Shown: piece after piece, positions 1 through 64,000 of the stretch | Layout of the letters: the number at the start of each line of letters is the position of its first letter | How positions within the stretch are numbered: the first letter of the stretch is position 1 | DNA from: Fragilaria crotonensis | Lineage: Eukaryota > Bacillariophyta > Fragilariophyceae > Fragilariales > Fragilariaceae | Direction of reading: 5' to 3' | NCBI GenBank assembly: GCA_022925895.1 | Contig: JAKSYS010000132.1 | Span: 1-64,000, forward strand | DNA length: 64,000 nt | The notes under the pieces: generated by a model | Seen by the model: the letters and a program-made list of their open reading frames with translations, nothing else | Database searches by the model: none | What the model was told of the DNA's origin: nothing | Position numbers and translations under genes: made by a program

Positions 1-777
1 GCAGGGATCAAGGTGGATGACTATGGTGGCATCAAAGTGGATTCGAATCTCAGAGCAACGGCCAAGGCGCAGAATGTGTACGCTGCGGGTGATGTCGTGG
101 GACGGCCATTTTTGGCATCCACCGGAGTTGCTCAGGGTATTGCTGCCATTGCAGCCATGTTTGGAGAACCGTGTAAAGATGATCCGACATCCGTTTCCAG
201 CTGCGAACCAGAGGATACACTCTGCATTGACGGTGATATTAGTATGGCTGGAGAATCGTTTGATCCTGGATCGTTGGCGTCCAATCCTTTTGCATTTCCA
301 ACCGGAGTATGGACGTCGCCAGAAGCCTCATACTATGGCTTAACGTTGCCACAAGCCATAGAAATGGGTCTTGACGCGGCCGAGGGCATCGCCCTGTACG
401 CCGAATGTCTACGTGGTCGGGTGTTTTCTCCAAACGGTCTCTTGAAACTGGTCTTTGAGAAACCCGCAGGTCGCATTCTCGGAGTTCATATTGTTGGCGA
501 CGACGCTTGCGAATTGATTCATTACGGCATGGAATTGGTGAAATCTCGACGTACCATTGTGGATTTGACCTCGAGTCTGTACTCGGCTGTGACGTATCAT
601 GAAATGTACAAGATTGCCGCGTTGAACTCCCTCGACGAAGCCGGTGCTCGCAAACGTCGTGCGGCCGCGGGTGCCGCCGTGGCGGCACGCAATCGTCGGG
701 ACAAGTGGCAGGTCAAGACAAGTAAAATTGCAAGAGGGAGAGCAAGCAAGTACAGACACATCGAATCTTGTATCTGA
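1..777 (+). CDS. FAD/NAD(P)-dependent disulfide-reductase-fold oxidoreductase, soluble-transhydrogenase-like (3' part)
   Basis: The reading frame is open from base 1, so the 5' part, including the FAD- and NAD-binding folds, lies outside the window. What remains has the second flavin-contacting motif (NVYAAGDVV followed by an alanine/glycine-rich helix) and the C-terminal dimerisation domain (TGVWTSPEASYYGLT through YHEMYKIAALN). In the family the C-terminal segment reads close to NYPT.AEAYRVAALN for soluble pyridine nucleotide transhydrogenase, which is the closest match I recognise. Mercuric-reductase-like or lipoamide-dehydrogenase-like enzymes remain possible. An acidic, cysteine-containing insert of about 35 residues separates the AAGD motif from the dimerisation domain. 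The end is a lysine/arginine-rich tail of about 40 residues. The gene is convergent with the next gene. Confidence 0.8.
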   Translation, partial: AGIKVDDYGGIKVDSNLRATAKAQNVYAAGDVVGRPFLASTGVAQGIAAIAAMFGEPCKDDPTSVSSCEPEDTLCIDGDISMAGESFDPGSLASNPFAFPTGVWTSPEASYYGLTLPQAIEMGLDAAEGIALYAECLRGRVFSPNGLLKLVFEKPAGRILGVHIVGDDACELIHYGMELVKSRRTIVDLTSSLYSAVTYHEMYKIAALNSLDEAGARKRRAAAGAAVAARNRRDKWQVKTSKIARGRASKYRHIESCI

Positions 778-1084
778 ATTTGCCAATCCTGTATGCTTAG
801 AGTAGTAGTAAGAAATCGGCAACGTTCTGCCTCGTATAATCATTAAATGAACACCGGACAACGTCAACATGCATTCCTTCTGAGACGCCTGATGTCCTGA
901 CCCAACAAACCTCGTTCACCTCGCACTCCAACCGCTTGCACAAATTTTGTGTTTGTTGTCCATACTGGAGTGCAATAACCACCGTACATTGCTTGTTAAC
1001 ATTAGATATTCGCGCAACTTGAGATTCTTGTCTGCCACATATTCCGCGAACCCAACCCGACACTTCGGCGTGCGAATCAGCCTT
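778..1084. other. Spacer between convergent genes
   Basis: 307 bases between the stop codons of two convergent genes. I see no coding signal or repeat. It presumably holds both 3' untranslated regions. Confidence 0.5.
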
Positions 1085-2482
1085 TCATTCTCTCGTTTTC
1101 ACATTGGCGTCCAACATATGGGTAGGACCATCATCATACGGTTCACAGGGCGCCGAGGGTCTGACCGGGAATTGCAACACAAATCCAGAGGTGTTTTCCC
1201 AAGCAAATGGAGGGAAGATAGTGTCTTCGAAAGCCTTGAAACATGTAGCGTTTGGTTGTGTCGCGCGTCCCTTGCAAGGATTCACAATCACGTGCGTTTT
1301 GGAACCTGACCAATCGGTCACGCGAACGAGTCGCTTTCCCATTATCACATGAACTAGACCCGCCTCATATTCGTAAGATCCATAGTCTGCACCTGCCTTG
1401 AACAAGCCCTGGCGTGACCAATCCATGCTAGAATTCTGTAATGTTTCAAGTCGGTCCGAAACTTGCGCCAACACATGCGCGATACGGACGTCCATTTTAT
1501 TCAACAGCGCTGGGAACAGTTTCTCGTCGTACAAGTGCCGCAATCGTCCCAAATTGTCATGACGAAAGTAGTTGCGCGTTTCGTTGGTGTTGGCAAAGAC
1601 TGTAAATTGGCCTGCCATTACAGTTCCATAGCATACGTGTGACGTCCATGTATTATTTATACCCTGCTCGACCGCAGTCATTGTAATAACATCATATCCC
1701 TCGGCAATTGGCCGTCCCAAGAATTTCGTCAAGTTGCCCAAAATCAAGTCCATGTCGGCCCATGCCCAATGAGAATACTCTCGTATGTATTCCTCAAAGA
1801 CGCATCCAAGCATGGGTTTGAGTCTCGAAATCGAACTTCCAATCACTCGAAACTTCGTCTTATATAGAATGTCACCTATACGACTGTGATAGAAGTCTTG
1901 AAGGTTCCCCACAACGTGTACTCGGACGTTACTCAATGACGAGTCGGATGGATTGGGAATGAATGCTTCAAGGAGTGCTGAGGTTTCTTGATCTGGTACA
2001 AAGATCAAGAAATCGGCAATGGGGTCATTGGCCACAGCCGATGCCACCCAATACTGAAAGAATGGTGGTGGCAACTGGTCATCTGAACTCCACACGTGGA
2101 GCACTGCTATTCTTGTTGCAGCAAGAGGTTGATGGAATTGTTCGGCATGTTCTTCCGACAATGGGGGGACTGACAAGTATGGAAAAACGGTTTGATTGGT
2201 GCGAATTTGTGAGCGGAATAAATCGCATTGCTGTTCCAACCAGCCCATCTGATTGAGACGAGACTGATAACGAAACGTTAGAGATCCACCACCAGGGACA
2301 TCTCCTGTTCTCTTGACGTTGTTCTCCATTTGAAGAAAAGTCTCCTGTACAGTGCCTATTAAGCTGATGTTGCAGGCAACAACAAAAATGGCAAGGCAAG
2401 CCCATGGGAGGACCCGTGAATAAATTGTAGCCCGGATCATTGGTTGACTGATGCTGATGTTGATGCCTTCATTTCGTACCAT
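1085..2482 (-). CDS. Type II membrane glycosyltransferase-like protein with DMD motif
   Basis: Predicted 465-residue protein. It has a short basic N-terminus, one hydrophobic anchor (about residues 26-46: RVLPWACLAIFVVACNISLI), a stem, then a lumenal domain, the usual layout of Golgi glycosyltransferases. Residues about 221-250 read KPMLGCVFEEYIREYSHWAW followed by ADMDLILGNL. This W..ADxD...G pattern is the nucleotide-sugar/metal site of GT-A-type enzymes resembling the DUF6625 group. Several N-x-S/T sequons fit lumenal exposure. The start is the first ATG (2482); the frame is open further upstream but without another ATG. An ATG 14 codons downstream would give a shorter cytosolic tail. Donor and acceptor sugars cannot be told from sequence. 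It is convergent with the upstream oxidoreductase gene. Confidence 0.7.
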   Translation of the reverse strand: MVRNEGINISISQPMIRATIYSRVLPWACLAIFVVACNISLIGTVQETFLQMENNVKRTGDVPGGGSLTFRYQSRLNQMGWLEQQCDLFRSQIRTNQTVFPYLSVPPLSEEHAEQFHQPLAATRIAVLHVWSSDDQLPPPFFQYWVASAVANDPIADFLIFVPDQETSALLEAFIPNPSDSSLSNVRVHVVGNLQDFYHSRIGDILYKTKFRVIGSSISRLKPMLGCVFEEYIREYSHWAWADMDLILGNLTKFLGRPIAEGYDVITMTAVEQGINNTWTSHVCYGTVMAGQFTVFANTNETRNYFRHDNLGRLRHLYDEKLFPALLNKMDVRIAHVLAQVSDRLETLQNSSMDWSRQGLFKAGADYGSYEYEAGLVHVIMGKRLVRVTDWSGSKTHVIVNPCKGRATQPNATCFKAFEDTIFPPFAWENTSGFVLQFPVRPSAPCEPYDDGPTHMLDANVKTRE

Positions 2483-2960
2483 TTGTAAGCAAACGTCGGA
2501 GCAGGCCCTTGTTTGTACGACAGAGGATGCATGCACCCTCACTTATCTCAGCTTTTGTGATTGGAAGCAACAGCAAAACTCAATTCTATTCAAACAGCGA
2601 CTTCAAGGATGAGATAGAAAACTTGACCTTGTGCTGCATTCTGGTTGCATAATCTCGCTTGGGTAGACGAAATCTGTAACATCAGCAGCCTCCATGCAGT
2701 ACTGAGGAGAGAAACAAGAGCTACGAATCGTGTGTCGATATGCAAACATCGTGAGTTCCGGCGAAAGTACATAGTACCTGGTACTGGTAGTACAAGTACG
2801 AAGTACATACTGTATGCTACCTTTTTCCAGCTTTTAATTGTACTCCGAGTACCTACTACCAGTAGCACAGTGCCTATCGTGCCATCACATGTTCCCGACA
2901 TGTCGCTAGAGAGATTCGCCATGTCGGTCTGGGGGGGGGCCTCACACAGGTATGCATACT

Positions 2961-3000
2961 GTACCAGGTACCAGGTACCAGGTACCAGGTACCAGGTACT
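2961..3000. repeat. Tandem heptamer GTACCAG x5
   Basis: Five exact copies of GTACCAG followed by GTACT. Each junction recreates the palindrome GGTACC. Confidence 0.95.
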
Positions 3001-3110
3001 GTACTAACTAGTGTACCTGGTAGCATATGATGGACATCCATGTCACCACGTCGCAAAACAAGTTCTTCACTACAGTCACCACCGCATGTGTTACCATAGC
3101 AGAGAGCAGA

Positions 3111-3145
3111 GAGTGCAGAGTGCAGAGTGCAGAGTGCAGAGTGCA
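3111..3145. repeat. Tandem heptamer GAGTGCA x5
   Basis: Five exact copies of GAGTGCA. A closely related unit (GAGTGTA) forms an array at 23101. Confidence 0.95.
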
Positions 3146-3300
3146 CGGTACTCCGGTAGTACAGTATTTGCACAAGGTCAGTACTCCGAGGACTTGTACC
3201 AGGTACATGTATGTCATACAAGCTCAGAATACTGCAGTACGAAATGGGGCCGATGGTTACCGGTGACGTGTCGGTCGTTGACGTTGGGTTGAGTTTTCGA

Positions 3301-3321
3301 GTCGTGTGTCGTGTGTCGTGT
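3301..3321. repeat. Tandem heptamer GTCGTGT x3
   Basis: Three exact copies of GTCGTGT, followed by a degenerate GTGCTCTGT. Confidence 0.9.
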
Positions 3322-5254
3322 GTGCTCTGTGCGAGAGACTCTGAACTCTGAACACAGCACTGCGGTACTTGTACTGTGATAGTAGTCCGTTTTTATTCCA
3401 CTCTCTATACCACCCAGTGAAGCCTGCGCTACAAGTGTTCATTTATAGTCGTACTGTACCTGGACTACCGTGCTACGGCTACGAAAACATCTACAGGATC
3501 TGTAGTACATTGAAATCTACTTTAGAGTAGGGCCCCATTTTATGAAGGGCCGACAAGGGACCAAAACGTTCGTTTTGCTTACTTTGTTGCTAGGCTGCTG
3601 ATTGCTCACCATGAACACAACACCATCCAACTAAGTAGCTCTCTATGACATTACCTATACGTTTTACATGCATGCTTGCTCCAAAACTGCTGCAGCCTGT
3701 GTGCATTGTAGCTTTCTGCAACAGTGATTTCTGAGCCTGCATGAGATGAAGCCACATTTTATTGACGGCATCCGAATGACAACCCCCACCAGTCTGCCCG
3801 CCTAATATCCCTATGGACTAGTCCTGACACCATGTCCAAAGACAACAAACATACCATGATTCCCGGACAAAGGTACATCAGATACCTAATCACCACGACA
3901 TGCCTTTGCCGTCAGCAGCCTCAACGAGCTACTGCACCAACCAGCCCACCAACGGCTGTCACCCATATGGGTCACATGACAGCTGCTGCTGATTGATATC
4001 CATTATTGACTGTCTGAAGTTTGATCCGTGGGTTGGTCCTTGCCACCCACCTGCTTCTCTACTAGTAGGAGCTGGATTGGTTTACTTGTTGGTGACGCCC
4101 ATCGCACACACTTCTCCTGATGACGCACCATCTAAAACCATGACGAAAACAACAATCCCCGCGGTTGATAAGGAGACAGTAAAGCCCACAGTTTTCCCGA
4201 CAAATCCACCGGCATGTGCGTGTTGTCCTTGGGAATGGTGTCGGGACTGCATACTACCCGGTTGGGCTGCTGGTTTGCTTGTTGGCCGGTTGTTGCAGCC
4301 AGCACCAAATTCAATCCCCATTGACCAGCATGCAACTATGATTGCAAACTGGTAAGGCCATGACTTCTCCAACACAAGCCCATCAACAGTGCCAGCCATT
4401 ATGCCGACAGGCCAACCATCGCGTCAACTCACCACTGCGCCAACTTTGATCAGGCACCAACATGTCATTGCCAACTCTCTCACCAGCAAACTAGTAAGCA
4501 ACATCCCAAAATTTCTCCCACCAGATTGTCGGTGCACTCCACAAGATCAGCCATGCTTCATGATGATGATGCAGGAGTCATACCTCGTGAATTTCATCGT
4601 CCTTGTTAATCGGACTACTAAAAAAAAGCGCGTGGGATGCTGACAACCATTCCGAGTGGAATAGTGGAATTTCCGTAGGACACTCTACGAAGGAAAAAAT
4701 CCACTCACAGCGCCACTTGTGCAACAAAAATTACCTAATTTATACCCACCCCAAAATTACAGTACAATAAATTTGCACGGGGACCCCCGTAACCCCCCGT
4801 ACATAATACCACGTCGGTGGAATTTCCGTACTTTTGTACTCGTACTTGAGCAACGGCAATTGTGTCGTTGAAGCAGGAGTGGATCTAGTATGTCGAACGA
4901 CCAGTACAAGTGTACTGTACCAGCACTATACTGGAGTACCGGCACAACCGTACCGATGTTTTTATATGCCTGTACTCCGATTTCAGTCCTGTAGGAAATC
5001 ATGCTATCAGAGTATTGTACTACTGGTACAGTAGCAGTAGTGCGACGAGTTTGTGCAAGACTGCAAGACAACCCATGATCGAAGCGTTGAGAGCTCTTTG
5101 TCCGCATGCTTACATGCTTACACCGGACCAACAAGCGCCTATCACCATTCACCATTTGTGAGCTCATCACTCCGAGTATATACCAACTACAGCACACATC
5201 AAGTATTAGCATTCGCTATTCAAACCTGCCTAACCATCAACATACAATTCGCAA

Positions 5255-7385
5255 ATGGCTCACGTCATGAACAGCTTCTTGTCATTGTCCAATCCTTACA
5301 CGTCCAGCGACGTGTGGCCATGGAATGCGCTCAAGGTACCCCTCAAAAATCAATATCCAAATGATGTCGTGTACGAACATGAAGCCATCACTGCTGTATT
5401 CGAGGAAACCGAGTGGATGATCATCACAGGAGGACGTGACGAATCCTCCGTTCGAGCGCCAGGATTTGCAGACGGTCCGCCTTCGACTCCTGAATTCCAT
5501 GTATGGATGATGAATCTCACGCATGCCGATCTGTACGGAGAAGCATCTTGGTTTCTAATGCAATCAAACCATACAAATACATATTCAACAGAACATGTCG
5601 ACAACTGTCCTCCCTTTGTCTCCAATGCGACGGATGATCCATGGCATCGCGCAGATTTGTGGCAAGATGCTGTCGCATGTGCTCCCACGCCCCGTCGAGG
5701 ACATTTAACTACCGTTGTCAACGGTTATCTCTACGTCTTTGGTGGATTCTCCATCGATGATGATTCTCTACAGCTCACACAACCTCCCGATCATCACGTC
5801 TATCGCATTGCCCTCGGTCAGGTTCTGAAAAATTCATGGTCGTCCTGGCGTCGTATCCTTCCACGAGGTTATTTGGGTGAAAGTACGTACAATGCTTCCT
5901 TGTTATACGTATCGCACCTCGAAGGGGGTTTGTGGAAAGAGCATCCGAATAGTGATGATCTCCCCAAGCTTGTTGCATTTGTTCAGATACAGTATGACAC
6001 CAGTGGAAGTCCCGACGTCGAAGTTTACCTTGCAAACCAAATATGGCTCTACAACTTTGCAGAAGATGAGTGGGAGATGGGCGGTGACTTGGACGGCCAG
6101 ATTGACGTTGGCTTAGACGACTTCACAGTTGTTTTGGTAAGAAACTGGCTGATCGTTGTTGGTCGTTCTGTGCAACAATATTCCTGGGTCGATCTTCGAA
6201 CAATGCTTGTGGATTGCATTCAGGAAGCCCTTGAAGACACCACAGGCTTGCCAACTCAGTCCCTTGTGACCTATGAGACGATCATTAACGATGCACTAGC
6301 GTCGGTGATTGTTGGAACTGATCCACGGTCATCTTGGCTGCATCTGAATGCGGCGAATCTAGTCGTAAACTCATGGGGTGGGGTTGACGTAGATTTTGTT
6401 TCTGTGAACGGTCAAGACTCGTCCTATCCTCAAAACTCTGTCGGACACTCTGCCGTGTTATCATCGACTGGAAATATGTACTTTTTTGGAGGACTCGGTT
6501 CCCAAGACGTGGTGTGGCAAATCAATGTTGGAGGACCGACATGTCAATTAGACATTGCCGCAATACAATTTGGTGATGGACCTTGTCAATACGATTGTGG
6601 TGATGGCAGTGATCCTGCAGCACTATCCAAGTTCCTGCCGCTGTTTGTTGCTTTTCTAATGGTATTTGATTTGTGGTCTTTCCGACCGACAATCACCACG
6701 AGAAGGTGATCGCACAGCCTCCTCTCCACCCGAAAGTGTGCGAGGTTTATCACCTGAACAGATGGAAACGTTCCCTCAACGAATCCTCTCGGAAACCAAG
6801 AATAATGAGGAGGAGGACGACGACGAACGCGACCACGACAACAACGATGGCACCGTGTGTAGTATTTGCTTGGTGGATTTCGATGCAGGTGATGCAGTTC
6901 GAGACTTGCCATGCAAGCATTTCTTTCACTTGTCGTGTGTGGATAATTGGTTGAGGTCAGAATCGACATGTCCGTTATGCCGTGAAAGCTGTCGACCAGC
7001 AGTCGATGCACGAGAACAAGAGCAACAACAACATCAAAGGTCAGTGCGGCCGCCATTCGTATTGACTCGAATCATAGCATTGCTCCGTGGGGACACTCGT
7101 GATCGAGGATACGTTGTTGACGATGGAGATGATAATGACGGACTTGAACTGGGAAGCATTTACGCATTGGAATTGCAGGAGGACCATGATGATGACAACG
7201 ACGATGATGTGAGCGTCTTGTCGAATTTCTCGTCGAGCGTGCGCACGACAGTGTCACATCGTAGTGCAGAACCCACAGATGACGGGATTGATCGCCGTCG
7301 CCGACGTCGGCGGCGTGGTGCACCACGAGGTGGAGGGGAAGGCAGTGTTCCCCTTACTGCTGTAAGCGATTCAGCAATGGTATGA
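5255..7385 (+). CDS. Kelch-repeat / single TM / RING-H2 protein (probable membrane E3 ubiquitin ligase), frame break near 6660-6706
   Basis: The first frame (ATG 5255) encodes a Kelch-like ectodomain. Blades are visible at MIITGGRDES, GYLYVFGGFSIDDD and NMYFFGGLGSQDVVWQI. A cysteine-rich EGF-like patch (CQLDI...GPCQYDCGDG) and a hydrophobic stretch (FLPLFVAFLMVF) follow. The second frame continues with GLSPEQMETFPQR and a perfect RING-H2, C-x2-C-x14-C-x-H-x2-H-x2-C-x10-C-x2-C (bases about 6858-6980). It ends with an acidic region and a run of arginines. The second frame has no ATG before the RING region except inside it, so I read both parts as one gene. No convincing GT-AG pair restores the frame, so a small indel (true or assembly error) is as likely as an intron. 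Expected role: RING-H2 ligase in an endomembrane or the plasma membrane, with a beta-propeller outside. Confidence 0.7.
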
Positions 7386-7410
7386 TGCGGTCGCATGGTG
7401 CCCTGGCCAG

Positions 7411-7490
7411 TCAGACGAGGCACAAATACATTTTTTTTGCTACTACATATTCAGACGAGGCACAAATACATTTTTTTTGCTACTACATAT
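7411..7490. repeat. Perfect 40-bp tandem duplication
   Basis: Two identical 40-bp units (7411-7450 and 7451-7490), each starting TCAGACGAGG and containing an 8-base T run. They lie in the spacer between two convergent genes. Confidence 0.95.
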
Positions 7491-7706
7491 TACATATCAT
7501 CTTGACAACATCAGTGTGCAAACCTGTCTGCAGTGGTGCTCAGAGACGTAAACGTTCGTACATGAGCAATGCGTGCTGGCATCGCAATGTGTTGACGTAG
7601 CACACGTAAAGCAAACGATGAACGGCAGCCAAGAGACTTGTTGGAAGAAGAAACAAATCTAATGAAACCACCTTTGTAAGCCAAAGCAAATCGCATTCTA
7701 GTTTTC

Positions 7707-10700
7707 TTAGGCCTTAAAAGAAACTGGAAGAGGGATGAACTCTTCCTTTGTACTTCTCATGTCATAGCAATCGGCGCACAGCTCTTCGCCCTTGTGACAT
7801 GCTTCGGCAGTGTCAGGATCAACGCCAATCTGAGCCAACCGTGCAGCTCGCAACGTGGGCGGCACCCGCCCGGTATGATGTCTCTCTTCCACTCTTCGGA
7901 TCCGATGCCAGCGAATCTCTTGAATTGTCTTCTCGCACGACGAACAAGTTGGAATGAGGCCTGGCGCTTCGTCGTAGTGCAGGTGGTACAGTAAGATAGA
8001 GGTACTGTACTTCGCGCGACGGAGCGTGTCAAACTCAAGGTTTCGGTACTGAGAGAACTCGAGAAAGGCGTGTCGAGCATCTGCAATGCGCGACGGCGCC
8101 AGAGCTCTGTCTGGCATGTTCGAATTAATAAATGGTGCAATGTATGCCCGGAACTCCCTTTCCTTTGATGCTTCTTCAGGTGACATGTTAGCCTTCGGAA
8201 CCAAGGAGCAGGAGAAGAAAGAAGTCCGCATCTTTCGCACGGACAACCCGACCTCTTCACCGAGCCAACATTGCCTGCGACGCTTTGCTGGTGGCTCATC
8301 ACCATTAGAAGAATCGCCAGCACCCTTGCGACGTTTCCATGCTGCTTTTTTCTTTCCAGCGACAGGCTTGGGGGTGGAAGGGCATTTCTTGTCCATAATC
8401 CAGATGTCGTTGCCCACCATCTTTTGCAGAATCGCATCTTCGCCCCCTGTGAGCAATTCTAGCTTGGAATTCAAGAAGGCAAACATGGCATTTGCTGTCT
8501 TGTTCAGACTTGCAGGAGATTGAGAGGTAGGCTTTCTTCCAGAACTCGGCAGAAGGGCTGTCACGGTCGATGGCGAGCAGTGATCAGAGGGAAGCGACGA
8601 TTCTTGACCAAGCATAATATCTTCAGGAAGTTGAATTCTGAGCTCGCCCTTAGGCTTGGGCGAAATGGATATAATTGCGGGGCTGGTGGGTTTGGGAACG
8701 GTCTCGTCAGCTCCACAAACTCTTTCAGGAACCGTGAGCTCTGCATCAGCTGGCTCGTCGAGGAGCGTATCCAAGCTGGTACTGGTCTTTGCATGGTACG
8801 TCCAGTTAAGCTCCGCTTCGCCATCGTGTTGCTCTTGATTTGTCGGCCAAGTCTTGGTAAGAGAGTCCAGTTCCTTGAAAAAAAGTTCGCGAATCTCAAT
8901 CGCTACATCGTGAACAGGGTGTCCCTTAGGGTTGTAACGCATAGCGTTGGCGAACACGAGCTCAACATCGTCAACAACATCCTGGAGTGTGTCAAACTCT
9001 CCGAGAATACAGCGAGAATAAACCGTGCCGAGATCCATCGGCCGCGTAATCACCTTGTGATAATCCTTCAACTGCAACGACGCAGCATTCACAGGTCGCC
9101 TGAACGGAGCTGCTGCGGATTGAGCCATAATGCGATCGCGTAGAAGAATTGCAACCTGGACTGCCGGACAGCGCTCGTCGGCAGTATCGGATTCGGCAGG
9201 AGAAGGCTTACTCTTCAAGTGACGCACGATGCTCGTGGCGTGCAAGCGAACGGCCTCTTCAATCCAAAAGTCGCCGTCCATAAGTGGAGGGCAAGCCATC
9301 CGACCGTCTAGGACACCCTCGTCTATAACAGTCATATTCTCGGGGCTAAGTGCGATTCCGGCGTCAGATGTTCGAACGCCGGTTGCGAGTGGGAATGAAG
9401 ACTCAAAGAGACTCTGCACATCCGTGACAACGCCGCTCTCGACACATCTGTTGATGGCGCCGTGGTACCATGCAATGAGCCTTTCTTTTGTTGGAGTCCT
9501 TTGAGATGCAGGATGGTTCCAGAAAACGAAGGAGTTTCCGCGAGATGGCGGGCAAGCCCAGATGTGGGCAGATTCAAACCCTCTTGCTCTTGCAGTAGCA
9601 AGATAGGCGACGAGTATCTCCCGGAAAACTTGCGTGCGACACGCCCGGGGTTGAAAATGTTCCACGGAATCAAGGTATGCAATATAAACGCGCTTCTTTT
9701 GTTCGCCATCAACGTCACCCTCGAAGTCGTCGTTGCAATTGTACTCTTGCACATACATGCAAAAGATACAAACATCAAGGCCGTCAATCTTCTGAAAGAG
9801 CGTGATCGCCTTGGACTTGTAGTTAACCCTGGCAGGGGGCACGACTCCAGAATCCTTCGAGTGTGGGGCTGGTTGACGGAAATGCTTTCGAACCACCTCT
9901 GGAACTTTGAAGCTTTTCGAGCAGTCGGAAATGACACGAACAGTCACAGTCTTCTCTGCGTTGGGAACATTGCTGGCTGCGATACAATCACGAACCCGTT
10001 GTTGGATGAACGCCGATACTGGAGTCTCGGGAAGGGATTCCGCTGAGAGAATCGAAAGGGAAACTGCCACGTCTGAAAGTTTGACGGGTGTATCCGAGCC
10101 GCTAACGCACGTATAGTAGTCACTGCCGACATCGTTCGCTTCTGCATTGCTCTTGCGCTTCTTCGATGGTTTTTTCAAGGATGAGGCATGCTTCTCGGAT
10201 TCAATGGTACAGCTTGGACATTCGTAGTCTTCATCGGAATGGACGAACTCGTTGTACATGGAGCAAACCTTGTGCACACCGTTGTGGCAACTTTTGCATG
10301 TCAGCCAAGCTTCCGCAACATCTTCCTCGTTCTTGCGCTTCAGAAGATCACGCTTGTATCGAACCGAAGACCCAAACGATTCAATTTGATCGGCAGTATG
10401 TGGCAACACGGCCTGCAGATTAGTGTAGCACCGCTGGCAGAATTGGCGACTGCCATCTTTCGCAATGTAATAGACCACCCCTTTACGAATCTTGGCGCCC
10501 ATGCAGTTGGAACCAGTGCATATCAATAAAGCAGGTTCGTGCGACAGACATCCTTGCTCGCAAATCGAACAAGTCCTGCCGAGACAGGATCGACAACTGT
10601 GTTTAGCGTGCTTTGCAGCAACGTTTAGTGCTCTCTTGAGCGCCTTCTCTGCTTGAGGTGGAGCAGCAAAGAGATGTTGACTGCTGGAATGAGATCCACG

Positions 10701-11744
10701 AAGACCGCACTTGGTCTCGACAGGGACTGCGGGGTTTGGAGGAACAATCGGACCAGAGCACGAATCTCCTAATGGAGGATTCGCCGAGGCATCCACACCA
10801 GACTCAAACAACCTGTCGACTGCCGCGGACGCATTTCGTTCCACATTGGTTGCTTCGGAGCTTGATGTCACAGTTGCAACCGTCAGTGGCGTGAGTTGGA
10901 CAGCACTAGGGGGAGTAGGCAACGGCTCGCAAGCTGCTGCTTGGGCCACATCAACCATGGAGATAGAACGAGTGGCATCATGTCGAGGAGCTGGCTCTGT
11001 TGGGATGCACGACCATGACTTAGAGTTGGCGCTTTTAGTGTCAGCAAGCGTGGATGGATTGGAAGTTGCCTTCATGACTTGATATGCTTCTTCGAAATTC
11101 TGAAGCAAGTGCTTCGCCGCAATATGTACAGGGTTGTTGGGCGGGCTGTATGTCATGGCATTCACAAACACTAAGCGAATGTCATCTGCAACCTCTTCAC
11201 GATTGTCATAGGACACGGCATGTAGCTTGGCCTTGATAGTTCCCAAATCCCGAGGTTGGGTGATGATTGTTTCATAGTCCGTCAGTCCGAGAGCGACGTG
11301 GTCGACGGGTGAGTTGAAGAGGCCGCGACGGTTGTGTGTGGGATGGGCCATGAGGCGTGCAACTTGTTGACGCATTGGGAAGAGCTCTGCCTCAAGGCGC
11401 AAAGCATGAACATGAGTCGCGAGGAGCTTTGAGTCGTGGAGAGGATTTGGTTGTGCTGGAACATTGGGTTCATTCTTGACGTCAACGTCGAACATGGGAG
11501 CCTTCTCTTTCACGTCGTCGAGTGAGTTTTCATCATTCTCGCTTATATACTGTGCGTCGTGAGAGACAATTCGAGCTAGTCGGGGTTGTTCGTCACGAGG
11601 GCGTTTGCGTCCTGTCCCCAATTCTTCATCTGAGGAGATCACATCGCCTGTGTGGTCGGGTGTCTGATCGGGTTGGCCAGAGCCAGCATCAGCGGCCGAG
11701 AACCGCCGCAATTGCCTCACAGGTCTAGCGTTTCCTACGGTCAT
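7707..11744 (-). CDS. p300/CBP-type histone acetyltransferase with two bromodomains
   Basis: Single-exon frame of 1345 residues. Domain order: low-complexity N-terminus; bromodomain 1 (about 115-225, acetyl-lysine Asn in NAMTYS); Cys/His-rich PHD-like region (about 384-512, many CxxC pairs); KAT11/Rtt109-type catalytic domain (about 555-850); bromodomain 2 (about 862-960, NAMRYNP); basic linker; C-terminal Cys-rich module (about 1270-1330, CSSC...CADC). The catalytic core is recognisable from VYIAYLDSVEHFQPR and AHIWACPPSRG, close to the p300 acetyl-CoA pocket. Role: nuclear lysine acetylation of histones and transcriptional co-activation. I see no TAZ or KIX domain of animal CBP. The second bromodomain after the catalytic domain differs from the animal layout. 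The ATG at 11744 is the first in frame. Confidence 0.9.
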   Translation of the reverse strand: MTVGNARPVRQLRRFSAADAGSGQPDQTPDHTGDVISSDEELGTGRKRPRDEQPRLARIVSHDAQYISENDENSLDDVKEKAPMFDVDVKNEPNVPAQPNPLHDSKLLATHVHALRLEAELFPMRQQVARLMAHPTHNRRGLFNSPVDHVALGLTDYETIITQPRDLGTIKAKLHAVSYDNREEVADDIRLVFVNAMTYSPPNNPVHIAAKHLLQNFEEAYQVMKATSNPSTLADTKSANSKSWSCIPTEPAPRHDATRSISMVDVAQAAACEPLPTPPSAVQLTPLTVATVTSSSEATNVERNASAAVDRLFESGVDASANPPLGDSCSGPIVPPNPAVPVETKCGLRGSHSSSQHLFAAPPQAEKALKRALNVAAKHAKHSCRSCLGRTCSICEQGCLSHEPALLICTGSNCMGAKIRKGVVYYIAKDGSRQFCQRCYTNLQAVLPHTADQIESFGSSVRYKRDLLKRKNEEDVAEAWLTCKSCHNGVHKVCSMYNEFVHSDEDYECPSCTIESEKHASSLKKPSKKRKSNAEANDVGSDYYTCVSGSDTPVKLSDVAVSLSILSAESLPETPVSAFIQQRVRDCIAASNVPNAEKTVTVRVISDCSKSFKVPEVVRKHFRQPAPHSKDSGVVPPARVNYKSKAITLFQKIDGLDVCIFCMYVQEYNCNDDFEGDVDGEQKKRVYIAYLDSVEHFQPRACRTQVFREILVAYLATARARGFESAHIWACPPSRGNSFVFWNHPASQRTPTKERLIAWYHGAINRCVESGVVTDVQSLFESSFPLATGVRTSDAGIALSPENMTVIDEGVLDGRMACPPLMDGDFWIEEAVRLHATSIVRHLKSKPSPAESDTADERCPAVQVAILLRDRIMAQSAAAPFRRPVNAASLQLKDYHKVITRPMDLGTVYSRCILGEFDTLQDVVDDVELVFANAMRYNPKGHPVHDVAIEIRELFFKELDSLTKTWPTNQEQHDGEAELNWTYHAKTSTSLDTLLDEPADAELTVPERVCGADETVPKPTSPAIISISPKPKGELRIQLPEDIMLGQESSLPSDHCSPSTVTALLPSSGRKPTSQSPASLNKTANAMFAFLNSKLELLTGGEDAILQKMVGNDIWIMDKKCPSTPKPVAGKKKAAWKRRKGAGDSSNGDEPPAKRRRQCWLGEEVGLSVRKMRTSFFSCSLVPKANMSPEEASKEREFRAYIAPFINSNMPDRALAPSRIADARHAFLEFSQYRNLEFDTLRRAKYSTSILLYHLHYDEAPGLIPTCSSCEKTIQEIRWHRIRRVEERHHTGRVPPTLRAARLAQIGVDPDTAEACHKGEELCADCYDMRSTKEEFIPLPVSFKA

Positions 11745-14141
11745 CTTGGATTATTGAGCCGTAAGTCTTCTTCAATCGCTGTTTTATGTACACTTGAGCG
11801 AACGAAATTGCGTTAGTACGATTGAACCATCAAAGCAGTGTCACGACTGTGCCGAAGAAGGCTTAAGAGGAACGAAAGTTCAGCGTACGAGAGAGAACTC
11901 TGGGACAGAATGGCGACAGTAAGACGAGAAAATGAAGGTGACTGGTATGAATGAGGAAGATCTTGCAACGCGATCTCACCAAATTGTGAGGCCCTGAGTT
12001 GAAGGTTTGCAAACATCAGGCTGCCCAATTGAAAAAAATGTCACAGACTTTTTCGTGTCAAGGAGGAGAAAAAAAGAACATACGTAGGAGCTACACGACA
12101 CCTCGTATTGCAGCAAAAACCTTCCAAAGACCTCCATCGGAATACACCATGTCACAACAGATGAACAACACGACGAGGGGAGGCAGCGAATGCGATTGAT
12201 TGACCTTGACAATGATATTGATCAATATGAATTCGAGGGGCGCGAAGGAATGGAAGCAAAGCACGAGTTTGTCATGTGAATGGACGTAGGTACGAGATTT
12301 ATTGGCCAACGTCGCGAACCTCCATACCAGTTTTGCCGCGGCATGGGATTTTGTGCCGTTCAATGCCGAACGTGGTAAATTCTGTCTATCCAATTCGCAC
12401 CACACCTCTAGATTCATAACATGATATCATTGTCAACTTTGACGGTGATTAAGTAGTCTACACATTGATGGAAGCGTCGCATTGCTGGAGGATCTTCATT
12501 GCGCCTCGGACGGCTGGAGGTGGCAGAACCTTTTTCGCATTCCTCGAAATAAAATTCCTTACGACAATACGAGAGTCTACGTGTTCTACTTACAGAGACA
12601 GAAAGCTGATCAAAGTCAGATTCCTCACTGATGAGGAAGTCCCCGAAACACTCGGGATCGAAAAATTGTGGTGATACACGTTTCTTACTTTCAACGCTGA
12701 TTGGGACAGCACATGGGAACCCTCCCCTGTACTGATTCCCACGTGGCTGTACTATCTCATTTTGATTTCGCTAAGTATGTACCAAAGCGTTCGTAGGAAC
12801 AAAAAAGCAGCGAAGAGTGCGTGCGCGGTCATTTCGGAAATGTATATACACTCAATTTGTTGTACCTAGTTTGTAGTAGTAATTCTACTGATGAAACAAG
12901 TCTTACTGTTGGATCTTTCCAGAGATGGACTCGAAGATTTAAACCACTCCAAATGAACGACGTGACAATGTTCTTTCCCGCGAGAAATCACACACTATAA
13001 ATAAATTTGGCTTAATCCAGTCAGGCTATGGACCTTTTTCTTAGGGAAATCTGGGCATCTGCGTGAGGGAGTGCGTCATTGGCACTCACTTCCGATCCTG
13101 AAGTGGGCTTTCACAGAAAAAAATAAAAAATCAGTGGACCTGGATCGGCCTCAACCCCTTAGAAAAGATTAGCTCGTTCCCTATCATGCTTTTACTTTTT
13201 TTCTATTGCCGCGTTGCATTTTTCACAAACCACAATTGCCGGAACGATGTTCAAAGGTGACAGTAGCGACATATAGTACAAGTAGTTGTATCTTGTATCT
13301 ACTATGTACCAGAGTCCTGCACCGGGTATGAAGCCTGTGCCCATGGGTACCCAAGGCTGCCGGTAGGCAGGCTTGGACCACCCATGACCCACCCACGCTT
13401 CGCGCGGTCATGGCTGGACCACCGTTACCCACCCACGCCCGGTAGGGCCTACCCATACCCACCCACTACCCATTTTCCCTGCAAAAATTTAGCCCGCCGC
13501 AGGCGAGTTGCTCTCACCGCGTACTATACTCTACTACTCCTTACTAGCTACAGTATACTTGGAGTACAATGGTCGATTCGCGTTGGCAGGCTTGGACCAC
13601 CCATTACCCACCCACGCTTTGCGAGTCAAGTTGGGACCACCCATTACCCACCCACGACTGGTTGGGAATGCCCATACCCACCCGTTAACCATGGGTATGG
13701 GTGGGTAGTGGGTGGGTACTGGGTATGGGTACCCAGTGCAGGACTCTGCTATGTACGGCAAAATGCACCGCATGGAGTACAACAGTAGACTGCCTTCCGT
13801 ACCTGGTACTACAGTACTCGTGATACCAACCTATATGTACTCGTTGGCTACGGAGACAACGATTTGACCGCAAGAACCCAACATGGCGAGTGGTGAGCAC
13901 GCGAGGGACGTACGTTCGGAGTTCGGAACACGGACAGAGCTTCTGCAGAACAGAAAACAGATTGTGGAAGGTTTCATGGTGCTCGTATCAATCACCATTT
14001 AATAGCATGGTATCGGCATCGCTGACCTTGTCAAAAACATCATAAGTCAGGAGTCTCTCTGTAACAGCGATATCTGGCTTGTTGTTTCAAGTAGCGACTG
14101 CATTCTGCATTAAACGACCTCTCGAACCCTCTTATACAACA
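11745..14141. other. Spacer with a CCCAT/GGGTA repeat block
   Basis: Between divergent genes. 11745-13190 is unremarkable, moderately AT-rich sequence with no supported gene. 13260-13860 contains the repeat block listed separately. The last 250 bases are the presumed upstream region of the PPR gene. Confidence 0.5.
13368..13736. repeat. Duplicated ACCCACCCA-rich units with a seven-run G-quadruplex motif
   Basis: Four related units start GGACCACC(C/G) at about 13375, 13419, 13594 and 13632, each followed by (T/A)(T/G)ACCCACCCACG. The units are arranged as two pairs separated by about 150 bases. The block closes with 13693-13729, where seven GGG runs are separated by 1-4 bases (TAT, T, TAGT, T, TACT, TAT). 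Preceding C-rich units could pair with this strand or form the complementary i-motif. Short open frames across the block are by-products of the repeat. Confidence 0.85.
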
Positions 14142-16521
14142 ATGAACGTGAACTCCCCAGCGCAATGCGTCGTTTCATGTGAAGGGACATCCAAGCGGTG
14201 CAGACTGACGACAGGTTCAAGAAGCAATTGCTCGAGCAGGGTGCGAGTCCTTTTTGGGGTCGCCTTTGCTTTTCTGATATCGCCAAGCACGTCTTTCGTG
14301 CATCCAATTCTTGAACCATCCCGCCTTGGCCTCCGACCGGCATCGGTTGTCCGTCATCGCAACGTCGCCCTATCGCCTCCGACCGACGCCTCCTTTGCAG
14401 CGCCTGACAGCTTCCATGCCGATTTAAAAAATGCATTGAAGGACTATAAATTTGAAATGGATCCTCTCCAACGACGGAGCAAACCCAAGGTCCTGAAAGG
14501 CGATCCGGATGGTGTCGAAAGGCCGTTCGCATGTTACGACACATGGTGCGGATCGGTGTCGGGACAGAAACATCCTTTCAAATGGTATTTTCCGCTCTCC
14601 TACGACGAGGTCGAATGCAGTGGTTCGTTAGCAATAGTAGTAGTGGTGGTGGTAGTGGTGAGTACACGTGTGCCGCAAACGAACTTGAAATACTCTTGAC
14701 GGAATTGGAAGAATTGGTCGATGCCGATCGATACAATCGAAATGATAATAACAAGAATATCAATGGTGACAGTGTCAACAACCGCATATCTACAACAACC
14801 TACAATATGGTATTGGAAGGCTACGCGAATTGCGCCAATTCGCGTGGAAATTATCGCTATGCCGAAAAAGCGGAAGATTTGTTAGGACGAATTACAACAT
14901 CATCCGCGGCGATGATGGTTGATTCCACCTCATTACTTTGCGTGTTGCGCGCTTGGGCTTGGCAACAAACCAATCGCGGCGATTCCAAATGTGCACGACG
15001 GGCCATGGACTATGCCATGCAATTGGAACAAAGACTCTCGCCAGGCATTGCTCAACGTGAGGAGGGTGGCGGCGATGACATCAACCAGAAGAATGATGAA
15101 GCCATATTGGCCGAGGCTTATGATTTGGTGTTGGAGGCGTTTAGCAAGGCTGTTGGCGGAGCGGCGCAGGCGGATGCCATTTTTAGGAAGCGTGCCAAAT
15201 TGAACATCCCCACACCCATTGCGGATTATACCAATGTGATACTGGCATGGACGAAGGACACGAAAGAAGAATCGATTGTGCGAGCCACGTCGCTGGTTGA
15301 AACCATGTCGGAACTCTTTCTTGCTGGCAAGTTGACAGAGGATCCAGAGCACATTGCGTTCAGCAGTGTCATTTCGGCGTGGGCACAGTTGGATCAACCA
15401 GAAAAAGCAGAAGAGCTTCTGTGGCTTATGGAGAAGGACGTAAGACCCATGGCAAAGTCGTTCAAACCGAGTGTATATACCTATAACAATGTCTGCCACG
15501 CGTATATAAAAGACAATGCCAGGATCAACAACAAATCGGTAAATGCGGTTTCCAGGATTGTCAAATACATGGAAGAGAATTGGAAGGAACAACCGCTTAT
15601 CAAACCAGACAGCTTCACCTACAACACCCTTATCAAGGCCTGGAATATGTCTGGTAATCTGCAAACAGTGGAACAAATGGAGCAAGTTCTGGATCGTATG
15701 GAAGCAGTACTGGAAGGTGGGACCGTATCAAACAAGAATTTCAACACAGTGTTGAACGCATACGCCAAATCGACGGACGAAAGTGCAGTCGACAACGCTC
15801 TGCGGTTTTCGAGCGTATGAAGGCTTCCAAATTGGTCGAACCTGATACCATCACATATACAAGCGTCCTTGAGTGTCTGTCCAAGTGCACTCGCCTCGAC
15901 TTTGCCGCGAACAAGGCTTGGGAGATTTTAAATGAGATGAAATCGACATACGAAACAACAAGGAAGCCATCCATGATGCCGAATTCCCGAACCTTCAGCA
16001 TGGCGATTCTGACCATTGCCAAGTCACCCGACCGAATCGTTGAAGCCCGAGCGCTGCTGGATCAACTCATTGCTCTGTACCAAGAGACCAAGGAACCAAC
16101 ACTGCGACCGACCGCGCACGCGTACAATTATGTGATCAACTGCGCTGCCTCCAACGTCAGCAATCGCTCCCAAGCCTTCAAGATAGCCGCCAAGACCTAT
16201 CAAGGACTGCGAGAGGACAAGGAATTGGCCCCCGATTCGTACACGTACGCATTCTGGTTCAAGGCATGCAACCAATTGTTGAAAGAATCCAACATGGAGT
16301 TGTACGAAAAGTTTATAAAGTTGTCGTTTGTGCAGTGTTGCAAGGAAGGCATGGTGTCGCGGGAGGTGTTAAATCGACTCCGGCAGGGTCATTTGAATTA
16401 CGATCAGCTCAGCGAATTGTTACGGTGCGATTCCAGGAATGTGATGCGAATCCAAGTGGACGAGTTGGATCTGTCTTGGACTAGGAATTCCAAGCGAACC
16501 ACCCCCTACAAGAATAAGTGA
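14142..16521 (+). CDS. Pentatricopeptide-repeat (PPR) protein, probably plastid-targeted; two frame breaks
   Basis: The gene runs through three frames: 14142 to about 14630, about 14610-15820, and about 15805-16521. The first ATG in frame is 14142. A signal-like stretch (VLFGVAFAFLISPS) is followed by TSFVHP, resembling the diatom ASAFAP plastid junction. At least seven PPR units follow, with typical starts such as ADYTNVILAW, VYTYNNVCHAY, SFTYNTLIKAW, TITYTSVLECL and SYTYAFWFKAC. PPR proteins bind organellar RNA for processing or translation. Break 1 lies in a (TAG)n(TGG)n microsatellite (14633-14660). Break 2 is near 15803-15807, where one extra base in a GGTTTT run would restore a normal PPR helix leading into ERMKASKL. 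Either the gene is decaying or these are assembly indels. The otherwise well-kept motifs favour error or recent loss. Confidence 0.75.
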
Positions 16522-16523
16522 TG

Positions 16524-16562
16524 ATAGTGTCTTCATGACATGACATGGCATGAAGTCACTAT
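16524..16562. repeat. Imperfect inverted repeat just after the PPR stop codon
   Basis: Two 17-base arms with two mismatches around a 5-base loop, starting ATAGTG and ending CACTAT. It begins two bases after the TGA. It could be a 3' UTR stem-loop; no function is shown. Confidence 0.7.
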
Positions 16563-17079
16563 GAAGTAGACATAACGCTTGCGCGACACAAATCATAAGT
16601 TAAACATTGGCTTGCCATCCTACCGGTAGTGTCATACGTAGTACCATACTATAACAGACAACCTGCGGAGTTCAGGCGTGCGACAGACTCTCATGTTGCT
16701 GAGTTTCGGCAAGTTAACTGCTATCCAGGCGCACCACCTTTGTACTAACGTTGAGAGTTGTCGGCTGCAATTTCGTGAGCAGCAATCATGCAGAAAATGT
16801 CAATGATTCATTGCTGCTCGTGTCAAGGGCTCCTCAATGAGAATAAGGCCCTGGAGTATCTCATCTTTGAGTACAAATTCATCGAGTCCGACATGAATAC
16901 GACGTCGCACCATAGTACCAACTTTCGGGTAGGTCTATTGTCTTTGCAGAGTCTCTTCGAAATTCAGACACTGAGAGCAGTCCAACTACATCCAATTGGA
17001 CATTGGCAGCGAATGATCTCTGACGTTCATTGAGAAACCTGACTTTCCCGCCATCCCCGCATGCTGTGTGTAGACCTGA
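16563..17079. other. Spacer
   Basis: About 500 bases with no supported gene; only short random open frames. Confidence 0.4.
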
Positions 17080-17490
17080 TCAAGATTGATGTTGCTGTGG
17101 TTGTACTGGCATGGCCCATTCTGGAAGTGGCACTGGCTGAGGTTTCCATTCATCCTGGGACGGCGGTGTCCATTCGTCAATCGGAGCATTGCTGTTGTTG
17201 TCGTTGCTATTATTGTGGGCCTGCAGTGAAATTGCGAGACAATCGCGAATGGCATTGGCACTCCATGTGAAACCAGTCGTTGGCCTTTCTTGTTGCTGCT
17301 GTCGCGGTTTTCCAACTATCGGATTGGATATCATGAGTGGAGTTTCCATCGACATTAAATCATAGTCATCGCTATCGTCATCGTCATCGTCTCGTTGATG
17401 ATCTGCCGCGTCTCCAACATGTTCATCTGTTCCAGGAGGTAATGCTTCTTCCATTGCTACGCTGGTGTCGGTAAGAATCAAATCACTCAT
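17080..17490 (-). CDS. Small acidic, Gln/Asn-rich hypothetical protein
   Basis: A 136-residue frame from ATG 17490. It has an aspartate run (DDDDDDSDD, about residues 35-43), a glutamine run, an Asn/Ser-rich stretch and a Trp/Pro-rich end (DEWTPPSQDEW, PLPEWAMP). I do not recognise a family. The bias towards disordered composition could mark a real regulatory or nuclear protein or a chance frame. It lies just beyond the 3' end of the decayed transposase and could even be a relic of that element. Confidence 0.4.
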   Translation of the reverse strand: MSDLILTDTSVAMEEALPPGTDEHVGDAADHQRDDDDDDSDDYDLMSMETPLMISNPIVGKPRQQQQERPTTGFTWSANAIRDCLAISLQAHNNSNDNNSNAPIDEWTPPSQDEWKPQPVPLPEWAMPVQPQQHQS

Positions 17491-17636
17491 GAAGATTCGA
17501 ATAAACTGGTATGGCGAGTTTCACTCTCAACCTTACTTTAGTAGGGATTCGTAAAATATATACCAGACATACAAAATTCAAGAGTAAAACGTATCCAAAA
17601 TGAAACTGATTCCGAGATCCTTGCATGTCTCGTAAC

Positions 17637-20600
17637 TCATACTTCATAAAAATCATTCTCATCCACTTCTTCATTCCTTGCCGTCGCTTCGTTCAACACT
17701 GAATTGACAAACTTGCAATCAAAGTGAAGGGCACACCGGTGCCCTCTCATATCCTTCGTGAGCCTCTCAATCTCAGAGTAGAGGAGTTCCTGCTGGTTCG
17801 TCCATTCTATCTCATCACGGTCATTCTTGTCAGAATTCTGATTCGCAGCAGCCAGCAGTCGTTCTTTCTGTTGCTCCAAATGATGGTACGTGCAAATGTA
17901 TGCCCTCGCTCTCGCCGCAAATTTTTCCATTCTCACCTTCGTTAACACACTATCAGGGCAGGTGCAGTCTCGTACGAGCTTCTTGAAACTCTCTCGACCT
18001 CGCTTCTGTGATAAAGGAAGACGTCGATAGAAGGCTTTGGAATGTGCCCAACTATATTCAATGCCTTCCCCAGCAAGCTCTGCATGAAACTTCGGTGTGA
18101 GTTTCACTGTCACGCCAAGCTGAGTCCCTAAGAACTCAAGCGCGGTTTCTTCATCCTGAAGTCCTTGCAATTGGCAAGGATGTGGCGAAGTGACGATTGT
18201 AAGTTGACCTCGCCTGTAATTGGATTTTTCTTCCATCAAGAGTATACTTGTCTAATGATGATTCGTCGATGAACCCTCTCCCACAGAACTTGCATCAGGC
18301 CCTTTGGCTGCCCCTGCCACCCTGGTATAACAAGCTCTCTGTCTTCAAAGAGGTCGACACCATTGTTATTTGCAAACTCGATCAGCTCTTTCTTTGTATG
18401 ATTCCGTTGCTGTTGAAGGACAACACCCGCCGCCGCAAGTGCATCAACGAGCATTTTCTTCGAGCGTTCAATGCGTTTCCTCTTCCCTGTTGGTCTATTG
18501 TGCCTCTGTCGTTCCTTCTCCTCCGGGGATAAATACCATGGCCCACTGTCTTCGTCCTTGAAGATCAATGATTGGGTATCGCCAACTTTCAAAACAGGTG
18601 AGTGGGGACCGAGATATCCTGTGTCTGACATTATTGTCGTATCTCTCATCACCGGTTGTGCTCCTCCATAGTTCTTGGACATGTGAAGAGCATTCAGTGC
18701 CCCGTTTCGCTTCCGTGCATGTCCCTGACTGTGATCGAAAAGAAAGATGAACTCGAACTCTGGATACAATACCATAAGACAATCAACGACATCTTCAAAT
18801 TGAAGAGCCATATGATAGCTGTTCCAGAAACCCTCATTATTTGCACCGATGTATAAATACTTAACAAATGGTGATTCGGTGAGGAGTGGTTTGCGATGAG
18901 TCTTGAGGATCTCCTCGGCGGCTTGAGTATCTGTGTAAGTCTTTCCGATTCGTCTCTCGTTGTTTATTCTTGTCAACTCATCTGCCGTCAATCTCCTCCC
19001 AAATCCAAAGTCCCTTGAGACGAACGCCGAGAGCATGTACCCATCCCCTTCTGACTTGGGAAGGAGCGGTCGTTGACCTTTTGGTCCGATCCATGTCTTC
19101 GACCCCAGAAGATACTGAGCAAAAACACTTTCATCCTGACCTATCAGCATGATGGGTTTTGCCTTCGATGACACTCGGATGCTCATTGTTGGCTCTATGA
19201 TTGGGACTGTGCTTCTTCCTGGTGCTGTTTCTTTGAAACGGAAGCGATTCCAGTAGTCAACATGGAACTCGATGTAATCTTTGCCAGCAATGATGTTGTG
19301 ATAGTGGTACCCGAATCCTACGTCGAGATCTTTGATTGCTGCAGCATCCTCCTTTGATATTTGCACCCATCGGTGACAGTAAGGTTCGTACTCTGTGAGA
19401 TATTCTCTGCAAAATGTCTTGCGATTTGCAACAACATCCTCACGTTCGTGCCCATCAACATAGAAGCTCTTCTTTTTCAGGTCGTAGTGGAATCCAAGTA
19501 AGCGCATCCACCTCCATGCGGTTGTTAAACTAAATGATTCAAGTCGATGAGCTTTGAGAAACAAACGGATCCGATCATCGTGATCAGAGAGCTCTTCATT
19601 GGTCGAATCATTTGTGGTGCTGGTTCTCGTTGTTCTTGTCGGCGATGATGAAATTGAAGCTGCAACATCGCTTTTCCATAGAGTAATAAGTCGCGGAATG
19701 ACTTTCGATAGGATGAAATCGTGTACACCTTCTATCGTTAGCTTCGCTAAATTCTTCAGTGCGAATGATACAATCTGATCCTTCGCATCCGGAAAGACCT
19801 CCAAAAGTCTTGGCAAAGGTCGCTTCCCACATTGTATGTAGGGATTTGGGTGAGGAAACCCTTCAAACTGTCGATACGTCATGTTCCATACTGCTACAGT
19901 CTTATAGGACCTAGCCTGGAGCATCCCGAGCTCATTGAGCTCATTACAAGCCTCTTGACAACACTTGTACCATGTCCACTGGTTCATTCGTATAATTGCT
20001 AACTGATAAGCTCTACATAAAAATGTTGCTCTTTGGCGGATTTCGAATATCTCTGCCTTAGTGCAGAAGTTGTCGGCATCCCTTCCAATAACGACATTTC
20101 GCCAGCAGTCTTCACCCTTGTGCACCGATTGTAAGACCCGGATACGACGCTCGACTGCCTCAAGAGGACTTTCATTGCATACTGTGACGCCAGAAACACT
20201 TCCCCCACTTCGTCTCCGAGGGCGAAACAATGCGTGCGCTTCTGGGCTGGCCCAATAGGTTGTTGTCGTAATACTTCTGGTGCTGCTGTCAAGAGGAGCA
20301 TCAGTTCTCTGACGCTTTGACGGTGACGGCGCTTGATCTTCAATACTTTGTCCAGCAGGATCACCGTTGGTGTTTTCTGCCGTCGTCGTGTCTTGTTCCA
20401 CACTTGCGCGAGCAGGAGCTGGTCTCGCTCTTGTAGATGGAATGACAAGCACATTCGCAGCGTATTCGAGCACTTTTTCCTTCCAACCTCGGTCCAGTGG
20501 ACTTGGATAAGTCACCTGCTTCTTCACCTGAGTCAAGTAGTAGTAGTGGCGATGCTGGAAGGTGACTCGGAACATTCCGCTCTCGTTTGATCCGTCAAAC

Positions 20601-20821
20601 CTTGACATGACAGATCCGAAGGAACTTGACCTTGAAAATGCCGCATTAAATTGGCGGACAGTAAAGGTTAGGGAAGCATCAATGTGACCTAATTTTTGCA
20701 GTGCCTCAACCCAAGTTTCAGCTGGAAGCCAACAATTCATTAATCGCGGCGCGTAGATATTGTCGGAACGAATCAATACGACAGCACTGATTACAATGCT
20801 GTAAATTCTTTTGTCAGCCAT
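17637..20821 (-). pseudogene. Degenerate DDE-type transposase (FDHSQGH family)
   Basis: The main frame (20821 to 18236, 861 codons) has the DDE-like motifs LIGQDESVFAQ and FIFLFDHSQGHARKR, linked by a GANNEGFW segment typical of large DDE transposases of fungi and algae. The third conserved block (PKFHAELAGEGIEYSWAHSK) lies downstream in another frame (17637-18239). Three frame changes occur in about 130 bases: near 18275 (GAGAGGGTTC), near 18227 (a five-A run on the coding strand) and near 18155. Reading across them gives uninterrupted family-like sequence. The N-terminal third is polar and low-complexity. I could not find terminal inverted repeats. It could be a dead element or a live one with consensus errors; three breaks favour dead. 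Confidence 0.75.
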
Positions 20822-21747
20822 CGAGAGAAATCACCCAGCCTACACAATGTGTTTCTTCAAAGTGTTTTGAAGGCAACTGTTGGGGTCGGGTGATTTCAAA
20901 AGCGTGAAATTGTCGCAAACGACGGTGTGCAATCTCATTGTGGAACGCTTGCTTCCAACACGAGAGAAGAATCTATTCATGACGAAATACCTAAATTTCT
21001 ATTGGCTGCGCGTACATTTTGTACTGAGTCCTACTATAAGGATATTGGAAGCGAAAATCGCCATACAAGATGGGGCCTCAATCCAAGAGAACATACTACA
21101 GTACTACTTGTGCAATACAAATCTTGCGTGTTTTCTCAGTATGAACTATCATGTGGGTGTCTTCGCCATATTGGGCAGCTTCATCACAGGTACTACAGGT
21201 ACAGTATACAGTTACTTTCCGGGAGGGATCATCGATGCGGAACATCTCGCCTTGATGCCAAAGTGGACGTGTGTATACTATGCTACCTGGTACATGTACC
21301 GTACCTGGTACCCAACGTAAACCCACATATATAACTTTTAAGCATACGATGTTGTATACACACATAAATTTCGCATTACTGAAGTAATTTTTTAAGGCAT
21401 GGAGACGATCAATAATGACCGTACAACATGACCGCATGTACCCTCCCAGCAAAACGATAGTACGCGAAGTACTATCTCCAATTGTGTGTCGCAACTTCGG
21501 GACCCATATGAGGTCATAGCAGGTCAAACGATTCGAGTGCAGGAACGCCCAAGCTATCATTTATCCCATCGGGATTTTGATGACCACTGTGAGTGACGAG
21601 GCAGTCTTCAATACAGTTACACGCTGCCAACAAATGTCCAGATGACCCCGATGCTTTGCTGGCTTCTCGAAGCCCGATCCGAAGGCAACAAGTCCAGCAG
21701 CGACATAAAATCAGACCCAACGACAAATTTCACTCCTCAACCTGAAA
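20822..21747. other. Spacer between the decayed transposase and the TPR gene
   Basis: No supported gene. GTAC-rich palindromic stretches occur at 21030-21310 (for example TACCTGGTACATGTACC). Confidence 0.45.
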
Positions 21748-22427
21748 ATGTTGGCCCAATCGCTTAACGTTATGCTCTCGGGCATCACTCACAACAACAG
21801 AGGAGTTGCATTCCTCGAGAAAGGATTTCACGACCATGCTCTTGCTGAATTTAAGTCAGCTGCACAACTTTTGTACGTGTTTACTCAAGAGTTGAAAAAG
21901 GAGTTGAAGGACGGAACACCGCCCTCCCGCCGGGCAGAAGCTTTACAGAATGCAGACCAAGCAAGCGACCCATCTCATCCACAAGCGCTTTCATGTGCAG
22001 CACACCTATCATCATGCTTGGCTCAGATCAACAATCTTCGTCATGTACTATCGAAAGTGCGTCGATACTACTAAATATGGCGTTGACCTACCACGTCAAC
22101 AGCTTGCAAGCCAACCCAATGCACAATGGAATCAAGAATGCCATGGAACTCTACGAGATGGCGTATGGCTTGGCAATTCAAGTGCATGGCGACAGACGTT
22201 CACATAAGATTATCATGACTTCGCTCAATAATTTAGGGCTGATCAAGTACGAGATGGGAGAGTTCGGCGCTGCTGAAGTTTGTCTGAAAGACTTGACAAC
22301 GTACATCAATTTCGTGAAAAACGATGTGTCACAAGGTGTTCAAATGTTCAATGCTGGTGAGCTTTATGAATGTATGCTCAATGCTATGATTTTGAGGAAC
22401 GAGCATCACTGCGCTGGTGCAGCATAG
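21748..22427 (+). CDS. TPR-like protein, frame-broken
   Basis: ATG 21748 begins a frame with a TPR-type helix pair (NNRGVAFLEKGFHDHALAEF). The continuation is in a second frame: ESASILLNMALTYH, then LYEMAYGLAIQVHGD and MTSLNNLGLIKYEMGEFGAA, which are two further TPR-like helix pairs. The change of frame lies between about 21920 and 21990. TPR proteins are protein-interaction scaffolds; diatoms have large lineage-specific sets with exactly this NNLGLIKYEMGEF style of repeat. Without the break the protein would be about 225 residues. It may be a decaying member of such a family. The downstream frame ends at 22427. Confidence 0.6.
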
Positions 22428-23100
22428 CTTGGACGTATGTGGCTCTGAACCCATTTCTCGAGTGCTCCGAGTCGCTTTGCAAGTTAACCGTGAACCCCTC
22501 TAGGAAGACTTTCGACATCAACTTCTCCTTTTCAATCGTTCTAATGTTTGGAATGTAGGATCATCGCATCATCATACCAGATACAAAGTGTAAAGCCTCT
22601 CGAAGTTCTCTGAACTCTAGGTTCCTCGAGTAACCCAACAAGTACTTCATTAGTGCCGTCCGGATTGAGGTTGGCACGCTGGCACTAGTAGACTACTCGT
22701 ACTCTACTACAAGTACTAGAGTAGAGAGTACTGTAGAGAGTGTAGTCTTCTCTGTTAGTTGAAGAGTTCTTGCCACCGCGTATGTAGTGGAATACATTTT
22801 CCGTGGATACGGAATGTCGCCAGTCTACCGGTAGGTTAGACACTATATCGGCCAATACCGCCTTGTACTGGACATTTCTGACAAATCCGTAGTTGACATT
22901 CTCGACACTTTTTCCCCGATATTCACGAGGGCTTAAGAAAATGAATAGGGCTCGTATAATGTAATAATCAATAGATTCCCATTGGGCGCGTACCAAATGT
23001 CATCAACAGTTTTCTGCCTCGACATGCCTTCAATTTTCACCGACACTTTGCTACCTCTGCGTTGTAAAATTGCCAAGTTAAAGTGCAGTACAAGGTTGTA

Positions 23101-23128
23101 GAGTGTAGAGTGTAGAGTGTAGAGTGTC
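23101..23128. repeat. Tandem heptamer GAGTGTA x4
   Basis: Three exact copies plus a fourth ending in C. The unit differs by one transition from the array at 3111. Confidence 0.95.
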
Positions 23129-23360
23129 ATTTCATGAAAGAGTTCTCATTTCATCGAAAACGGTACGCGATGATGCACTAAAAAAATTTCGCCATCCGTT
23201 AAAGGCAAGTATGATCTTTTATGCGAGACTCTGTTTAGTGTTACACAAAAACGCGACATGCATGTACAAGTACTGCATGCTCTACCGGTAGTACAAATAT
23301 GGATAGTAATACTACAGCTGGTACTGGAGCATGACATAGCTGGTACAGGTACTATCATGC

Positions 23361-23541
23361 ATTCCTGGCACCACCTACATGGTGAAGACTTCTGTTCAAA
23401 TCCTGCAGGAAAGTAATTGACCAAAACCTATCAATTCATATTGCTAAATGTTCCTGGCACCAACGTCATGGTGAAGACTTGTTCAAATCCTGCAGAAAAG
23501 TGATTGACCAAAGGAAGTCCTATCAAGAATTCATATCAGTA
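23361..23541. repeat. Imperfect tandem duplication, about 89 bp period
   Basis: Two copies beginning (A/G)TTCCTGGCACCA with shared blocks ATGGTGAAGACTT, GTTCAAATCCTGCAG and ATTGACCAAA, at 23361 and 23450. Several substitutions and small indels show it is old. Confidence 0.85.
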
Positions 23542-25956
23542 ATCCTGTGCGTTCTCCCCACCATCATCAGGAAAGTGCCATGGTTGGGTACCTAGTGAGA
23601 TCTTGAGAAACATTCTCAATTGAGTTAACCTGTATGATTCATTCATATTCATTTTGTTGCCAGAATCCAGATTGGGCAGTCAAGCAGGTTTCATTGCTGT
23701 TCTTGACCGAGCGGTGCATTGAAGTCATCAACCTATTTGAGCATTGCTAACTTTTACATGCACTAGAAATGAGTTCTGATTTGGTTATGAGTAATCTTTT
23801 CAATCAATGCCTGACTGGCAAGTGAGAAACAATGACCACAACATCCCTTGAGAGGCACACCAAGCAAATCATCACATTGCTGCAGTCTTGTTGGTGGAGC
23901 AGTTGATGCCAGCAATGAGACAGAAAAGACATTCACAAGACAAGGAGATATAGAGCAATTTATACAGATAACAACATCTACAGAATTTTTGCGAATGTCC
24001 TTAAATACATATCTGGATTTGATTTAGTAGCAGCATTGACCTAAGAACACCTGTGAGGAAAGTCCCTATGCTCCTCAAAGTAATCAGTTTTTTGTTAGAT
24101 CAATTTGTAGCTAGTTTTTAATGGGGTGATAATTGGAGATTACTAAAAGTTATGAGACTAGTCTTAGAAGACTTGAGAGCAGTCCCATTCCTGGTGGGAT
24201 TGAACTGATCCTCTTTGATTCTCTAGTAGGAGACTCACTGAGTTTCCAGGAGTTGTCAACCAGTTCTCATTCTACTGTATAATCACATAGTTGTATGGTT
24301 GTACTGTTGTACAGGATCAGTGCTCTACTGTTGCACTGTACTATTGTATTACTAGCCTGCTGGTATATCCAAGTACTATACATGGCCATTGTATTTGCAG
24401 TATTGTAGTAGCTACTGGATACTAGGAATGGTAGTATACTGTATGACACTACACTAAGGGTACATGTGGTGTACTGCAGGAAATACCCAATCTTGCGACA
24501 CTGCTGGTCAGACAAAGCATAGAATGTGATTGATATGGTTGCGTTTGGACAGAATTTAAAAGTGATCCCACTCAAGGATCAACCTGCACACTTGAAATTT
24601 ATTCACAACTATCATCTGCTGCTTTTGGACCATCTTTATCAAGAACGAACAATTCAGAATGACAATCTCAAACTATGTCCGATGTGTATTTACCATTCTA
24701 GACAACCTTTGAGGAAGAAACAACCCTACATTCGCTTTATGCATGGAGCAGTATCTACTCAATCCAGGACAATCCATCACATTTTGGGACAACAAATTCC
24801 CTGTCTCCATGGAGGAGAAACAACTCTCATTGGTTGGCACCAACTCTTACTGGGATACAGCACATCCAAGATGTGGCTTCTTTTGCCTATATGGATCTGA
24901 TCAACACCAGAAAAATCAATCTATCAGCGGGAAGAACAAGCAAAACATACACTGCTCTCAAAGCATTGACTCTACTGATATAGCACTATGGCTGGGATGA
25001 CAAAATGAAGTGCTACATGCACACAAAGATGAAGACCAGACCGAATACTTGTTAGAATCAGCTGAGCTCCAACACTATCATTCCAATCCCATACTCCTTC
25101 CAACCTCATACCAACACGCACTATTGTCCACAGTATACTGCTGAATGAGCTACTTCAAGGCAACCTTTGTTTTTAAGTGGCTGGAATGGATAGAATAATG
25201 TGTGAGCATGAATTATTCTTCCGCGATGGTGGAGCTCATACAATGCAATTCAAAACTTTAGCCAATCTCTTGCAAAAGTCTTTAGAAATACCTCTGTGAG
25301 AAGAGAAGGTAGTTGCTGCATTAGAGAGCATGGCATCTGCTCAGGCAACTATTGCTGTGTTGGATGCACCTTTGTATGACTGCTGCTGGTGGTGGTAAGA
25401 GGCCTCACGCCATTGTATCAGCCTAGTATTCATTCATTGTGTTGCAGGATCAAGGTAATGGAAATGCTGCTACTCAAAAGTGTAAAACAATTTCTATAGG
25501 GTTTTTTGTAGGAATGGTTGCAAGGACTCACTCGGTACGAGTACCCACCTTGGCATCACTCGAGGCGAGAGAGAGCGAAAGATTTTCCGAAACCTCAAGT
25601 GCACCCCAACTGTTGTTCTAGGGGGATACGTAGTTGCTTTCGTCCTCCTCACCCTACACCTGACCATTTAATGTGCTCCTTAAAATTCATCATCTTCCAG
25701 TAGTAGGTTGTGCAGAGCACAACAAGGTGTAATTGCTGGTCCAATATGTTGAAATTCTTCAACAAAAGAACAGGTACTTTGAGGATGTCAAGCATCCCCA
25801 GAATGAAACGTAGTACACTATTTGCCCTTTTTGGACTGCGCTCCTAACGTGCGAGTTTCCTATTCCCTAAAGAAGGGCAATGACTCCGTTGTCACCTAAT
25901 TGTGCATTTTTGCACCAGAGCTTTGCGTTTGACGGAAGCTAATGTTTTCCCCTCGA

Positions 25957-28032
25957 TCAGTGGGCTGCGACGATGCCGTTCGCTTTCTTCACAAACTGCA
26001 ACGGATGTTGAAACTCTTCGACCATCAATTTGCCGAAGTAATTTTGTTCCGTATCGGCGCCATCATGAAACGTATCGATGTCCTCGATAATGACTCGCAG
26101 TCGTTGAGGTTCGTTGCTTGTTGCAGGTACTCGGATATCCAGTACACCTTCCTGTGCAGACATTTGAAGGGAAGTGTCGCCAACAATTGTCATGCGAGTT
26201 ATACCTTTTTGTAGTTGGTAAACATTTGTTTGCAAGGCTTTGAATTGCACGACAAGCGGTGTCGATATCCGATAGATATCGGTATTCTTGCCGTCCAATG
26301 TGATATCAATAACTCCGTCATGAAACCAAACGGTACGCTGCCAAGGACCAACGGTTGTAGCAGTTGGAACCGTCGCGGATGCATTGCATTGTGACGAAGG
26401 ATCTGCGATACCCCCCGAAGTGGCAAGTCGTGTGCCCGCGACACTCTCCACAAACGGATAGACGATGGCTCCTTTCCCATCGAGGCAAACCTTCCTGGCC
26501 AATGCTAGATCCGTCATTTCTTGCCTTTCGCTGTCCCAGCCCCAACCGCGCGTCTTGGCATACACAAACTTACATCCTCTACACACCGAGTGAGTATGCG
26601 TCATATCGTATCTCCGATGGAACTTCTCGGACAAGGGTTTTCCCCGCCACTCGTGATATGATTCGTAAAGAGTTTTGTTGGCAATCACCTGTTGAAGGTA
26701 ATCTCCGAGCGCCTGAGTGGACGTAAAGTCGTGCCACGAAATAATTGAATGCTCTGGGACATGATCTTGAACATTCGGTGCGCCCATGTAGACAGGTAAT
26801 GTGCCACTAGACAAAGCCCCCCACAATTTTTCGGTGATGTAGTCTTCTTCATTCGAGTTCTCAAACGAAAAATGCAAGAGGTACTTGTTCATCATGCTTT
26901 CTTTGTTTGTTTGATCGCTCCCTTCGGGTAGACTAGCTCCGTTATTAAGGCAGCCTCCCAACGAATCGACTCGGATCATCTTCGTCAACTCCGTCACCAC
27001 GCCTTCGCGGTTATTCCTTGATGCACAGTTGTTAGCAATGAAAGAAGCTCCCTTTATTGACGAGTTGTAGTCGACGGCAGGATTTTGAATAGAATACTCG
27101 GCCCACGAAAAGTACGGAAGAGGAACCTCGGACTTGAAGGATGTTGTTGCATAAAACAAATTCTTCCTCCATTGATCAGGACGTATTCTCAAATCGTCAT
27201 AATTCACCGACGACTCCATCGAATGTTGAAACTGAAAATCAGTTCCGCCAACATAGACCGTCTGTTGGGTTCCTGGCGTTCCATATTGCCGGCATGGAAC
27301 TGTACATTCGTAGCTCTCGGGAGAACGTCCAGCCTCGTCCGGCGACCCCATCAACAAATCAATCGGAGTAATCTTGATGACCTTGAGCGAAGGCTCCTCC
27401 TCAAAGATTCGGATCCCCTCGTGACACGCTTCCTTGACATCAAGAAAAGCTCTTGGCTTAATGACATGTCCACAATAGTATCGAGAGTGATGCCAGGAGT
27501 TGAATGCGCGAATCGTATGGCCTTTCTTGAGATCACACACATCCATTTGTAGCAAGCAAGGTGTATAATCGGCTCCGGCGAGAGACATTAGTTCCTTAGT
27601 GGATGAATCGCCGTATGACAATGCCACAAGCCTTTCATATACGGTAGGTATAGGTTGCTGTTGGTTTGAGCTGTCCTTCTCGTTGGTTCGCAGTGGAGAC
27701 AATGATTTGCTCGTCTGCGGTATTCGCTCCCTGTTATCATTCCGGGTTTTAGGTGTCGGTTTAGAGCTCGCGTCCTCGTTGACTCGCGGTGGTGACAATG
27801 ATTTGTTCAGACGTGATCTTCCCTTTCGGCTCTCCTTCAAGTTTTTGGCCATGGCGCCTTCATCATTTTCTGGAACCAGCCGCACGTGAGACGAGGTGAC
27901 GACGCCATAGGATATTCGTATGCACAGTCCACAAATCAATCCCGCTAGAACTATGAAACATGTTCGGACATTGACAGTCACTTTGCTTCGCTTCGACGGG
28001 CTGCGTAAGGCCCGAATAGGAGAATTCACCAT
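25957..28032 (-). CDS. Family GT10 alpha-1,3-fucosyltransferase with extra N- and C-terminal domains
   Basis: 691 residues from ATG 28032. There is a type II membrane anchor (about 22-46), a low-complexity stem with a duplicated block (KSLSPPRVNEDASS at 77-90 and KSLSPLRTNEKDSS at 109-122), and an N-terminal accessory domain (about 130-215, TIRAFNSWHHSRYYCG). The GT10 core spans about 240-490, with the diagnostic FSFENSNEEDYITEKLWGAL at 388-407 and GTLPVYMGAPNVQDHVP behind it, the GDP-fucose-binding block of the family. A C-terminal domain of about 175 residues (515-691, GPWQRTVWFHDGVIDITLDG) is unknown to me. Expected role: Golgi fucosylation of N-glycans or other glycans. The flanking domains recur without the core in the gene at 29446-30855. 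Confidence 0.88.
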   Translation of the reverse strand: MVNSPIRALRSPSKRSKVTVNVRTCFIVLAGLICGLCIRISYGVVTSSHVRLVPENDEGAMAKNLKESRKGRSRLNKSLSPPRVNEDASSKPTPKTRNDNRERIPQTSKSLSPLRTNEKDSSNQQQPIPTVYERLVALSYGDSSTKELMSLAGADYTPCLLQMDVCDLKKGHTIRAFNSWHHSRYYCGHVIKPRAFLDVKEACHEGIRIFEEEPSLKVIKITPIDLLMGSPDEAGRSPESYECTVPCRQYGTPGTQQTVYVGGTDFQFQHSMESSVNYDDLRIRPDQWRKNLFYATTSFKSEVPLPYFSWAEYSIQNPAVDYNSSIKGASFIANNCASRNNREGVVTELTKMIRVDSLGGCLNNGASLPEGSDQTNKESMMNKYLLHFSFENSNEEDYITEKLWGALSSGTLPVYMGAPNVQDHVPEHSIISWHDFTSTQALGDYLQQVIANKTLYESYHEWRGKPLSEKFHRRYDMTHTHSVCRGCKFVYAKTRGWGWDSERQEMTDLALARKVCLDGKGAIVYPFVESVAGTRLATSGGIADPSSQCNASATVPTATTVGPWQRTVWFHDGVIDITLDGKNTDIYRISTPLVVQFKALQTNVYQLQKGITRMTIVGDTSLQMSAQEGVLDIRVPATSNEPQRLRVIIEDIDTFHDGADTEQNYFGKLMVEEFQHPLQFVKKANGIVAAH

Positions 28033-28392
28033 TCACACCGAGATGTCTGGAACCAAAACAATCAGTCCATCTGGAGTAAAGCTTGTGACATTGAGTGCGG
28101 GGATGGAGGCGTCTTACAAACGACTTGGATGAGAAAAATCGTGTTCACGTTTGAAGATACCGCACCCCGTACTGTAGCTGGTACTACCGTAGTACTGTTG
28201 TTTAGTAAAAGATGCTACAGTACTGACAGCTGACAGTAAAAAGAACTGCTACACCGTGCGCGTTGGAGTAAAACGTACGACTACGGTAGTGCACTACTGT
28301 TATGAGTGATAGACGTGATACGTGATACAAGTACGGCATACGGCATACCGCTCCATTCTAATCGTCGACAACCACAAACAACGATAGTTTCA
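28033..28392. other. Divergent spacer, GTAC-rich
   Basis: Between the start codons of two divergent genes. 28160-28340 is rich in GTAC-type palindromes (GTAGCTGGTACTACCGTAGTAC). Confidence 0.5.
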
Positions 28393-29082
28393 ATGAAGTC
28401 CCTATCGTTCACGCTACTTCTTCTAGCATGCGATTCGCTATGGGTTGGGGGTTTATCATTTATGATTGCTCCCCATCAACAAAAGTACCTTCATCACCAA
28501 CATGTGCGGCACCAACTCCGCTTCAAAAGCCCATCAACGGGAGATCTTCGTGCATCGAAGCATGAATCCGATGAGACTATGGATCCATTTGATATGAGTC
28601 AACTTCAGAGTCGAATCGAACAGCAACAGAATCGATATCGTGATTTTATCTTGTCTGCGGACGAAATGGAACATCGACCCGAAAACGTGCATATCATCGT
28701 CTTCAATCCTGAAACGGACGAACAGGGCGTCCACACGATTGAGTTCCCGCAAGGATCGGGTCTCAATATCATTCTCGCCTTTGAATCTCATATTGACTGT
28801 GAGACCTTCGCAACCATGCTGAAACATGAGGGGAGCCGACACTTTCAAAATGCCGTGTCGGCGGAGGCACCTCTGGACGAACTGGAAGAATTCTGCGACT
28901 CGGCGAACATGCTAGTCAAGGTCGTGCCTCGCGGGAAGGACCTTCGTCCTCCATCCGATAATGTGGAAGAATTATCCTTTGATCCAACGTTGACAAACAA
29001 TCGTGGAAAATCACGCGCCGAGTTCGAGGAAGAGGATGATGACGGCGACGACGCGGCACAATTCATGGAGAGTTGGCAGTAA
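28393..29082 (+). CDS. DUF3110-domain protein, plastid-targeted
   Basis: 229 residues from ATG 28393. The frame is open upstream, but this ATG starts a clear signal peptide (MKSLSFTLLLLACDSLWVGG) followed by LSFMIAP, matching the diatom plastid junction. The mature part has a DUF3110 domain at about residues 93-187: VHIIVFNPETDEQGVHTIEF, LAFESHIDCETFATML and a final VPRGKDLRPP. This domain is known from cyanobacteria and plastids and has no defined activity. The C-terminus is acidic (FEEEDDDGDD). It sits on the opposite strand among the fucosyltransferase-related genes and is unlikely to be functionally tied to them. Confidence 0.8.
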   Translation: MKSLSFTLLLLACDSLWVGGLSFMIAPHQQKYLHHQHVRHQLRFKSPSTGDLRASKHESDETMDPFDMSQLQSRIEQQQNRYRDFILSADEMEHRPENVHIIVFNPETDEQGVHTIEFPQGSGLNIILAFESHIDCETFATMLKHEGSRHFQNAVSAEAPLDELEEFCDSANMLVKVVPRGKDLRPPSDNVEELSFDPTLTNNRGKSRAEFEEEDDDGDDAAQFMESWQ

Positions 29083-29445
29083 ATATTTGATGCCTCTTTT
29101 TTGATACAGCGCAGCCGTATTCTCGATGTGGACGTGTTATGAAGTCAGCAAGATCCCCTTTCAATCCGGATTGTGGGGCACAATCGAAAACCAATAAATC
29201 GTTGGAAAGATAGCATAATGGTCCACACAAGGCACTTGGCTTCCGCTTCCTACTCTCGATTGGGAAGGTACTTGGGCAGCGAAATCGCCATGAAAGATGA
29301 TATCGTCGAATTGCCAACCCGTCTAACTGCGAAGCCAAGTTTAGTAAGCAAGCGGGTTCTAAATAGCTGTTGCGAAGTCACTGTCCGGGATGCGTTTGCT
29401 GATTTTGTGAATGGAATCAGTTCTGAGTTAGGGAGGCACAAAGCT
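29083..29445. other. Spacer between convergent genes
   Basis: About 360 bases between convergent stop codons. No supported feature. Confidence 0.4.
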
Positions 29446-30855
29446 CTACGTGCGTGTCTTCACTACTCGAAAGAATTGCACCGGAGACATGAACTCACTT
29501 AGCATCGTCTCAGTGTGATTCTGGTCCTCACGCTTGTGCTTCTTCCAGGATTCCTTTATCACCCGTATGCGCTTCGGCTCATGACTAATTTGAGATGTTT
29601 GCATTTGAAGCACTCCGGGGGATGGGTTGGATACCGAGATACGCGGGTCCACAATAACGACGACTTGAGATGCGTTGCCTTGGAACGCATACACATGATC
29701 ACGAAGCATTGTGGAGTGTACATGCATTCGAATTTCGATTTGGTACGTGTCAGGAGAACGACCTTCCAACGTGATATCCACCACACCATCGTGGTGCCAT
29801 ACGGTGCGCTGCCATGATCCCAAAGTCTTGACGAGAGGCACCTTGAATTTGTCTCGGCACGTTGACTTGCCTGCTGCGACTGTATAGTTCTGTCCTGATG
29901 GATTTTTCTCGATAATGGTCTCCACAAAGGGGTAGTCTACCTGTCGGTTATGGGGGTCCAAACACATTTTTGTGATTCCCGTGCCTAGTTGCTCATTCAC
30001 ATAAACACGAGTGTTTTCATGGCACGGCTTGACAATCTCGATCGAAGTCTGTGCCTTGATTAGCTCTCCACATAGGTAAAGGTCTTGTTCCCAAGGATTG
30101 AACGCTCGGATGATGTCATTGACAGTATCGCAATCAGAAACTCTGCACAGAGCATATCTATTAGCTGGATCTTGCTCTTCAACAAGAGCTATCATTTTTG
30201 CAACGTCTTGCGCGCTGTACATGGGCGTTAGCAGTTGCGTAAAGACCTTCTCCTTGCGATGGTCCAATCTTTTGGTCAGGATTTCCGACATCAAAGCTTT
30301 CGACTCGTGCATCTCCGGTGCTTTCGGTTCCAATGATTGAGCCTGACCGCCGATGTCAGTAACTTTAGGTGCCTCCACCAGAATACCGGTAGCTCCTTCA
30401 CTTTGAGCAGGATGTTGCTGGCGCGATGGAGGTTGGTGCTCAGGTATGGGTGGGTTCGCCGCAAAGAGTGCCTTGATGACTTTCGCCTTTCGATGCCCCC
30501 CACCTTTCTTCGCTCTTGTCACTTCCGCATTATTTCCTTGTTGATTCACATCACTCGGAGGTGCGATTGTGACAGGTACCAACATCTGTGCCATCTGTTG
30601 CGCCCTTTCTTGCATAGCCCGCGACACAACGAGCGGTTTCGGATGCTCTCGTTTGAATCCATGTAGTGGAAACACCCGTTGGTGAGGGTTAACGTTTTGC
30701 CCCTGTTGTTGACTGCTATACGCAGACATGGCCACAAGTTGGACGATGAACACACATGCGGCGGCACCCAGGGTAAGGAAGGCTCCCAGTCTGCATTTAG
30801 GCTTCGACCCACCCCTTTGGAAAAGCTTCAATCGATTATTGCCAATTGCTACCAT
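29446..30855 (-). CDS. Core-less paralogue of the GT10 protein
   Basis: 469 residues from ATG 30855. The frame is open upstream, but this ATG gives a standard type II anchor at about 23-43 (LGAFLTLGAAACVFIVQLVA). A long low-complexity stem follows. Residues about 205-290 match the N-terminal accessory domain of the GT10 gene at 25957-28032: compare NDIIRAFNPWEQDLYLCGEL with TIRAFNSWHHSRYYCGHV, and the following KPCHENTRVY with EACHEGIRIF. Residues about 295-469 match its C-terminal domain (GSWQRTVWHHDGVVDITLEG). The roughly 300-residue catalytic core, including FENSNEEDYITEK, is absent and the two flanks are directly joined in frame. It is probably a Golgi-type membrane protein without transferase activity. 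It may be a regulator or glycan-binding form, or a gene on the way out. Confidence 0.75.
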   Translation of the reverse strand: MVAIGNNRLKLFQRGGSKPKCRLGAFLTLGAAACVFIVQLVAMSAYSSQQQGQNVNPHQRVFPLHGFKREHPKPLVVSRAMQERAQQMAQMLVPVTIAPPSDVNQQGNNAEVTRAKKGGGHRKAKVIKALFAANPPIPEHQPPSRQQHPAQSEGATGILVEAPKVTDIGGQAQSLEPKAPEMHESKALMSEILTKRLDHRKEKVFTQLLTPMYSAQDVAKMIALVEEQDPANRYALCRVSDCDTVNDIIRAFNPWEQDLYLCGELIKAQTSIEIVKPCHENTRVYVNEQLGTGITKMCLDPHNRQVDYPFVETIIEKNPSGQNYTVAAGKSTCRDKFKVPLVKTLGSWQRTVWHHDGVVDITLEGRSPDTYQIEIRMHVHSTMLRDHVYAFQGNASQVVVIVDPRISVSNPSPGVLQMQTSQISHEPKRIRVIKESWKKHKREDQNHTETMLSEFMSPVQFFRVVKTRT

Positions 30856-31461
30856 GATGATTCTCGATGATTGCCAAGGATGGTTACAACCTGAATGCAA
30901 TCCCGAAAATGTACTTCGCCTCTGGACTTTGGAGTTTGTTTGCGTTGGTGGCAAAATATGTATCCGAAACACCGACATCCGTGTATGCATAGTGGAGTGG
31001 ACAACAAAGAAAACACAATTTTTAGTCACGCATGCATCTCTGTGCGACACTTCAAAAACGAAAACATTTATGCTTCGAAGCTTCGAAGTACGACATTCAA
31101 GCGTCATCATGACCGCGGAAGGATTCCACGTTCCATTGGCGAAAGGTACTGGAGTACTGTATGCTGCGAGGTTCGAGAAGTTCCCGTAACAGTGTATTCT
31201 GGTCTGCTGTTGCGGGAGCTGGGACAATTGAAGGATAGCAATGATCAACTCTAAGTATCAAGGTGCCAGTTGAAACCTTGAAAATAACCACCTAAGTTGG
31301 GTTCGTTGATGGCTTGAACATGCAGACAATATGCCACTGAAGGAGAGCCTTTAGTGTATCTATTGTACGGACCATGGCAGTTGGTACGACAGTTCTTGTT
31401 TTCCAAGTTTGTATGATGGGTATGAATACCTTGAGCAGGATGTCTCAACATATTAATACTC
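30856..31461. other. Spacer
   Basis: About 600 bases. Open frames overlapping it lack motifs. There is no sign that the core missing from the neighbouring gene is preserved here. Confidence 0.45.
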
Positions 31462-32172
31462 TTACGACGTCTGTATCTGCACGAGCGCGCTGTTCGTCCC
31501 TGCTTGTTGCGACTCTTCTCGCTCATCAGGAACATAGTTTTGATCACTGGGATGCACTTGATTTATTATTTGCCCGTTACTGGTATCCAGCGGCGTCATA
31601 ACCTTATGGAAGTCTTCAATGAGGGGAATGACCGATCCTTCCTGAACTCGGAGAGTCTTGGAAGGGTAGTCGCTTTGACTCAGTACTTTATTAGCGATCG
31701 ATCCCGATCCCATTTGCTCTATTGTATCTTTTGATGTCGACTTTGTGATGCCAGGCTGCGACGTAGTGCTGTCTACGTGCTGTTCGTTAAGTTTTGTGGC
31801 ACCCACTTGGGGCTTCGGTTCACTTCTTAATTTGTGAAAAAGAGTCTTCAGCGTTTTTTCTTGCAAAGCTTGGGCATTCGAGACACCCTTAGTCGCGTGC
31901 CGGACTAATGCTTCAGTTGGACGCTGTACCACTTTTGTTGGGGAGTTGTGGTGGTCGATTGGGCGATGACAGAACAATCTCGACATTGCCATGAGCGCCA
32001 CGGTGCAAACCAATACAACCAAAACAACTTCTCGGAGAACTTGAAATCTGGATTTCCCTTCTCGAAATGGATTTGAGGGAGGTGTTAGGTAAGTTCGATA
32101 CCTCACGACGTGCGAAAAGGATCTGTGTCTGTTTGAACTGATGCTGGCAAGGAGATTGTCTTTGGCGAGCAT
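31462..32172 (-). CDS. Type II membrane stem protein, possible truncated relative of the GT10 cluster
   Basis: 236 residues from ATG 32172. There is a hydrophobic anchor (about 48-67: VVLVVLVCTVALMAMSRLF) and then a Ser/Thr/Gln-rich stem with no recognised domain. A short segment (FHKVMTPLDTSNGQIINQ) resembles the stretch preceding the N-terminal accessory domain of the neighbour (EKVFTQLLTPMYSAQDVAKM). I infer from that and the same orientation that it is a remnant third copy lacking the accessory and catalytic domains. The similarity is weak and by eye. It could be an unrelated hypothetical protein. Confidence 0.45.
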   Translation of the reverse strand: MLAKDNLLASISSNRHRSFSHVVRYRTYLTPPSNPFREGKSRFQVLREVVLVVLVCTVALMAMSRLFCHRPIDHHNSPTKVVQRPTEALVRHATKGVSNAQALQEKTLKTLFHKLRSEPKPQVGATKLNEQHVDSTTSQPGITKSTSKDTIEQMGSGSIANKVLSQSDYPSKTLRVQEGSVIPLIEDFHKVMTPLDTSNGQIINQVHPSDQNYVPDEREESQQAGTNSALVQIQTS

Positions 32173-33947
32173 GCTTTAGCTCTATGACAAAAACAAAAGT
32201 AGTAAAATAAAGGATGGAAAGACTGCACAGATACGTAAGTATGTGAGATATCAGTGATGATTGAATAGCAAGGGGGTGGTTGTCATTTGTGTCGACAAGC
32301 ACAATATGGGGAGATATTGGAGTACATACAGTACAAAAAGCACTCTGACTTAATCAGTCGGGTTCAAAGCGAAACCATGTACTAGCTAGTACTTGTACTA
32401 CGAGTATGTCATACAGTTTTAGTCACTGTACACAACAGTAGACTGTAGATACTAATAATACACAATACACAAACTACATTACCTGGTACAGAGTACCGAG
32501 TACCAAGTACAAGGTACTGGTAGTACCTTACTCAGTGTAGAGGTGTTCCCATCAGCCAGCAAGAAGAATCTAAAGGTGATTGACATGTCCACAATGCTGG
32601 AAGATACATTTTAAGCACCTGCAGCAAGTGCATACTAGGCCAGGCTGGCATGAAGCTGTCACCACCCAACAGGGATGGTGGATCCAATATCAGCTCTGAA
32701 GTTGGGCAGGACAGCTGGGCCACTATCTGGGCAAGGATGGAGCCAGCATAGCCACCACCATGACCACTGGCCCTTGTATCCAATGGTGGTGCGATGAGCA
32801 ATCATGCTGTTGCCATCCAGCAAGGCATTCATAAGCACAAGCTGGTGCCCCATTGAAAAATATCCAAGGAGTGCTCCAGCAGCATTTGGATTGCCAGGCC
32901 ACCAAAGGGTCCTCAATTGTCCATGGTAGGAGTTTGCAGCTAGTATCTCCTACACCAATCCGCTCCAACTACTTTGTCAGAATCGGTATGTATCACAGAA
33001 CCACTTCATTCCATGACCTGGCAGTGGGACCTTAACAATTTTGATTACGAATGTGCTTTAACTGCGCCTCTCTACAGGCAACATCCTTACTCATCGAGAC
33101 CCTGCAACCGGAGATCAATGCTGCACTGATTGGTGCATATACAGGAGCCTCTTTTCTGTAACTCTATGTCCATTGCTGCCATGAGGGCTCTATTGATGCT
33201 GGTCATCAATCTGTCTGGGCTTAGACAGAGGAGTGCACTGTGCGAGTGGTGGGTCCGACGTACTACTTCGGATGGGGGTCATAGACCCTTGCCAAGATTG
33301 GCATGGGAAGCCATCTCAACTTTTGCCTCGCCGCGATGTATTGCGCATGGAAATAAGTGGACAAACCCCCAGTGCAGGTAAAGCTCGTGCTATTAGTGGT
33401 CATTGTATGAGTTTGAACCACATCCCACACAATGGCTGCTGCTGAATGCAACTAGGTAGTAATCTGAAATATATTTCCCCTTATGCACAAGCAAACATTT
33501 AGTCACCACACAGGGCACCGAGCTATTTCGCCTGTGTGTGGATCAGCTGCGTGCCCTCAACACAGTCAGAATGCAGGATGATGACAAACTTTTGTGCCCA
33601 TTTATGTCACCCTTACCTTCAACAAACAATAGAACAGCAACTACAATAAAACAAACCACCATGGGTATTGTGGACACGCCATTTGTGCCCCGTGCATTGT
33701 GCTGCCATACACTAGCAGCCAGGCTCTCGGCATTGGCGCTGCCAGTAACTCCACTCAGTCACTCTCAACAATGCAGTGAGTCACACGGCAACCACACCCT
33801 TTCTCTATAATCGCTACTTCCTTGGAGCTTTGTGGACGCTGCCCCTGCTGAAGCGATTCTATGTGTAACTGCTACTTTGATGGCGGCTATGCCTAGTCTT
33901 GTGACGGACGCAGGGCACCAAGGTTGCTCCAATTTGACGATCCCGTA
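32173..33947. other. Gene-free spacer
   Basis: 1.8 kb. 32320-32530 is dense in GTAC palindromes. 32530-33830 has scattered, mutually shifting open frames on both strands, as expected of a very old mobile-element relic, but no motif I can name. Confidence 0.45.
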
Positions 33948-35358
33948 TTAGCTTCTGTACAAATCCCGACGTTGAAGCGAAATGTGTTCATCTCTCTCTT
34001 CTGCATGAATACTTCGAAGCTCTCCAAAGGTCGACACTAGACCGGAGAGGAGAGGAACGAGTGACAACAATATTAAAGCAGAGACAACCACGGCAGCCGT
34101 TGCATCCGCTTCTTCCGATGTGACGCCATCCGCAACTTCGGCAACTGTTGCCGCTATAATCACTGCCAAGCTACGTAATGTATCGGCAAAGACATGCTGC
34201 GAAGGTTAACGCGTGAGCACATAGAAATTCGATGCAGAAACCTATTCCGTTTCCCCCCGCACTTACGGTGTAGGCCGAACACATGTTGAGGTTGGCTTCC
34301 TCCTGTAACTTTTCTTCTTCGTCGCTTTCGTCCTGCCTTTGACTATTTCGTCCGCCAACGTGCTCGTCGGCATTATTTCCATTGGATGAAGGGACAGTCT
34401 TGTCCGACGACCAATCCTCTGCCGGCTCGTCCTGATATTCTTCCTGCTGCTTTGTTCTGGCAAGTGTCGCTTTGATGGCTTCAAAGCGATCTTCAAAGGT
34501 CATATCCTCAATGTCAGCATGCAATTCCAGCTCATCTTCGTAATCCGCGGAATCACTACGAACGCCAAGTTGGGCATAGTGCTTCGGCGTACGAAACTGC
34601 GGTGACCCTACGCTATTCGGAGTGCTCCCAGGCACCAAATGTTTCGACGTTGTGGCGTATCCGAATAGTCGCTTGGCACGTGCGAAGCAAAACACATTGA
34701 CTAGGTCGAGCAAGAGGTTGAGACATGAGAAGATAAGCATAAGAGACAAGTTTGGATCCCCTTGCTCACTTCGCTCACGATGTGTATCCAGGAGTATCAT
34801 CCGGAGCGAGCTATGCAAGACGAATGCCGTAACACAAAGCAAGGTAGCGACGGATATGACGGGAGGAATTAGTTCCATGCGGAGAATCAACTTTCGTTTT
34901 GAACGTTGCTTCAGCTTGGCTCGTCTTACAGCGTCATCGCCAGCAAGGTGTTGAGGTTCCTGGTAGTATTCTTCGAATCTTGATTTGCGTCGTTCCGCAA
35001 CCAGGTTGAAGAGGTATGTTATCGCATCAACAAACATGGCCCCTGAATCTCCCATCATGGCCTCTGAGCCTGCGATGAATGCAGCTCCTGTTTGAAACAT
35101 TGTGAATGTTGCGAAGGTTACAAATGCTATCAGCAGCAGTCTTTCATTGGAAGGTCTTTCATCTTCAAAGTCTGCATCCTCCAATGCACCAGTTTGACGT
35201 AAAGTTAGTACCACGGGAACCATTTCCAGCCCATCGTCATCATCGAAGGACCCTTGGCTGATTTCCTGCGAGGTGAAAACAGTCTGGTCGGGTATTTCCT
35301 TGGCAGTCTCCGCGTACATTGCGGGATTGTTAGCCTCACGACTTCCGTTGGACACCAT
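33948..35358 (-). CDS. Cation diffusion facilitator (CDF)-like metal transporter, two exons
   Basis: Exon 1 is 35358-34267 (364 codons) and exon 2 is 34196-33948. The intron between has GTAAGT...CGCAG borders in phase 0, giving 446 residues. The start is the first ATG (35358). TM1 is about 72-93. TM2 carries GSEAMMGDSGAMFVDAITY with D104 and D111, the position of the metal-binding residues in CDF proteins. Exon 2 opens exactly at HVFADTLRS (H365, D369), the conserved TM5 metal site HxxxD. An acidic cytosolic loop rich in D/E lies between TM4 and TM5, where many CDFs have a His-rich loop. Expected role: proton-coupled Zn/Mn efflux into organelles or out of the cell. TM2 has no His, so metal choice may be atypical. 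Confidence 0.82.
34197..34266 (-). other. Intron of the CDF gene
   Basis: 70 bases, GTAAGT at the 5' border and CGCAG at the 3' border on the minus strand. Removing it joins NMCSAYT to HVFADTLRS in frame. Confidence 0.88.
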
Positions 35359-35686
35359 GCTATTTTTCGATACGGATGTGATCAAACAAGTTGGACTACT
35401 TTTTGGGAAATCACAACACTACAACGGAGTGGTGTTAAACATATCCGTTGATGTGGATGTGGAAGGTGATGAGTTCTACCAGGGGTACGACAACGAAGAT
35501 GCGATGTTGGACGTGTCATGAGCCGTGAGCCATGAGCCATGAGCCATGCAGCAGTCGTAAGTTTTCATATCCGTGCGTATGGTCTACAAGACTGTGTACT
35601 AAAACGGTTTGAGTAGCGTGCACTACTGATACTTGTACTCCAACCCAGTACGCATACGCCTCAAATACAATGGTATGCATACGTAC
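35359..35686. other. Upstream region of the CDF gene
   Basis: About 330 bases between the CDF start codon and the left end of the DNA transposon. It holds one heptamer array and GTAC-type palindromes near 35630-35686. Confidence 0.5.
35518..35545. repeat. Tandem heptamer ATGAGCC x4
   Basis: Four units, the second being GTGAGCC. It lies about 160 bases upstream of the CDF start codon. Confidence 0.92.
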
Positions 35687-35711
35687 CAGTTAAAAATGGC
35701 TTTGAGTCATT
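35687..35711 (+). repeat. Left terminal inverted repeat
   Basis: 25 bases starting CAGTTAAAAATGGCTTTGAG; exact reverse complement of 39395-39419. Confidence 0.93.
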
Positions 35712-36099
35712 TAAAAAAAAATTGAGCCACAAAATGGTGTAATTTTCACGACGTCTACAAAAAAGGTACTCAATATCATTTTAACTACTTCTTCACATAC
35801 GGCAATGATGTTCCTTGCGATGTGGAGCGACGTTCCTTTGCTGTGCAAAACAGGCATTTTGGAAGCCGGGGTTTCGCTAAACGCACTAGACGATGGCACC
35901 TCCGAGATTTTGCACATCTCAAATTTTCCACCATTGAGCCGGGCCACCAATTTAATGTAGACATACCACGCAGTATTTTTTTTAATGCTTGCGAGAAATA
36001 TAGATAACTGTAGTTTTCGCGCCATAACCATGACAAGATTCGATACAGTATGCAGTATTGCATTGGCATGGTACCTCGTGGTGATCCAATATCCCGATC

Positions 36100-38995
36100 A
36101 TGCCAACCAAGAAAAGGAGCCAACGACCATCAAAGTACAAAGCAAAGCCTCCAAGACATTTGCAAGATGCTTTGAAGCTCAATCTGAATCACATTGTCAG
36201 GGAGCTGGAAGCTGCAAAAGTAAACAATGATGGAAAGATACCGTACGGTGCTATTACTTCCATGGTTCGCAAAATGACACATTTGCTTCCATGGTTGACA
36301 AAGGATATGATCCAACATCAACTAAGAAAACGGAATGGAATGATGAATGATCTAGTAGATGGTGATGATGACTACAATAATGGTGGCAGTGGACAACATG
36401 GCACCAGTTTGCCTGGTTCCAGCATGAGCAATACCGATGGAGGCACACTGTCAACACTGACACATGACACCGCTGCCGACAATACCGAGGACAACATGAC
36501 GGAACCTCCTCAGGCACAAAACTATAAGCCGCTAGATCACCACATCACCACCACGCTACCACTAGGGCTTGTCCACCACCATGCAAGAGACAACGAGGAA
36601 GAAGAAGAAAATAGTGAGTTCATGCTTGTGGAAGGAGAAAAGACGACAGCAGGTGAAAAAAACAGCAATGACGCAGCTTCAACACCCACCTGTAGAGATT
36701 TGGTTGGGAGAGTGATGGTTGTCGAACGTTCCCACACCAATGAAGAGAGTACTAGTAACTCATTTGGACGCCCAAGAGGAACGACCATGATGTACTCGCG
36801 AGACTTGAAAGAGCAGGTGAGACTTGCGACAAAAGAGGCGGCAACGAAGTACAGAGATGTGAGAGAGAAGGCAAAGCTCGCAAACTCAAGAGCGAAGAGA
36901 GGGAGCCTCGCCGATATTGTTGCCGCTGCAAAGCACAAGTACGGAATCATCGATGCCAACATCTGCATTCATACAGTTCGCACGCGAGCCAGCAGTAAAA
37001 CAAGCTGAACCCTGACGTGTGCCAAGGAACTCCGTCTCCGATGCTCAGCATTGAGCCATATCTTGTCGCCCTCATCACACAACTTTCATGGATGCGTTTG
37101 CCAATAACTGTCGCAGCTGGTCTGCAGCTTGCAAATTCTCTCATTGTTGGGACCATATTCAAATCAAAACTCAGAGCATGGAAAGAGAAACATAATGTCC
37201 ATACTCGCCGCATGTTGAATATCGACAACTGTGCAAGCACCCTTCTTCTCGGATGGGGATACTGGAGAGGGTTCATGAATCGGCATGGTCATCTGATTAA
37301 GAGCAAGAAGGCCGTGAAATTCGAATCGAAACGAGCTGATTGGTGTACGCACCACAACTTCTCAATCATGTACAGAGAAGTTTACGAGGAAATGGTGAAA
37401 GGCGGGATCGCAACAAAGCAAACTGATGAAATCTTTTTGAACCGCGATGGTGAACCAACCAATGAGAACGCTGCCAGTGGTCTTCCAACATCATACATGA
37501 TGCAGCATCCTGATAAGCTAATCTTCGTTGACGAGGTCGGCTCTAACACATCCACCACTAAAGATGGAAACGTGGGGGTTGAGAAATACCTTTGTGAGGC
37601 AGGTGCACGACCACAAGTGAGAGCGGCAACAAGAGACTCATACTTTACCGTGTTGGGGTTCACAGCTGCAACGGGTGTTCCATTAATGTGTGCAATTATA
37701 TTCTCCGCAAAAGAATTGGATGAGAATTGGGTGCTTGGATTCGATGCAAGCGCGCCATGGATTGGAGAAGATACCGACAGGATAGGGAATAGTGGTGGAC
37801 TTGGGAAACCTTTTCCTATGGGACCGGTGTGCAACTCGAATGGCATCGAAGTTCCAACATTCTGCTGTGCCTCTGAGAGCGGAAGCATCACGGGCGACTT
37901 ACTTGTTAAGATGCTCGCGGCAATTGACAAGCTCGGTGTTTTTAATCGTTCTGATGGTGTACCTCCATTTCTTCTGCTCAATGGCCATGGAAGTCGATTC
38001 GATCTGACGTTCTTACAATACATAAACAGGGACAAGACAAAATGGAATGTGTGCATTGGAGTACCTTACGGTACCAGTTACTGGCAGGTTGGGGATTCCA
38101 CCGAACAGAATGGCTGTTTCAAGATGGTACTTACCAAGCACAAAAGGAATCTCTTGACACGGTAGGAACAATGTCGGTTAGAATTTGCGATCGAAAAGCG
38201 CGATGTGGTTTACCTTGTGCATCAAGCTTGGCTTGATTCCTTCGCTCGTGTTCAACCGAATAAAAAGGCAATTGCTGAAAGAGGCTGGAATCCGCTGACA
38301 TACAATTGTCTGCTGCATCCAGAAATACTTGCAGCAAAGTACAACGGTGTTGCATCAAACACCAGAACAAGTGAGCAACAATCACAAGAAAGTTCACAAG
38401 AGTCCCCGATTTCTGCAGATATCATTCTTCCGAACTCAACAAGCATCGCCAGCGAATTGAACTTGTCACAAGGCATGGCAGGTATGTTGATCGATGAAAT
38501 TGTGGAGATGAGGATGAGAGATGATGCTCGCAACGGTGTGAACCTTGAAGATACTCGTCGCAAGCAAATTCAGACGGCACTTGATGCCATTCAGAAGGGT
38601 AAGCGAATAACAGCCGGTAATCTTGTGGCCTCTGGATCGCACGCGTGAGTGGCCCTGATGTGCTGAAGAATATGACTGAAAGAGAAATGAGAAAAGAAGA
38701 AAAGGAGTGTGAGAAAGTGCATAAGAAGATCCGAGAGTTCAAGGCTTTGCAAAGGAAGGTTCTGGATATCCGAGCACTCAACAAAACACATGATCAAATG
38801 ACTGTCTCAGAGTTGCGAACCATGATTTCATGGTACAAGCGTCTCACTGATGCGTCCGCACCAACGACACGCCAAGCTTTACTTACCAGATTGCCAGAGA
38901 TATGTGATCGTGATGAGCCGAAAGAGCCCATCCCTTGCTTTGCTCGACCAGAAAGGCAAGAAGCGAGAGCAATGGAGATGTCAGAGTTGCTGTGA
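36100..38995 (+). pseudogene. Transposase of the TIR element (DDE-type), three breaks
   Basis: Starts MPTKKRSQRPSKYK at ATG 36100. Frame 1 runs to 37008; the coding sequence moves to another frame at about 37003 (LNPDVCQGTPSPM). An in-frame TAG interrupts at 38163-38165. The same frame resumes (EFAIEKRDVVYLVHQAW) to 38648, and a second shift at about 38643 leads to SGPDVLKNMTERE and the final stop at 38995. Motifs: GYWRGFMNRHGH (DNA-binding-side block), FVDEVGSNTS, LLLNGHGSRFDLTFLQYIN, VCIGVPYGTSYWQVGDS. The GHGSR block is the DDE second site; I expect Asp before GHG in this family, whereas this copy has Asn. With three breaks and this change, the encoded enzyme is very probably inactive. Confidence 0.82.
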
Positions 38996-39394
38996 AAGCA
39001 CAAAATAGTATTACATACATGCACGCTGCGTAACGAATCTTAGTCAAATCTTGGAATATAACATACTACGAATGTGCGGCGTACAAATCAGCGTAGCAGT
39101 ACAAGGAAATTGGGTGAAGATGATGATGAAATTTTTGTTGAATGGGGTAAAAAAACTCAACGGACCGATATTGAAAAATACTCAGGTATAGATATAAACG
39201 AGTAAATTGCTTAGAGCCATTAAGCCAAGAACGACGCTTGTAAAAGCATCAACATCTTCATGAATTCTTTGTCCAGTATAGAAATGATTCAACCATGCGG
39301 TAGCATAAAGCATGATTGACATGTGTGGCACTTGACGTTAATTGCATTGCATCAGATTGTCAATGAGAACTTTTTAGTCCAACATGGTGTTTTT

Positions 39395-39419
39395 AATGAC
39401 TCAAAGCCATTTTTAACTG
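39395..39419 (-). repeat. Right terminal inverted repeat
   Basis: Exact reverse complement of the left repeat, ending AACTG, followed by TAC. Confidence 0.93.
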
Positions 39420-39751
39420 TACTGTCCTCTCCTACTCTATGCAGAATCAGTTTTCGAAAATGTTACTGGTACGTGTACCGGCGCCCGGCGCTGCAAACTC
39501 CGAGGATGAGTTCACCGTAAAAATCGCAGTTCACGGGGGTACGACCGGTGGTACACTGTACACTGCAACACTGCTTCAAGTATTCCAGAATACTACAAGG
39601 TCTGAGGGATACAGAACCTCCAGTCGCAGTATTTCAAAATACGGCACAACTCTTGGTGTTTTCAGCATGTCGATATGATTGTTAAAATCTCCCACCACCT
39701 TGTCATTGAAACCATCAGGCATGCCCGCATGATCCTATAAAGTAATACTTG
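39420..39751. other. Spacer between two mobile elements
   Basis: About 330 bases with no gene. It contains a GC-rich patch (39476-39500) and GTAC-type sequence. Confidence 0.4.
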
Positions 39752-39756
39752 GAGTA
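39752..39756. repeat. Target-site duplication GAGTA (left)
   Basis: GAGTA directly precedes the 5' LTR. The same five bases directly follow the 3' LTR at 46862-46866. Confidence 0.9.
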
Positions 39757-40045
39757 TGACAAAACCCTACTTGACTACTGGTATGGTTGAGCTGGTATCG
39801 CGTACTGTATGCTTGAATACTGTACTACTGTCTGTTTCCTGACACGATACTACATTCTACACACATGGTATGTTTTCTACACAGTTTCTACATGCTTCGA
39901 ATTATGGAAATCCTACGATTAAATTATAATTATTGTTGTTGAAAAATTGATAAGTACCATCGGTAGATTGTTCGGATTGATCACCCGTTTCAATCTATCA
40001 TACCACTGTTTGCCCCTGTTTTGCCCTTTCGTTTGCTCGCTGTTA
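39757..40045 (+). repeat. 5' LTR
   Basis: 289 bases, TGACAAAACC...CTCGCTGTTA. It ends TG...TA, not the usual TG...CA; the boundary is fixed by comparison with the 3' LTR and the target duplication. Confidence 0.95.
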
Positions 40046-41056
40046 GATTAACAGTCCCGCATTGCTTGTCTTTAACCCGAGAAAGCAAGCGATTTGGTCC
40101 ATTTGAAGGCCTCAAGTGGATTTGTTGAGTTGTGAAAATCGTCGTTTGTCGAATCGACGTTTAGAAGTGCTAAGTAGCACCTGCCGTCCCTGTCGTTTTG
40201 CGAAGGTTCGAGGCATTCGTGTGATCTGCATTGAAGCAGATCAGTGTGACCGTCATTGAGACGAATATCGACGCTTTGTTTAGCGGAAAAAGGACCATTG
40301 TCGCTGGCCCTTCATCGAACGAGTTCGGAAAGCCAGTTGAAACGGGGTTGTTCTGATTCCAACTGGTACTGACGTTCCTGTGTTCTGACGTACGAGTCGT
40401 ATACTTCCTAAGTAACGAGGAAGATTTGGTCCGAAGTTCCGAAGATTCGGGAAGAAGATTCTTCGGAGATTCGCAATTTGTCACGATTCCCTAAGTAATT
40501 TGGAAGATTCGAGATTCAGATTCGTTGAAGATTCTGAGAGTCACCGAGATCCGGAGAGAGAACAAGAATCTTCTGCAACTTCAAGGTCTGTCGGTCAGCC
40601 GGTTTTCCAGATCGAATCTAAGGTCTGTCCTGTGTCCAAAGTTTTCGACGTCTGTCTGTCCAACGTCATTTGAGTCGAGTCGGATCGGAAGTCAACGTCC
40701 GTCCGTCATCCCATTTTGAGTCGAGTCGGATCGGAAGTCAACGTCCGTCCGTCATCCCATTTTGAGTCGAGTCGGATCAGAACACTAACCGTCCGTCTGT
40801 CATCCGATTTTTTGGTTACTGAACTTGTTAGTTTTGTGAGTTCGCAATCCGGTGTATTCCGTGGCATTGAGACGCCAAGCTCCTTTCCTTCAGAAACTTA
40901 TCACAGTCACCTGCGAGAGGTTCTCAACACAGTTGAGTGAATCGAACCACGTGTCTAACTGTGTAGGTCCTGCTTGATTGGTGGTTGGTGGTTTGTCCGT
41001 CTGTCATCCGTTTTTTGCGAGCTGCATCCCTGACCGGTCTAGCTACCCTTGTTAAG
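40046..41056 (+). other. Retrotransposon leader (5' untranslated region)
   Basis: About 1 kb between the 5' LTR and the polyprotein ATG, with tandem 46-bp repeats near its 3' half. No primer-binding site complementary to initiator tRNA-Met (TGGTATCAGAGC-like) follows the LTR. The sequence there is GATTAACAGTCCCGC, so another tRNA or an internal tRNA fragment may prime. Confidence 0.75.
40672..40810 (+). repeat. 46-bp tandem repeat in the leader
   Basis: Two exact 46-bp units (40672-40717, 40718-40763), each starting GAGTCGAGTCGGATCGGAAG, plus a diverged third unit. Shorter echoes of GTCCGTC(C/T)GTCATCC recur at about 40792 and 40997, up to the edge of the coding region. Confidence 0.93.
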
Positions 41057-44000
41057 ATGGTTTCAACCAGACAAACTGTTGAACCAACTCCCTTTGTTCA
41101 TTTGATGAACAATGTGTTGACCTCTGCCATGTATGCAACTGCATTTGAGGCATGGGGTGTGACTTCGGTCACTGATATCCTGTCCCTGACCAAGGAAGAT
41201 ATTGAGTCTGAGTTCCCTGGTGCTGATGGAGCAACAACCAGGCTCCGTTTGATGGATCGTAAGAAGGTCCTTGAAGTCCAAGATTGGTTCCATGAGGAGT
41301 GTGAAGATCCTTCTGCAGATGTGTGGTTTGGTTTGACTGCGGAGGTCCTTGAGGAATTCCGTGCTGCTCGTACCGCGATGACGACTTCAAAGAGCATTCC
41401 AAATTTGACTTCAGGCAATGTTGCACCTGACCCTGCACCACCAGCTGCCTCTGTTGACCGTGCTGCACCTGATTTGGCTTATGAGTTTGCCAAGGCTACG
41501 AAGAGGAGCTTCTCTGATCTGAAGCAGTTCAAAGATGCGCATCAGTGGACTTGGTGGCATCGCCATTTGATTTCAACGTCGCGTGCCCAAGGAATTGGGA
41601 ATGTCTATGATGTCAACTTTGAGCCAACAACTGATGCTGAGAAGAAATTGTTCAAGCTCCAGAATGAGTTTGCCTTCAGTTGCTTGGAGCAGGCCCTCCA
41701 TACTGCTGATGGGAAGTTGTTTATCCGTGAGTTTCAAGAGTCTGGAAATGCTCGCGGTGTGTATCAGCGTTTGGTTGCAACCTACAACACTGGTGAAGCT
41801 GGTCGTTTGAAGGCTGAGAAGATTGAGACTGAGTTGCAAGATATGAGACTTGATGTGAGGCAGTGGAAGAAAGGCTGCCAAGCTTTCTTGACGGCATGGG
41901 AGCACAAGATTCGCGACCTTGCTGAGTTGGATCCTGAGGCTGTGACCGAGTCCAAGAAGTGGCGTTGGCTCCGTCAAGCCGTGTTGCCTCACAAGACCAT
42001 GGAGGCTGCAATCACCAACTTTGATTCCTTGGATAAGTTTGCCCGCAAGATGACTCCTGATGGTGATGGATTGGGTTTTCAGGAGATGTTCAATCAGTTG
42101 ATGGATGCTGCAACTCGACATGACAAGATTACGAAGGATAATGTTGCCAACCAACAACGTCGTGTCCAGGAAGGCAAGTTCCAAACTGTCACCAACAAGA
42201 AAGGCATTAAGGGTTCCAGTGATGGGAAGAAGGCCGATCCTGCTGTTGTTTGGAAGTATTATTCGCCTCAAGATTGGGAGAAGTTGTCTGTTGAGAAGAG
42301 GAAGCAGATTCTTGAGCAGCGCAAGGTTACTCCGCGACCACCACGTTCCCAACGTGCTAATTCTGCTTCAACCACCACCACGCAATCCTCGTCAATGGAG
42401 GCTCCAGCAAGTGCTGCTCCGATTCCTGCCACTGTGATTGCCAACCAAGCCCAAGTTGATGCTCAGTCAGTTGTGTCCTCCAGTTCTGCGCCATCTGTTT
42501 CTGGATCTGCTGTCCCTGGATCTACTATCCGTTCCATGCTTTCCAATGCTGCACACTCGCGCCGTGACGATGACAGTGTCATGGTTCAGGAAGGGAAGGT
42601 TTACCTCCGCGTCAAGATGGCAAATGTTAAGTATCGTTTCCGTGCCCACTCTGCTGCTCGAACTGCTTGTACTGGTTCTCTCATTGATGGGGGAGCCAAT
42701 GGTGGTTTGTGTGGATCTGATGTTTTGATTCTGTCGGAAACTGGCCAACGCTGCGATGTCACCGGTATCACCAACAATGCTGTGACCGATTTGCCGATTG
42801 TCCAAGCTGCTGGTCTGATTCAAAGCTCCATTGGTCCGATTATTGGTATCTTCAACCAATATGCATCCATTGGTGATGGAAAGTCTGTGCATTCCTGTGC
42901 GCAACTTCGAAGTTTTGGCACTTTGATTGATGATGTCCCTATTGCTTGTGGTGGAACTCAGCAACTTGTGACCCCTGAAGGTTACATTGTTCCCTTGTCC
43001 ATTCGTGATGGATTGGCTTACATGGATATGAGTTCCCCTTCTGCTGATGATCTTGACCGCTACCCTCATGTGATTTTCACCTCGGACGCTGCTTGGGATC
43101 CTTCGCTCCTTGACCATGAACACGCTTTGGTTCCGGATGTCTATCATGTTGACTACACCCATGGTTTTCAGGATCACCGAGTCAATGATTTTGGGGAGGT
43201 TATCTTTGATCATCAAGCCCGTGTTGAGTATTGTTCTGTGCATGCCCATGAAGCTTCTGTGCATCGCCATGACCCTCACTATGAAGCCATGAGACCCTAT
43301 CTTGGATGGGTCAACCTTGAGCGTGTGAAGAAGACTTTTGAGAATACGACGCAATGGTTTCGTGCTTCTGTTCGCTTGCCGTTTCGCCATCACTTCAAGA
43401 GTCGTTTTCCTGCTGCAAATGTTCCTCGCCTGCATGAAACTGTTGCAACAGATACTTTCTTCTCGGATGTTCCCGCTCATGATGACGGCGTTCTCGGTCA
43501 TGGAGGCGCTACGATGGTCCAAGTCTACTGCGGCAAGGACAGCCAGCTTACTCGTGGCTATCCGATGACTTCAGAACATGACATGTACCATACCCTTGAA
43601 GATTTCATTCGCCAAGAAGGTGCCCCTGATGCTCTGCTCAGTGACAATGCCAAGGCTCAGATTGGGAAGAATGTCCAACAGATTTTGCGGATGTACCGCA
43701 TTGCTGACTTCCAGTGTGAGCCTCACTACCAACATCAGAACTATGCTGAGCGCCGGATTCAAGAGATCAAGAAGACTGTCAATGCTTTGTTGGATCGCAC
43801 CGGTACTCCTGCTGCTTACTGGCTTCTTGCCATGCTCTATGTGATCAATTTGATGAATCATCTTGCTGTTGCTTCCTTGGATTGGAAAACTCCCTTGGAA
43901 GTTGCTCATGGACAGAAGCCTGATATCTCACCATTCTTGCAATTTCGTTGGTGGGAACCTGTGTATTATGAGGCTCCGGCGACGAGTGGTTTTCCGTCTG

Positions 44001-46606
44001 AAAGTGTTGAGAAGACTGGCCGCTGGGTTGGTATTGCTGAACACCAAGGTGATGTGCTGACTTACTTGGTGCTCACAGACGACACTCTTCAGGTTATTGC
44101 TCGCTCCAATGTTCGCTCTGCCCTTTCGCCAACGCACCCCAACTTTCGTGCCTATGCTCCCTCGCCTTCCGATGGAGGGGAGGATTTGATTCCGTTGAAT
44201 GTCGATCCAGGTGATTCTCCGCGTCAGCATGTCAAAGATATCATCTACAATTCGAGCGACCTTGCTGGTGTTAACGTTGATCCATCGGAACTCAAGCTCC
44301 CATACTTCACGCCTGACGAACTTTTGAATCGCACATTTCTTCACGAAGTTGACGGTCAACGCATGCGCGCCCGAGTCGTTCGGAAGATTATGGATAACGA
44401 TGCGCACAATCATCAAAATATCAAGTTTTTGCTCGAGATTGGTGCTGGTGAACATGACGAAATTATTGCTTACAATGAACTTTCGGATTTGGTTGAGCGA
44501 CAGGTCAATGAGGAGCGAAGCACTGATGATGTGTCTCCTTGGGTCTATGATGACATTATTGCGCACCAAGGTCCTTTGAAGCCAACTGATCCATTTTACA
44601 AAGGCTCTTCCTACAATGTTCTTGTTCGCTGGATGAATGGTGAAGAAACCTATGAACCCTTGTATGAAATGATCAAAGACGATCCGATTTCGGTTGCCAA
44701 GTATGCCAAGGAACAAGGATTGCTTGATACTCCAGGTTGGAAGAAGCTTCAGAAGTTTGCGCGTCGGATCAAGAAATTTCTGCGCATGGTCAAGCAAGCA
44801 AAGCTCCAGCGCGGGTCTCGTGGAATTCGTTTTAAGTTTGGAGTTCAGGTCCCTCGCAATTGGAAGGAAGCCATGGAACTGGATGAGAAAAACAAGTCAA
44901 CTTTGTGGCGTGACGCAATCAAGAAGGAGATGGACCAGATTGCGGAGTATGGAACTTTCCGCGATCTTGGAAGGGGAGCAACCGCTCCAGCTGGCTACAA
45001 GAAAATCACTGTCCGCCTTGTCTTCGATGTCAAGCATGATCTCCGTCACAAGGCGCGTCTTGTTGCAGGTGGCCATCTTACTGATCCGCCGAAGGACTCT
45101 GTCTATTCAGGTGTTGTTTCTTTGCGAAGCCTTCGTCTTGTTGCACTGTTTGCTGAATTGAATGGCTTACAGCTTTGGGCTGCCGATGTTGGAAATGCCT
45201 ACCTTGAAGCTTTGACAAAGGAAAAGGTTTATGTTATTGCTGGTCCAGAGTTTGGGGAGCTGGAGGGTCATATCCTCCTGATCCATAAGGCTTTGTATGG
45301 TCTTCGTACTTCTGGTGCCAGGTGGCATGAACATTTTGCCGACACACTTCGTGATCTTGGATTCACGCCCTGCAAGGCTGATCCTGATGTTTGGATGAAG
45401 AATTGTGGATCACATTATGAGTATATTTGCGTTTATGTTGATGATCTTGCGATTGCCATGAGAAACCCTCAAGAATTCATCGATGTTTTGGTCAATGATT
45501 GTGGTTACAAGCTTAAGGGTGTTGGTCCAATGGAGTATCATCTCGGAGCGGATATCTACCGTGATAATGATGGCACTCTCTGCTTTGGAGCCAAGTCCTA
45601 CATTTCTCGTATGCTTCGTACCTACGAATCGATCTTTGGGGAGCAACCAAAGGAATACTCTTCCCCCCTTGATCGCAATGACCACCCAGAGTTGGATACC
45701 TCCGATGAGTTGCCTGAGTCCGATATTAAGCGTTTTCAGTCACTGATTGGCGCACTCCAGTGGGCTATCAGCCTTTGTCGTTTCGATATTCAATGTGCTG
45801 TGATGACCCTTGGACGTTTTCGTGCTGCGCCGCGCATCGGACATATGCTGCGTGTCCAACGCATTTGTGGCTATCTTCGCAAGAAGCCTGATGCTGCCGT
45901 TCGTTTCCGTATTGGTATTCCTGATACGACGATCCATGTTGAACCTCCTCGTCAGAATTGGGAGTACGTCTACGGTGATTTGTCTGAAGAACTTCCGTTT
46001 GATATGCCTGTCCCACTTGGGAAACCTGTTCGGATTTCCACGTTTGAAGATGCGAATTTGTTGCATGACCACGTCACTGGACGTTCTGCAATGGGTATTT
46101 TACACTTTGTGAATCAGACTCCGGTGGAATGGTTTTCTAAGCGACAGAATACTGTGGAAACTGCTACGTATGGTTCTGAATTTGTTGTTGCTCGGACGGC
46201 AACTGAACAGATTATTGATATTCGTTACACGATTCGCATGCTTGGTGTGCCTTTGGATGGTCCTGCTTGGATGTTTGGTGACAATGAGAGTGTTGTTAAG
46301 TCTGCTACGATCCCGCATTCTTCTCTCATGAAGCATCACAATGCTTTGGCATACCACCGTGTCCGCGAAGCGATTGCTGCAAAGATCTTGCATTTCTGCC
46401 ATATCCCTGGTAATCAGAATCCTGCTGATGTTCTTACCAAGTTCTTGCCTTGGGCCACGTCCTGGCCATTGATTGAGCCCATTCTGTTTTGGAAAGGGGA
46501 GACCGATAAGTCTGCATCTGATGATGATCCTCAGACATTCTCCTTGAGTATCGCGTCCATCACAGAGGGGAGTGACAAAACCCTACTTGACTACTGGTAT
46601 GGTTGA
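41057..46606 (+). CDS. Copia-type Gag-Pol polyprotein
   Basis: 1849 residues from ATG 41057 (context AAGATGG). The frame is open 24 codons further upstream, but that part has no ATG and lies in leader repeat. N-terminal Gag region (about 1-500) without a CCHC zinc knuckle that I can find. Aspartic protease DGGANG at D544. Integrase core D799, D863, E898 (D and E separated by 34 residues by my count). I do not see the usual HHCC finger in front. Reverse transcriptase with YVDDLAIA at Y1460. RNase H residues D1665, E1708 and D1742. The product would make virus-like particles, copy the RNA and integrate the cDNA. The last 11 codons and the stop lie inside the 3' LTR. The gene is uninterrupted. 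Confidence 0.96.
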   Translation: MVSTRQTVEPTPFVHLMNNVLTSAMYATAFEAWGVTSVTDILSLTKEDIESEFPGADGATTRLRLMDRKKVLEVQDWFHEECEDPSADVWFGLTAEVLEEFRAARTAMTTSKSIPNLTSGNVAPDPAPPAASVDRAAPDLAYEFAKATKRSFSDLKQFKDAHQWTWWHRHLISTSRAQGIGNVYDVNFEPTTDAEKKLFKLQNEFAFSCLEQALHTADGKLFIREFQESGNARGVYQRLVATYNTGEAGRLKAEKIETELQDMRLDVRQWKKGCQAFLTAWEHKIRDLAELDPEAVTESKKWRWLRQAVLPHKTMEAAITNFDSLDKFARKMTPDGDGLGFQEMFNQLMDAATRHDKITKDNVANQQRRVQEGKFQTVTNKKGIKGSSDGKKADPAVVWKYYSPQDWEKLSVEKRKQILEQRKVTPRPPRSQRANSASTTTTQSSSMEAPASAAPIPATVIANQAQVDAQSVVSSSSAPSVSGSAVPGSTIRSMLSNAAHSRRDDDSVMVQEGKVYLRVKMANVKYRFRAHSAARTACTGSLIDGGANGGLCGSDVLILSETGQRCDVTGITNNAVTDLPIVQAAGLIQSSIGPIIGIFNQYASIGDGKSVHSCAQLRSFGTLIDDVPIACGGTQQLVTPEGYIVPLSIRDGLAYMDMSSPSADDLDRYPHVIFTSDAAWDPSLLDHEHALVPDVYHVDYTHGFQDHRVNDFGEVIFDHQARVEYCSVHAHEASVHRHDPHYEAMRPYLGWVNLERVKKTFENTTQWFRASVRLPFRHHFKSRFPAANVPRLHETVATDTFFSDVPAHDDGVLGHGGATMVQVYCGKDSQLTRGYPMTSEHDMYHTLEDFIRQEGAPDALLSDNAKAQIGKNVQQILRMYRIADFQCEPHYQHQNYAERRIQEIKKTVNALLDRTGTPAAYWLLAMLYVINLMNHLAVASLDWKTPLEVAHGQKPDISPFLQFRWWEPVYYEAPATSGFPSESVEKTGRWVGIAEHQGDVLTYLVLTDDTLQVIARSNVRSALSPTHPNFRAYAPSPSDGGEDLIPLNVDPGDSPRQHVKDIIYNSSDLAGVNVDPSELKLPYFTPDELLNRTFLHEVDGQRMRARVVRKIMDNDAHNHQNIKFLLEIGAGEHDEIIAYNELSDLVERQVNEERSTDDVSPWVYDDIIAHQGPLKPTDPFYKGSSYNVLVRWMNGEETYEPLYEMIKDDPISVAKYAKEQGLLDTPGWKKLQKFARRIKKFLRMVKQAKLQRGSRGIRFKFGVQVPRNWKEAMELDEKNKSTLWRDAIKKEMDQIAEYGTFRDLGRGATAPAGYKKITVRLVFDVKHDLRHKARLVAGGHLTDPPKDSVYSGVVSLRSLRLVALFAELNGLQLWAADVGNAYLEALTKEKVYVIAGPEFGELEGHILLIHKALYGLRTSGARWHEHFADTLRDLGFTPCKADPDVWMKNCGSHYEYICVYVDDLAIAMRNPQEFIDVLVNDCGYKLKGVGPMEYHLGADIYRDNDGTLCFGAKSYISRMLRTYESIFGEQPKEYSSPLDRNDHPELDTSDELPESDIKRFQSLIGALQWAISLCRFDIQCAVMTLGRFRAAPRIGHMLRVQRICGYLRKKPDAAVRFRIGIPDTTIHVEPPRQNWEYVYGDLSEELPFDMPVPLGKPVRISTFEDANLLHDHVTGRSAMGILHFVNQTPVEWFSKRQNTVETATYGSEFVVARTATEQIIDIRYTIRMLGVPLDGPAWMFGDNESVVKSATIPHSSLMKHHNALAYHRVREAIAAKILHFCHIPGNQNPADVLTKFLPWATSWPLIEPILFWKGETDKSASDDDPQTFSLSIASITEGSDKTLLDYWYG
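46564..46572 (+). other. Polypurine tract
   Basis: AGAGGGGAG immediately upstream of the 3' LTR; the position and composition fit plus-strand priming. It overlaps the polyprotein coding sequence. Confidence 0.85.
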
Positions 46607-46861
46607 GCTGGTATCGCGTACTGTATGCTTGAATACTGTACTACTGTCTGTTTCCTGACACGATACTACATTCTACACACATGGTATGTTTTCTACACAG
46701 TTTCTACATGCTTCGAATTATGGAAATCCTACGATTAAATTATAATTATTGTTGTTGAAAAATTGATAAGTACCATCGGTAGATTGTTCGGATTGATCAC
46801 CCGTTTCAATCTATCATACCACTGTTTGCCCCTGTTTTGCCCTTTCGTTTGCTCGCTGTTA
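46573..46861 (+). repeat. 3' LTR
   Basis: 289 bases, the same sequence as the 5' LTR. It includes the end of the polyprotein gene (to 46606). Confidence 0.95.
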
Positions 46862-46866
46862 GAGTA
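46862..46866. repeat. Target-site duplication GAGTA (right)
   Basis: Second copy of the five bases flanking the element. Confidence 0.9.
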
Positions 46867-48979
46867 CTATTGATCATGCTGTAATCATGTTTTTATCTGC
46901 AACTTCGTTGTCACGGCAGCAGGACTTGCTAGAGGTTTCAGAGATACTGGGTTGTACAATGAAGTCAACGTGCCCTTGTCCCTTGACATTTGTCAGAACT
47001 ACAGCATGCACCAGTTAGTTGATGAAGAAAGTTAAGGGAGTGTTGCAAGCACTCAAAAGTGAAACAAGAAGGAATGAAAGGTGGAAAAATCTGTGATTCT
47101 TGTTGCAGCATTTGAAGTCTAGTGTTAGGCCTAACTCTTGGGATCACTTCATGACAATCCATGATGCTAGTGGAAGTGGTGAGGTTTTGTGCACCAATAA
47201 GCACAAGGGAAATAACCACCATGCAATAAGAAGGATGAAAATTGCTGAAGTTGTTGCCAGCTGGGTTCATTATTTGCAACCAAGAATGATGCTGCGATGG
47301 CAATGACTGAGTTAGATCAACTACTTCCTGCTGCTGGTGATGAAAAAGATGCTGATCTTGTTTGTGGAAAGTCCTCATATGCATCCGAATTTCAGAGAAG
47401 GTGATCTCAGCAAACCTGAAGTATGGAAGCACATTCACTCCCTTGTCATGTCGGTGCAACAAGGCAAGTTTTGCCTTTCTGCTGACAAGTTGCAAGTATC
47501 TTTAAATAGGACTGAAAAGGGTAGCATTGACATGTATTTTGGTTATCAGGCTTGAAGCATTGTTAACAATGCGAACAAGAAGGTTGTAAGGAACTCCTGC
47601 GCAGTCCCTACTCTCTACTAAACCATAACTGGCGGACAGAGACAAAGGGATGCTGACCACTTGACAAATATCTCATGTGCAGGCAGTACTAGCTTGTGTA
47701 CATAAATATGGTAAGCAAACTTCAAATTGCATGTGCCATCTAGGAGATAGTAGATGTTGCAACCAACCTTATGCTTGTGCAATGTAGAATGCTTCCCTGA
47801 TTGGATGCAGTTGGCACACACAGCATTAAATTCAGTAGTTCAAAAATGGATACGGGACCAGCATAAGAACCTTACAGACGTTATTGCGAAGGTCATTGCT
47901 ATCTCAAGAAGATCTTGTTGTCTACAATGAATGTGACATTGGTGAGGTAAACAAGCTACGCCACAAGTTTGAAGGCCACCAATGAGATGAGGGGGTCACT
48001 CACTCATGACATGGAGTGTCTGGCTGTATTTCCAAATCCAGCAGCATCAATAGAATGCCGTTGTAAAATGTGGGAACTCCTTCGAATGTCTGTCAAGGAA
48101 GTCACACAAATCTAACTTTGAATTATTGCATCACCAATCATTCATAAGGGGCCATGTAGAGTAATTCTCAATGCATCATAACGTTGTTGCAACCAGATAT
48201 ACAGCCTACAGTATTACCAGCAGCAGCATTGGAGGAAATGAGGATTCCACTCCAACACTCCCAACATCTCCATCCAGCATACTAGTAACAGAGAGACTTT
48301 GCCTAGAACAAGGCAAAATTGAACAAAATTGAAAATGGTGGTAGACCGGATTCACCGACAAATTTCTCAAAAATTGAGCAGGTCAATAAAATGTCCTGCT
48401 TGATGGCAGTTTTGGCGTGGTATCTTCTGACATGAAATTGGATTGAATATGCATCAAGATTTGTGCCGTTTTGGTCACAAGACAAGAAAAAAGCTAAAAG
48501 CCCAACTGGCTCCATTGTGATGATCATGCCATCTCTGTAGGCATTCTGGAAAGAGGTTTGCTTACTGTAATGGTTTCAAGAATTTGCATGTGGTGAGCAA
48601 ATACGGTGTCAGCGGTAGCATAAATATCTGTCTAGTCTATCCTCATAATTATCATGACAGTCCTTTGAGAAAAGGGCTTTGGAATATATTTGAATGGTGC
48701 TCGTTCGGGAGCGACAGTGCGCTCGCGTTAGCGCGATGTTCACTCTTTTGACTTATAAACTATGGTCGTTACTGACTTTCATCATTCTTGATTGCCCGTA
48801 CTCACTCTGTTTATCAGACCCAACTTGGCAAACTTCGTCGCAACTAAGAGTCAACTTGAAAGGCACCTGATGAAGGGGCTACAATTAAATCCAAGGATGG
48901 GCCTAAAACGAGAAGGGAAGCAATCCATGGGTAACTGTGTTCCTACCTAGGTGATTAAAAGATTCCACTGGCCTTTGTT
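46867..48979. other. Gene-free stretch between two retrotransposons
   Basis: 2.1 kb with fragmentary open frames and no recognised motif. It probably includes the 5' part (LTR/leader) of the decayed element downstream, but I could not match it to any sequence after 53330. Confidence 0.4.
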
Positions 48980-51900
48980 CACGACAAAATGATTGCTTGT
49001 GCACCACACTTTTTCATAGTTGCAGATCCCGCCGCCATTGGTCAACAGAGAGGAGGTGTGGGAGGTCATCACGCGCAGCATTTCACGCAAACAGAAGTGC
49101 TGGCTTACGTCAAGCTGGCACAGCGAACGAGGGATGGCCGACTGGCATATGAGGAGGGTTTGTACACTCACTATCTTGGTCCTAAAACTGTGGACGACAT
49201 GGCCATGATTGCCAAACTAAAGTTGACATCCACTGTTACTACAATGCCGATCAGAGATGCTGGAATTTCGAAAAAGTATGTTAACATGCACAAATCTCAA
49301 CATTCTATTATGGAGGGTTTGGTAAAGCATTTACCTGAGCTGTGCTCAATAGTCAGGCAAATACGAGATGGAATTTTGTACTGATAAACATCACGACCCA
49401 TTTTATGTTGCATGCAACACTTTGTAACAACTCCGACGTGTGTGTGACCCTTTAGCAATATTTCAGCCTTACTAAACATACAACATCAATGACAAACAAG
49501 GGAACCCGAACGTTCATATCTCAGAAGTAACGGTCCGTGGTGGGAAATGCAAAGCTTGCTTCTGATGATACAGTGGAGGATAGAAACCACAGCATGCAGG
49601 CCGAATATGCTGCTCAATCTCTGAACCAATGCAAGAACAGTGGCTGCTGCCCCAGCCAAACATGGGCAAACAAAAGCAAGGGGCAAAGGGCAGCAAGGTT
49701 ATCAAAGGAACAATGGATAAGAGCAAAACAACTTCGCCATGCATTGACATCAGCATGACGACTGCTTAGAACTATTCAGTTGCTCAACTCAGTAAGACGA
49801 CGGCTGAACAACCGGCACCTGCTGATGATGACTCCTGTCGTGGTACCAAGTCCACTGATGACATGTCTAGCAAGGGTGGCAATCCTGTTGACACAGGGGT
49901 AACTGTACCAACCCTTCCGTTCTTACTCATCAGTCAAGTCATGCAAAGAAGTCCAAGCAAGTGACTCTGCCATCTACAATCTCTGTACTAAGATCTGTGG
50001 TGTGTTCCCTTGATGTATCCATCTCAGGAGGATCTAGTAGGACTCACCTCAATTTACACGCTGACCAGAGTGCAGTGGGAAGTAATGCTCAATTAGTACA
50101 CGCCTATGAAGATACTGGCTACCCCACCAGCCCTATAGCCTTGAGCCTTTGCACCGTCTGATGATGTGAGGCGAAATGATGTACCCAGTTCTTTCCTCAG
50201 CAACAGATCCGTCTGCTGATGTTGACAGGCATTACCTCATGTTTCCCACCAACACACAAGCTAATGCAAGATGAATATGAGACACTACTGCATTTGCACT
50301 TAACACGTGAGAAACCCAAATACAATCCACATGACCCGGCCTATGCCGAACACTAAAATCATTAACCAATTAAGTATTGACCACAGGGGACCAAATCGGC
50401 ATTCCTTCACCCTTGCATCACATCTGTACAGTGTACAGTCTCCATGACCCAAATGGTTGCTGATCATCAGATCAATTCAGGGGTATGACGTATGACGGGA
50501 TCAATTTGTCAGTATGTCAATGCATGTCGCCCGTACTCGAGGACGATTCGCTTCTTCGGAACGAACTTGCTACCGCAATAGTATGAACATTGTCGGCTGG
50601 TACTATACATTTTGATGTCAAGCACCTTGCTCATAATTGGGGCATCTATGTTGCGACTGCGTGAAGAATGGTCAAGTCACAACACAATGTGGCATCAGGA
50701 CTCTCCTGCATCCCACTTATTCTTGCCGTTTCAGAACTAATGATAGACATCTTCGGTACAGACGACTGCCTCTTGATTTTTAACCGACTCTTTGATCGCC
50801 ATCACTTTACCGTCATGGAAAAATACCTACGGTATTTCGCAACTCCAGACAGCTGGTGCCATTTGTACCCAACAAAGGCGAAGAAGAAGAGTCAGGCACA
50901 CAAAAGTCTCTTGCTCCTGTTTTAGCGCAAAGGGGTCCCAAACACGCTCATTATAGACGGAGCGAAAGAACAGGTCATGGGCTAGTTCCACAAAAAGTGT
51001 AGAGAGTTTGGAACACGCGTCAAACAAATGGAGCCGCATACACCAGCCATGGTCCAACATGGCAGAAGCAGCAGTCCGCAAACTTAAACAACGTGTCGGG
51101 AGCAAGAGGCGTATGAACCCTTCTTACTGATGGCCCATGACATGAAAGGCTTTAAGGCCAACTTCCTGAAATGGTTGTCAAATAAAGACACTGCTGACAT
51201 CTCCCAATATGCCATGTTCGGCCGGTTGGTCTGGCAAATAAGCAGATGGAACTGGGCCGGGACTTAGGTCCAGCAATCAATAAAGGTCCTGTGATGACCA
51301 GGAAGGTTACTTAGGCTGCTGGCAAAATGCTGGTCTATCAATTGACTGTACGGCGTGGTCAAACAAAAGACCGGCTCTCCAATGACATTCACAAGCTGCA
51401 GGGCACAAGGTTCACCAAATCATTGGAGAAACAAGCCCTTGGTGATGCATTCAAATATGAGGACGTTGCCAATGATCCCAAATTGGAAGGTCTTGGGACC
51501 CGCCCGACCTCAAGAAGGCAACAACTGACAGGTTACTGGAGAAAAACCCAATCCGGATAGACGATACGACCAGTGCGTTGGTGCCGAAGTGGCGCCCCCA
51601 ATTGGGGACAAAATCATGAATGCAACCGCTTTTGTCAGAAAGTGACAACTGTATGGTTCTTTGCATAATAAGGCCAATTCAAATCCAATCCTGGAGACTC
51701 AAACTTACTACTATGATTATGAGCTCCCGGACAGCCAACGAGCCGAAGCCAGCGCAGCTATAACTGCACAAAACATGCATGTGCAATGCAACATTGAGGG
51801 TAACAAGTATTTGCTGCGTGCAGGAATCACAAGACAGAAGCTTTGGTGGCTCGCGCAGATGTGTGGGCAACATGCAGACCGAACAAACAAATGCAAAAGA

Positions 51901-53330
51901 CCACCAAGAAGGGATGGCAAATGTGCATCAAATGGCAAGATGGAAGCACTTCATAGGAACATTTGGCATACTTGACGGAGTCCAAACCCATGGAAATTGC
52001 AGAGTATACTACTTTCAATGGCATCAATAGGGAGCCAGTTTTTGCCTGTTGGTTCCCCTTGTTCATGTTGAAAAGGAGAACCCAGCCATATCATAGCAGC
52101 AAAGAATCATGATGGGAATACTCCATGGCAGGATGACATACAAAAGGAAATGTCTAAAGTCCACATCACATTTGAGATGTGTCTGCCATTAAAACGATGG
52201 AAGACTTCCAGAGGAAAGCTTGCCTTGTTGCCGGGGGCCACATGACAACTGCAACCTCTGGGGCTGCTACTTATGCAAGTGTAGTCTCCTGTGCATCGGT
52301 TCAAATTGCGCTAACGATTGCAGCAATTAAAAATCGAAAATGCCTATTCAACCGCACCAGTGGGCAAGAAGATATGGTGCAAACTTGGTTCAGAGTTCAG
52401 GTCCAATTGTGGCGAATGCTCCATTATCAATTAGGTGCTCAATGGGCTCAAATGTCCTCCAGCAAATACATCCAAGCTGCTGTGTTAAACATCAAGGCAT
52501 TTGCTTCTTGCAAACACTTCCCAATATGAGGGAGGAAGTGGGCTAAATGGGTTTCCATGTCATTCCCAGCATTGAACTACTAGCTCTACAACATAGCTTG
52601 ACTCCACACCCCAACTAAATCCCGATCAGGCCTCGTTCTATCAATCGTCAAACTGGGGTGCACTGACATAATCACAGAGGTTTCCGATGTTGCTTTGTTC
52701 CTGGAAATGCCTTGTGAAGGGCATCTTGTTGAGGTTGTGTTTCACATGTTCCTGCATTTGGAAAAGAAACATAATGCCAGTATGATCAGCCAACTTCAAC
52801 CGTTTGTACCCCAAGGTTGATCGATTGATGTTCAATAAGTGCAACTGGAAAGCCTTCTACGGGAATGTGACTGAAGCAATCCCGCCTAGTGTTCCACCAC
52901 TCCGCAGAAAAGACGTGAACCTGTGCTTATTTGTTGGTGTTGATTTGGATCACGACGGTGATCAGCAAACGAGGACGAGAAGATCTCGAACTGGCTGGTT
53001 TCCTCCTCGTCAGCTATCTCAATATGTCTCCCGTGATATGCTGGTACTCAAAAGAGCAGTGAAAAACGGGTAGGAAGTTCCTCTCCGGGTACTCTGCTAT
53101 AAGTTGCAAATGATTGGTGTCCCCCTGGATTGTCAGCAACCTGAATCAGTACTAGCGCAGTTCAAGAAGCCATGGCCTTGGGCAAGTGTTTGACTGGGCA
53201 CATCTTGACCCACAAGAACCCAGCCAATTTGTGTATGAAGCTCATACCGGATGGGCAAAAGCGAGATCATTTGGTAGGTCTCATCCTTTACGACATGAAT
53301 GAGGATCACACTTGATCTCCTCCAAGGAGG
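48980..53330 (+). mobile_element. Heavily decayed Copia-like retrotransposon
   Basis: Copia polyprotein fragments appear in order on the plus strand, broken by many stops and shifts. Gag-like: GLYTHYLGPKTVDDMA and KYVNMHKSQHS (about 49100-49380). Protease-flanking region: about 49990-50340 (HADQSAVGSNAQLVHAYED). Integrase core: GVPNTLIIDGAKEQVMG and VKQMEPHTP (about 50930-51050), then TADISQYA (about 51195). Reverse transcriptase: RKACLVAGGHMT...TYASVVSC (about 52210-52310). RNase H end: CLTGHILTHKNPANLCMKLI and GQKRDHLVGLI (about 53187-53290). It belongs to a different subfamily from the intact neighbour. LTRs were not found. It is non-functional. Confidence 0.8.
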
Positions 53331-55120
53331 TTTAAAGTTCCAAGGTTGCCAGGGTTCCCTTGTAGTACGCACGTTCGTGGCGTCTCAATATCAGTTTTTG
53401 TGTTACGAGTTACGACAACGATGACCAAAGTCGGCACAATAGCCTCGTATAGATCGAGGGGGACTCAGAAAATGGCAAGTAGTGTATAGTAGTAAGCTCG
53501 TACGTACTGTAGCAGGCACGACAGTATGCTCTTCTTGCCTTGCCACGCACGATGTTCGGCCACTTTTTAGCAACGCCCGTTCACGGTTGATTGCCCGTAT
53601 TTACTTTTATATATATTACAAGAGTTGTGGGTACGAGTACCTCACATTGATCGGAGTGTCTACTACAGGAAACTGGACGTACAGTACCTGGTATGATACA
53701 ATCCTTTATAGCTTATAGAAGCAGGATGACTTGAATGGACAGCTGACACTTTTGGACAAATGGCTGTGGTATGCGTTGCGTAGAAACTATTGTAGGATTT
53801 GATTATTTTTTTTACTCGTTCAGGTTTTAATCAAAAACAAAAATATTGGCGGCTCTGGAATCCCCTTGCCATGATCTATTCATTTATGCAATAAAAATCG
53901 ACATTCAAGTGTGCTCCTGCATGCGCACCTACGCATTCAGTGTTGCTCCAATCGGTCAGTACCTGCACCCGGTAGAGGCTACGTGGCTACGTACTAGTAC
54001 CCCCACGTACCACGGTAGTTCTAGACTTACTGCGATCGAACACGCAACGAAACAAATAGACAATATCAACACATCAGATGGTATCAGAAAGCATTGAAGA
54101 AGGTAGAAAAGCAAAAAGCAACAGAATCAACAGAAGAAGTACAACAATGTGAGATGATGCCCAACCTTACGGAATTGATGGGGCGCTTTGAGATTGCGGC
54201 TGCTGGGGACAACTTTGACAGAGGACTATGCTCAAAGACATTCTCAAATTGCATGTTGGTGTCAGAATTAAAGGCATGTTGACAATGAAGAAGACAGACC
54301 TTGTCATTGATTTAACAAATCAATTGATTGCTTTAAGAGATGATCCAGCAGCTCGTTAGCCTAGTATGTACTATTGGTATAGTACTAGACTACTTCATCA
54401 ATACTAGACGAGAATGCTGTGGTTAGTTTTTATTAAATTACACCATTTAGGGTAGCTTAATTCTTGTTTTGTTCACTGGCAATATTCAAGGCCATGATCT
54501 CTTGTCTCCAAATCAGTAATAATATCATGAACTTAGGAGATAGGGTGACCACGGGCTGGTGTCGATAATTTAACTAGGCGAATCACCACGTGTCCAACCA
54601 AGTCAGCTTAATGAATTCGGGCCGAGACTCCCGAAAAAATACGACTCAAAATTCTGAGACAACTATCGATTCAAATAATAAAACTCAAAACGTATTTCGA
54701 CAGAACTCAATAAGATCTTTCGAATGGCCTATTCAGATATTGAAATTTGTTCCTACGAAGACAGTACGATTTTTGGAAACTTTTCGTGTCCAATACGTCA
54801 TCCTGCTTCTAGCTCTCTAAGAATTATTAGACCGGTACTCCGAGTACTGTACAATGTACTAACCTGTGGTAATTTGAGCACTGTGCACTTGATACAGTAT
54901 GGAGTATGGTGAACTGGATCACGTTGTTCACATCAACGAGGAGTACAAGTATCTCGCTGATCACAAGTCGCATTCCACTTGACGTGTAAAAGTAGCTGCG
55001 CTTTGAAGTTTGAGAAGAAGTGAGCTCTTTCGCTATTGTCTATCAAACGAGGAATTGATTGCTCGTCCCAGTTTCGACTGCAGTAGAGAATCACCTGTCC
55101 AGACACCCTTGCTGTCAAAA
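53331..55120. other. Gene-free spacer
   Basis: 1.8 kb with GTAC-rich tracts at 53480-53700, 54360-54400 and 54820-54910. Short frames such as 54094-54282 show no family. The last 100 bases are the presumed 5' region of the RBR-like gene. Confidence 0.45.
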
Positions 55121-57325
55121 ATGGAAGTTTCCACGGAGAATAACGACGATGATGCCAACAGCACCTCAACTTCTAGTGGCATGCAAATGAATCGGGTCTG
55201 CATCATCTGTCATGACGATTTTCCTCACTCAGAGATGCACAGTTGTATGGACGACATTGATCACACCAGCGACAAGAATCATTTCATGTGCTCCGATTGC
55301 TTCTTAGGGTACGCCAACGTCGAACTTGCAGGCGGAGCATTTGAAGGAATTCGATATTTTGGTGGCGATTCATCGTCCACGCTGGTAAGCAGCCCTGGAA
55401 ACTTGCCATGTCCAAAATTCGTGACCGGAGACTGCGAAAGTGCCGCGATACCCTTGACGACACTATTCGGAGCCTTTCATATGAGCAGCGACACTGCCAA
55501 ACTCTATTACTTGGCGTCAAGGCGCATTGCGTACCAAGAAGTGGAACAAGATCGTCAGTTAGACGCTCTCGAGACTCAAGTCGGTGAAATTCCTGCTGAC
55601 GGCAATGATGGAAATGATGCTCTCGAAGCGGCGATTGAAAGCATTAAACTCAGAGTTCAAGCAGCACTCAGCAGGGGAGCCGTTGTTAAATGTCCTCAAT
55701 GCCACCAGCCAGGGATCAAGAATTCCCATTGTGTTCATATCCGATGTCACCTATGTGCTACTTCATGGTGCTATTGCTGCGGTAGAACTCGGGAATCCTT
55801 GGCCAATCCCGCGATCCGGTGTAGGGGATGTGATGCTTACGATTCGCGCCTGGAAATGCAGCAACCTAACTGGAACTCATTTGCCATTGGATCCGAATCG
55901 GCTGCTTACGGAGCCTTGCATGAGTTTCATCGTCAACGGCAAGCCTATTTTGTACAAGACGTAAAGATGTCGTCCATCCCTTATCAATGGTTGGCTTTTC
56001 AGGCGACGTACCCAAACATTCTGAACGATGTCCCTACTCCTGGAAGGCGCATTAAGTGGGAAGAACTGGAGACAACGATTGTACCGCCTGCTTTTGGGAA
56101 CAGTCAGCCTCGCGACCTGTTGTGGGCTCTCCGCCCACGCTTCAACCCAGCTGACCCCGCACAAGGCGGCAATGAAGACACAAGAGCTCCCGCAAATGTA
56201 ACGGAAACGGTTCCTGAAACGGTTCTAGTCCCATGGAGTCGAGTCTTTCGTTCTCACCGAGGGTTGGGATGGATATTTCTATTTCTGGCAACCATTTGGG
56301 TGCTTGGCACTGGCATTTACTTCGATTTGCTTTCAAAAGAATACTGGGCCGCGCTCACCATTGTTTTGAGTTTCAGTCTATTCTACCATACGGCCTTGTT
56401 CCTTTTGCTCCGTATGGCGGACTATTTCGAGCTCCACCCTGATAGTTTCGTATCGAGACACCTACCTGAAGTTGCCTTTGTTGGTAGGCGACGTCATCCG
56501 GCCAATGGAGAGGGACCCTATTTCTCTGCTTCTGGGCGCTGGAGGCATGGAAGACGCAATCGACTGGCACGTCCTCTATTACTTCTGACAATTGGATTGA
56601 TTTTATTGTCATTATCCTCCGTGTCCACGAGTTCTTTACTGGGAGCATTGGCACTCTTGTTCATTGTACCCGTTTGTAATACGGCATTTCTTCAGACATC
56701 AATTCTCAATTTCGTGCCTCTTCCACCATTGGTAGAGAACCCACAACCAAATCCGATGCCGTTCTCCCAGATGATGCAAACCCTGTGGATTCTTCAGATA
56801 CTGACTGGACTCGGGGCCGCCTTTATTCTTAGTGAGATTGATTCGAGTCCCAGTGTTGCAGGCGTTTTTTTTGTCATGCTTGGTGTGGGTCTCACGATCG
56901 CCACACTTTTACCCCGTATCTGTTCGGAACATTTCTATACACCAAGGCCTCGTGCAATGGATCAGTCAAGGTCATTTTGGGTTGGACTGGTGATATCCGT
57001 GTACTGCCTCTGGTATTTCTTTTTCATTTCAAACAGAGAGGCCCTGGGCGCCATCATTGTTGGGCCCATTCTTTCAGTTCACTGCTGGCTGTCGGCGCTT
57101 TCTCCGCAGCCAGGAGCAGTCGACCCAGGTGTCCAACCAGATGTCCAGCCAGTTGACGAAGAAGACGTCGAAGGTGGTGCCGAAGCTGATGTCGAAGGCG
57201 GTGTCCAAGGGGATAACGCCGAAGCAGATGTCGAACCCGATATCGAACTTCAAGCCGAACCCGGCGCTGGAAACATCGTCGAAGACGACATCGAGTTGGC
57301 GCCTGTGACGTCTGTTCCAAGATAA
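55121..57325 (+). CDS. RBR-like (RING-IBR-RING) multi-pass membrane E3 ubiquitin ligase
   Basis: 734 residues from the first ATG (55121, AAAAATGG context). Residues about 27-60 are a RING1-like block (VCIICHDDFPHSEMHSC...HFMCSDCF). Residues about 97-105 hold further cysteines. About 191-221 is an IBR/RING2-like block (KCPQCHQPGIKNSHCVHIRC, then HLCATSWCYCCG), in which the Cys before VHIRC aligns with the region of the catalytic Cys of RBR ligases. Six to eight hydrophobic segments follow between about 390 and 670. The tail (about 675-734) is a degenerate acidic repeat (DVEGGAEADVEGGVQGD). RBR ligases transfer ubiquitin through a thioester intermediate. The membrane half suggests action at an endomembrane. 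The central module is compressed, so ligase type is inferred. Confidence 0.75.
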   Translation: MEVSTENNDDDANSTSTSSGMQMNRVCIICHDDFPHSEMHSCMDDIDHTSDKNHFMCSDCFLGYANVELAGGAFEGIRYFGGDSSSTLVSSPGNLPCPKFVTGDCESAAIPLTTLFGAFHMSSDTAKLYYLASRRIAYQEVEQDRQLDALETQVGEIPADGNDGNDALEAAIESIKLRVQAALSRGAVVKCPQCHQPGIKNSHCVHIRCHLCATSWCYCCGRTRESLANPAIRCRGCDAYDSRLEMQQPNWNSFAIGSESAAYGALHEFHRQRQAYFVQDVKMSSIPYQWLAFQATYPNILNDVPTPGRRIKWEELETTIVPPAFGNSQPRDLLWALRPRFNPADPAQGGNEDTRAPANVTETVPETVLVPWSRVFRSHRGLGWIFLFLATIWVLGTGIYFDLLSKEYWAALTIVLSFSLFYHTALFLLLRMADYFELHPDSFVSRHLPEVAFVGRRRHPANGEGPYFSASGRWRHGRRNRLARPLLLLTIGLILLSLSSVSTSSLLGALALLFIVPVCNTAFLQTSILNFVPLPPLVENPQPNPMPFSQMMQTLWILQILTGLGAAFILSEIDSSPSVAGVFFVMLGVGLTIATLLPRICSEHFYTPRPRAMDQSRSFWVGLVISVYCLWYFFFISNREALGAIIVGPILSVHCWLSALSPQPGAVDPGVQPDVQPVDEEDVEGGAEADVEGGVQGDNAEADVEPDIELQAEPGAGNIVEDDIELAPVTSVPR

Positions 57326-57946
57326 CTCCGGTAGAATGAAGTAGTGGTTCATTCAGGACAAGGCGCATACCGCTGAATCTTCAAAGGAGATATGTACTAG
57401 TATAGGTTATAGTTTAATGATGTATCTCGTTTTTTTTTCTGGTCTCTTCCGTTACGTGTTCGCTGGTGTTTAATACTGCAAATGCTCTAACCACAACGAA
57501 CGCATCTTCCCATACATTTCTTGTCATGCAGAAAGCTCATTCGTTGCTTTCCGATGGTACAGCAAAGTTTGTCGTCTGCACTTGACACCGTGCATTGTAC
57601 CCACAAGTCGGGCGGAAGTATGAATCGGCCAATCTACAGCCAACAATCAATCGCGGCAAATGTAGGATGCTTCATCCCCTTCCAAACCACTAGTCACAAA
57701 GACCTTAAAACCACGCCTCGTCTGACTTTTTCAGGTGCAGTAACATATTAGAACTTGAGGTGATCGAAAGCTGCCACAGATTCGAGTTCAACGCTCAAAA
57801 GCTACAATTCAAGCAAAAAACAATGCAAGTGTAGAGGTGACCATTTTGCGCCAGCTAACGAGGCTTTCGACCAAGAGATATCACCTTCGCCATCGATTGC
57901 GACTTCTCCGATACATTCTCCCACACTCCTACAGCTCCATATCGAA
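57326..57946. other. Spacer between convergent genes
   Basis: About 620 bases. A 76-codon frame at 57521-57751 shows no family or clear coding signal. Presumably 3' regions. Confidence 0.45.
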
Positions 57947-58840
57947 TCACTTAATATATGGCTGTACTAGATTCATGAGCTGATTCTTCATCAAAGCACC
58001 CTCCACTCGTTTGACTTCCTGGTCGCCTTGAAAGACTATAACGGTGGGAAAAGCCTGGACTTTGAGTTTGCGAGACCAATCAGGGTATTGATCCGAATCG
58101 ATCTTGGCAACACGGACCTTGTCACCAAATTCTGCGGCCACTTGGGCCAACTCGGGTGCCATTAGCTTGCATGGACCACACCACGTTGCGAAGACATCCA
58201 ACAAAAGGGGTGTGGGTGACTCAGTCTTCAATTCGTCAGCGAGCTGCAAGTCAGTGAGTTCTCCAACTTGACCGGGAGAAATGTACGCGGAGAAGATTGA
58301 CGCGGCTTCCCTAGCCTCGAGAAGGGCTTGGACCAAGTCTTCCTTCTCAAACATGCCAGCCCAACGAATATTTCTCCGCCCACATTCCGCTCGCAATTCC
58401 GATACTCGCATGGAACGAAGTTCCTGTGCGGTAGCTTTTACGTCAAATGTGGAGGGTAATCCTATTGTTTTCTTAACTGATGCCGATGTACCTGAATGCG
58501 GGGGAGTATCATTTTGGACTGGGCTGTCCTTGTTGACACTGTTTTTCTCGCCATGTTCTCGCGCACGTTGGAGACGCTCCGTCAAAGATTCGCGATCAAA
58601 GCAGTCTGCAAACGAAACCCCTCGTTCCTTCAATTCATCTCGAATCTCTCGCATTCGCATCGAGGCAATATCAGCATCTTGATTTTTAGAAAAAGCAAGC
58701 GTACACCTTCTTTTACCGAGGCGATGCAGGACATTTGGGTGGCAACTCGAGGGTCTCGCAATCACAAAGGACGACACCGTAGATGATGTCAAACATGTCC
58801 ACATCAAGGTCAACATAGCGAAGAGAGAAGTCAGAAACAT
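57947..58840 (-). CDS. Plastid-targeted thioredoxin with two SAP-like helical modules
   Basis: 297 residues from ATG 58840 (the frame is open upstream but has no ATG). Signal-type N-terminus (MFLTSLFAMLTLMWTCLTSS) followed by TVSSFVIARP, a good diatom plastid junction with Phe. Two similar helix-turn-helix modules follow at about 60-94 (MRMREIRDELKERGVSFADC) and 141-178 (MRVSELRAECGRRNIRWAGM), each ending in a Glu/Asp-Leu-rich helix. A full thioredoxin fold (about 190-297) has the active site ATWCGPCK at residues 220-224 and the cis-Pro loop QAFPTV. Role: dithiol-disulfide exchange in the plastid. The SAP-like modules may bind nucleic acid or a partner protein. The gene is convergent with the RBR-like gene. 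Confidence 0.85.
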   Translation of the reverse strand: MFLTSLFAMLTLMWTCLTSSTVSSFVIARPSSCHPNVLHRLGKRRCTLAFSKNQDADIASMRMREIRDELKERGVSFADCFDRESLTERLQRAREHGEKNSVNKDSPVQNDTPPHSGTSASVKKTIGLPSTFDVKATAQELRSMRVSELRAECGRRNIRWAGMFEKEDLVQALLEAREAASIFSAYISPGQVGELTDLQLADELKTESPTPLLLDVFATWCGPCKLMAPELAQVAAEFGDKVRVAKIDSDQYPDWSRKLKVQAFPTVIVFQGDQEVKRVEGALMKNQLMNLVQPYIK

Positions 58841-59790
58841 GGCGTTAGACGACAAGCCAGTTCTCGTAAGCGCTAGTAGGACGATGTGCTGTTGGATGGG
58901 ATCAAGTAATGGGCGACGCAATAAATGAATAACGATTTACTACATCGTTACACAGCTGACATCAGTGCAGACTGCAGACTGCATTAATGTGCATACAGAA
59001 GGAGTTCAGACTTTCAAACATAAAATACAGTACAGTACAAGGTACAGCACTCTACTTGATGTGGCGGTCTGCTGGAGTTTGGTTCTACCAGTACTCCATA
59101 CCCGTACTTCCTACTTCGAGCACTCGAGTACTACGTAGTTCATCCATACCAGGTCCCGTACTCCAGTACTGTACTTTTCTCGAATTCCAGTAGAACATAT
59201 GCATACAAGGTGCTACCTCGTACGAGTACCGGGTACTCTACTAGTACATATGCACAATGCATACTGCATACACTCTGAGAACGTGGTAAAAGCAGCACAG
59301 AAGTACAAGTACTCCGGACTCCGGACCTACAAGTAGTACGACGATTCAGGTACGAAGTGTATGCTGTACGCCTGTAGTACTTCGAGTCTATTATCTACCG
59401 GTACAATACGACGTAATACCGTAATACGTAATACAAGACGCTGTATCAGTATCGTATTCCAGTACCAGAATGCTACTACTTGGTACTGTAGTAGGACCCG
59501 GTGTTTGAAACGGTCCTGGACTAGGAGACTGTATGGCTGCCATATGCATAGGAGTTTCGTAGGCTTCGGTTCTCGCCGTACGTCTACCGTCGGCCACTAT
59601 GGAGTCTGGAGTACAAATACTTCAGTACTATGACATATACCGGAGTACCTGTGTCGGAGTCGCTGCCTGAATACAGATGCGGTCCAAACGGTTACAGCAT
59701 TGATTTTCGCTGTCATCTCGTCGCTTTTGGACCGTTTCGTACGGGAACTCCGAGTGTATGTGAGAAGCGATACAGAATTTTCTGCGAGCA
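58841..59790. other. Divergent spacer, extremely GTAC-rich
   Basis: 950 bases between two divergent genes. 58960-59640 is packed with GTAC/AGTACT palindromes. Promoters of both genes must lie here. Confidence 0.55.
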
Positions 59791-62283
59791 ATGACAATGT
59801 TGGTGCGGCTCCTCCTGCTCCTCTCTTGGCTCCACGGCTTCGCCGTTCATGCCGAAGAGGAGCAAACCACTAACACAGTGGGAGGATGCGATGATGACAG
59901 CGTGAGCGACACGATCCCGCTCTCGAAACTTGCGCCAAACCAATTTTTCAAAATCTGTCCCTCACAGCTAGCAGGCAGCAACAGCGACCTGCTGGGACAG
60001 CCCATTTGCGGAGACGGTACAAACTTTGCATTCTTCGCGACGAAGCCGATCCAACGCAAGGCGAATACTGAGAAGATTCTGATTGAATTCATGGGTGGTG
60101 GAGCCTGTTGGGATGATGAAACATGCGGGTATAACGCTGCTGCAACTACTTTTCCTGAGAAGTTGAACAACTTCGTTGGCTACTCTTGCTCCGAAGTTGC
60201 CTACTCAACAAACAATTTAAACGGATATCCTATCAATATGCTGTGCTCTCATTCGATTGGAAATACAGACTTCACCGAGTACAACACCGTCATTGTCCCG
60301 TATTGTACGCAGGATATTCATCTCGGTGATAAGACGATCACGTACGACGATGGCCTTACTATGAATCATCGTGGGGGCCACAATACCATGGGAGTTCTAC
60401 GATGGATCTTTAAGAACTTTGAGAACCCGTCTCACATCGTCTTGACAGGGTGTTCCGCCGGCGGGGCTATACTTCCGATCGCTTATGATTTGATTCGCAA
60501 ACACTACAGTCGAGTTGGACGGAGGACTGTCCAGATCAGCACTATTGGCGATTCTCCTGTCTATCTTACACCCAGCTACTTCCTGAAGAACGTTTTTAGT
60601 AACTGGTATCCAGACACCGTCATGAATAAGATTGGTTTCAACTTTTACAAGTGGCGTTACTCTGATGACTATCCCACGCGAACCTGGAGCCATATTCTCA
60701 AAAGGGGTTCTAACAAGGATCAGTGGGGGTTTGTATCACACACCGATGATCCAATCTCCTTGATTTACTACCAATGGATGTCCGGAAATGGAGCAGATGA
60801 TGGAGGGCGGCGACGATTGGAGGACGGGGATGACCAAAGTCGGTGGTACAGCGAGCTCACGTCATCGCTGTCTACTATTCAGAAGCAGCACAAGAATGTT
60901 GCAACATTCTGGATAGAAAGCGAAGGTCACTGCAGTTTCGGACTCTACTACCCGTTGCAGGAAGATGGTTTTAAGGACTGGGCATTTCAAATTGTTCGGG
61001 AACATCGAATGGGGAGCACGGCGCATTCCACTGCTTTTTTCTTCCTGTCCGTCGCCATAGGAGCCCTTGTTTTTGCGGGAGCCTACTACGCACGGCGCCG
61101 CAGCAACCGTGAAATGAATGTCGTCAGCAGTGAAGGTTTTATGGAGGATTCTACCGTCGCTGATGACGAATCACTTGCCAAGGACTCGCGAAAGAGCACA
61201 ACCTGCTTCAAATCGTGTGCCAAGTCGGTCACTACATTTCCGTTCACTGCATCTTACACTGTGGCAGCGACCATTTACTTCATGACGATGCTCGTTACAC
61301 AAGGCTTTGTTCACCCGCTTAATAATCCTTCTCTTGGCCCTTCAGCCATATCGTTGAGTCATTTTGGGATCAACAATCCATCTCTGGTTGTATATCAAGG
61401 CCAAGTATTTCGGCTCCTAGTCTCTTCCTTCCTATGCAGCGGCGTGCTTACATACTTAATTCTACTTCTGTGCCTCTGGTTCTACGCCAGACCGTTGGAG
61501 AAAATGCTGCACAACCATCTCCAGTTTGGCAGCGTCTTTATCCTCCTCATCCTTGGTACCAACATTACCTTCGCCCTGGTCGGCAACGGTGCAAGTTGTT
61601 CAAGTGTCGCCTTGGCGATTGGCCTTAATACGGTCTACATAATTCTTTGCCGTCGTCTCGAAGACTCCTCGATCGTTGGCATTACATTTGGCACTATCTT
61701 CATGACTTTGTTGGTCGTCTTTGTCTTCCCCTTCAACAGCTGGATCATGCTCCTGGCCGGTATCATTGTCGGCGCTTTGGTGTCCATGTTGGTGATAACT
61801 ATCGCCAGTAAGGAGCCAAGCATGATTCAAGATGATGGCTTGGAGAACTCTAATCTTGACGTAAATCCCGTCAAGCTCTCGCGACGAGGGCTATCAGGAT
61901 TTTGCGGCATTCTATTTGTCATGTTTCTCGTGCTACTGTTCCGCATTCGACGCCCGAATAAACTCTACCTGGAACCTTTTTATACAGGTTGCAACGTGAT
62001 GTATGCCGCGGGCGACGACGTGGCTAATGTCATGAGCAAATACGGATCAAGCTTTCGTCGCCGCCTTGAGGACGAGAACATTTGCGCTCAATTTTGCATT
62101 CCTCACCTAGCGTCGAAAGCGACTGTCTTTGGTGCGCAGCGCCTTTTGAGCCTGCCGCTGGTTCTCGGGGAATGTGAAGACATTGGCTATGATGTGCACA
62201 TGGCAGACAAAACTGTTCAAGTTTCAGGGTATTCTCTCGATTTTGAGATTTTCACGATGTCCGATGATGAAGAGGAACGATAG
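59791..62283 (+). CDS. Pectin-acetylesterase/Notum-like ectodomain fused to a rhomboid-like membrane domain
   Basis: 830 residues from ATG 59791. Signal peptide (about 1-21). The PAE/Notum alpha/beta-hydrolase spans about 45-405, with an oxyanion region FMGGGACWDD, nucleophile S222 in GCSAGG, a GDSPVYL block (D254) and EGHCSF with H380, the likely Ser-Asp-His set. A TM helix lies at about 414-432. A six- to seven-helix rhomboid-like domain covers about 485-690, with QGQVFRLLVSSFLCSG, a PLEKML segment and GNGASCSS (S602). The rhomboid His-bearing AH.GG motif reads SWIMLLAGIIVGA here, with no His, so proteolysis is unlikely. The lumenal C-terminus is about 110 residues with several Cys. Expected role: extracellular or lumenal carbohydrate/lipid-ester deacylation by a membrane-anchored enzyme. 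Confidence 0.85.
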   Translation: MTMLVRLLLLLSWLHGFAVHAEEEQTTNTVGGCDDDSVSDTIPLSKLAPNQFFKICPSQLAGSNSDLLGQPICGDGTNFAFFATKPIQRKANTEKILIEFMGGGACWDDETCGYNAAATTFPEKLNNFVGYSCSEVAYSTNNLNGYPINMLCSHSIGNTDFTEYNTVIVPYCTQDIHLGDKTITYDDGLTMNHRGGHNTMGVLRWIFKNFENPSHIVLTGCSAGGAILPIAYDLIRKHYSRVGRRTVQISTIGDSPVYLTPSYFLKNVFSNWYPDTVMNKIGFNFYKWRYSDDYPTRTWSHILKRGSNKDQWGFVSHTDDPISLIYYQWMSGNGADDGGRRRLEDGDDQSRWYSELTSSLSTIQKQHKNVATFWIESEGHCSFGLYYPLQEDGFKDWAFQIVREHRMGSTAHSTAFFFLSVAIGALVFAGAYYARRRSNREMNVVSSEGFMEDSTVADDESLAKDSRKSTTCFKSCAKSVTTFPFTASYTVAATIYFMTMLVTQGFVHPLNNPSLGPSAISLSHFGINNPSLVVYQGQVFRLLVSSFLCSGVLTYLILLLCLWFYARPLEKMLHNHLQFGSVFILLILGTNITFALVGNGASCSSVALAIGLNTVYIILCRRLEDSSIVGITFGTIFMTLLVVFVFPFNSWIMLLAGIIVGALVSMLVITIASKEPSMIQDDGLENSNLDVNPVKLSRRGLSGFCGILFVMFLVLLFRIRRPNKLYLEPFYTGCNVMYAAGDDVANVMSKYGSSFRRRLEDENICAQFCIPHLASKATVFGAQRLLSLPLVLGECEDIGYDVHMADKTVQVSGYSLDFEIFTMSDDEEER

Positions 62284-62467
62284 TGTGAACTTTAATTCAT
62301 GTTTCTTGTTGTAATTTCACTTTCAAAATCTCACGTTTAGATAGGACCTACTTCAGCCTCAATCGCCAACAATAACAACTTCTATACGTCTCATCGAAAG
62401 CTCACTAATTCCTAATTCCCAACAATTTCAGAGATCACGAGCACCTTCCCGAACCTTTGTGCCACAC

Positions 62468-62880
62468 CTAATGCCAGTCACCGCCCGTCTGTTCAAGCAT
62501 ACAATCAATCTGATCTTGATCATCGAGTTCCAACATCTTGGGGGTCGAGTTTTCGTCGATGCGCTCGCCATCGAGCATGAAACGGAGCGATGTTGCCTGC
62601 ACGCCTTTGCGTTGAGCGTACGTGTCGAAGACCTTGGACATCTTGGTCGTTTTCTTGATCTTGAAAAACGTCTCTTCCCCAGTCTTACGGTCGACGACGA
62701 GAAGAGACAAGGATGAGTCAAAAAGTAATACAGTCGATTAGTACGACAATGAAAGCAAATTAAACCCTAGCAAACAATTCAATAACTAGTGTCTCCAATT
62801 CTCGTCCTAGCACTCACCTGATCACGGACTCGAATGGTGATTGGTTCGGCAACCTCCGCCTTGTTATCTTCGCTCGACAT
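62468..62880 (-). CDS. SUMO: SUMO precursor, two exons
   Basis: Exon 1 is 62880-62818 (MSSEDNKAEVAEPITIRVRD plus Q, 21 codons). Exon 2 is 62683-62468. The phase-0 intron has GTGAGTG...GTAAG borders. The mature fold is unmistakable: EETFFKIKKTTKMSKVFDTY, ATSLRFMLDGERIDE, and DQIDCMLEQTGG. The 92-residue precursor ends GG-DWH, so a SUMO protease must remove three residues to expose the diglycine used for conjugation through the E1-E2 (Ubc9) cascade. The N-terminus is short. An in-frame ATG just upstream of exon 2 is intronic. Confidence 0.95.
62684..62817 (-). other. Intron of the SUMO gene
   Basis: 134 bases on the minus strand, GTGAGTG at the start and a pyrimidine-rich stretch before the terminal AG. 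Removing it joins VRDQ to TGEETFFK, exactly the family sequence. Confidence 0.92.
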
Positions 62881-63540
62881 GATTTGTTGATGATTATCTC
62901 TGGTGGAGTAGACCTTCACTTGATTATTGTTAATGACAATGATGATTGATCGGGGAGCTGGCACCGCAATTCGAAGTCTTTCGTACTCGAAGCAAGTAGA
63001 ATTTACAGTGTATATTTAGGTACTCCGACACTTTCGTTGGCGCGCGCGGCAGATTGTGCGTGAGCAGGTAAAGAACAGAGATATCCGGAGTGAAGAGAGC
63101 TAAACTTCTCGTTTCCAGGCTTCCCATCGCCTTCGCAGTTTTCAGAGTGCGAGGCGTGGAGGGATTGTTTTCGTGAGGGAGCCGTACAAGCAGTACAAGT
63201 ACTCGTATTTCGTACCAGTACACAAAGTCCCATTGCATGTACTGTACGTATGCCGGTGAATATGTACTGAGTACATGTACTGTACGTATGCCGGTAAATA
63301 TGTATGAATACTGATTATTGAGTTGTACCTGGTACCTGGTACTACCAGGTACTAGTAGAACCTCCTGTATTTCTGTGCTCTCCGTTTCTGGGTCATTGTA
63401 CTGGTACAAGCATGTACTACAATGAATACTGGAGTACGGTGATACTGTGCTTCGATCTTCGATAACAGAGTACACTACCAGTACCTGGTACAAAAATTGC
63501 CAGTACGACAGTATTTCGATTTACTTGTGACCGTTTATTT
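62881..63540. other. Upstream region of SUMO, GTAC-rich
   Basis: No gene. The first 130 bases are the presumed SUMO promoter/5' UTR. 63180-63510 is rich in GTAC palindromes, including GTACCTGGTACCTGGTACTA and two copies of CATGTACTGTACGTATGCCG. Confidence 0.55.
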
Positions 63541-63550
63541 TTTGGGGAAA

Positions 63551-63710
63551 TTACAATATCGCGTGTTTTTCAGCCACTTTTCAATATAGTACAATGACCC
63601 TCTATATACAACTTTACATCTTACTATATCACCGATTTGCTTTTGACGTTTACAATATCACGCATACATTTGTTCATATATTACTATATCACGCAAACGT
63701 GATATAGTAA
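63551..63710. repeat. TTAC(A/T)ATATC(A/G)C repeat cluster ending in a perfect hairpin
   Basis: Motif copies at 63551, 63621, 63650 and 63681 in the plus direction and one inverted at 63698-63710. The last two form a perfect hairpin: 13-base arms TTACTATATCACG with loop CAAA (63681-63710). Confidence 0.9.
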
Positions 63711-64000
63711 CACATTTTGTCGCCAGCCACATCTTCTCTCCACAGATAACATGGTACACCGTATTGTAGCCAATGTCATAAATGAAGAATGGCCAACCTT
63801 GCACCACAACCTCTTTCTCTGTCATTTTGTTTCAATCTCTTGTACCTCTCAGTTTGATTGCGCTAATGTGGTAGTTGTTATCACTCTTGTAGTGTGGTCA
63901 TTATTTGCGTTGTGCTTCGTCTGTGTTGAACGTTCAAATTCAAATTGACCATTGTGGGCGATGCATTTGAATCAACTGAACCTGATACAGTAGTCTACGC
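63711..64000. other. Right end of window
   Basis: A 65-codon frame (63751-63948) has a hydrophobic patch but no recognised family. I do not call a gene. Confidence 0.35.

Follow-up and report, generated by a model that had tools for sequence, protein, structure and literature searches.

Fucosylation in diatoms is little understood, and it bears both on algal glycans and on the use of diatoms as protein factories. Pseudo-glycosyltransferases are known in general, and these usually keep a dead catalytic fold. The window analysed here (64,000 nucleotides of Fragilaria crotonensis, contig JAKSYS010000132.1) holds a fucosyltransferase of family GT10, gene A, and a paralogue, gene B, in which the whole catalytic core is missing while both flanking modules are kept, and the question raised by this locus is what such a protein could do. 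Since the role of the modules is isolated in B, a domain that has no name becomes directly testable.

A fucosyltransferase and a paralogue without its core

Gene A encodes a GT10 fucosyltransferase of type-II topology whose core is of the plant type (Table 1). PF00852 matches residues 329-493 with 127.1 bits against a cut-off of 23.9, and the plant-type core alpha1,3-fucosyltransferase of PDB entry 9s6a (Glycoprotein 3-alpha-L-fucosyltransferase A) aligns with residues 267-495. The alignment of the family profile starts shortly ahead of the first pair of core Cys and extends as far as the CxxC motif at 484-487. The match to the plant-type enzyme ends at the core, which B does not have, and leaves the N- and C-modules of A unmatched; its extension into the C-module was sought by sequence and was absent. 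Residues Y398, E401 and K402 of A, placed in register by means of the YxTEK motif of solved enzymes, are equivalent to Tyr246, Glu249 and Lys250 of Helicobacter pylori FucT, which a figure legend gives as donor residues (PMC11468063). A is predicted to transfer fucose from GDP-fucose.

Table 1. Features of the A and B genes and of the gene between them, with positions in the window.
Feature	Positions	Strand	Protein	Evidence or remark
Gene A, GT10 fucosyltransferase	25957..28032	-	691 aa, one open frame	PF00852 E 8e-37; PDB 9s6a E 1.1e-33
A C-module, unnamed	25960..26493	-	residues 514-691; Cys 516, 549	
A plant-type GT10 core	26551..27312	-	residues ~241-494	no B counterpart
A N-module	27382..27582	-	residues ~151-217; Cys 159, 166, 187, 203	
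A N-terminal membrane anchor	27898..27954	-	residues 27-45	Kyte-Doolittle 2.16 over 19 residues
Intervening gene with DUF3110, not part of the pair	28306..29082	+		DUF3110 E 1.3e-19; first ATG of the frame 28396
Gene B, core-less paralogue	29446..30855	-	469 aa, one open frame	
B C-module	29449..29973	-	residues 295-469; Cys 298, 333	beta-rich prediction, low confidence
B N-module	29980..30183	-	residues ~225-292; Cys 237, 242, 262, 278	
B N-terminal membrane anchor	30727..30783	-	residues 25-43	

B consists of the N-module and the C-module of a plant-type GT10 fucosyltransferase behind an N-terminal anchor, without the catalytic core. BLASTP aligned the C-modules (A 514-682 with B 296-463, 35% identity, E 1.2e-27) and the N-modules (A 131-213 with B 204-288, 28%, E 5.1e-9), and against 300 shuffles each the scores reached 256 for the C-module (shuffle mean 29, z 44) and 105 for the N-module (shuffle mean 23, z 18). 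Residues 214-513 of A scored 37 against the whole of B, with a mean of 34 over 300 shuffles (z 0.6), so that no trace of the GT10 core was seen in B. B retains all six module Cys (4+2), the six core Cys are all absent, and the Pfam search gave no PF00852 match to B up to E 10; the one sub-threshold hit of B, to U1snRNP70_N in the stem, had E 0.16 and reached 13 bits where the cut-off is 23. These results bear out the initial annotation, in which B was described as both modules of A joined in frame with about 300 residues of GT10 core missing. The N-module and the C-module are not copies of one internal repeat, as their comparison gave z 1.3 in A and z -0.6 in B.

It is hardly credible that the missing core is an artefact, that is, an unrecognised exon or a segment dropped by misassembly. 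The frame of B runs uninterrupted across the junction of the two modules, there is no unclaimed PF00852 match near B, and the only core in its vicinity, at the DNA level, is that of A, which speaks against the proposal that the core might be present as a spliced exon. The differences between B and A extend over the whole sequence, which is not what the collapse of two copies would produce. Nothing in favour of an artefact was found. The two genes had also been called neighbours; both do lie on this contig, but they are not immediate neighbours, because the opposite-strand DUF3110 gene sits between them. Beside the region of the pair, upstream, a 236-aa frame occurs (31462-32172), for which no relative better than E 0.137 was found in the genome.

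The start of B was taken as the ATG at 30855, which gives an N-terminal membrane anchor as in A; the frame stays open further upstream, to 600 aa counted from a TTG at 31248. Across the 15 residues that precede the anchor the net charge is +4 in A and +5 in B. Judged by hydropathy and charges, and not by a dedicated topology program, both proteins fit a type-II topology, with a single N-terminal anchor and the positive side before it, and residence in the Golgi is predicted for both.

Paralogues in the genome and the history of the core

PF00852 has 12 matches in the whole genome, that of A being the only one on this contig, and five genes with the C-module were found (A, B, C22, C241 and C681), of which the four other than B carry N-module, core and C-module, with the core at the same place. 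A and C22 retain the donor residues. In C241 and C681 the core still scores above the PF00852 cut-off (89.5 and 54.1 bits), but all three donor residues are lost (H/P/A in C241, F/G/V in C681), and both genes look disabled at the active site; C681 also contains an in-frame stop. Between A and C22 the core is 55% identical (139/253) and the C-module 29% (48/167; Fisher p 1.5e-7), whereas between C241 and C681 the core (80/251, 32%) has no such lead over the C-module (73/200, 36%). Selection thus appears to maintain the flanking modules whether or not the protein is catalytic. Together with B, which has no enzyme part, the donor loss in C241 and C681 suggests that the accessory modules, which belong to no named type, serve a purpose by themselves. 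The earlier proposal that the C-terminal domain may work alone gains indirect support from the same two genes, which lose the donor residues yet keep both modules.

The grouping of A with B is supported at 99/98 on N- and C-modules and at 96/96 on the C-module alone, but B has the longest branch of the five genes, and its place in the tree is uncertain for this reason. Holding A and C22 together was rejected in the module trees (p 0.014 and 0.034), and the core tree gave no verdict for or against a clade of A and C22 (AU p 0.217). Loss of the core in B is favoured over its gain by the others, although not proven, since the C-module has no outgroup. The opposite order of events, with a two-module protein as the ancestral form, the GT10 core inserted later between the modules and B as the older form, is quite unlikely. 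In the absence of an outgroup the C-module tree may be rooted on B's own long branch, and the core tree leaves A and C22 in an ambiguous order, which would suit such a history; parsimony, given the sister relation of A and B, and the constant place of the core in the other four genes argue against it.

Another reading takes B as a decaying copy without function. The long branch would agree with it, as would the stop in the related C681 and a weak codon signal, in which three of the five other frames (one sense, 0.017; two antisense, 0.058 and 0.017) exceed B's own 0.007. This is nonetheless distinctly improbable, as 469 codons are still open, and the module Cys still present, in a sequence that has diverged to an identity of about 35%. 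The chance of that many open codons is about 1.7e-11, and the synonymous codon choice of B lies 3.3 SD above random.

The C-module and its predicted fold

The C-module had been noted as a domain that could not be named, and this holds as to Pfam, NCBIfam and PDB sequences. Up to E 10 no Pfam family matched any of the five members, so that no known Pfam domain lies over the C-terminus; five NCBIfam families were each matched by one member of the five (best E 0.012) and were taken as chance, and no PDB sequence covers the module. Pattern scans, which reach close relatives only, matched 2, 2, 42 and 39 stretches in viral_contigs and 93 in genome_contigs, none of which encodes a relative by tblastn. 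Neither the C-module nor a core-less GT10 paralogue was found mentioned in those portions of the literature that were searched, which included few subscription papers.

The module may be glycan-related, as had been suggested. AlphaFold2, supplied with sequences of the window only (three rows each, cut from the two proteins), gave models that are beta-rich in the C-module in both cases but poor, with mean pLDDT of 42.7 and 33.9. Foldseek found no match at E 0.001 or better in PDB or BFVD; by a count of titles, carbohydrate-active enzymes or binding domains made up 41 of the best 50 of 894 matches and 36 of the best 50 of 369, including polysaccharide lyases, Golgi mannosidase II and GH29 fucosidases, although many rows repeat the same few proteins and, with no aligned ranges, the location on a beta-sandwich is assumed. 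Matches in BFVD, a viral library, show no lyase, mannosidase or fucosidase theme. These data give a hint that the C-module may bind glycans. It is on them that B could be seen as a stand-alone lectin-like protein, binding glycan through its N- and C-modules and needing no fucosyltransferase as a partner, for example as a cargo receptor or as a binder of the cell wall or of glycoproteins. The beta-rich models and the carbohydrate-active titles speak for this possibility, which is still somewhat unlikely given the low pLDDT, the lack of a match at that threshold, the repeated proteins and the assumed beta-sandwich position.

Possible roles of the modules in the Golgi

The tentatively preferred explanation is that B serves as a non-catalytic Golgi subunit that recruits, retains or tunes an active fucosyltransferase. 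On this view an A-like copy would have lost its core, and the protein would have been retained since its lumenal modules can act in the absence of catalysis. Within the lumen the two modules may dock onto the acceptor of the fucosyltransferase, or else onto A or another core-bearing paralogue, and the effect of B on the active enzyme would be comparable to the hold of GAUT7 on GAUT1. Counted in its favour are the module homology, the lack of core signal, the conserved module Cys with the core Cys absent, the open stretch of 469 codons and the synonymous codon choice, the grouping of A with B and the state of C241 and C681, together with, by analogy, the cases of FUT10/11, GAUT7 and the Golgi anchors described below; against it stand the long branch of B, its weak codon signal, the low confidence of the modelled module fold and the plastid-like fluorescence of the diatom proteins PtFucT2 and PtFucT3.

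These two Phaeodactylum tricornutum enzymes (46109 and 46110), given as 798 or 770 and 707 or 718 aa, are of a length similar to A with one GT10 domain (PMC6536626, PMC9826595). Fusions of both to GFP are described there as giving a plastid-like fluorescence, not a Golgi one (PMC9826595).

GAUT7 is reported to recruit GAUT1 and hold it in the Golgi, and it resembles B as a homologous type-II Golgi protein that holds a partner enzyme; GAUT7 is however described with a catalytic domain, and B has none (PMC11820401). In plants, engineered Golgi CTS anchors without a working catalytic domain are reported to form non-productive complexes with native enzymes and so to disturb them, but those are artificial constructs whereas B occurs in nature and carries two modules besides its anchor (PMC12711721). 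For human FUT10 and FUT11 (POFUT3/4), GT10 enzymes with a C-terminal extension, this extension is reported to be predicted to contact the substrate; it is described as alpha-helical, in contrast to the diatom C-module, for which a beta-rich fold is predicted at low confidence (PMC11949838).

A broader, unlikely reading is that the N- and C-modules form one autonomous, undescribed lumenal domain, perhaps a glycan reader, with the GT10 core as its passenger. Catalysis would then have been switched off twice, by decay of the donor site in C241 and C681 and by elimination of B's core, the reader being kept to yield non-catalytic receptors or regulators. In practical terms, when GT10 genes are counted solely by their Pfam domain, B is overlooked and C241 and C681 pass for enzymes.

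A shared pair of modules with and without a GT10 core

Gene A encodes a GT10 fucosyltransferase whose core is flanked by two accessory domains (the N-module and the C-module), and its paralogue B carries both modules without the core. The C-modules of the two proteins are 35% identical (E 1.2e-27) and the N-modules 28% (E 5.1e-9), with z 44 and z 18, respectively, against 300 shuffles each, while the core of A was not detected in the whole of B (z 0.6, 300 shuffles). The genes are close and not adjacent, because a DUF3110 gene lies between them on the opposite strand.

Features of the window and of further loci of the genome
Feature	Location	Strand	Description
A	25957-28032	-	691 aa: N-terminal membrane anchor, stem, N-module, GT10 core, C-module
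DUF3110 gene	28306-29082	+	E 1.3e-19
B	29446-30855	-	469 aa: anchor, longer stem, N-module and C-module joined directly
236-aa frame	31462-32172	-	just upstream of B; N-terminal membrane anchor, stem-like remainder; no Pfam match at E 10, no genome relative better than E 0.137
485-aa frame	1085-2542	-	DUF6625 (E 1e-14); hydrophobic stretch near N-terminus by eye
Transposase-like frame	18236-20821	-	by eye; no Pfam match at E 0.001
Transposase-like frame	37017-38165	+	by eye; no Pfam match at E 0.001
1873-aa frame	40985-46606	+	Ty1/copia-type retrotransposon polyprotein-like by eye
830-aa frame	59791-62283	+	pectinacetylesterase-like part (E 7e-17), then many-helix membrane part, rhomboid-like by eye
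C241	L002 1483-3819	-	open 778-aa frame; GT10 paralogue without donor-site residues
C681	L005 913-3204	+	GT10 paralogue without donor-site residues; one in-frame TAG; three extra core Cys
Silicon-transporter frame	L041, G000:C97:29749-33762		three successive matches within one open 1456-aa frame

Searches of the genome (62.1 Mb, 881 contigs, the window being part of contig 40 of 110,000 bases) took as queries the complete proteins A and B plus four C-modules (A, C22, C241 and C681), counts being lower bounds. At least five C-module genes were found: A, B and three named after their contigs, C22 (one predicted intron of 77 bases), C241 and C681. PF00852 has 12 matches in the genome, and in these searches no C-module was found in the GT10 genes on contigs C228, C97, C676, C596 and C496. 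Four GT10 copies on C596 and C496 (L019, L020, L022, L023) have matches split across frames or interrupted by a stop; they may be related to the C97/C676 gene as broken copies or as alleles.

In each of the five family members the N-module has four cysteines and the C-module two. Invariant alignment columns contain three of the N-module cysteines and one of the C-module cysteines, the others being shifted in some members. The core adds six cysteines in each of A, C22 and C241 and nine in C681. Past its tail and anchor B has the six module cysteines and no other, so that the core is missing without an odd module cysteine left behind.

The chance of 469 open codons at the base composition of B is about 1.7e-11, and synonymous codon choice lies above random for the same protein by 3.3 SD in B and 5.2 SD in A. 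The own frame has the highest codon score in A; that of B (0.007) is beaten by three of the five other frames (0.058, 0.017 and 0.017). Codon evidence alone argues weakly for B as a gene; the 35% homology together with cysteine retention is the stronger argument.

Origin of the core-less copy and constraint on the core

A and B are sisters in trees of both modules (support 99/98) and of the C-module only (96/96). Trees joining B with C22 (p 0.016 and 0.034) or A with C22 (p 0.014 and 0.034) were rejected, in tests that carried the tool's warning on long branches and on groupings chosen with the tree already in view. The module trees have no outgroup to place the root, and a root on B's branch, with the core gained by the other members, is possible. 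Because A and B are sisters and the other members all bear a core, loss of the core in B is the simplest reading.

A profile (A7) of four family members, in which the C681 row starts past the TAG and the C22 row is a predicted splice, matched the plant core alpha1,3-fucosyltransferase 9s6a (E 6.6e-43). The match spans from just before the first core cysteine pair to the CxxC, where it ends, and both modules fall outside it. The diatom cores, four in all, group as a single clade that excludes the plant sequence (support 85/93, under the tool's star). Diatom cores and plant sequence together are separated from two further GT10 genes of this genome (100/100).

In H. pylori FucT, GDP-fucose is contacted by Tyr246, Glu249 and Lys250, according to a figure legend in PMC11468063. 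The equivalent residues are retained in A (Y398, E401, K402) and C22 (Y359, E362, K363) and replaced in C241 (H, P, A) and C681 (F, G, V). A, C22 and the plant enzyme share an MES motif, the Glu of which is presumably the catalytic base; the corresponding residues are MND in C241 and RRD in C681.

With the C-module as yardstick, identity between A and C22 is 139/253 (55%) in the core and 48/167 (29%) in the C-module (Fisher p 1.5e-7), against 80/251 (32%) and 73/200 (36%) between C241 and C681 (p 0.32). The cores differ between the two pairs (p 1.8e-7), and the C-module difference is not significant (p 0.12); N-module identity is 12/63 and 30/65, respectively. This comparison, a single pair against a single pair, suggests that in the degenerate C241/C681 the extra constraint on the core is gone and that on the modules is not lost. 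Possible decay of C681 itself would weaken the lost-constraint reading.

Nature and possible role of the modules

The C-module, which the initial annotation was unable to name, indeed matched Pfam in none of the five members; NCBIfam gave single-member matches only (best E 0.012) and PDB sequences nothing better than E 0.46. In the AlphaFold2 model of the lumenal part of B (mean pLDDT 42.7) nine successive strands are followed by a helix, with the best blocks (62-72) in the C-module's second half; the model of A is poorer (33.9). Judged by titles, carbohydrate-active enzymes or binding domains made up 41 of the 50 best Foldseek rows of 894 for B and 36 of the 50 best of 369 for A, a theme not seen in the viral library. 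The best matches, listed without aligned ranges and none significant, were a glycosaminoglycan lyase for B (E 0.007) and an enzyme named as GH29 for A (E 0.096). A beta-sandwich fold is plausible for the C-module; sugar binding by it would be a guess.

That the modules are useful apart from fucosyl transfer is the best-supported statement. The favoured mechanism, by analogy, is that B would act as a non-catalytic Golgi partner, recruiting, retaining or tuning an active paralogue or its acceptor; a role as stand-alone lectin, likewise proposed by analogy, ranks next.

Diatom GT10 proteins and other genes of the genome

The average number of GT10 genes in diatoms is about three (PMC11468063). 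According to PMC6536626 and PMC9826595, Phaeodactylum tricornutum has two long GT10 proteins of consecutively numbered genes (46109 and 46110), whose GFP fusions are plastid-like in appearance and whose function is not established. Going by their length, they may have an architecture like that of A. No description of the C-module or of a core-less GT10 copy was found in the excerpts of the literature searched.

A diatom source is indicated by the silicon-transporter family, which has 19 matches in the genome, 18 of them over the cut-off (best E 4e-193).
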